In this document: in pieces, positions 1 through 34,198 of the stretch
How the letters are laid out: each line of letters starts with the position of its first letter
Position numbering within the stretch: the first letter of the stretch is position 1
DNA from: Acidobacteriota bacterium
GTDB lineage: Bacteria > Acidobacteriota > Blastocatellia > Pyrinomonadales > Pyrinomonadaceae
Length of the DNA stretch: 34,198 nucleotides
Direction of reading: 5' to 3'
Assembly: GCA_020846885.1 (NCBI GenBank)
Contig: JADLDC010000319.1
Location: forward strand, 1-34,198
Program-made: the position numbers and the translations under genes
The notes under the pieces: generated by a model
What the model saw: only the letters and a program-made list of their open reading frames with translations
Databases searched by the model: none
Told to the model about the DNA's origin: nothing

Positions 1-2
1 AT

Positions 3-719
3 CACGGCATGAAACAGGTCGCCCACAGCGGCGGAACCGCCGGCTATCAAACCTATCTCGCACGCTATCCGGACAAAAAGCTTTCGGTCGCGGCAATGTG
101 CAATGGCAATCCGCCGTCGTCGGGCACTGTGGCCCACAACATCGTTGACGAGATCTTTGGCCCGTATCCGCAGGCCGCGAAACCACCGGAGCCGGTCGCG
201 ATGACGGAAGACCAGCTAAAGAAATACGTCGGCATTTTCCGGGATGAGCGAACTCATTTTCCGCTTCGGTTCATTATCGACAAGGGTTCACTTAAGTTGG
301 ACTCAACGCAGTTGAAGACCTTGTCTGAAGCAACTTTCATGATCGGAAATCGACGCCTGACATTCACCATCGACAAGAATGGAAACCCGATCGGCGGTCA
401 ATCTGTCGATCCGGCGGGCGCGGTTGATCGCTTTGCCGCAGAAAAGGCCTGGGAGCCGACACCCGCGGATCTGGCAAATTTTACAGGCGCTTGGTATAGC
501 GGCGAGGCTCAGGCTGGCGTGTCGTTCGTGGTCGAAAACGGAAAGGCATTCATCGTAAATAAACCGGTCATAAATATCGAACTGCGGCCGATCTATAAGG
601 ACCACTTTTCCGGCGAAGACTATGTCATCTGGTTTACACGCAATGCCAAAGGAAAGATCGAGCGGATGCACGTCGGCGCGGGAAGAATGCGGGATATGTA
701 TTTTGAAAGAGCTCGCTGA
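3..719 (+). CDS. serine hydrolase / beta-lactamase family protein, C-terminal part (5' truncated by window edge)
   Basis: Reading frame open from the window edge; HSGGTAGYQTYLARYPDKKLSVAAMCN resembles the KTG/HSGG region of class C beta-lactamase-like esterases, followed by a C-terminal lipocalin-like extension. Confidence 0.75.
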   Translation, partial: HGMKQVAHSGGTAGYQTYLARYPDKKLSVAAMCNGNPPSSGTVAHNIVDEIFGPYPQAAKPPEPVAMTEDQLKKYVGIFRDERTHFPLRFIIDKGSLKLDSTQLKTLSEATFMIGNRRLTFTIDKNGNPIGGQSVDPAGAVDRFAAEKAWEPTPADLANFTGAWYSGEAQAGVSFVVENGKAFIVNKPVINIELRPIYKDHFSGEDYVIWFTRNAKGKIERMHVGAGRMRDMYFERAR

Positions 720-1083
720 ATTTTGCCTGGGCTGCTTCAAAGGGCACCGAATTACACGATCGCCTGATCCGGTATTTTGACAAGGGAAGCCTTGCGGCGG
801 CGGGTGCTTGTCAGTGTGAGCAATGTTCTTTTTGCGAAAGGAATTCCGTTATCAGAAATGGGCGATCTCGACGCGCGTTGCTGCCCGGAAATCACATTCG
901 TAAATTGAAGGGGCGCGCGAGCTTCCGGCCGAATTTTGGAACGATCATCCGGGAAACGGGCCGGTTCGTTTGCGCACTGACTCAACAGGACATGACGGAT
1001 TTGATGTCATTTCCAAATTTTGATCGAAATAAGTTAGTAGATCGTCCCGTCCGATGGAGATCAAAAAGAACTAGGAATCAATT

Positions 1084-2052
1084 ATGCAGCTTACCAATTA
1101 CAAAGGCGGCGGCCGGATGATGGCCGCCGGATCGATCTTAATTATGGTGATATTATCCGCTGGCTTTATGCAAGCGCAGAAGACGATGACGAACAACGGC
1201 ATCCTCGGGAAAGATCATTTTGTTAAGAGCAATGGGCTGAAGGTGTATTTGTGGGAAAAATATCATAAGAACTATGCCAAGACGTTCGCGAAGACGAACA
1301 AGGTCGTGCTGCTGGTTCACGGAGCGACGTGGACGGGACGGCCGGATTTTGATCTGCAGATCCGCGACTATTCGCTGATGGATTTTCTAGCGAAGAACGG
1401 CTACGACGTTTGGGCGATAGATATTCATGGTTATGGCCGGTCGGAGAAGACGGACAAGGATTGGTCTGATACAGCATCGGCGGCGGGAGACATTGGCGCG
1501 GCGGTTGATTACATCACGAAGCTCCGCGGCATCGAAAAAATGTCGATCCTCGGTTGGTCCTGGGGAACGCAGACGACGGGCCTCTATACAATGCGGCATC
1601 CGGAAAAGGTCGAAAAGCTGATACTTTACGCAATGGGCTGGAAGGTCCCGCCTGGCGTGAAAGTTCCTCCGCCTCCAACCGAACAGTATCGCGTTACAAA
1701 TGAAGCCGCCGCCCGTTCGGATTTTATCGCCGGCCAATACGAGCCTGATGTCGTTGAGAAATATGTCAGAGAGGCTCTCGCTGAAGTTCCAAAAGCACCT
1801 AATGGCGGCCGAGTTGATATGTCGACCAAACTGCCGATCCTCGATCCTGCGGCGATACGAGTTCCAACATTGATCATCCGGCCCGAAAAGGATTTTCTCA
1901 GCACCGAAGCGCAAACACTGGAGTTCTTCCAAAAACTCGGCACGAATTACAAAAGCTACGCCTTTCTGCCCGACGGCGGCCATGCTATCTTGCTCGAAAA
2001 GAATTATCGAAAATTTCAGAATGTCGTTTTGGGATTTCTGGATCAACCCTGA
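1084..2052 (+). CDS. alpha/beta hydrolase, probably exported (alternative start 1117)
   Basis: LLVHGATWTGRPDF, nucleophile elbow GWSWGTQ, PTLIIRPEKDFLS and DGGHAILLEKN; hydrophobic N-terminus MMAAGSILIMVILSAGFMQAQ. Confidence 0.85.
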   Translation: MQLTNYKGGGRMMAAGSILIMVILSAGFMQAQKTMTNNGILGKDHFVKSNGLKVYLWEKYHKNYAKTFAKTNKVVLLVHGATWTGRPDFDLQIRDYSLMDFLAKNGYDVWAIDIHGYGRSEKTDKDWSDTASAAGDIGAAVDYITKLRGIEKMSILGWSWGTQTTGLYTMRHPEKVEKLILYAMGWKVPPGVKVPPPPTEQYRVTNEAAARSDFIAGQYEPDVVEKYVREALAEVPKAPNGGRVDMSTKLPILDPAAIRVPTLIIRPEKDFLSTEAQTLEFFQKLGTNYKSYAFLPDGGHAILLEKNYRKFQNVVLGFLDQP

Positions 2053-2073
2053 TCCTGTGCCATACCAACCAAT

Positions 2074-3942
2074 ATGAAACGCTGCCCGCAGTGTGCCCGA
2101 GATTACAATGACGACTCGTTAAGCTTCTGCCTCGACGACGGATCAGAACTCCTCTTCGGCCCCGCGTCAGGCAGGTCAGAACCGGGAACGATAGCGACCG
2201 GGTTCTTGTCAGGCGACGAACCCGCAACGGCGATCCAGTCAGAACCGCCTGCGTTAGCGGGCGGCCAGTTCACGGGCGAATCGAAGACGGCGATCTTGTC
2301 AGAACCACCTGCGATAGCGGGTGGTTTAATTGGGATGACAGACGAGTCGCAGTTGAACACCGCTATTCTTCAACCACCCGCTACCGCAGGTGGTTCTGAC
2401 TCGAAGGAAAGGCAGAGCCTTTCCCCAAATAGGGCGGCGGAGCCGCGAGGGAAAGTAGGCAGTAGGCGGATGCAGTTGGCAGTTGCCGTGATCGCCGTTT
2501 TGATTCTCGTTGGCGGATTTTTCGGTTTTCGATACTTCACCTCATCGAATTCGGGATCGATCAATTCCATTGCCGTCCTGCCTTTTGAAAACCGAAGCGG
2601 AAATGCGGACACCGAATACTTGAGCGATGGATTGGCCGAGTCGCTGATCTATCGTTTATCGCAATTGCCCGATCTGAAAGTTAGTCCGACGAGTTCGGTA
2701 TTTCGTTATAAAGGCAAAGAAGCCGACCCGCAAGTTGTCGCCAAGGAATTGGGAGTTGATTCGGTGATGACCGGACGCATCACCGGGCGCGGCGATGAAT
2801 TTACCATCAGCGTCAATCTGGTCGATACACGAAACGGCAAATCGCTTTGGGGCGAACAGTATGAACGCAAGCAGTCGGAGCTGCTCACCACGCAACGCGA
2901 GATCGCAACGGAGATCGCGAATAAGCTGCAACTGAAATTGTCGGGCGAAGAGCGAGGGCTTACCAAACAATACACGACGAGCAACGAGGCATATCAGCTT
3001 TACATGAAGGGCCGTTACCAATGGAATCAGCGAACTGGAAATTCCCTAAAACAAGCGGCCGACTTTTTCAACCAGGCGGTAGAAAAGGATCCGGATTTCG
3101 CGCTTGCGTATTCGGGCTTGGCGGAAAGTTATACGCTGTTCGGGGTTTACAGCGTCGCGGCGCCGCTAGACGCGATGCCGAAAGCGAAGGCGGCGGCTCT
3201 GCGGGCGATCGAACTCGATGATTCGCTGGCTGAAACCCACGTTGCGCTCGGAATCTATTATTCAAACTTTGCATGGAATCAGCCCGCCGCCGAAAAGGAA
3301 TTTCGCCGCGCGATCGAACTGAATCCAAATTACGCGACCGCCCATCAGCAGTTCGGTGTAGAATGCCTGACCGCGATGAGCAGGTTCGACGAAGCCGTGA
3401 CGGAAGGGAAACGCGCCGAAGAACTCGACCCGCTTTCGCCGATCATCGGCGCGGATCTGGGTCATATTCTAACGAGGGCCAGACGATTTGATGAATCTGT
3501 TGCACAGCTCGATCGCGTTCTCGCGCTCGATCCGAATTTCTGGGTTACATATTGGTATTTAGGAATGGCTTATCAGGGCAAAGGTCAGTATGCGGAAGCT
3601 GTTTCGGCCTACAGAAAAGGGATGGCATTGAACCGCAGTGAGTGGCTGAAAGCCTTGCTCATAAATTCATTGGTGAAAACGGGCGAACGTCAGGAAGCCG
3701 TCAAACTGCTCAATGAATTACAAGCGGAATCGGAGAGCCGCTACGTTTCGGGTTCGGCGCTTGCCATCGCCTACGGCTCGCTCGGCGAAAAGGATAAAGC
3801 CTTTGCCTACCTGAACAAAGACGTTGACGAACGAGCCTCGCGCCCGGCAGTATTTTCAGTCAATCCGGTTTGGGACGACCTGCGCGAAGACCCGCGTTTC
3901 GCCGAAGTCCTGCGCCGCGTCGAAGCGGGAAAGATGGACTGA
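2074..3942 (+). CDS. Cys-motif + TM + TolB/FlgO-like + TPR protein (array member 1)
   Basis: MKRCPQCARDYNDDSLSFCLDDGSELL; TM LAVAVIAVLILVGGFFGF; SIAVLPFENRSGNADTEYLSDGLAESL; TPR repeats; RxDPRF near the C-terminus. Confidence 0.9.
   Translation: MKRCPQCARDYNDDSLSFCLDDGSELLFGPASGRSEPGTIATGFLSGDEPATAIQSEPPALAGGQFTGESKTAILSEPPAIAGGLIGMTDESQLNTAILQPPATAGGSDSKERQSLSPNRAAEPRGKVGSRRMQLAVAVIAVLILVGGFFGFRYFTSSNSGSINSIAVLPFENRSGNADTEYLSDGLAESLIYRLSQLPDLKVSPTSSVFRYKGKEADPQVVAKELGVDSVMTGRITGRGDEFTISVNLVDTRNGKSLWGEQYERKQSELLTTQREIATEIANKLQLKLSGEERGLTKQYTTSNEAYQLYMKGRYQWNQRTGNSLKQAADFFNQAVEKDPDFALAYSGLAESYTLFGVYSVAAPLDAMPKAKAAALRAIELDDSLAETHVALGIYYSNFAWNQPAAEKEFRRAIELNPNYATAHQQFGVECLTAMSRFDEAVTEGKRAEELDPLSPIIGADLGHILTRARRFDESVAQLDRVLALDPNFWVTYWYLGMAYQGKGQYAEAVSAYRKGMALNRSEWLKALLINSLVKTGERQEAVKLLNELQAESESRYVSGSALAIAYGSLGEKDKAFAYLNKDVDERASRPAVFSVNPVWDDLREDPRFAEVLRRVEAGKMD
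2298..2400 (+). repeat. inverted pair of palindromic repeats within CDS (GTCAGAACCACCTGCGATAGCGGGTGG ... CCACCCGCTACCGCAGGTGGTTCTGAC)
   Basis: Direct reading; translated as SEPPAIAGG ... QPPATAGGSD. A further single copy lies at 2239-2265 and a related SEPGTIATG-type copy at 2175-2206. Confidence 0.9.
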
Positions 3943-4003
3943 GTTGAGCGAAGGCCCGCGATTTAAAGACCTGCCGTGAAACGGATGGGTTTGCCGGTAA
4001 GAG
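3943..4003 (+). pseudogene. remnant of the 3' tail of a TPR paralog
   Basis: EGPRFKDL (frame 1) then VKRMGLPV (shifted frame), matching RDEPRFKELVRKVGFPE*/RDDPRFAAMVKRLNLPE* of intact array members. Confidence 0.7.
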
Positions 4004-4008
4004 CGTTT

Positions 4009-5052
4009 ATGAGTTCGGAGCCGATCATTACAAACGAATACTCTGAGTTTATCTCAGGGTTGAAAGCCGATGTACGGCGGTCGCGGGTCAAGGCGGCGCT
4101 TGCGGTCAATCGCGAACTTGTTTTGCTTTATTGGCGGATCGGCAACGGCATTTTGGCAAAGCAGAAAGAACTCGGCTGGGGAGCCAAGGTCGTTGAGCAA
4201 ATATCGCTCGATCTCCGGCTGGAGTTTCCGGAGATGAAGGGGTTTTCGCGAACAAACCTGCTTTATATGAGAAGTTTCGCCGAAAACCATCCCGATTATG
4301 CATTTGTCCAGCAAGTTGCTGGACAAATACCGTGGTTCCACAACTGCGTAATTCTCGACAAGGTAAAAGACCAGCAAGAGCGGGAATTTTATATTAACAA
4401 AACCATCGAAAACGGCTGGAGCCGCAATGTTTTAGAGATACAGATCGAATCTGGATTGTATCTACGCCAAGGAAAAGCGATCACGAATTTTGAACTGACA
4501 TTGCCAAAACCGCAATCCGACCTTGCCCAACAGCTTTTGAAAAGCCCGTATAATTTTGATTTTCTCGGCCTGACGGACGAGGCTCACGAACGCGACATCG
4601 AGGCCGCGATGATGCGTCACACACGCGATTATCTGCTCGAACTCGGTGTCGGCTTTGCATTTGTCGGCAGCCAATACCGACTCGACGTGGGCGGCGAGGA
4701 GTTTTTTATCGATCAGCTTTTTTATCATCTGAAGCTCCGATGTTATTTCGTTTTGGAGCTAAAAGCAGGTAAATTCAAGCCGGAATATCTTGGCAAACTC
4801 AATTTCTATCTTTCGGCGATCGACGACCTGCTGCGCGACGACGGCGACAATCTCAGTGTCGGCCTGATCTTATGCCGGGCCGAAAACAAAACGGTGGCCG
4901 AATATGCCCTGCGCGATATGGCAAAACCGATCGGCATTTCAAGTTATGAACTGACGAGGATTCTCCCCGAAAATTTGCGTGGGACTCTCCCAACCATCGA
5001 AGAGATCGAGGCAGAATTAGAGACGGTAAAGATCCGCGATGAGAATTTATGA
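4009..5052 (+). CDS. DUF1016 / YhcG-like PDDEXK nuclease family protein
   Basis: YWRIGNGILAKQKELGWGAKVVEQISLDL, GFSRTNLLYMRSFAE, FIDQLFYHLKLRCYFVLELKAGKFKPEYLGKLNFYLSAID. The ORF-track start at 3976 (GTG) would include the upstream paralog-tail remnant, so ATG 4009 is preferred. Confidence 0.9.
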   Translation: MSSEPIITNEYSEFISGLKADVRRSRVKAALAVNRELVLLYWRIGNGILAKQKELGWGAKVVEQISLDLRLEFPEMKGFSRTNLLYMRSFAENHPDYAFVQQVAGQIPWFHNCVILDKVKDQQEREFYINKTIENGWSRNVLEIQIESGLYLRQGKAITNFELTLPKPQSDLAQQLLKSPYNFDFLGLTDEAHERDIEAAMMRHTRDYLLELGVGFAFVGSQYRLDVGGEEFFIDQLFYHLKLRCYFVLELKAGKFKPEYLGKLNFYLSAIDDLLRDDGDNLSVGLILCRAENKTVAEYALRDMAKPIGISSYELTRILPENLRGTLPTIEEIEAELETVKIRDENL

Positions 5053-6923
5053 AACGATGCCCGCAATGCGGCCGAGAGTATGACAATACGATGATGTTCT
5101 GTCTCGATGACGGAGCCGAGTTGCTTTACGGCCCCGCAAGGTCAGAACCGGGAGCGGTAGCGACTGGGGTCCCGTCCGGCGATGAACCCGCAACCGCCAT
5201 CTTGTCAGAACCGCCTGCGTCAGCGGGCGGCCAGTTCGTTGGCGAGTCGGCAACCGCGATCTTGTCAGAACCGCCTGCGATAGCGGGTGGTTTAACTTGC
5301 ACAACAGACGACGCGGAGTTAAAAACGGCCATTCTTCAACCACCCGCTACCGCAGGTGGTTCTGACTCGACGGAATGGCAGAGCCTTTCCGCAAATCGGG
5401 TGGCAAAGCCGCGGGGGAAAGTCGGCAGTCGGCAGTGGCAGTTGGCTGCGGTCGGATTTACCGCGTTGGTTCTTATCGGCGGGTTCTTTGCGTACAAATA
5501 TTTCGCTCCAACACAACAGATCGAATCGATCGCGGTAATGCCGTTCGTAAATGAGAGCGGGAATGCGGATGTCGAATATTTGTCGGACGGCATGACTGAG
5601 ACTCTCATTAGCAGTTTGTCGAACATTCCCAATTTATCGGTAAAGGCGAGAAGCACGGTTTTTTATTACAAGGGCAAAGAGGCTTCGCCGAAGATGATCG
5701 GTGAAGAGTTGAAGGTGCAGGCGGTTTTGTTGGGCAGAGTCTCCCAACGCGGTGACGATCTGAAATTGAGTCTGGAACTCGTCAACACCGGAACTCAGGA
5801 TGTGATATGGAGCCAGCAATATAATCGTAAACAATCCGACCTGGTTTCATTGCAAAGCGAGATCGCCAAAACTGTATCGGACAAACTTCGTTCGAAATTA
5901 ACCGCGACTGAACAGGAGCGGGTCAGCAAGACCAACACGAGTAGTTCCGAGGCACAGCAGCTTTACCTGAAAGGGCGTTTTCATTGGAGCAAAAGAACGA
6001 CCGAGGACTTTCAAAGAGCCAGAGAGTATTTCCAGCAAGCGATCGCGGCTGACCCGAACTTCGCACTCGCACACACGGGACTCGCCGACACTTTGGCATT
6101 GATGCCGTATTACGGTGCATTCAGGCCAAACGAATATATGCCTCTGGCAAAACAGGCGGCACAGAAAGCTCTCGAAATTGACCCGAATTCGGCGGAAGCC
6201 CACGCTTCGCTCGGTCAGATCTTGACCAACTATGATTACGATCTTAAAGGTGCTGAGAGAGAGCTAAAGAGGGCGATTGAACTCGACCCTAAGTACCCGT
6301 CAGCATATCAGTGGCTTGCAGAGGTCTATCATTTTTCGGGAAATGGCGACCAGTCGCTTTCGGAGATAAATAAAGCTATTGAACTTGACCCGTTGTCGAT
6401 GGTCATAAATAACCAAAAAGGTAGAGTGATTGATTTTGGAAGCAAGCGGGACGAAGCAATTGTTCAGTTTAAGAAAACCATTGAGTTGTTTCCGGACGCA
6501 GCGAGTCCTCACAATAACCTCTCCGACGTTTATGAAGCCAAGGGTATGTATTCCGAGGCAGTTGAACAACGTCTTATCCAGCTCAAACTACTCTTTGGCG
6601 TTAGTCCGGAAAACATCAAAGACCTCCAACTAGCTTTTGAAAAAGACGGTTACAAGGGTTTTGTGCAAAAGCAAATAGACATTCAACTGGACACTCAGAG
6701 ATCAATTCTGGAGAAGGATAAAAATGCTTATCTACCGGCCTTTCGAATTGCGGAAGCCTATTCCCGTCTCGGGGACAAAGATAAAGCGTTGGAATACCTG
6801 AACAAAGCGTATGATCAACGCGAACCACAGATCGCAGAACTCAAAATCCGATTGCCACTTAATGTTCTGCGAGACGAACCGCGATTTAAGGAATTGGTCA
6901 GGAAGGTCGGGTTTCCCGAATAG
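5049..6923 (+). CDS. Cys-motif + TM + TolB/FlgO-like + TPR protein (array member 2)
   Basis: MKRCPQCGREYDNTMMFCLDDGAELLYGP; TM AAVGFTALVLIGGFFAY; SIAVMPFVNESGNADVEYLSDGMTETL; TPRs; DEPRFKELVRKVGFPE*. Confidence 0.9.
   Translation: MKRCPQCGREYDNTMMFCLDDGAELLYGPARSEPGAVATGVPSGDEPATAILSEPPASAGGQFVGESATAILSEPPAIAGGLTCTTDDAELKTAILQPPATAGGSDSTEWQSLSANRVAKPRGKVGSRQWQLAAVGFTALVLIGGFFAYKYFAPTQQIESIAVMPFVNESGNADVEYLSDGMTETLISSLSNIPNLSVKARSTVFYYKGKEASPKMIGEELKVQAVLLGRVSQRGDDLKLSLELVNTGTQDVIWSQQYNRKQSDLVSLQSEIAKTVSDKLRSKLTATEQERVSKTNTSSSEAQQLYLKGRFHWSKRTTEDFQRAREYFQQAIAADPNFALAHTGLADTLALMPYYGAFRPNEYMPLAKQAAQKALEIDPNSAEAHASLGQILTNYDYDLKGAERELKRAIELDPKYPSAYQWLAEVYHFSGNGDQSLSEINKAIELDPLSMVINNQKGRVIDFGSKRDEAIVQFKKTIELFPDAASPHNNLSDVYEAKGMYSEAVEQRLIQLKLLFGVSPENIKDLQLAFEKDGYKGFVQKQIDIQLDTQRSILEKDKNAYLPAFRIAEAYSRLGDKDKALEYLNKAYDQREPQIAELKIRLPLNVLRDEPRFKELVRKVGFPE
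5141..5366 (+). repeat. cluster of palindromic repeats inside CDS (5141-5172, 5204-5232, 5264-5295, 5337-5366 inverted)
   Basis: Direct reading; translated SEPGAVATG, SEPPASAGG, SEPPAIAGG, QPPATAGGSD. Confidence 0.9.
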
Positions 6924-6933
6924 AATTTAGCCT

Positions 6934-8709
6934 ATGAAACGATGCCTTGAATGCGGCCGCGATTACGACAATTCGATGATGTTCTGTCTCGATGACGGAG
7001 CAGAACTTCTCTACGGCCCGGCGGTGTCAGAACCGGGAGCGATAGCGACTGGATCCTCAGCCGATGAACCGCAAACTGCAATACTTCACTCCACGGCGGC
7101 TCCGGGCGATGCCCCGACCCGTGCGCAGATTCACACTACGGAGCAGACTTCGGTCTTTCCGCGAGGAGCGGAGGCAGAGCCTCGGGAATCTTTGGGCGAC
7201 TCGACGGAAAAGCGTAGCTTTTCCGCACATCGAGCGGCAAAGCCGCTGATAGCCGTGTTCGCCGTTGTGCTTCTTGTAGTTCTTGCCGGCGGATTTTTTG
7301 GATATCGATATTTCAGCTCGTCAGATTCGGGAACGATCAACTCTATCGCGGTTCTTCCGTTTCAAAACCGGAGCGATGATGCGGATACGGAATATTTGTC
7401 CGATGGGCTGGCCGAATCGTTGATATTTCGTTTGACGCAGTTGCCGGGATTGAAGGTCAGTCCGACGAGTTCGGTGATGCGATATAAGGGGAACGAGACT
7501 GATCTTGCCAAGATCGCAAGCGAGCTTGGGGTTGATTCGGTAATGACGGGGCGGCTTGTCAAGCGGGGCGATAATCTGGACATCGCGGTCGAGCTTGTCG
7601 ATACACGAAACAACAAATCGCTTTGGGGTGAACAATATCAGCGAAAGATGTCCGATCTTCTTGAGACACAGCGAGATATTGCCGCAACCATCGTTCAAAA
7701 GCTTCAGTTAAAACTCAAAGGCGACGAGAAGGGCATTACAAAAAAATACACCGACAGCAACGAGGCATATCAGCTCTGGATGAAGGCCAGATTTCATTTT
7801 GCTAAACGCACAAAAGTCGATATCGAGCGAAGCATCGACCTTTTTCAACAGGCGATAAAGCTTGATTCGAATTTTGCTTTAGCATACGTCGGCGTTGCCG
7901 AATCGTATTCCGTGATGCCTTCGTTCCCTTATATGTCACCAAAGGAAGCGACGCCGCTTGCAAAGGCGGCCGTTGAGAAGGCTCTTGAACTCGACCCGGA
8001 TTTGCCTGAGGCCCATACGGTCGCCGGAATGATCGCCGCCACTTACGACTGGGATTGGGCAAAGGCCGAAAGCGAATTCAAGCGCGGGATCGAGCTCGAC
8101 CCAAATCTTGCGATTACGCATTACCGCTATGCATGGACGTATTTAAGTCCGTTGGGCCGTCATGATGAAGCCATCGCCGAAATGAAGCGTGCGATGGAAT
8201 TGGAACCACTTTCCGTAATCCAGGGAGCAAATTTTGCGGGAGTTCTACTCTACGCGCGACGATTTGACGACGCGGTCGATCAGGCCAAAAAGACCTATGA
8301 CCTCGACCCGACACATATCGGAGGAAAAAACTGGCTCGCTCATGCTTACAACATAAAGGGAATGTATGCTGAATCGCTCGCGATAACGGAACCGACGCTT
8401 CGGGGCGATGCCGTTCCGCTGCGCGGCCCGGCGGCGTTCGCCTATGCCAAAACCGGCCGGCGGCAGGAAGCCGTTGCCTTGCTAAATCTGTCGAAGGAGT
8501 CCGAAAAAACTAAGTACGTCATAAATTACTGGCTGGCGATCGACTATGCCGCGCTTGGCGATAAAGACGCGGCCTTTGCCGAACTCGAAAAGGCATTTCA
8601 GGCCCGCGACTGGTTTCTCCAGCGGCTAAAGGTCGATCCATTCATGGACCCGCTCCGCGACGACCCGCGATTCAGCGAGATGGTAAAGCGACTCAATCTG
8701 CCGGAATAG
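6934..8709 (+). CDS. Cys-motif + TM + TolB/FlgO-like + TPR protein (array member 3)
   Basis: MKRCLECGRDYDNSMMFCLDDGAELLYGP; TM IAVFAVVLLVVLAGGFFGY; SIAVLPFQNRSDDADTEYLSDGLAESL; RDDPRFSEMVKRLNLPE*. Confidence 0.9.
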   Translation: MKRCLECGRDYDNSMMFCLDDGAELLYGPAVSEPGAIATGSSADEPQTAILHSTAAPGDAPTRAQIHTTEQTSVFPRGAEAEPRESLGDSTEKRSFSAHRAAKPLIAVFAVVLLVVLAGGFFGYRYFSSSDSGTINSIAVLPFQNRSDDADTEYLSDGLAESLIFRLTQLPGLKVSPTSSVMRYKGNETDLAKIASELGVDSVMTGRLVKRGDNLDIAVELVDTRNNKSLWGEQYQRKMSDLLETQRDIAATIVQKLQLKLKGDEKGITKKYTDSNEAYQLWMKARFHFAKRTKVDIERSIDLFQQAIKLDSNFALAYVGVAESYSVMPSFPYMSPKEATPLAKAAVEKALELDPDLPEAHTVAGMIAATYDWDWAKAESEFKRGIELDPNLAITHYRYAWTYLSPLGRHDEAIAEMKRAMELEPLSVIQGANFAGVLLYARRFDDAVDQAKKTYDLDPTHIGGKNWLAHAYNIKGMYAESLAITEPTLRGDAVPLRGPAAFAYAKTGRRQEAVALLNLSKESEKTKYVINYWLAIDYAALGDKDAAFAELEKAFQARDWFLQRLKVDPFMDPLRDDPRFSEMVKRLNLPE

Positions 8710-8715
8710 AAATTT

Positions 8716-10629
8716 ATGAAACGCTGCCCTGAATGCAGGCGAGATTACGCTGACGACACGCTTTTGTATTGTCTCGAAGATGGAAGTGCGCTCGTTCAGG
8801 GCTCTGTGCCGTCGCCCGATGAACCGCAGACGGCGATCCTTTCAGAACCGCCTGCGTTAGCGGGCGGCCAGTTCGCTGGCGAGTCGAAGACGGCGATCTT
8901 GTCAGAACCACCTGCGATAGCGGGTGGTTTAACTTGCACAACAGACGACGCGGAGTTAAAAACGGCCATTCTTCAACCACCCGCTACCGCAGGTGGTTCT
9001 GACTTCGCTGGCGAGTCGGCAACCGCGATCTTGTCAGAACCACCTGCGTCAGCGGGTGGTTTAACTTGCACAACAGACGATGCGGAGTTAAAAACGGCTA
9101 TTCTTCAACCACCCGCTACCGCAGGTGGTTCTGACTCGAAGGAAAGGCAGAGCCTTTTCGCAAATAGGGCGGCAAAGCCGCGGGAGAGAGTAGGCAGTAG
9201 GCGGCGGCTTTTGGCAGGAGTTGGGGTTGTCGCTTTGGTTCTGGTTAGCGGGTTCTTTGCGTACAAATATCTCGCTCCAACCAAACAGATCGAATCCGTC
9301 GCAGTGATGCCGTTCGTCAATGAGAGCGGGAATGCGGATGTCGAATATCTCTCGGACGGAATGGCCGAAACGCTGATCAACAGCCTTTCAAAGCTCGCAA
9401 ATCTGTCGGTAAAGGCGCGCAATGCGGTGTTTCCTTATAAAGGAAAAGAAGTTTCGGCAAAGCAGATCGGCGAGGAACTGGGCGTCCAGGCTGTTTTGCT
9501 GGGCAGGCTGGCCGAACGGGGCGGGAACATCAAATTGAACCTTGAACTCGTCAATGCGAAAACGCTTGACGTCATCTGGTCCGAGCAGTATGACCGCAAG
9601 CAGGGTGATCTTGTAAACCTGCAGCAAGAGATCGCCCGCGATGTTTCGAGCAGGCTGCGGCCGAAGCTCACAGGTGCCGACGAGCAAAAACTTGCAAAGA
9701 GTTATACGACCGATTCCGAGGCATACAGGCTTTATCTTCAGGGCCGCTTCTATTGGAACAAGCAGACGGGGCAGGAATTTGAGAAGTGCGCGGACTATTT
9801 CCGGCGTGCGATAGAAAAAGACCCGAACTTTGCGCTTGGGTATGTTGGCCTTGCGGATTATTATGGCGTCCGGGAACGTGACAAAGCTAAGGAGAATGTC
9901 AATCGTGCGCTCGCTCTCGACCCTGATCTTGCCGAGGCGAACGGGACGCTCGGATATCAGTACATGCTCGATTATGACTGGGTGAACGCCGAACGGTATA
10001 TGAAGCGGGCGCTTGAGCTTGATGACAATAACCTGGAGCTTCATCGATGGAACGGCCAGCGGCTGATGATGCTGGGGCGATTCGACGAGGCATTCGCCGC
10101 ATACGACCGGGCACTAGCGATCGATCCTAATTCGTCTAACGTACGGTTTAGCTACGGAGCTTGCCTTCTCGCTTCGGGAAAGCTTAATGAGGGTATCCGC
10201 TATCTCGAAGACTCGATCAAAGCGGACCCGACACACATCTGGCTTCATTCGTTTCTCGGGCATGCTTATGAATTAAAGAACGATTGGGCAAGTTCGGTCG
10301 AACAGCGTGCCATTTCGCAGGAACTGCTGGGCGAGCCTGAGAACGCACGGCTTGTGCGCGAAAGCTTTGCCAAAGGCGGGCGCGATGGCCTTTTGCGGGA
10401 CACAATAAGACGCAGGGAAGCAGCTAATCCTGAGCGCGTCCAGTCATCAGTCGCGTCGTGGTACGTTCTGCTGGGTGACAAGGAAAAAGCTCTGCAAACG
10501 CTCGAACGGACCGCGACCCGAAAGGGCGATTTCTGGCTCTTCATGATCAAATACGAAGCGGCCTACGAGCCGCTCCGCGGCGACCCGCGGTTTCAGGCGA
10601 TCGTAAAAATATTTGACGCGCCTCGATAG
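8716..10629 (+). CDS. Cys-motif + TM + TolB/FlgO-like + TPR protein (array member 4)
   Basis: MKRCPECRRDYADDTLLYCLEDGSALVQG; TM GVGVVALVLVSGFFAYKYL; SVAVMPFVNESGNADVEYLSDGMAETL; TPRs; RGDPRFQAIVKIFDAPR*. Confidence 0.9.
   Translation: MKRCPECRRDYADDTLLYCLEDGSALVQGSVPSPDEPQTAILSEPPALAGGQFAGESKTAILSEPPAIAGGLTCTTDDAELKTAILQPPATAGGSDFAGESATAILSEPPASAGGLTCTTDDAELKTAILQPPATAGGSDSKERQSLFANRAAKPRERVGSRRRLLAGVGVVALVLVSGFFAYKYLAPTKQIESVAVMPFVNESGNADVEYLSDGMAETLINSLSKLANLSVKARNAVFPYKGKEVSAKQIGEELGVQAVLLGRLAERGGNIKLNLELVNAKTLDVIWSEQYDRKQGDLVNLQQEIARDVSSRLRPKLTGADEQKLAKSYTTDSEAYRLYLQGRFYWNKQTGQEFEKCADYFRRAIEKDPNFALGYVGLADYYGVRERDKAKENVNRALALDPDLAEANGTLGYQYMLDYDWVNAERYMKRALELDDNNLELHRWNGQRLMMLGRFDEAFAAYDRALAIDPNSSNVRFSYGACLLASGKLNEGIRYLEDSIKADPTHIWLHSFLGHAYELKNDWASSVEQRAISQELLGEPENARLVRESFAKGGRDGLLRDTIRRREAANPERVQSSVASWYVLLGDKEKALQTLERTATRKGDFWLFMIKYEAAYEPLRGDPRFQAIVKIFDAPR
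8842..9134 (+). repeat. five palindromic repeat copies in CDS, including an in-frame 132-bp tandem duplication (8901-9032 / 9033-9134+)
   Basis: GTCAGAACCACC starts at 8901 and 9033 (period 132 bp = 44 codons); inverted copies end at 9003 and 9134; extra forward copy at 8842. Confidence 0.9.
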
Positions 10630-10635
10630 AACTCT

Positions 10636-12219
10636 ATGAAACGCTGCCCTGAATGCAGACGAGATTATTACGACGACACGCTGTTGTATTGTCTTGATGA
10701 CGGCAATGCGCTGCTTGAGGGGCCGGCGTCGCCAGATGAGCCGACGACCATGGTTCTAAGTAGGGCGCACTCTGGCGGCGACGACGGTGAGACCGACACG
10801 CGTCGATTCTCGAGCGGCAACGCGCCGGATGATCATGTTGTCGCGTCGAACTCGATAGCCGTTCTCCCGTTCAAGAACATAAGCGCCGATGTCGAGAATG
10901 AATACTTCTGCGAAGGACTCGCGGAAGAACTGCTCAACGCCCTTGCGAAGATCGACGAACTCAAGGTGGCCGCGCGAACGTCAGCATTCTCATTCAAGAA
11001 TGAGAAGACCGATATCAGCGAGATCGGCCGGAAGCTCGGCGTCGCTCACGTTGTGGAGGGCAGCGTTAGAAAGGCGGGCGAGCGGCTACGCGTTGCGGTG
11101 CAATTGTTGAATGCCTCGGATGGTTACCATATCTGGTCGGAAACTTACGATCGCGAGATGCGCGATCTGTTCGACTTGCAGGACGAGATCACGCTATCGG
11201 TCATAGGAGCGCTGAAACTAAAGCTGCTTGGCGGCGAGAAAAGATCCATCCTGAAGCGCGAAACGGAAAATACCGAAGCCTATAAAGCCTATCTCATGGG
11301 CCGCTTTCTTCGGTATGCCAAGAACGATCATGCGGGAGCGGCTGTGGCTTATGAGGAGGCGGTAAGACTCGACCCGTCACACGCTCCGTCCTGGCTCGGA
11401 CTCGGGGAATCGTACATGCTTCGCACGCATTACGCTCTCGTGCGAGCAGATCAGGCCGGCACGCGGCTGAAAGAATCTTTGACGAGGGCCCGGAGCATAC
11501 AGGGCGAGACGGCCGAGGCGCTGTACATCGAGGGATTTTTTGCATTCATTGAGCGTGATTGGCGGACCTGCGACGAGGCTTACGCGAAGTCTTTCGCTAT
11601 TGACCCTAACAATTCCCGGGCGCTTGGCACTTACGGCGTAATTAACTCAGTACTAGGCAGAGTGGAAGATGCGATGACTTACTTCGCACGCTCACGCGAG
11701 TCCGATCCGCTCGCCGCATACCCGTATGCAATGACCGGCGGGGGCTTGGCGAATCTGCAGCGGCCGGAGGACGCGATGCGGTTTATTGAACAGGCATTCG
11801 CGTTCGAAAAAGATAATTCGCTTGCCCTGTGGATGTTTTGCGAAACGTGCATCGCTCTTAAAAGATCCGACGACGGCATCGCAATGGTTGAGGCGGCGAT
11901 GGATGTTTCGCGGCGTCCGCCCTTTCTGCTCGGTATCCTCGGCTGCGCCCTTGCGGCCGCCGGAAGGATGCAGGAGGCGAAACAGATCCTTGCGGAGCTG
12001 CGCACGCGTCCGGCGGACGCTCCCGTTTTGGTTCACGAGGCATGCCTGTTAGGGGCCGCAGGCGATAAGGACGCCGCTTTCGCCTTGCTTGCGAGGGCGG
12101 TCGATGAATATGCCCCGTTGGCATACTATGTCGGATTGCCTTGTTTCGATATTCTTCGCGACGATCCGCGATTTGCCGCCCATGTCGCCAGCTTGGCGAT
12201 TCCGCGCCGAAATATATGA
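10636..12219 (+). CDS. Cys-motif + TolB/FlgO-like + TPR protein without an evident TM (array member 5)
   Basis: MKRCPECRRDYYDDTLLYCLDDGNALLEGP; SIAVLPFKNISADVENEYFCEGLAEELLNALAKIDELKVAARTSAFSFK; TPRs; RDDPRFAAHVASLAIP. Confidence 0.88.
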   Translation: MKRCPECRRDYYDDTLLYCLDDGNALLEGPASPDEPTTMVLSRAHSGGDDGETDTRRFSSGNAPDDHVVASNSIAVLPFKNISADVENEYFCEGLAEELLNALAKIDELKVAARTSAFSFKNEKTDISEIGRKLGVAHVVEGSVRKAGERLRVAVQLLNASDGYHIWSETYDREMRDLFDLQDEITLSVIGALKLKLLGGEKRSILKRETENTEAYKAYLMGRFLRYAKNDHAGAAVAYEEAVRLDPSHAPSWLGLGESYMLRTHYALVRADQAGTRLKESLTRARSIQGETAEALYIEGFFAFIERDWRTCDEAYAKSFAIDPNNSRALGTYGVINSVLGRVEDAMTYFARSRESDPLAAYPYAMTGGGLANLQRPEDAMRFIEQAFAFEKDNSLALWMFCETCIALKRSDDGIAMVEAAMDVSRRPPFLLGILGCALAAAGRMQEAKQILAELRTRPADAPVLVHEACLLGAAGDKDAAFALLARAVDEYAPLAYYVGLPCFDILRDDPRFAAHVASLAIPRRNI

Positions 12220-14202
12220 AACGATGCCCTGAATGCAGGAAAGATTATTACGACGACAGTTTGCTTTACTGTCTCGACGACGGCTCTGCGCTTGTGCAGG
12301 GCAGCGTGACGGACGAGCCGGCGACGGCGTTATTGCGGGGCGAGGACAAAACATGGCCGTTGGGGCCCACTTCCGCTCCTGGTGCCGATGGTAAGGAAAA
12401 ACGGCCGATCCTGCGTTTCATGCGGTACAGCATCCTTAAATGGCCTGCTGTATTTGCCGTCGTTGCAGCTATGGCTCTGACCGCCTACCTATTCGGGCGT
12501 GCCGGAAGCGTGTCAGGTGGGGGCGTCATTCCCCGGCGGGCAAACATCGCAATTTCTACTCCGCTTGCGCTCGGCAAATATTGCCCTCTCGGCGTCGGAA
12601 GGACTGCGGTAGCCCTGTCACCCGACGGATCATTATTGGTTTACGTTGGGGAAAAGGACGGAGCACCCGTTCTCATGGCCCGTCCGCTGGACTCGTTTGA
12701 AGATCGCTACCTTCCAGGCACCGAAGGAGCCTACGCCCCGTTCTTTTCCCCTGACGGCAGGTCAATTGCATTTTTTGCCAACAACGAGCTAAAAAGGCTT
12801 TCGCTCGACGGCGGACAGCCAGTCACGCTTTGTGAGGCAAGGAATGCGCACGGGGGCGCCTGGGGACCCGACGGAACTATCATCTTCGCGGACGGGGAAG
12901 GGGGACGTCTCGTTCGTATCCCTGCGTCCGGAGGCCAGCCGGTTCTCGCATTTCGGCGAGAAGGTCTCAGCGCGGCCATATGGGGTTTCAGCAGCCCTGA
13001 AATTTTGCCGGACGGCGATACCGTCATAGCGACTTTTTGGAACAGTCCGAATCCGGACAAGTACAAGATCGGGGTATTTTCGTTAAGGTCGGGCGGAGCG
13101 CGCATCCTGGTCGAGGGAGGAATGAACCCGCGATACTTGCCGACGGGCCACCTGGTCTATTCGCGGAGTTCGACACTCATTGCGGCGCCATTCGACGCAC
13201 GAGAAGGTAAGATCACCGGGCCGGAAGTTACGCTCGCCGAGAACGTGCGGAGCGAGGGATGGGGATCGGTCCAGTACACGCTCGCAAAATGATGGAACTC
13301 TCATCTACGTGTCCGGCGGTCCTGCCTGGATCGGCAAGCCGGTATGGGTGAACCGCGGCGGGGTTGTGACGCCGATGGCGGCGCCTCCTCGTTCGTATAA
13401 GAACCTTTCCATATCTCCGGACGGTCAGCGCCTAGCTGTCGAGGTCTCAGAGGGCAGTCAGGACATTTACCTGTACGAATTCGCCCGCGGCAATTTGACC
13501 AGGTTCACCAATACTGGCGAAAACGGGTCTCCCCGCTGGTTTCCGGACGGCACTGCCGTCACATTCGCGCGTTTCTCTGCAACCGGCACCGACATTGTTT
13601 CCAAGTCGATCGATTCGGGGGCAGAAAAGGTCCTTATCAGCGGGCAGATCGGCGGCGATATGCTGTCCTGGTCCCCGGACGGAAAGAACCTCTTGTTCTT
13701 GCAAGTGACACCGGATACGGGACTCGACCTTTGGTCAAAAACCGGGGATCAAAGCGCGAGCCCGTGGCTCGTCACCCCGTTTCGCGAGATGCAGGCGGAG
13801 TTTTCCCGCGACGGTCGTTATGTCGCCTACGTCTCTGATGAGTCGGGACAGTATGAGGTATACGTCCGGCCGTTCTCCGGCGAAACCGGGAAGTGGCAGG
13901 TTTCGACCGCTGGAGGTGAGGAGCCTATCTGGTCCCGGGACGGCCGCGAATTATTCTACCGAGAGGGGCAAAAATGGATGAGCGTCGAAGTGGCAACCAG
14001 CCCGCAGTTCAAAGCCGGGCCGCCACGGCTGCTTTTTGAGGGGCCATACCTGAATATTCGAGGGACCTCATATGATGTGGCTGCCGATGGCCGCTTTCTG
14101 CTTTTGGAAGAGAACTACAAACAAAGCCCGACAACGCAGCTTTCGGTCGTATTCAATTGGTCAGAAGAGGTGAAACGACGTGTCCCGACGGGGAGTCATT
14201 GA
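12216..14202 (+). pseudogene. Cys-motif + TM + PD40/TolB-type beta-propeller protein, interrupted by a +1 frameshift near 13288
   Basis: Two ORFs (12216-13292 and the frame of 13180-14202) join as ...VQYTLA|NDGTLIYVSGG if one A is removed from CTCGCAAAATGATGG. Blade motifs: LSPDGSLLVYVG, FSPDGRSIAFF, ISPDGQRLAV, WSPDGKNLLFL, FSRDGRYVAYVS. May be a sequencing error rather than a true pseudogene. Confidence 0.8.
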
Positions 14203-14235
14203 TGAGTATCGAGACCCGAACACGACGTGGACCTT

Positions 14236-14348
14236 ATTAAATTCTTTTCCCTTGGCGCAGGCGGCCTGGGCGAAGTCTATTTTGCGGAAGACAGGGCGTC
14301 TCGACTCGGAGTCGAGATCTGCTGCGGCGGATGAATCTGCCGGAATAG
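14236..14348 (+). pseudogene. debris: Ser/Thr-kinase glycine-rich loop fragment joined to a TPR-paralog 3' tail
   Basis: IKFFSLGAGGLGEVYFAEDRASRLGVEI (compare [25 protein letters not shown] of the kinase at 32056) followed in another frame by LRRMNLPE* (14322-14348). Confidence 0.7.
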
Positions 14349-14354
14349 GTAGTC

Positions 14355-16127
14355 ATGAAAAAATGTCCTCAATGCGGACGAGAATATGACCTGTCGATGA
14401 GCTTTTGCCTCGACGACGGGGCCGAGCTGCTTTACGGCCCGGCCAAGTCAGAACCGCCTGTGTCAGCGGGCGGCCAGGTTGGTGAGCCGGAGACCGCAAT
14501 TCTGTACTCGACGGCCGCGCCGGGCGAAGCTCCGACTCGCGCGCAAATAGACACAACGGAACAAACTGCCATCTTCCCCGGCGGAGCGGAGCCGGAGCCT
14601 CTGGAATCTTTAGGCGGACTGTCGGAGAAGCATAGCTTCTCCGCAAATAGGGCGGCGAAGCCGCTGATCGCCGCGGCAGCTGCGGTTCTGGTTCTTGTTG
14701 GCGGGTTCTTTGGCTATCGACATTTCTCATCTTCGGGTTCCACGCAGATCAATTCCATCGCCGTATTGCCGTTTGAGAATCGCAGCGGAAACACAGACAC
14801 GGATTACCTTTCGGATGGATTGGCTGACTCGTTGATCTATCGTCTTGCGCAGCTGCCGAATTTAAAGGTCAGCCCAACGAGTTCGGTTATGCGGTACAAG
14901 GGCAAAAGCGGCGATACTTTGCAGATCGCAAAGGATTTGAATGTCGATGCGGTGATGTCAGGGCGGCTTGTTCAAATCGGCGATAGCCTGAATATAAGTG
15001 TTCAGTTGACCGACGCGCGTACAGACAAGCTGATCTGGGCGGAGCAGTACGATCGCAAGCTGAGCGATTTGCTTGCGACGCAGCGAGAGATCGCGGCGGC
15101 CATCGCTGACAAGCTTAAGCTCAAGCTGTCAGGTAACGACCAAAAGGGCCTTACCAAGACTTTTACTGACAATAATGAAGCCTATCAAAGCTATCTCCGG
15201 GGCCGATTTTATTGGAACAAACGGACCCGGGACGGGATCGACAATGGCATTGCTTTTTTCCAAAAGGCAATCGACCTTGACCCGAATTTTGCGCTTGCGT
15301 ATGTAGGCCTTGCTGACTCGTATTCCGTGATGCCATCCTACGGCTATATGAGCCCCGCAGAAGCGTTGTCTCGGGCGACGACTGCTATTCAACAAGGATT
15401 GCAAATCGACCCTGACTTGGCCGAGGCTCATTCAACCTACGGATTAGTACTCGCCTCGCAGTGGCGATGGAGCGAAGCCGAAACGGAATTCAAACGAGCT
15501 CTCGAAATTGATCCGAAAAGCGCTGAGAGCCACTACAAGTACGCCATTCAATTTTTGGAGCCGGTTGGCCGTTTTGATGATGCGATCCGTGAAATGGAAA
15601 CTGCGCTTGAACTCGATCCGCTTTCGATACCGATCGGGGCAAATCTTGCGGGCGTTTATGTCTACTACCGTAAATATGACGCAGGGCTAGAGCAGGCACA
15701 AAAGGTCTATGCACTCGATCCCGGCCACGCTACTGCGATCATTTGGCTTGCTAATGCATATGAGGGAAAGGAGAAATACGACGAAGCTATCAAGTTATGC
15801 GAGACGTCTTTGCGATCATTGCCGGATAATCAGGACCTGCTCCTAATAATGGGATCTTCATATGCAAGATCGGGACGGCCGGAGCAAACTCGCCCAATCA
15901 TTTCAAAACTGGAGAACATGGCGAAAACGCAATATGTTTCGTTCTACCGGATCGCGTCGCTTTACGGAGATCTCGGTGAGAAAGATCACGCATTCTCTGC
16001 ATTGGAAAAGGCGTATGAAGAGCAGGACTGGGAGATTACTCGTCTCAAGGTTGATCCATTCATGGACGCGCTCCGCGACGACCCGCGATACAAAGAACTG
16101 CTAAAACGAATCAATTTAGCGGAATAG
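14355..16127 (+). CDS. Cys-motif + TM + TolB/FlgO-like + TPR protein (array member 7)
   Basis: MKKCPQCGREYDLSMSFCLDDGAELLYGP; TM IAAAAAVLVLVGGFFGY; SIAVLPFENRSGNTDTDYLSDGLADSL; RDDPRYKELLKRINLAE*. Confidence 0.9.
   Translation: MKKCPQCGREYDLSMSFCLDDGAELLYGPAKSEPPVSAGGQVGEPETAILYSTAAPGEAPTRAQIDTTEQTAIFPGGAEPEPLESLGGLSEKHSFSANRAAKPLIAAAAAVLVLVGGFFGYRHFSSSGSTQINSIAVLPFENRSGNTDTDYLSDGLADSLIYRLAQLPNLKVSPTSSVMRYKGKSGDTLQIAKDLNVDAVMSGRLVQIGDSLNISVQLTDARTDKLIWAEQYDRKLSDLLATQREIAAAIADKLKLKLSGNDQKGLTKTFTDNNEAYQSYLRGRFYWNKRTRDGIDNGIAFFQKAIDLDPNFALAYVGLADSYSVMPSYGYMSPAEALSRATTAIQQGLQIDPDLAEAHSTYGLVLASQWRWSEAETEFKRALEIDPKSAESHYKYAIQFLEPVGRFDDAIREMETALELDPLSIPIGANLAGVYVYYRKYDAGLEQAQKVYALDPGHATAIIWLANAYEGKEKYDEAIKLCETSLRSLPDNQDLLLIMGSSYARSGRPEQTRPIISKLENMAKTQYVSFYRIASLYGDLGEKDHAFSALEKAYEEQDWEITRLKVDPFMDALRDDPRYKELLKRINLAE
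14447..14475 (+). repeat. single palindromic repeat copy within CDS
   Basis: GTCAGAACCGCCTGTGTCAGCGGGCGGCC, read SEPPVSAGG. Confidence 0.85.
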
Positions 16128-16133
16128 AATTTT

Positions 16134-18980
16134 ATGAAACAATGCCCTCAATGCGGCCGTGAGTATGACCTGTCGATGAGCTTTTGCCTCGATGACGGTA
16201 GTGAGCTGCTCTATGGCCCTGCTTCCGGTGATGGATGGTCAACAGCCATTTTGACCGCGGCGGCGGAGCCGCGAACCGAGATAATGGCCAATGGCGGGAC
16301 GAGGACGTCAGGGCAGAGCCGGGCTGACGATGGGTTTTGGGTAGCGGTACTGCCGTTCAAATATCGGGGAGCTAATGCCGACGTTGAAGCTCTGGCGGAA
16401 GGGCTGTCGGAAGAGATCGTTACCGGCCTGTCGCGTTTCTCTTATCTGTGCGTCATTGCCCGAAGTTCAACCTTGCGTTTTACGAGCGAAACCGCAGATG
16501 TCCGCGCCGTCGCGATGGAACTCAGCGCTAGATATGTGATGGAAGGCAGTTTGCGGCAGATCGGTTCGACGCTGCGCGTTGCGGCGAATCTTATTGATGC
16601 GGCCACAGGAGTTCAGTTGTGGACGGAAACTTACGATCGAGCTTTCGACCCGGAATCGCTCTTTGAGCTGCAGGACGATCTCGTTTCCCGCATTGTCTCG
16701 ACCGCCGCCGATTGGTATGGCGCGCTGCCGCACAGTATGAGCGAAATCGTTCGCCTCAAGCCGCCCAACCAGCTTAGCCCCTACGAAGCAGTGCTGCGCA
16801 GTTTCGGGTATTTCGAGCGCATCGCGCCGGAAGAACACGCGGCAGTGCGCGCGGCGCTCGAACGCGCGGTCGCACAGGCGCCGGGCAGTGCGGATGCCTG
16901 GGCGATGCTCTCGATGATCTACGGGGAAGAACATCGGTTCGGCTTCAACGCCGAGCCCGATCCGCTGGGCCGCTCGCTGCGAGCTGCGCGGCACGCGGTG
17001 GATGCGGCGCACGCCAATCACTTCGCCTGGCTTGCGCTGGCGCAGGGGTTGTATTTCCGCAAGGAATTCGACGCCTTCCGCGATGCTGCGGAACGTGCCA
17101 TTGCGCTCAATCCGATGGACGGCTCCACGCTCGAATATCTGGGCCACTTGTTTGCTTTTGGCGGTGAATGGGAACGCGGCTGTGCGCTCGCCGAGAAAGC
17201 ACGGCAGTTGAATCCTAATCACCCGGGCTGGTACTGGCATGTTCACTTTCTCGCAGCGTTCCGCAAGGGCAAATACAGGGAAGCGCTTACCTTTATCAAT
17301 AAGGATGGAGTTCGTCGCGGCGGAGCTGATCTGTTCAGGCAGACCCAACTCGCAGCGGTTTACGGTCAACTTGGCGAGCTTCAAACTGCGAGCAAGGTGT
17401 TGAAAGAAGTTCTATCGATCGATCCAAACATTGCTGACACAGTCCGCGACGTGCTTGAGAAATGGTATCAGAGCGAACTTGTTGACCAACTAATGGACGG
17501 ATTGCGCAAAGCAGGCCTGAAAATTGCCCAGACGACGAACGAGCAGGAACAGAAAACGCAAATTCTGAAAGCCGCAGCGTCCGCAGTAGAAAAGCCAGCT
17601 GAAGCTGGAACTCAAAACTCGATCGCCGTCCTGCCGTTTGCGAACATCAGCGCCGAGGACGAAAACGAATACTTTTGCGACGGGCTCGCAGAAGAACTAC
17701 TTAATGCGCTGTCGAAGATCGATGAATTAAAGGTCGCGGCGCGGACATCAGCATTTTCATTTAAGGGAAAGAACGCCGAGGCCCGCGAGATCGGTAAGAC
17801 ACTGAACGTAAACACCGTTCTGGAAGGCAGCGTCCGCAAGTCGGGAAATCGCATCCGCATCAATGTGCAATTGGTCAACGCGGCGGACGGTTATCAGTTG
17901 TGGTCGGAGCGGTACGACCGCGAGATGAAGGACATCTTCGACGTGCAGGACGAGATCGCGGTGGCGGTGGTCGATGCTTTGAAGATAAAGCTCCTCGGCG
18001 AAGACAAGGCCGCATTGCTTAAGCGGCATACGCGGAGTCCGGAAGCTCTTGAATACTATTTGCGAGGACTTTCTCATTTTAACAAATGGACGCCGGCGGA
18101 TTTTGAGAAGGCTGTCGAGAACTTTGAGAAAGCGATCGGTATCGATCCTGATTACGCATCGGCTTATGCGGCAATGGCGGACGCTTATACCGAGCTTTTG
18201 TTCTTTTCGTTTTCATCCGGTGATGCGAGGCAAAAGGCGAGAGTTGCGGCGGATAGGGCATTGGCGCTGGATGATCGCCTGGCCGAAGCACATAACTCAC
18301 TGGCGTTGATCAAGTTGTACTTCGATTGGGATTATCCGGCGGCCGAAGCTGAGTTCAAGCGTGCCATAGCCTTAAATCCGGGCAGTGCATCGGTGCAGAT
18401 GTGGTATGGATGGTTTCTCGCTCTGATGGGGAGATTCGATGAAAGCCTTGCTGAGCAGCAGCGTGGACACGAGCTGGATCCTTTGTCGCCGCCGAATAAT
18501 AATGCGATCGGCGTCAATCTTCACTGGGCCGGACATACAGAGCAGGCTATCGCTCAGTTTCTCGATGTGCTTGAACTGAACCCGAATTATCCGGTCTCAC
18601 AGGCATTCCTCGCCGAGGCGTATGTGCAGGCGGGCGACTTGGATCAGGCCGTTGCGACGATCGAAAGTGTTCGTCCCGAAGCGATGGACCCGCAGGCATT
18701 GGCCGTCGCGGGTTACGTTTATGCAATGGCCGGCGACCGCGAGAAAGCTCTCGGAATTCTAAACGAATTTGAGCGGCGTGCGGATAACGGAAATGTTTCG
18801 GCACTTAATTTCGCCCAGATCTACGCGTCGCTCGGTGATGATGATCAGGCATTTGCGTGGCTCGACAAAGCCGTTGACGAACAGGCGATCTGGCTGCCGT
18901 TCCTGAAAGTGGACGTCAAGTTCGACCGACTGCGTTCCGACGCACGCTTTCAGGCACTGCTCCACCGCGTCGGATTTTAG
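16134..18980 (+). CDS. Cys-motif + (TolB-like + TPR) x 2 fusion protein (array member 8)
   Basis: MKQCPQCGREYDLSMSFCLDDGSELLYGP; first VAVLPFKYRGANADVEALAEGLSEEI...; second SIAVLPFANISAEDENEYFCDGLAEELLNALSKIDELKVAARTSAFSFK closely resembling member 5; two TPR blocks. Confidence 0.9.
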   Translation: MKQCPQCGREYDLSMSFCLDDGSELLYGPASGDGWSTAILTAAAEPRTEIMANGGTRTSGQSRADDGFWVAVLPFKYRGANADVEALAEGLSEEIVTGLSRFSYLCVIARSSTLRFTSETADVRAVAMELSARYVMEGSLRQIGSTLRVAANLIDAATGVQLWTETYDRAFDPESLFELQDDLVSRIVSTAADWYGALPHSMSEIVRLKPPNQLSPYEAVLRSFGYFERIAPEEHAAVRAALERAVAQAPGSADAWAMLSMIYGEEHRFGFNAEPDPLGRSLRAARHAVDAAHANHFAWLALAQGLYFRKEFDAFRDAAERAIALNPMDGSTLEYLGHLFAFGGEWERGCALAEKARQLNPNHPGWYWHVHFLAAFRKGKYREALTFINKDGVRRGGADLFRQTQLAAVYGQLGELQTASKVLKEVLSIDPNIADTVRDVLEKWYQSELVDQLMDGLRKAGLKIAQTTNEQEQKTQILKAAASAVEKPAEAGTQNSIAVLPFANISAEDENEYFCDGLAEELLNALSKIDELKVAARTSAFSFKGKNAEAREIGKTLNVNTVLEGSVRKSGNRIRINVQLVNAADGYQLWSERYDREMKDIFDVQDEIAVAVVDALKIKLLGEDKAALLKRHTRSPEALEYYLRGLSHFNKWTPADFEKAVENFEKAIGIDPDYASAYAAMADAYTELLFFSFSSGDARQKARVAADRALALDDRLAEAHNSLALIKLYFDWDYPAAEAEFKRAIALNPGSASVQMWYGWFLALMGRFDESLAEQQRGHELDPLSPPNNNAIGVNLHWAGHTEQAIAQFLDVLELNPNYPVSQAFLAEAYVQAGDLDQAVATIESVRPEAMDPQALAVAGYVYAMAGDREKALGILNEFERRADNGNVSALNFAQIYASLGDDDQAFAWLDKAVDEQAIWLPFLKVDVKFDRLRSDARFQALLHRVGF

Positions 18981-18993
18981 GGAATAGACCTTT

Positions 18994-19199
18994 ATGAATT
19001 AGTAAGTTTGCACCTGACTACAATATTGCGGGGATCTACGCCAAACTGAATGACAACGAAAACATTTGAGTGGATCAATAAGGCAATAGATCACCGAGCA
19101 GGGCCAATAGTCTTTGTCAATGTTGATCTGCTATTCGATGAAATTCGCAGCGATGCGCGATACAAGGACGTATTGAAGCGGATGAATCTGCCGGAATGA
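18994..19199 (+). pseudogene. internally deleted and frameshifted TPR paralog remnant
   Basis: SKFAPDYNIAGIYAKLNDNEN (frame from 19001) then TFEWINKAIDHRAG...FDEIRSDARYKDVLKRMNLPE* (frame from 19050); ATGAA at 18994 follows the usual GGAATAG spacer. Confidence 0.75.
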
Positions 19200-19200
19200 A

Positions 19201-20202
19201 ATGGAAACTGATTCGCAAATAATCATCTATCAAACCGAAACGGGCGAGACGAAGCTTGAGGTGCGACTGGAAAATGAGACGGTTTGGCTGACGCAGAAAT
19301 TGATGGCGGAGTTGTTTCAGACGACGGTGCCGAATATCAATATGCACCTCAAGAATATATTTGAGGACGGTGAATTGGACGCCTCGGCAACTATTAAGGA
19401 TTTCTTAATAGTTCGCCGGGAAGGAAATCGCGAGGTCACCCGCAGCATTGAATACTACAACCTCGACGCGATCATCTCGGTCGGTTACCGCATAAAATCT
19501 TCTGTTGCCACACGGTTTCGGCAGTGGGCTACGCGGCATATTAGGGAATACATTGTCAAAGGTTTTGTGCTCGACGACGAGCGGCTAAAGAATCCGGATG
19601 TTCCGTTCGATTATTTCGAAGAACTGCTCCGACGCATTCAGGACATACGAACGTCTGAGCGCCGTTTTTATCAAAAGATCACCGATATCTACTCGACAAG
19701 CGCCGATTACGATCCGACCGACGACCGGAGCATTCTGTTTTTTCAGACAGTACAGAACAAGATGCACTGGGCGATCACCGGCAAAACCGCAGCTGAGATA
19801 ATCGTCGAGCGGGCGGACGCGGCGAAACCGAACATGGGCTTAACGAGTTGGCGAGGAACCAAACCGCGAAAGCATGACGTGACGATCGCGAAAAATTATC
19901 TCGACGAAAACGAACTTTCGGCTCTGAATAATCTTACCGAACAGTACCTCGTCTTCGCCGAAGGCCAGGCGATGCGCCGGATTCCGATGTACATGAAAGA
20001 CTGGATCGAAAAACTGAACGGCTTTCTCACGCTGAACGACCGAAACATTCTCGACCACGCCGGAAAAATCTCGCATCAACTGGCCATTCAAAAGGCGGAA
20101 ACAGAGTACGAAACATATAGTAAATCGAGAAACGACGAGGTCGAAAGCGATTTTGACAAGGCCACCAAGCGCCTTACGTTGTCGCGCAAGAAAATGTCAT
20201 AG
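19201..20202 (+). CDS. RhuM family protein (virulence RhuM-like)
   Basis: KLEVRLENETVWLTQKLMAELFQTTVPNINMHLKNIFEDGELDASATIKDFLIVRREGNREVTRSIEYYNLDAIISVGYRIKSSVATRFRQWATRHIREYIVKGF is the family signature. Confidence 0.9.
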   Translation: METDSQIIIYQTETGETKLEVRLENETVWLTQKLMAELFQTTVPNINMHLKNIFEDGELDASATIKDFLIVRREGNREVTRSIEYYNLDAIISVGYRIKSSVATRFRQWATRHIREYIVKGFVLDDERLKNPDVPFDYFEELLRRIQDIRTSERRFYQKITDIYSTSADYDPTDDRSILFFQTVQNKMHWAITGKTAAEIIVERADAAKPNMGLTSWRGTKPRKHDVTIAKNYLDENELSALNNLTEQYLVFAEGQAMRRIPMYMKDWIEKLNGFLTLNDRNILDHAGKISHQLAIQKAETEYETYSKSRNDEVESDFDKATKRLTLSRKKMS

Positions 20203-20208
20203 AGCCCT

Positions 20209-22014
20209 ATGAAACGATGCCCCGAATGCAGAAGAGATTATTACGACGATACGCTTTTGTATTGTCTCGACGACGGCAATGCGCTGCTTGAAGGGCCAGC
20301 GAGCGGTTCTGGTGCAGGCGCCGAGCCAAAGACTGCGATCCTGTCAGAACCGCCTGCGTCAGCGGGCGGCCAGTTGGCGGGCGAGTCGGCAACTCGTCCG
20401 CAAATACATACGACCGAGCAAACAGCTATCTTCCCGCGCGGAGCGGAGGCAGAGCCTCGGGAATCTTTAGGTGGTTTGTCGGAAAGGCAGAGCCTTACCG
20501 CAAATAGAGCGGCCGAGCCGCGGGGGAAAGTTGGCGGTCGGCAGTGGCTGTTGGCAGTTGTCGGAATCGCAGCATTAGTGCTTGCCGGCGGATTCTTTGG
20601 CTATCGATATTTCAGCTCGGCGGGTTCCGGGGCGATCAATTCGATTGCGGTTTTGCCGTTCGAGAATCGGAGCGGAGACCCAGATGCGGAATATTTATCA
20701 GACGGGTTGAGCGATTCGCTAATTTACCGGTTGACGCAATTGCCAAATCTGAAGGTCAGCCCGACGAGTTCGGTGATCAGGTACAAGGGCAAGCAGATGG
20801 ATGTCGCCGAGATCGCGAAGGAACTCGATGTCGATGCGGTGATGTCTGGGAAACTTGCCCAGCGCGGCGACGATCTGACGATCAGCGTCGAGCTTGTTGA
20901 TGCGCGGACAAAGAAGCTGATCTGGGCGGAAAAGTATGATCGTAAGATGGCCGACCTGCTTGCGACACAGCGTGAGATCGCAACGAAGATCACGGAAAAG
21001 CTCCAGCTAAACTTGGCGGGCAACGACAGAGGCATTACAAAAAAATATACGAACAACAACGAGGCGTATCAGCTTTATATGCGCGGACGATACAGCTTTG
21101 CCAAGCGAACAAAAGACGAGATGCTTAGCTCGATCGACTATTTCAGCCAAGCCGTAAAGCTCGATCCCGGATTTGCTCTTGCCTACGCGCGTATCTCCGA
21201 GGTCTATGGCAGTATGCCGGCCTATCCGTATCTCTCGCCAAAAGAAGCGTTTCCGCAAGCGAAAGCCGCGGCCGAGAAAGCTCTTGAATTAGACCCGACG
21301 TTGTCCGAAGCCTACACTTTTCTGGCTTATGCACAGATCATTTATGACTGGGATTGGGCGGGCGGCGAGCGGTCATTCAAACGTGCCGTCGAACTTGACC
21401 CAAACAGTTTCTCGGCCCATTTCCGCTATGGCCAGATCTACTTGATCCCTGTCGGGCGCATTGAGGAAGGGATAAATGAGATGAATCAAGGGCTCAATGC
21501 GGAGTCGCTTGATGTGAACATGGGAGTCAGCGTCGCTTGGGGATATCTTGTCAACGGACAGAATGACAAGGCTCTCGAACAAGCACGGAAGACGTTTGAC
21601 CTCGAACCCAATCACCCGCTTTCCCGTTGGATGCTTTGCCAAGCTCTCACCATGGTGGAACGTTATGACGAAGCAGTATCGATCAGTGAGAAATGGCTAC
21701 GCGATGAACCGAACAACCAGTTCGCCATCCGCGATGCGGGATTTGCGTACGCGAAAGCCGGCCGGCGGGATAAGGCCGAGCAGATGATCGACCGATTCCG
21801 CGAACTCGCAAAATCGCAATATGTACCGAGCTACAGGATCGCCGCGATCTACGCGGCCCTGGACGAAAAAGACAAGGCGTTTGCAGAATTGGAGAAAGCG
21901 TTTGAAGCAAAAGATTGGGAATTGTATCGACTTAAGATCGAGATCTACATGCGCCCGCTCCGCGACGACCCGCGGTTTGCTGCCATGGTTAAACGCCTGA
22001 ACCTGCCGGAATGA
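20209..22014 (+). CDS. Cys-motif + TM + TolB/FlgO-like + TPR protein (array member 9)
   Basis: MKRCPECRRDYYDDTLLYCLDDGNALLEGP; TM AVVGIAALVLAGGFFGY; SIAVLPFENRSGDPDAEYLSDGLSDSL; RDDPRFAAMVKRLNLPE*. Confidence 0.9.
   Translation: MKRCPECRRDYYDDTLLYCLDDGNALLEGPASGSGAGAEPKTAILSEPPASAGGQLAGESATRPQIHTTEQTAIFPRGAEAEPRESLGGLSERQSLTANRAAEPRGKVGGRQWLLAVVGIAALVLAGGFFGYRYFSSAGSGAINSIAVLPFENRSGDPDAEYLSDGLSDSLIYRLTQLPNLKVSPTSSVIRYKGKQMDVAEIAKELDVDAVMSGKLAQRGDDLTISVELVDARTKKLIWAEKYDRKMADLLATQREIATKITEKLQLNLAGNDRGITKKYTNNNEAYQLYMRGRYSFAKRTKDEMLSSIDYFSQAVKLDPGFALAYARISEVYGSMPAYPYLSPKEAFPQAKAAAEKALELDPTLSEAYTFLAYAQIIYDWDWAGGERSFKRAVELDPNSFSAHFRYGQIYLIPVGRIEEGINEMNQGLNAESLDVNMGVSVAWGYLVNGQNDKALEQARKTFDLEPNHPLSRWMLCQALTMVERYDEAVSISEKWLRDEPNNQFAIRDAGFAYAKAGRRDKAEQMIDRFRELAKSQYVPSYRIAAIYAALDEKDKAFAELEKAFEAKDWELYRLKIEIYMRPLRDDPRFAAMVKRLNLPE
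20343..20371 (+). repeat. single palindromic repeat copy within CDS
   Basis: GTCAGAACCGCCTGCGTCAGCGGGCGGCC, read SEPPASAGG. Confidence 0.85.
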
Positions 22015-22035
22015 GCCTGAGGTTTGAGGGCTGAC

Positions 22036-22155
22036 GCCCGCTTAGCGGGCTGTGTGGCAAACAGATTTAGCCCGCAGAGCGGGCGAAAAGCATAAAGCCT
22101 AGCCCGTGAGGGCTAGGAAACGTGGCAAACAAACAATAAGCTCGCAAGCGGGCGA
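22036..22155 (+). repeat. REP-like hairpin cluster upstream of the RAYT gene
   Basis: GCCCGCTTAGCGGGC (22036-22050), GCCCGCAGAGCGGGC (22070-22084), CCTAGCCCGTGAGGGCTAGG (22098-22117). Confidence 0.85.
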
Positions 22156-22162
22156 CAGCAAA

Positions 22163-22669
22163 ATGGGCCAATCATATACAAACCTGCTGTATCACCTCGT
22201 CTTCTCGACAAAGGATCGGAAACCGCTGATCGTCGGGGACGCTAAGCTGCGTTTGTACGATTATCTGGGCGGGACAATTCGCGGACTTGGTGGTATTTCG
22301 CTCGGCATAAACGGGATGGAAGATCATACTCACGTGCTCGCAAAGTTGCGGCCGGACAAGGCAGTCTCGGCGGTGTTGCGTGATCTAAAAGCCAATTCGA
22401 GCGGCTGGATGCGCGATGTGTTTCCGGATATTCGAGATTTCTCTTGGCAGCGGGGTTACGGCGCGTTTACAGTTAGTTTTTCGCAGATTGAAAAGGTGCT
22501 TGAATATATCGCGAATCAGGAAGCACATCATAGATCTCGCGATTTTCGTGACGAGTTTATTGGATTGTTGATGAAAAACGGTGTCGAATTTGACGAGCGG
22601 TATTGGAGTTATAGCGGCTGCCGCCCGCGCCTGCGGGCTACGTGGAATTATTCTCCTTCCTGGGGCTGA
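22163..22669 (+). mobile_element. RAYT / REP-associated IS200/IS605-like Y1 transposase
   Basis: MGQSYTNLLYHLVFSTKDRKPLI, HUH-type HTHVL, LKANSSGWMRD, FSWQRGYGAFTVSFSQIEKVLEYIANQEAHHRSRDFRDEF; flanked on both sides by REP-like hairpins. Confidence 0.9.
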
Positions 22670-22774
22670 CGCCCCAGGCTTTATGCTAACGCCCGCTTCG
22701 CGGGCTGCATGGAGTTCATTGATCGTTCCTGGGGCTGACGCCCCAGGCTTTATGCTGATGCCCGCGATGCGGGC
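22623..22774 (+). repeat. REP-like double-hairpin units downstream of and overlapping the RAYT 3' end (69-bp period)
   Basis: CCTGGGGCTGACGCCCCAGGCTTTATGCT at 22659 and 22728; hairpins GCCCGCTTCGCGGGC (22691-22705), GCCCGCGATGCGGGC (22760-22774), GCCCGCGCCTGCGGGC (22623-22638). Confidence 0.9.
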
Positions 22775-22792
22775 TGGGGAAAGGGTAATCTT

Positions 22793-24361
22793 ATGAACAA
22801 ATATATTTTTCACAAACTCGCGATTGGAATCGTTATCTTTGCCGCTTGCGGTGTTTTGCAGGCGCAGGTTTTGAGCAGCGAGCAGATCGACGCACTTGTT
22901 GAGCGTTCGATGAAGGCGTTTGATGTGCCGGGAATTGCGGTCGGCGTTATCAAGGACGGGAAGATCGTGCATTCGAAAGGTTACGGCGTGCGGTCGCTGA
23001 ATACGAAGCAGCCGATGGACGAGAACACGCTGTTCGGCATTGCGTCGAACAGCAAGGCGTTTACGACCGCCGCGCTTGGGATGCTGGTCGATGAAGGAAA
23101 GATCAAATGGGACGACAAGGTGCGCGACTATATTCCCGAATTCAAATTGTATTCGCCCTATGTCACCGAAGATTTTACTATCCGCGACCTGTTGACGCAC
23201 CGCAGCGGGCTTGGGCTTGGTGCGGGCGATCTGATGTTCTTCCCCGACGGCAGCGATTTTACGCTGAAGGACGTGATCCACAATCTGCGTTATTTAAAAC
23301 AGGTCTCGAGTTTTCGGACGAAGTATGATTATGACAACAATCTTTACATCGTCGCAGGTGAGGTGATCGCCCGCGTTTCCGGCAAAAGCTGGCCCGAGTT
23401 TATCGAGGAACGATTTATGCAGCCGCTCGGGATGACGAAGACGGCCGCCACATTCAACCGGTTGAAGGACAAGAGCAATGTTATCGACGGCCACGCTTCG
23501 GTCAACGGCAAGGTACAGGTCATTGACCGCAGCAAGCTGGAAATCGCGGCCGCCGCGGGCGGGATCAATTCGAATGTTACCGATCTTTTCAAATGGGTCG
23601 GCACGCTGCTGGCGAAAGGAAAATACGGCGAAGGCGGATCGAAGCGGCTGATCTCGGAGGCGACGCTGAAAGAGCTTTGGACACCGCAGACGATAATCCG
23701 CGTTGGCGATCCGGGGCCGTACAATACGCATTTCGCGGCTTATGGATTGGGGTTCGGCCTGACCGACGTCAGCGGCCGCCTTCAGGTGCGGCACACCGGC
23801 GGCTTGGAAGGCATGGTGACCGAGATAACGATGATACCTGAACTGAATCTCGGCATCATCGTTCTGACAAATCAGCAGGAAGGCGGAGCGTTCATATCGA
23901 TCTCGAACCAGATCAAGGACGGCTATTTGGGCCGCAGCGGGACCGATTGGGTGAGCATGTTGTCCGAACGCCGCAAGAAGTCGCTCGCCGACGCCAAGGC
24001 GACGACCGATGCCATTTGGGCAAAGATCGACGAGGCGCAGAAGGCCGCGTCGAACGTGGACGCGGCGCCGTTTGTCGGCAATTATTCCGATGCGTGGCTT
24101 GGGCCGGTCTCGATCTCGATGAAAGACGGAAAGCCGTGGTTCCAGTCAAAACGATCGCCGCGGCTTTCGGGCGAGATGTTCCCGTACAAGGGCAACACGT
24201 TCGTCGTAAAATGGACCGACCGCAGCATGGACGCCGACGCGTTCGTAAATTTTACGCTCAACGAAGAAGGCAAGCCGTCAGGTTTCACAATGCGTGCCAT
24301 CTCGCCCCTGACGGACTTTAGCTACGATTTTCACGACCTGGAATTCCATCGCGCGAAATGA
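22793..24361 (+). CDS. secreted serine hydrolase, class C beta-lactamase-like
   Basis: Signal peptide MNKYIFHKLAIGIVIFAACGVLQAQ; VPGIAVGVIKDGKIVHSKGYGVRS; SNSK (SxxK); YDN motif; RHTGGLEGMVTEITMIPELNLGIIVLTNQ. Confidence 0.92.
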   Translation: MNKYIFHKLAIGIVIFAACGVLQAQVLSSEQIDALVERSMKAFDVPGIAVGVIKDGKIVHSKGYGVRSLNTKQPMDENTLFGIASNSKAFTTAALGMLVDEGKIKWDDKVRDYIPEFKLYSPYVTEDFTIRDLLTHRSGLGLGAGDLMFFPDGSDFTLKDVIHNLRYLKQVSSFRTKYDYDNNLYIVAGEVIARVSGKSWPEFIEERFMQPLGMTKTAATFNRLKDKSNVIDGHASVNGKVQVIDRSKLEIAAAAGGINSNVTDLFKWVGTLLAKGKYGEGGSKRLISEATLKELWTPQTIIRVGDPGPYNTHFAAYGLGFGLTDVSGRLQVRHTGGLEGMVTEITMIPELNLGIIVLTNQQEGGAFISISNQIKDGYLGRSGTDWVSMLSERRKKSLADAKATTDAIWAKIDEAQKAASNVDAAPFVGNYSDAWLGPVSISMKDGKPWFQSKRSPRLSGEMFPYKGNTFVVKWTDRSMDADAFVNFTLNEEGKPSGFTMRAISPLTDFSYDFHDLEFHRAK

Positions 24362-24427
24362 TCAGAAGATCAAGCTGAAGCTTCGGCCTGAATTTATGCG
24401 GATTCATGATGGGAGAGAATACGATCT

Positions 24428-24548
24428 ACCAAAGAGACACAGAGGGCACAGAGATTTTTCGCTCGATCGCGCAACGGTGATTTGGATAATCAGAGTTTCG
24501 GGTTATTTTGATCTGTCTTTCTCAGTGTTCTGCGGTGACTCTGTGGTG
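24428..24548. repeat. imperfect terminal-inverted-repeat element, MITE-like (ACCAAAGAGACACAGAGGGCACAGAGA ... TCTCAGTGTTCTGCGGTGACTCTGTGGT)
   Basis: Right arm reverse complement ACCACAGAGTCACCGCAGAACACTGAGA aligns to the left arm. Confidence 0.6.
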
Positions 24549-24589
24549 AATCCGGTTCAATAGTGCCAATTTTGGGTTAGAATACAATC

Positions 24590-24805
24590 ATGAGAACGCC
24601 CGAAGAAAAGTTGCTGAATCCAAAGCCGGGAAGCAAGATCGCCGAGGCGGTTCGATATGGCCTTGACCTGACGCTTGTTGTTGAGAACCTGAGGCGAACA
24701 CCGCAGCAGCGTTTGGAGAGAATGCAGGGAGCAATGCTTGGTGTCGAAAAATTGCGTTTGGCGATGGAGACGGCGAAGGCGAAACGGCCGACAGACAACA
24801 AATGA
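24590..24805 (+). CDS. small protein coupled to nucleotidyltransferase (possible antitoxin-like partner)
   Basis: 71-aa ORF overlapping the next gene by ATGA (24802-24805). Confidence 0.6.
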   Translation: MRTPEEKLLNPKPGSKIAEAVRYGLDLTLVVENLRRTPQQRLERMQGAMLGVEKLRLAMETAKAKRPTDNK

Positions 24806-25287
24806 TCGATATCGAAAAGGCGATAGTCGCGATGGCTTCGAATGATGTGGATTTCGTGGTCATTGGAGGCGTTGCTCTTTCGGTACACGCTACGGCATAC
24901 ATAACGTTCGACATCGATTTTGCTTATTCGAGGAACAAAGAGAATCTTGCAAAGATCGCAAAGGCATTAGCTTCATTTAATCCAAGACTTCGCGGTTTCC
25001 CGCCGGAATTGCCTTTCATTTGGGATGCGTCCACGCTATCGAATGGCTCGGTTTTCACGCTTGACACTTCAATTGGCGATATAGACTTGTTGTCTGAGGT
25101 AAAAGGACTCGGCGAATTCACCGATGTGTTGGCGAATTCGGAAAAGTTTGAACTTTGGGGATTCAGTGTAAATGTTCTTTCAGTTGATGGTCTGATCATC
25201 GCCAAGACGGCGGCGGGTCGTGAAAAGGATGTTCCGGGGTTGAAGCATCTCGAAGCAATTCGTGAAGCAATGTCTGAGAATGAGTAG
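24802..25287 (+). CDS. nucleotidyltransferase-fold protein (AbiEii/MNT-like)
   Basis: VVIGGVALSVHATAYITFDIDFAYSR (GG...DxD) and a later IGDIDLLSEV acidic motif. Confidence 0.7.
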   Translation: MIDIEKAIVAMASNDVDFVVIGGVALSVHATAYITFDIDFAYSRNKENLAKIAKALASFNPRLRGFPPELPFIWDASTLSNGSVFTLDTSIGDIDLLSEVKGLGEFTDVLANSEKFELWGFSVNVLSVDGLIIAKTAAGREKDVPGLKHLEAIREAMSENE

Positions 25288-25367
25288 GATCGGTCAAAGA
25301 ATTTGAATTTGCCCGGTCAAGCATTGACGCGTCGCGGGATGGGCAGTCTGATTGGGGACGGAAATTA

Positions 25368-25386
25368 CTTGACCAAGTTGGTCAAG
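25368..25386. promoter_or_regulatory. perfect 9-bp-arm palindrome, probable TA operator
   Basis: CTTGACCAA-G-TTGGTCAAG located 17 bp before the antitoxin ATG at 25404. Confidence 0.75.
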
Positions 25387-25403
25387 TATAGTACTTTCTG
25401 CGT

Positions 25404-25700
25404 ATGAGCGTTAAGAAAGCAAATATCGGCGAGTTAAAGACGCATTTGAGCGTTTATCTCAAAGGGGTAAAGAACGGCGGAATGGTGTTGGTCACCGAAC
25501 GAAATAGGCCGGTCGCGAAGATCGTTCCCCTTGACGAAGACGACCTCTACGAAACGGAAGAAGAACAGCTGATCGCCGAGGGGATCCTCAGCCCGCCGAA
25601 AAGCAGCGAGCCGCTGCCGGATGATTTCTTTGATGACCTTCCGTATATTCGCGGGAACAGGGCGATAGAAGTTTTGCTGGAAGAACGTTATGGCGATTGA
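25404..25700 (+). CDS. Phd/YefM-type antitoxin
   Basis: MSVKKANIGELKTHLSVYLKGVKNGGMVLVTERNRPVAKIVPL. Confidence 0.88.
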   Translation: MSVKKANIGELKTHLSVYLKGVKNGGMVLVTERNRPVAKIVPLDEDDLYETEEEQLIAEGILSPPKSSEPLPDDFFDDLPYIRGNRAIEVLLEERYGD

Positions 25701-26127
25701 CGCGGCATTTTGGGACATAAGCGCCCTTGTCCCTCTATGCGTTTTTCAAGAGGCATCCGTTGCAGCGCAGCGAGAACATCGAAAGTACGCGTCAAAGACT
25801 TTGTGGTGGGGCACACAGGTCGAGGTTCGGAGTTCGTTCGCGCGTTTGTTACGAAATGGAGACATCGACCAGGCGGACTTTGAAATAGCCGTTAAAAAGT
25901 GGCTCACGATATCAGAACGCGCCCATGAGCTGCCCCCATCGCCGCGCGTCATTGGAATAGCGTCGGATCTTCCCGACAAGTATGGTGTCCGAGCACTAGA
26001 CGCCTTTCAACTCGCCGCCGCCCTCGTTTGGTGCAAAGAAAAGCCGAGAAATCGCCCGTTCGTCTGCGCGGACCGGCGGCTTGGTGAAGCGGCAAGTGAC
26101 GCGGGGTTTGATGTGGTTTCGCTTTAA
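25690..26127 (+). CDS. PIN-domain (VapC-like) toxin
   Basis: Overlaps antitoxin 3' end; WDISALVPL, QVEVRSSFARLL, VRALDAFQLAAALV and VCADRRLGEAA give the acidic PIN residues. Confidence 0.85.
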   Translation: MAIDAAFWDISALVPLCVFQEASVAAQREHRKYASKTLWWGTQVEVRSSFARLLRNGDIDQADFEIAVKKWLTISERAHELPPSPRVIGIASDLPDKYGVRALDAFQLAAALVWCKEKPRNRPFVCADRRLGEAASDAGFDVVSL

Positions 26128-26158
26128 TCCCAGATCTCCAGCTCCTAAGATTTGTCGT

Positions 26159-28435
26159 ATGAAAACAAACACTGTCTGCTATGAGGGCATTCAACGGATT
26201 TTTCGGAACGCTGTCGTTGGCTACTTGCGAAAGGAACTGACAAACGCTTTTCCCGAGGACGTAAGTTCTAAGCTGTCATCTTCCTTCACAGTTGAAGAGT
26301 GGGAGCGAACGCAGAAACACGCTCATGGCCCTCGAAACACCGGAGCATTAAGCCTTCCGATCAAAGACGATTTCGATATTCTAAGCGTCAATCACTTCTT
26401 CAGTATATTCGATAGGTACTACGAAGTGCTTGTGCATTCAAAGCAGCCTGCACCTACGAACGATTCGAAGGAAAAGGGGCAACAGAAGAAGAAGCTTCTC
26501 GAATGGTTCAAGACGATTAAGGATCTACGAGACCCACTCAGTCATCCTGCTGATGACGATTTCTCGCGAGAGGACGCCTACGTGCTTCTCGACAGCGCTC
26601 GACGAGCATTAATTCGAATCAATTTGGTAAATGAAGCGGATGAGATTAAGAAGTTAATGGACCAGATGTATAAGGGTGGTTCGGTTAAGGAAACCGTAAA
26701 CCCACTTGAGGCTGAACTGCCCGCCCGAGAATCCGTCGTTATGGATTTTATCGGTCGAGATCTAGAGATTGGCCAATTGCGCGAATGGTTTTCTGACCCA
26801 ATGATGCGTAGATGGGCGCTTGCAGGGAAAGGCGGACTAGGAAAATCGGCTCTTGCGTATAAGTTTGCTCTGGACGTAGTAGAAAAGGCTCCTCCTCCAT
26901 TTCAGACCGTTATATGGCTAAGCGCTAAAAAGAAACGCTTCGTCGAAGGAAAGTCGGTTGATATTTCGACGCCTGATTTTTCAGATTTGGAATCTGCGCT
27001 AGATCTTTTGTTGGCCCATTTCGGATGGCTTGAAGCAATGGACCAGGCGATTAATGCGAAACAACGCCAAGTTTTGGAATTGTTGGATCAGTTTCCAGCC
27101 TTTATCGTCGTTGACGATATAGATAGTTTGGAGTCCGAGAACGAGAATGTCATTGAATTCTTTAGTATTCAGGTACCTCAAACAAAATCTAAGGTTCTAT
27201 TTACCTCGCGAAGAGTGATTTTCGGGATGGGTGGCACTACGACCCACGTCAAGGGTCTCGCGAAGGTTGACGCTGAGGCGTTTGTTTCGTCGCGTTGTGA
27301 ACAAATGGGTTTCGACCCATCGGTTTTGCCGAAGGAAGTACGCGACGACATTATTTCGGTTACTGAAGCGTCTCCTCTCTACATAGAGGATTTGATTCGA
27401 TTAATTGCAATCAAGCAACCTCGGGAAGCAATCAAACTATGGAAAGAGAAAGGCGGCATCGACGCGCGAAAGTATACCTTAGGTCGAGAATGTGAATTGC
27501 TCACGGAAGACGCCCTAAAAGTACTGCTAACTGCGTGTATAGCACAGGGAAGAACGTCAATGCCGGAAATCGAAGCTGTTCTCGGAATAGATTCTTTACG
27601 AGTTGCAGCCGCACTCCAAGAGCTACAAAAGTTGTTTCTAGTTCCTTTACCTAGCTTGGTTGAGGGTGAACAACGATTTGAAGTGAACGCAAACACAAGA
27701 GCGCTCGTTCGCGAGGTGCACGGACAGTCAGACCAATTTCGCCGCTTGTTAAGCACATATCGTAAGGTAACGACCGGAGTCTCCTCTGAGGGTAAGTATG
27801 AAACGGAAGGAATCGCACGCCAATCCGTTTTCTTTGTAAAAGTCGGCAAATTCGAAGAGGCGGAAACGCTGTTACTGAATGCGATTGCGAGGTTCCCGAG
27901 CAATGCCGAACTGATTGGTTTACTCGGTTGGGTTTATAAAAAATGGCCGCCGGCTCGGGTTGTCGACGCGCGCGAGCGCTCTGCTAGAGCGGCCCAACTC
28001 AGATGCGAGCGCTTCGAAACCCTTGACCACTGGTGCGATATGGAAATAGCCCAAAAAGAATGGAGAAAGGCTGCCGCGGCTGCGGAAAGTGCCATGAGAA
28101 TTTTTCCGGGCCATAAGAAGTTACTTTATTACTCAGGCTATGCGCGAAGCAGATTTGGAAGAGAGTTGATTAATAGTTTTCAGGATGAAAAAGGTTTCAA
28201 GGAAATAGACGCCGCGAAAAAACAGCTCAAGTTGGCTCTTGATTCAAAGAATGAGTTCTCAGGGAGGCGGGAGGAGTTGAACTCGAGAATCTATCGCGCA
28301 TTGGTTCTCGCTTGTGAAGCAATTGGAGATCGGGACGGACTCGACCACTATTTTTCGCGGTGGAAAAAGCATGATCCGGATGATTATACTTTGGACACAG
28401 AGTGGAACCGTATTTCCAGAACGTTTCGCCTCTAG
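26159..28435 (+). CDS. HEPN (Swt1-like) + NB-ARC/STAND NTPase + C-terminal TPR-like protein
   Basis: HEPN Rx4H motif RDPLSH (26528-26545); Walker A GKGGLGKSALA; Walker B-like FIVVDDIDSL; VLFTSRR sensor; helical repeat C-terminus. Confidence 0.82.
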   Translation: MKTNTVCYEGIQRIFRNAVVGYLRKELTNAFPEDVSSKLSSSFTVEEWERTQKHAHGPRNTGALSLPIKDDFDILSVNHFFSIFDRYYEVLVHSKQPAPTNDSKEKGQQKKKLLEWFKTIKDLRDPLSHPADDDFSREDAYVLLDSARRALIRINLVNEADEIKKLMDQMYKGGSVKETVNPLEAELPARESVVMDFIGRDLEIGQLREWFSDPMMRRWALAGKGGLGKSALAYKFALDVVEKAPPPFQTVIWLSAKKKRFVEGKSVDISTPDFSDLESALDLLLAHFGWLEAMDQAINAKQRQVLELLDQFPAFIVVDDIDSLESENENVIEFFSIQVPQTKSKVLFTSRRVIFGMGGTTTHVKGLAKVDAEAFVSSRCEQMGFDPSVLPKEVRDDIISVTEASPLYIEDLIRLIAIKQPREAIKLWKEKGGIDARKYTLGRECELLTEDALKVLLTACIAQGRTSMPEIEAVLGIDSLRVAAALQELQKLFLVPLPSLVEGEQRFEVNANTRALVREVHGQSDQFRRLLSTYRKVTTGVSSEGKYETEGIARQSVFFVKVGKFEEAETLLLNAIARFPSNAELIGLLGWVYKKWPPARVVDARERSARAAQLRCERFETLDHWCDMEIAQKEWRKAAAAAESAMRIFPGHKKLLYYSGYARSRFGRELINSFQDEKGFKEIDAAKKQLKLALDSKNEFSGRREELNSRIYRALVLACEAIGDRDGLDHYFSRWKKHDPDDYTLDTEWNRISRTFRL

Positions 28436-28449
28436 TTTGCGATCTCTTT

Positions 28450-29829
28450 ATGAAGACAATTATTAGAGCGGGACGAGTCGTAACTGCCGTCGACGACTAC
28501 AAGGCAGATATCCTCATCGAGGAGGAAACGATTTCGATGATCGGGAAATCGCTCGACATCGAAGCCGACAAGGTCATCGATGCGGCTGGGAAACTTGTCA
28601 TTCCGGGCGGGATCGATCCGCATACGCATATGGAACTGCCGTTTGGCGGGACTTCGTCGAGCGATGATTTTTTTACGGGCACGCGGGCGGCGGCTTTTGG
28701 CGGGACGACGACGATCATTGATTTTGCGGTGCAGACGAAGGGAGAATCGATGACAGCGGGCGTCGATGCGTGGCATAAGAAGGCAGAAGGCAAGACGTGC
28801 ACTGATTACGGATTTCATCTCATCACGACCGAGTTTGAGGACGGCGATGAAAAAGAGATGTATTCGCTGATGGACGAGGGCATCACTTCGTTCAAGCTGT
28901 TCATGGCGTATCCGGGAGTTTTCCTCGCGGATGACGCGACGATCTTTCGTGCGATGTCGGCAGCAGGTCAGCGAGGCGGCCTGGTCTGTATGCACGCCGA
29001 GAACGGCATTGTTATAAATGAGATCATCAAACGCTTTCTTGCTGACGGGCGAACGGCGCCGAAGTATCATGCGTTGACTAGGCCGACCATCGCCGAGGCC
29101 GAAGGCGTGCACCGAGCTATTGCAATTGCCGAGATGGCCGAATCTCCGGTCTATATCGTGCATTTAAGCTGCACCGATGCGCTGAATCAGGTCCGTCAGG
29201 CGAGAGATCGCGGCATTCCGGCGTTTGCTGAGACGTGTCCGCAATATCTTTTTCATTCGATCGAGGATTACGGCGACGGCTGGGACGGTGCGAAATACGT
29301 GATGACGCCGCCGCTGCGTGAAAAGCACAATTGCGGTGAGCTTTGGAAAGGCCTGAAAATGGACGACCTGCAAGTCATCTCGACCGACCATTGCCCGTTT
29401 TGCATGAAGGAGCAAAAGGAATTGGGCCTAGGTGATTTCACCAAGATCCCGAATGGAGCGCCCGGCGTCGAGAACCGGCTTGCGCTGATCTATAACGGCG
29501 GCGTTGTCGAGAACAGAATTTCGCTCAATCGCTTTGTCGAATTGACCTCGACGGCGGCCGCGAAGATGTTCGGGATGTTCCCAAAGAAAGGTACGATCGC
29601 GGTTGGCTCGGACGCCGACATCGTCATCTTCGATCCAAACGGCGAAACGACATTCGGCGTCGAGAATGAACATATGAACGTCGATTATTCTTCCTACGAA
29701 GGCTGGAAGATCAAAGGCAAGGTCGAGACCGTCCTCTCACGCGGCCGCGTCGTGATCGACAACGGCGAACATACCGGCAAACAAGGCGACGGGCAGTTCA
29801 TCAAACGGGGCGAATGCGTTAAAGTATGA
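28450..29829 (+). CDS. hydA: dihydropyrimidinase / D-hydantoinase
   Basis: PGGIDPHTHMELPFGGTSSSDDFFTGTRAAAFGGTTTIIDF, VHLSCTDALNQ, TCPQYLF, STDHCPF. Confidence 0.92.
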   Translation: MKTIIRAGRVVTAVDDYKADILIEEETISMIGKSLDIEADKVIDAAGKLVIPGGIDPHTHMELPFGGTSSSDDFFTGTRAAAFGGTTTIIDFAVQTKGESMTAGVDAWHKKAEGKTCTDYGFHLITTEFEDGDEKEMYSLMDEGITSFKLFMAYPGVFLADDATIFRAMSAAGQRGGLVCMHAENGIVINEIIKRFLADGRTAPKYHALTRPTIAEAEGVHRAIAIAEMAESPVYIVHLSCTDALNQVRQARDRGIPAFAETCPQYLFHSIEDYGDGWDGAKYVMTPPLREKHNCGELWKGLKMDDLQVISTDHCPFCMKEQKELGLGDFTKIPNGAPGVENRLALIYNGGVVENRISLNRFVELTSTAAAKMFGMFPKKGTIAVGSDADIVIFDPNGETTFGVENEHMNVDYSSYEGWKIKGKVETVLSRGRVVIDNGEHTGKQGDGQFIKRGECVKV

Positions 29830-29872
29830 GACCTTAGGCGTTGAGAATTGTTGAGACACAACGAGGTTTCTT

Positions 29873-30295
29873 ATGAGAAGGGATAAGGGAAACTCCGTTT
29901 GGCTTTTGCCGTTGGTGCTTGACGGCGGCCTCGTAGTCGATTTTCGAGACGATCATGTCCACGTTCAGCTTGGCGACGGGCTGAAAGTTACGTCGGAGCA
30001 GCGCAATGTTGTGTGGGGCCGCATCGCCGAGATCTGTGAGAAGAACGGGACGCGGCGTGTGTTGGTCGAAGGCCGAGCGCCCGAGGGTGTGTTCGACACA
30101 TCTGTTGTGATCGACGCCGGGCTTAAAACGGCAACGGTTCCGAGGTTGTGGATGGCCTTCTGTTTTGAAGCGTTCGTCCCTGATGAGCTTAGCGAGCTTT
30201 ATGAGACCGTGGCGGCTTCGAAAGGCATTCGTGTCAGACACTTTTCCAGTAGAGAAAGCGCGCTGCAATGGCTTCGGAACAACGTTCCTTCATAG
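29873..30295 (+). CDS. conserved small protein, STAS/SpoIIAA-like
   Basis: 140-aa ORF in + coding context; RVLVEGRAPEGVFDTSVVIDAG...FCFEAFVPDELSELYETVAASKGIRVRHFSSRESALQWL. Confidence 0.6.
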   Translation: MRRDKGNSVWLLPLVLDGGLVVDFRDDHVHVQLGDGLKVTSEQRNVVWGRIAEICEKNGTRRVLVEGRAPEGVFDTSVVIDAGLKTATVPRLWMAFCFEAFVPDELSELYETVAASKGIRVRHFSSRESALQWLRNNVPS

Positions 30296-31158
30296 CAATA
30301 CATAGCCGGCCCCGATCATGGTTTGGAGATTACCGCTTGATATATTCAGACATTTTACTTTCGCAAAAGCTGGAACGGACGGAGGGGCGTGCCAATGCTG
30401 ATTTTGTTGAAACGCGTGCCCGGATCGATCCGGCATGCGGTGCGGAATGGATAGACGTTGGCGGAACGTATGCCATGTTTGACGGCGTCGGGTCACCGCT
30501 GACACAAACGTTTGGGCTAGGCATTTTTGAAGAGGCCACGAATGATCATCTTGAGCGGCTCGAATCCTTTCTTAGAGAACGCGGCGCCGAAGTCTTTCAT
30601 GAGGTCAGCCCAATGTCCGACCTGTCGCTTCTTTCACTGTTAGGCGAACGCGGCTATCGGCCGGTTGAATTAACGAGCGTAATGTATCAAGGACTGACAC
30701 CGGGCCGCCCGGCCGGGGAACCAAAGAACCCAGCCATTTCAGTTCGAAGGATCCGTGATGATGAGGCCGACTTGTGGGCCGAGACCGCTGCGGAAGGCTG
30801 GTCGACCGAGCATGAGAGCCTGGGCGAGTTCATGCTCGCGTTCGGGAAGATAGCCGCACGGGCCAATGGCAGCCATCCTTTTATTGCCGAGATCGGAGGA
30901 CGGCCGGTCGGTGCAGGAAGTTTTGCGATCTACGAGGATGTGTGCGTCCTTTCCGGTGCCGCCACGGTGCCGGATGCTCGCCGCCAGGGTGTCCAGAACT
31001 CCCTGCTCAGGGCCCGGTTGGCGTTTGCCGTTGAGAGTAAGTGCAGTCTTGCCATGATGTGTGCGCTTCCCGGAAGTCAATCGCAAAAGAATGCGCAGAA
31101 GAATGGTTTTGATATCGCATATACGCGGACAAAATGGGGTCAGAACCACCTGCGGTAG
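30268..31158 (+). CDS. GNAT-family N-acetyltransferase (true start uncertain)
   Basis: VGAGSFAIYEDVCVLSGAATVPDARRQGVQNSLLRARLAFAVESKCSLAMMCALPGSQSQKNAQKNGF. Confidence 0.88.
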   Translation: MASEQRSFIAIHSRPRSWFGDYRLIYSDILLSQKLERTEGRANADFVETRARIDPACGAEWIDVGGTYAMFDGVGSPLTQTFGLGIFEEATNDHLERLESFLRERGAEVFHEVSPMSDLSLLSLLGERGYRPVELTSVMYQGLTPGRPAGEPKNPAISVRRIRDDEADLWAETAAEGWSTEHESLGEFMLAFGKIAARANGSHPFIAEIGGRPVGAGSFAIYEDVCVLSGAATVPDARRQGVQNSLLRARLAFAVESKCSLAMMCALPGSQSQKNAQKNGFDIAYTRTKWGQNHLR

Positions 31159-31244
31159 CGGGCGGTTTAAGACGAGCTTTTCCGGATTCGCTCAACGGCC
31201 AGAGTTCCAACATCAAACCACCCGCTACCGCAGGTGGTTCTGAC
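31139..31244. repeat. 106-bp inverted palindromic-repeat pair at the GNAT 3' end and intergenic region
   Basis: GTCAGAACCACCTGCGGTAGCGGGCGGTTTAA ... AAACCACCCGCTACCGCAGGTGGTTCTGAC. Confidence 0.92.
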
Positions 31245-31288
31245 ATTGGCATGCCGCGAAATTTATTTTTATTTGGCGGGATTTGATC

Positions 31289-31294
31289 TATAAT
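31289..31294 (+). promoter_or_regulatory. putative -10 box (TATAAT) for the ECF sigma gene
   Basis: TATAAT 26 bp before the ATG; -35 not convincing. Confidence 0.35.
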
Positions 31295-31320
31295 CACGGC
31301 AGTATTTTCACTCGAAACTA

Positions 31321-31893
31321 ATGCAGAACGCTGATTCGGATCAGATCACGCTGCTGCTTGCTGACTGGGGCAAAGGCGACCAGGTTGCCCTGGAACAGTT
31401 GATGCCGCTTGTTTACGATGAGCTGCGGCGGATGGCAAAGCGTTATATGAACCGCCAGCCGGCGGGGCATACCTTTCAAACGACCGAGCTGATCCACGAG
31501 ACATACCTCAAACTCGCCAAACAGAATGAACAGAATTGGCAAAACCGGGCGCATTTTTTTGGCGTGGCGGCCAAGGCGATGCGGCATATCTTGGTTGATT
31601 ACGCGCGGGCGAAGCAGAGCCAGAAACGCGGCGGATGGCAGGAAAAGATCACGCTGGCCGACGAAATTGCGACTACGAAGGGCAATTCAAAGGAGATAGT
31701 CGCGCTGGACGACGCGTTGAAGAATCTTGAGCAGATCGACACCCGCCGAAGCCGCGTTGTCGAATTAAAATTCTTTGGCGGCCTGACCGCGGAAGAGATC
31801 GCCGAGGTTTTGAACATTTCCGCCGAAACCGTTAAACGCGATTGGAAATTTGCCCGCACATGGCTGCTTCGTGAACTGGCGGGAGCTGAATAA
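31321..31893 (+). CDS. ECF-type RNA polymerase sigma factor
   Basis: LMPLVYDELRRMAKRYMNRQPAGHTFQTTELIHETYLKL, HFFGVAAKAMRHILVDYAR, RRSRVVELKFFGGLTAEEIAEVLNISAETVKRDWKFARTWL. Confidence 0.93.
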   Translation: MQNADSDQITLLLADWGKGDQVALEQLMPLVYDELRRMAKRYMNRQPAGHTFQTTELIHETYLKLAKQNEQNWQNRAHFFGVAAKAMRHILVDYARAKQSQKRGGWQEKITLADEIATTKGNSKEIVALDDALKNLEQIDTRRSRVVELKFFGGLTAEEIAEVLNISAETVKRDWKFARTWLLRELAGAE

Positions 31894-32010
31894 GATTTGG
31901 GAAGCCTTTTTTCTATCATTGGTGACGCTTATTTCCGCCGATTTACGTTTGATGAATTAAGGCTGGTCTTTCCCGGTCAAGTTTCGGGCGGGAATACGAT
32001 CGATCTTAAG

Positions 32011-32038
32011 AATAGCTGACAGCTTTGCAGCTATTTTT
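32011..32038 (+). terminator. stem-loop followed by T-run between sigma factor and kinase
   Basis: AATAGCTG-ACAGCTTTG-CAGCTATT followed by TTT. Confidence 0.5.
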
Positions 32039-32055
32039 ACTCTTTTCTGGCGTAA

Positions 32056-34198
32056 ATGGACATTGAACGATTAGATCAGATCGAAGCTATTTACCACGCC
32101 GTGCTCGAATGTCCTGCGGGCGGGCGAGAGGCGCTATTCGGCAAATTATGCGGTGCCGACGCCGAACTGCGCCGCGAGGTCGAATCGCTGCTTGCTTTTG
32201 AAAAAACGCCGGAAGTGTTTTTGGATTCGACGCCTGAATCGCTTGCCGCCGAAATGTTTTTTCAAGAGGAAGAGCCGCCGAATTCGGTGGGCAAGGAGTT
32301 CAGTCATTACAAGGTCATCAAACTCATCGGGACCGGCGGAATGGGCGAGGTCTATTTGGCCGAGGACACCAAACTCAGACGAAAGGTCGCCTTGAAGCTT
32401 TTGCCGCCCCAATTTTCAGCCGACCAGGAACGCAACCGACGGTTTGTTAAGGAAGCCCGTGCCGTTTCAGCGCTCAATCATCCGAATATCATCACGATCT
32501 ACGAGATAGAAGAAGCCGAAAACTTTAGTTTTATGGCTACGGAATTTATCGACGGGCTGACCTTGCGCGACCAGATCGCGGACAAGCTCTTGAGCTGGCA
32601 GGAGTCGGTCAAGGTGGCGATCCAGATCGCGGGCGCGCTCGAATCGGCGCATTCGGTCGGCATCGTTCACCGCGATATCAAACCGGCGAATATCATGGTC
32701 CGCCGCGACGGGATCGTGAAAGTTTTGGATTTCGGCCTGGCAAAGCTGACGGCGCCGGATTCCGGCGATCACGAGACGCTCGACCATACGGCGCCGCACC
32801 GCGTGATGGGCACGATAAATTATATGTCGCCGGAACAGGCCCTCGGCGAAACGATCGACGCCCGGACCGATATCTTCAGCTTTGGCGTCGTGCTTTTTGA
32901 AATGCTGACCGGCGGCCTGCCGTTTGCGGGAGCGGGCGCAAGGGTGATGTCGAAAACTGAGATCCCGTCGGTTTGCGAATCCAATGATGACATCCCTTCA
33001 ACCCTCGACCAGATCGTAAAACACGCACTTAAGAAGGACCGCTATTCGCGCTATCAGACCTTTGCCGAATTGCGGGCGGACCTGAAAAGCCTCTTGCGCG
33101 ATTCGGACACCGGTTCGTTCGATTATGCGTTTACGAACGAGACTGTTCAGATGACCGGCCCGAACAGTAATATTCCGCGAACCGGAACGAGCGATCAAAG
33201 TGTTTCAAGATCAAGATGGTCACCGGCCTGGCTGGCGGCTCCGATCTTTATTTTGGCGCTTGCCGCCGCATTTGGCGTTTATCGAAAGTATTTTTATGTC
33301 GAGAGTGCGGCGGCCGTTGCTTTCCAATCGATCAAGCTTGATGTTCTTACGGCAAACGGCCTGATCAATTCGGTCGCGATCTCACCTGACGGGAAATATA
33401 TCGCTTATTCGAAAAGCGAAGAGGACGGACGCGAGAGCCTTTGGCTGAGGCAATCCGCAAGCGCGGGCGACACACAGATAGTTCCGCCGGGTGAAGCGAA
33501 ATATGATTTTTTGAGATTTTCGCCCGATGGAAATTCTCTTTATTCGGTCGCAACGGCGGGTGAGGATGAAGCCGCATCGCTTTATCAAATGACGTCGCTC
33601 GGCCGAAATCGCCGCAAGATGATAGCCGGTGTGGACAGTCAGATCTCGTTTTCGCCCGGTTCGAACGAGATCGCTTTTATCAGGGTTGCCGGCGCCGATA
33701 ATTCGATCGTCATTACCGACGCACAGGGCGGTAATGAGCGCATTTTAAGGACACGGAAATATCCTGAAGTTTTTGGCGACGAGGTTTCATGGTCGCCGGA
33801 CGGCCGTCTGATCGCGGTCCCGACGCTGACGCGCGGTGCGACCTATGCCGGCGGAATGGCGGTGGTCGATGCGGCGACAGGCGTCGAAACAAAAATTCCG
33901 CTGAAGGAAGAAAAACTGCTTCGCATCAGCCAGATCGCCTGGGTAAACGACGGCAAAGGCCTGATCTATACGCCGTACGCGGCGGACATGGGGCAGCGAT
34001 ATCAGATCAGATACGCTGCCTATCCGAGCGGGGAAGTCCATGATGTGACAAATGACCTTTCCAGCTACGAAGATTTCAGCATGACCGCCGATTCGCAGAC
34101 GATGGTCGCCGTCCAGCGCGAATATTCGATGGGCATTTGGCTTACGGCCGAAAATGATTTCAAAAGCTCGGTCAGCATCAATTCAAAGACGGCGGCTG
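32056..34198 (+). CDS. Ser/Thr protein kinase with TM and PD40/TolB-type propeller (runs off window)
   Basis: LIGTGGMGEVYLAEDTKLRRKVALKLL, HRDIKPANIMVRRDG, DFGLAKL, MSPEQ; TM AWLAAPIFILALAAAFGVY; ISPDGKYIAYSKS, FSPDGNSLYSV, WSPDGRLIAV. Confidence 0.95.
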   Translation, partial: MDIERLDQIEAIYHAVLECPAGGREALFGKLCGADAELRREVESLLAFEKTPEVFLDSTPESLAAEMFFQEEEPPNSVGKEFSHYKVIKLIGTGGMGEVYLAEDTKLRRKVALKLLPPQFSADQERNRRFVKEARAVSALNHPNIITIYEIEEAENFSFMATEFIDGLTLRDQIADKLLSWQESVKVAIQIAGALESAHSVGIVHRDIKPANIMVRRDGIVKVLDFGLAKLTAPDSGDHETLDHTAPHRVMGTINYMSPEQALGETIDARTDIFSFGVVLFEMLTGGLPFAGAGARVMSKTEIPSVCESNDDIPSTLDQIVKHALKKDRYSRYQTFAELRADLKSLLRDSDTGSFDYAFTNETVQMTGPNSNIPRTGTSDQSVSRSRWSPAWLAAPIFILALAAAFGVYRKYFYVESAAAVAFQSIKLDVLTANGLINSVAISPDGKYIAYSKSEEDGRESLWLRQSASAGDTQIVPPGEAKYDFLRFSPDGNSLYSVATAGEDEAASLYQMTSLGRNRRKMIAGVDSQISFSPGSNEIAFIRVAGADNSIVITDAQGGNERILRTRKYPEVFGDEVSWSPDGRLIAVPTLTRGATYAGGMAVVDAATGVETKIPLKEEKLLRISQIAWVNDGKGLIYTPYAADMGQRYQIRYAAYPSGEVHDVTNDLSSYEDFSMTADSQTMVAVQREYSMGIWLTAENDFKSSVSINSKTAA

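Follow-up and report, generated by a model that had tools for sequence, protein, structure and literature searches.

Several paralogous genes in one stretch of a Pyrinomonadaceae genome carry the same palindrome in their linkers, and its copies yield the peptide core PPAxAGG in either orientation. This raises the question of whether a genomic repeat has been captured in proteins or whether the core is ordinary coding homology.

Palindromic copies in the window

The window analysed here is 34,198 nt long and comes from the 3.47-Mb MAG of an uncultured soil-type Pyrinomonadaceae bacterium (Acidobacteriota), hereafter G000, which is fragmented (444 contigs) and 79% complete. The repeat, family A, is a 27-nt core palindrome (hairpin) with the 5' head GTCAG[A/T], and positions 10 and 25 of its stem covary between A-T and G-C. 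A sister palindrome, family B, has the product SEPGxxATG. The original prediction had counted 13 copies in coding sequence plus three of the SEPGxxATG type in five array genes, and exactly this count was recovered: 13 family A copies in five paralogous genes and three family B copies at 2175, 5141 and 7026, of which the one at 7026 belongs to a sixth paralogue.

Host gene 1 (2074..3942, + strand, as are all the paralogues) encodes a zinc-ribbon/linker/TM/TPR protein and contains one family B copy, SEPGTIATG (2175..2201, +), and three family A copies: SEPPALAGG (2238..2264, +), followed by SEPPAIAGG (2298..2324, +) and PPATAGGSD (2374..2400, -), which form an inverted pair with a spacing of 76. 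Its paralogue, host gene 2 (5049..6923), carries family B SEPGAVATG (5141..5167, +), then SEPPASAGG (5204..5230, +) and a pair whose left arm reads SEPPAIAGG (5264..5290, +) and whose inverted copy reads PPATAGGSD (5340..5366, -). The next paralogue (6934..8709) has a family B copy only, SEPGAIATG (7026..7052, +). Five family A copies are found in host gene 3 (8716..10629): SEPPALAGG with one mismatch (8841..8867, +), SEPPAIAGG (8901..8927, +), inverted PPATAGGSD (8977..9003, -), SEPPASAGG (9033..9059, +) and inverted PPATAGGSD (9109..9135, -). The linker of this protein (aa 36-166) is predicted to be disordered, with pLDDT <50 and no secondary structure in an AlphaFold model based on a 7-sequence alignment. 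Single family A copies occur in two further paralogues, host gene 4 (14355..16127; SEPPVSAGG with one mismatch, 14447..14473, +) and host gene 5 (20209..22014; SEPPASAGG, 20343..20369, +). Since four of the window copies sit in a 300-nt duplicated segment common to paralogues (family D1), the 13 copies are not 13 independent insertions, and much of the copy number in the window is duplication of host paralogues.

The element had also been placed outside coding sequence at 31139-31244. This holds for the right arm of the extragenic pair found there (31218..31244, -; spacing 79), but only in part for its left arm (31139..31165, +), whose first 20 nt are the last 20 nt of ORF 30337-31158; the loop of this copy supplies the TAG stop of the ORF, after ...TKWGQNHLR.

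Reading phase and pair spacing across genomes

The pattern extends far beyond what was first noticed. Genome-wide, G000 contains 105 family A copies at ≤3 mismatches and none of the reversed pattern, so the count is not due to chance. Copies were mapped stretch by stretch, with genes predicted from simple codon log-odds. Sixty-five of the 104 mapped copies lie inside CDS, spread over 32 genes that are mostly for housekeeping enzymes, including Lys-, Met-, Leu- and AlaRS, PurL, UvrD, MutS2, CoaBC, HemW and TilS. As a side observation, alaS is split in two distant genes throughout the genus. About 27 of the gene families carrying the repeat in G000 are unrelated to the window array, and extragenic copies are present in G000 and in its relatives. 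Thus, capture of a genomic repeat in proteins, as originally proposed, is borne out, and restriction to this one paralogue family with no intergenic copies is excluded. Judged by its high copy number, its 27-nt core (REPs are imperfect palindromes of 20-65 nt), its occurrence as singles and inverted dimers and the transposase genes that it brackets, the 27-bp repeat is a REP element, and since it departs in G000 from the rule that REPs are predominantly extragenic, a REP variant. A C stands before GTCAG in just 15 of the 372 copies, and the head lacks the 5' GT[AG]G tetranucleotide of the GTAG REP superfamily. Inverted pairs among the sampled loci number 39 in CDS and 61 outside genes, and singles also occur.

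The earlier claim that both orientations give the same PPAxAGG core is correct, although palindromy alone is sufficient for this; the non-trivial part is that both orientations are kept in a single reading phase. In G000, 64 of 65 CDS copies give SEPPAxAGG or PPAxAGGSD (in-phase copies in 31 genes, an off-phase copy in one), confirming the predicted confinement to one phase. Repeat bases were masked in gene calling, so the caller could not favour this phase, which is free of stop codons on both strands. In-phase counts elsewhere are 23/26 in G005, 19/22 in G011 and 33/36 in named contigs, a set that partly overlaps G005 and G011. The few off-phase CDS copies include VRTACVSGR, SQNHLRERVG and RPLPQVVLT.

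Spacing within inverted pairs gives a further measure. It equals 1 mod 3 in 35 of 39 CDS pairs versus 22 of 61 extragenic pairs (Fisher p=9e-8). Because the spacing lock is confined to genes, it points to a frame filter that selection imposes on existing insertions rather than to frame-specific targeting. A REP-associated tyrosine transposase (RAYT) or insertion process that itself targets codon phase, making the lock mechanistic instead of selective, would account for its near-completeness in G000, but this is very unlikely given the genes-only spacing and the off-phase copies that G005 and G011 hold where no stop arises.

Filled and empty sites in relatives

Family A is present in nearly all genomes of the genus and in other Blastocatellia, and its in-CDS fraction varies widely, from 65/104 in G000 and 22/57 in G011 to 3/52 in G038 and 0/19 in the sampled parts of G014; in the last two genomes the copies are predominantly extragenic. 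This variation is more than permissive selection alone can account for. Empty sites were sought by synteny in G014, G003 and G023, where little was found because the copies there are extragenic. The LysRS loop does provide both states. Its empty form, QVEHDGL (21 nt), occurs in many species, whereas filled forms measure 45 nt in G029 (QVKSEPPASAGGPDL) and 84-126 nt in G000, G005, G006 and G017. Compared with solved homologues, G000 has 32 residues in place of 3 in LysRS and 41 in place of 4 in CoaBC. Sites in HemW, PurL, UvrD, TilS, LysRS, GcvT and LeuRS are common to G000 and the independent MAG G005, and are therefore not assembly errors.

PurL linkers from many species fold more strongly than their flanks (mean z -2.9 vs -0.5) and contain different palindromes, including a heptamer type. 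These heptamer palindromes, putative mobile repeats, have few further occurrences in G014, G003 and G023 beyond the PurL linkers. A strong hairpin is absent from about half of the PurL linkers and from most MetRS linkers; as a general linker property, hairpins hold on average for PurL and only weakly for MetRS.

Two other accounts of the in-gene copies have next to no probability. One takes PPAxAGG as a conserved linker repeat of a single paralogue family, and the 300-nt segment with its four copies fits this within the window; however, the repeat occurs in both orientations, in the roughly 27 unrelated families, and in extragenic copies flanking transposase genes, so a reading as coding homology confined to the paralogues of the window is rejected. 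The other, equally improbable, is MAG misassembly at repeats, for which the 444 contigs and 79% completeness of G000 would be an opening. Many sites are shared with G005, however, and G011, with 30 contigs and 22 in-CDS copies, has the same phase lock, which misjoins would not keep; misassembly is rejected on the G005 sites and on G011.

A stronger competitor, although still improbable, is that the inserts are positively selected because the linker peptide or an mRNA hairpin benefits the host, for example by slowing ribosomes at domain borders. The insertion sites common to G000 and G005 are consistent with this, as is the strong folding of PurL linkers from different palindromes. Against it stand the many PurL and MetRS linkers without a strong hairpin, the many species whose LysRS has no insert at all, and the rapid turnover of insert content. 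The original term 'domesticated' implies a benefit and so goes beyond the data, which support in-frame insertion that is tolerated and filtered by selection.

Cognate transposase, proposed mechanism and comparison with known systems

Inverted copies flank both sides of every one of the seven complete 'MWNDTD'-type RAYTs from G000, G014 and G003, family A around four and family B around three; other Y1 classes have no close bracketing by these repeats. The HuH motif is NHVH in several and NHIH, NHAH or NHSH in others, and the Y----Q signature is present (YVVDGQ, YVNNEQ, YVKNRQ, YVLNGQ, YVINGQ). The foot tetranucleotide is CAGA (CnGA) in A-type copies and CAGT in T-type copies. By motifs rather than a tree, this RAYT resembles class 3 TnpA(Y1).

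We consider it very probable that a REP has been spread by its cognate RAYT, frame-filtered by selection inside genes and then locally duplicated. The mobility-type distribution, the RAYT brackets, the phase lock, the genes-only spacing lock and the filled and empty sites are the data on which this reading rests. Against it weigh the uneven in-CDS fraction across genomes, the few off-phase CDS copies and the fragmented, incomplete state of G000. The class-3-like RAYT, which presumably moves the element, would act on single-stranded DNA and spread the REP as single units and inverted pairs, inserting in both orientations between as well as within genes. Of the insertions within genes, selection would keep almost only those that preserve the downstream frame and lie in the Ser-Glu-Pro-Pro-Ala-x-Ala-Gly-Gly phase. 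The peptide, probably translated, would be tolerated in loops and inter-domain linkers because the phase is stop-free and the product small, flexible and hydrophilic; most inserts are probably near-neutral, and local duplication would afterwards raise copy number. More tentatively, loops and inter-domain linkers of essential enzymes in this genus may be landing pads filled time and again by unrelated palindromic repeats (family A, family B, heptamer-type). New linker sequence would then come mainly from mobile hairpins that pass no filter other than reading frame, and the elements may even have been shaped by evolution to encode linker-like sequence without stops in both strands.

On the usual view, essential bacterial genes are purged of mobile DNA. 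In this case, many tRNA synthetases and enzymes of core metabolism carry in-frame copies of a REP family; with a mobile hairpin in >30 genes, a large share of which are essential, mobile DNA would keep remodelling functional enzymes. The single phase and the genes-only 1 mod 3 spacing form a clean natural test of selection filtering insertions. The system also makes available a RAYT whose hairpin is not of GTAG type, and its many filled and empty sites are material for asking whether mobile elements build protein linkers.

A literature search for PPAxAGG peptides returned nothing relevant. Class 3 TnpA(Y1) genes are flanked by high-copy hairpins, ~600 in Solibacter usitatus (Quentin et al. 2018, PMC6006769). 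As there, the present system is from Acidobacteria and has a small HuH-Y1 protein whose motifs are of W[TA] and Y----Q type and, in several members, NHVH; its gene is flanked by hairpins abundant in the host. It differs in its intragenic in-frame copies, undescribed for class 3, and in its GTCAG foot, which matches the atypical CnGA foot of class 3 hairpins in A-type copies only. Pseudomonas REPINs (Bertels and Rainey 2011, PMC3116915) are likewise inverted REP pairs, regarded as a RAYT-dependent mobile unit, but they are extragenic by definition, of GTAG type and served by a different RAYT class.

The Rickettsia RPE, originally named as the nearest precedent, is one such case; closest are REP/RAYT systems with reported intragenic copies (PMC3733652; PMC6006769). 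As described by Di Nocera et al. 2013 (PMC3733652), the RPE is also an in-frame palindromic repeat in many unrelated, probably functional proteins, but differs in sequence and phylum, is CGTC-tagged and has no transposase reported. The same paper describes GTAG/CGTC REPs, short palindromes in frame within known proteins, which resemble family A in occurring as singles and dimers and in having repair genes and tRNA synthetases among their hosts. Family A differs in lacking both the GTAG and CGTC tags, in having a RAYT where the CGTC repeats have none, and in that most G000 copies are intragenic whereas those REPs are reported as mostly intergenic; codon-phase or spacing statistics were not found in the sections consulted. 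In-frame intragenic REPs were thus already known from the RPE and from Di Nocera et al. 2013, and the novelty here lies in the repeat family together with its RAYT, in the scale, and in both the frame lock and the spacing test.

Copies in the window and across the genome

The family A motif, GTCAGAACCNCCTGCGNNAGCGGGNGG, a 27-bp palindromic REP element, occurs in 13 copies in five paralogous genes of the window, nine forward and four inverted, two of them with one mismatch. Its sister palindrome, family B (GTCAGAACCGGGAGCGGTAGCGACTGG), occurs three times in the same gene array, and both counts in the original prediction are exact on recount. The linker of the protein at 8716-10629 is predicted to be disordered in a structure model. 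An inverted pair of family A at 31139-31244 had been placed outside coding sequence; this fails for its left arm, which overlaps the end of ORF 30337-31158 and whose loop supplies the TAG stop of that ORF, so the pair is not wholly extragenic. Elsewhere in the window, a WD40/TolB-like protein is seemingly interrupted, its two parts lying in ORFs of different frame (12216-13292 and 13309-14202, with an overlapping ORF at 13180-14202), which would reflect a frameshift or an error in sequencing.

The MAG containing the window (G000; 3.47 Mb in 444 contigs) holds 105 family A copies at ≤3 mismatches and none of the reversed pattern. Contigs around each copy were fetched and genes were called with a home-made caller, placing 65 of 104 copies wholly within genes and 32 in intergenic DNA, with the other seven straddling a gene end. 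Most hosts are housekeeping enzymes unrelated to one another: MutS2, AlaRS, HemW, PurL, GltD-like, TilS, RluD, LysRS, MetRS, LeuRS, GcvT-like, GcvPA-like, AcsA, UvrD, UDG, CoaBC, HsdM, M1 and M14 peptidases, GH92, A2M and others. Within an uneven sample of MAGs, analyzed with the same caller and from sequence only, the intragenic fraction differs widely, from 65/104 here to 22/57 in G011, 3/52 in G038 and 0/19 in G014 (in 400 kb covered). G038 (f3 family, 8.4 Mb), which belongs to a different family from the window genome, carries 184 copies of a T-type variant (T after the GTCAG head), GTCAGTACC, for the most part in inverted pairs outside genes, closely spaced at 39-46 nt. A family A pair was also seen on a contig binned as Parachlamydiaceae (L133, JACCVN010000031.1), probably a binning error; the sample series also yielded a Blastocatellia bin.

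Reading phase and pair spacing

Capture of a genomic repeat by proteins had been expected to show as intergenic copies together with in-gene copies confined to one phase, and the genome-wide map contains both. The peptide encoded by in-gene copies is SEPPAxAGG (forward) or PPAxAGGSD (inverted) in 64 of 65 cases, the in-phase copies lying in 31 genes and the off-phase copy in one. Since one or more further phases are open in each orientation (VRTTCGSGW; NHPLPQVVLT), roughly half the copies at most would be expected in this phase under neutrality. Because repeat bases were masked while genes were called, the phase lock was not created by the caller. It recurs in G005 (23/26), G011 (19/22) and sampled named Blastocatellia contigs (33/36, including those of G005 and G011 and so not fully independent); off-phase exceptions are mainly at copies without a stop codon in the loop. 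The original prediction ascribed the shared core to the symmetric placement of the palindrome axis relative to the codons. A shared core follows from palindromy itself, since the two strands of any palindrome read the same; the fact to explain is that in-gene copies keep to a single phase.

Such a lock could come from targeting or from selection, and pair spacing helps to tell the two apart. Both arms of an inverted pair are in phase only if start-to-start spacing is 1 mod 3, which is seen in 35 of 39 inverted pairs within genes. In contrast, extragenic inverted pairs fall into the three spacing classes as 22, 22 and 17 (Fisher p=9e-8). Because each element brings its own spacing, genes keep the subset of elements that happens to fit. 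The contrast points to selection rather than targeting as the source of the phase lock.

Filled and empty sites in host enzymes

Comparison across species and with solved structures shows insertion. At the LysRS site, a loop of 7 residues (QVEHDGL or close variants) is found in many species of the genus; G029 has QVKSEPPASAGGPDL there, and G000, G005, G006 and G017 have longer inserts of one or two units at the same point. This region spans 32 residues in G000 versus 3 in structure 4ex5, and between the two CoaBC domains there are 41 versus 4 in 6tgv. G000 and the independent MAG G005 (KLAP106) have insert sites in common in HemW, PurL, UvrD, TilS, LysRS, GcvT and LeuRS. At a second LysRS site, G000 (C277), G005 and G003 carry a further in-frame repeat, NLSGSEGAPLSTDATGTLPTGRVSA, tandemly expanded to three units in G000 and two in G005; this is another repeat family within an essential enzyme.

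The PurL linker after LTDEAPKY is different in every species and often a palindrome of another type, with family A pairs in G000, G006, G017 and G027 and palindromes with heptamer-like arms in G018, G008 and G012. On average, though not in all of 27 species, PurL linkers fold more strongly than their flanks (z -2.9 vs -0.5); the effect is weak in MetRS linkers. These sequences suggest, less certainly, landing pads refilled by different elements, the heptamer palindromes being candidate mobile repeats at most.

Throughout the window's genus, alaS is split between two distant loci, with one ORF of ~273 aa for the catalytic part and one of 630-790 aa for the remainder (in G000, C199:2219-3061, L041, and C107:56-2167, L036), and no match across the junction was found among genus genomes. 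The gene is intact in most relatives at family and class level, as an ORF of ~900-1050 aa; the halves are adjacent in G092 and G093. In G000 the N part ends in a REP copy that also supplies its stop codon; G005 has the split without such a copy. Split AlaRS has a precedent in Nanoarchaeum equitans (PMC10036535).

A probable cognate transposase and known systems

Of nine Y1-transposase genes detected in G000, one (C396) is bracketed by family A, its stop codon coming from the downstream copy, and another (C43) by family B. All seven complete members of the 'MWNDTD...TYGTWLHGDERGSVDR' class in G000, G014 and G003 are bracketed by inverted copies (four family A, three family B), and other Y1 classes are not closely bracketed. 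This bracketing is a REPtron arrangement. A different Y1 transposase ORF in the window (22106-22669) runs at its 3' end into its own hairpin repeat pair, CCTGGGGCTGACGCCCCAGG...GCCCGCTTCGCGGGC (22654-22776); the region 22106-22776 is a second, unrelated REP-like system.

Class 3 TnpA(Y1) transposases have been reported from Acidobacteria with high-copy CnGA-foot hairpins (Quentin et al. 2018, PMC6006769). Like them, the 'MWNDTD' proteins have a Y----Q motif; most also have NHxH, with NHVH in several and NHIH, NHAH or NHSH in others. Their membership in class 3 is likely rather than proved, since the family A hairpin foot is CAGA in A-type copies (A after the GTCAG head) but CAGT in T-type copies.

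In the open-licence literature searched (reports in subscription journals may be missed), we did not find family A and its REP-associated tyrosine transposase (RAYT), a genome with most REP copies intragenic, or the two-orientation single-phase lock and pair-spacing contrast. For the GTAG and CGTC families, Rickettsia RPE included, REPs lying in frame within genes have been described (PMC3733652), among them insertions in repair genes and tRNA synthetases, and flexible loops are suggested to tolerate them. REPs that leave the frame undisturbed are also known within RAYT genes. Thus, the kind of event is already known.
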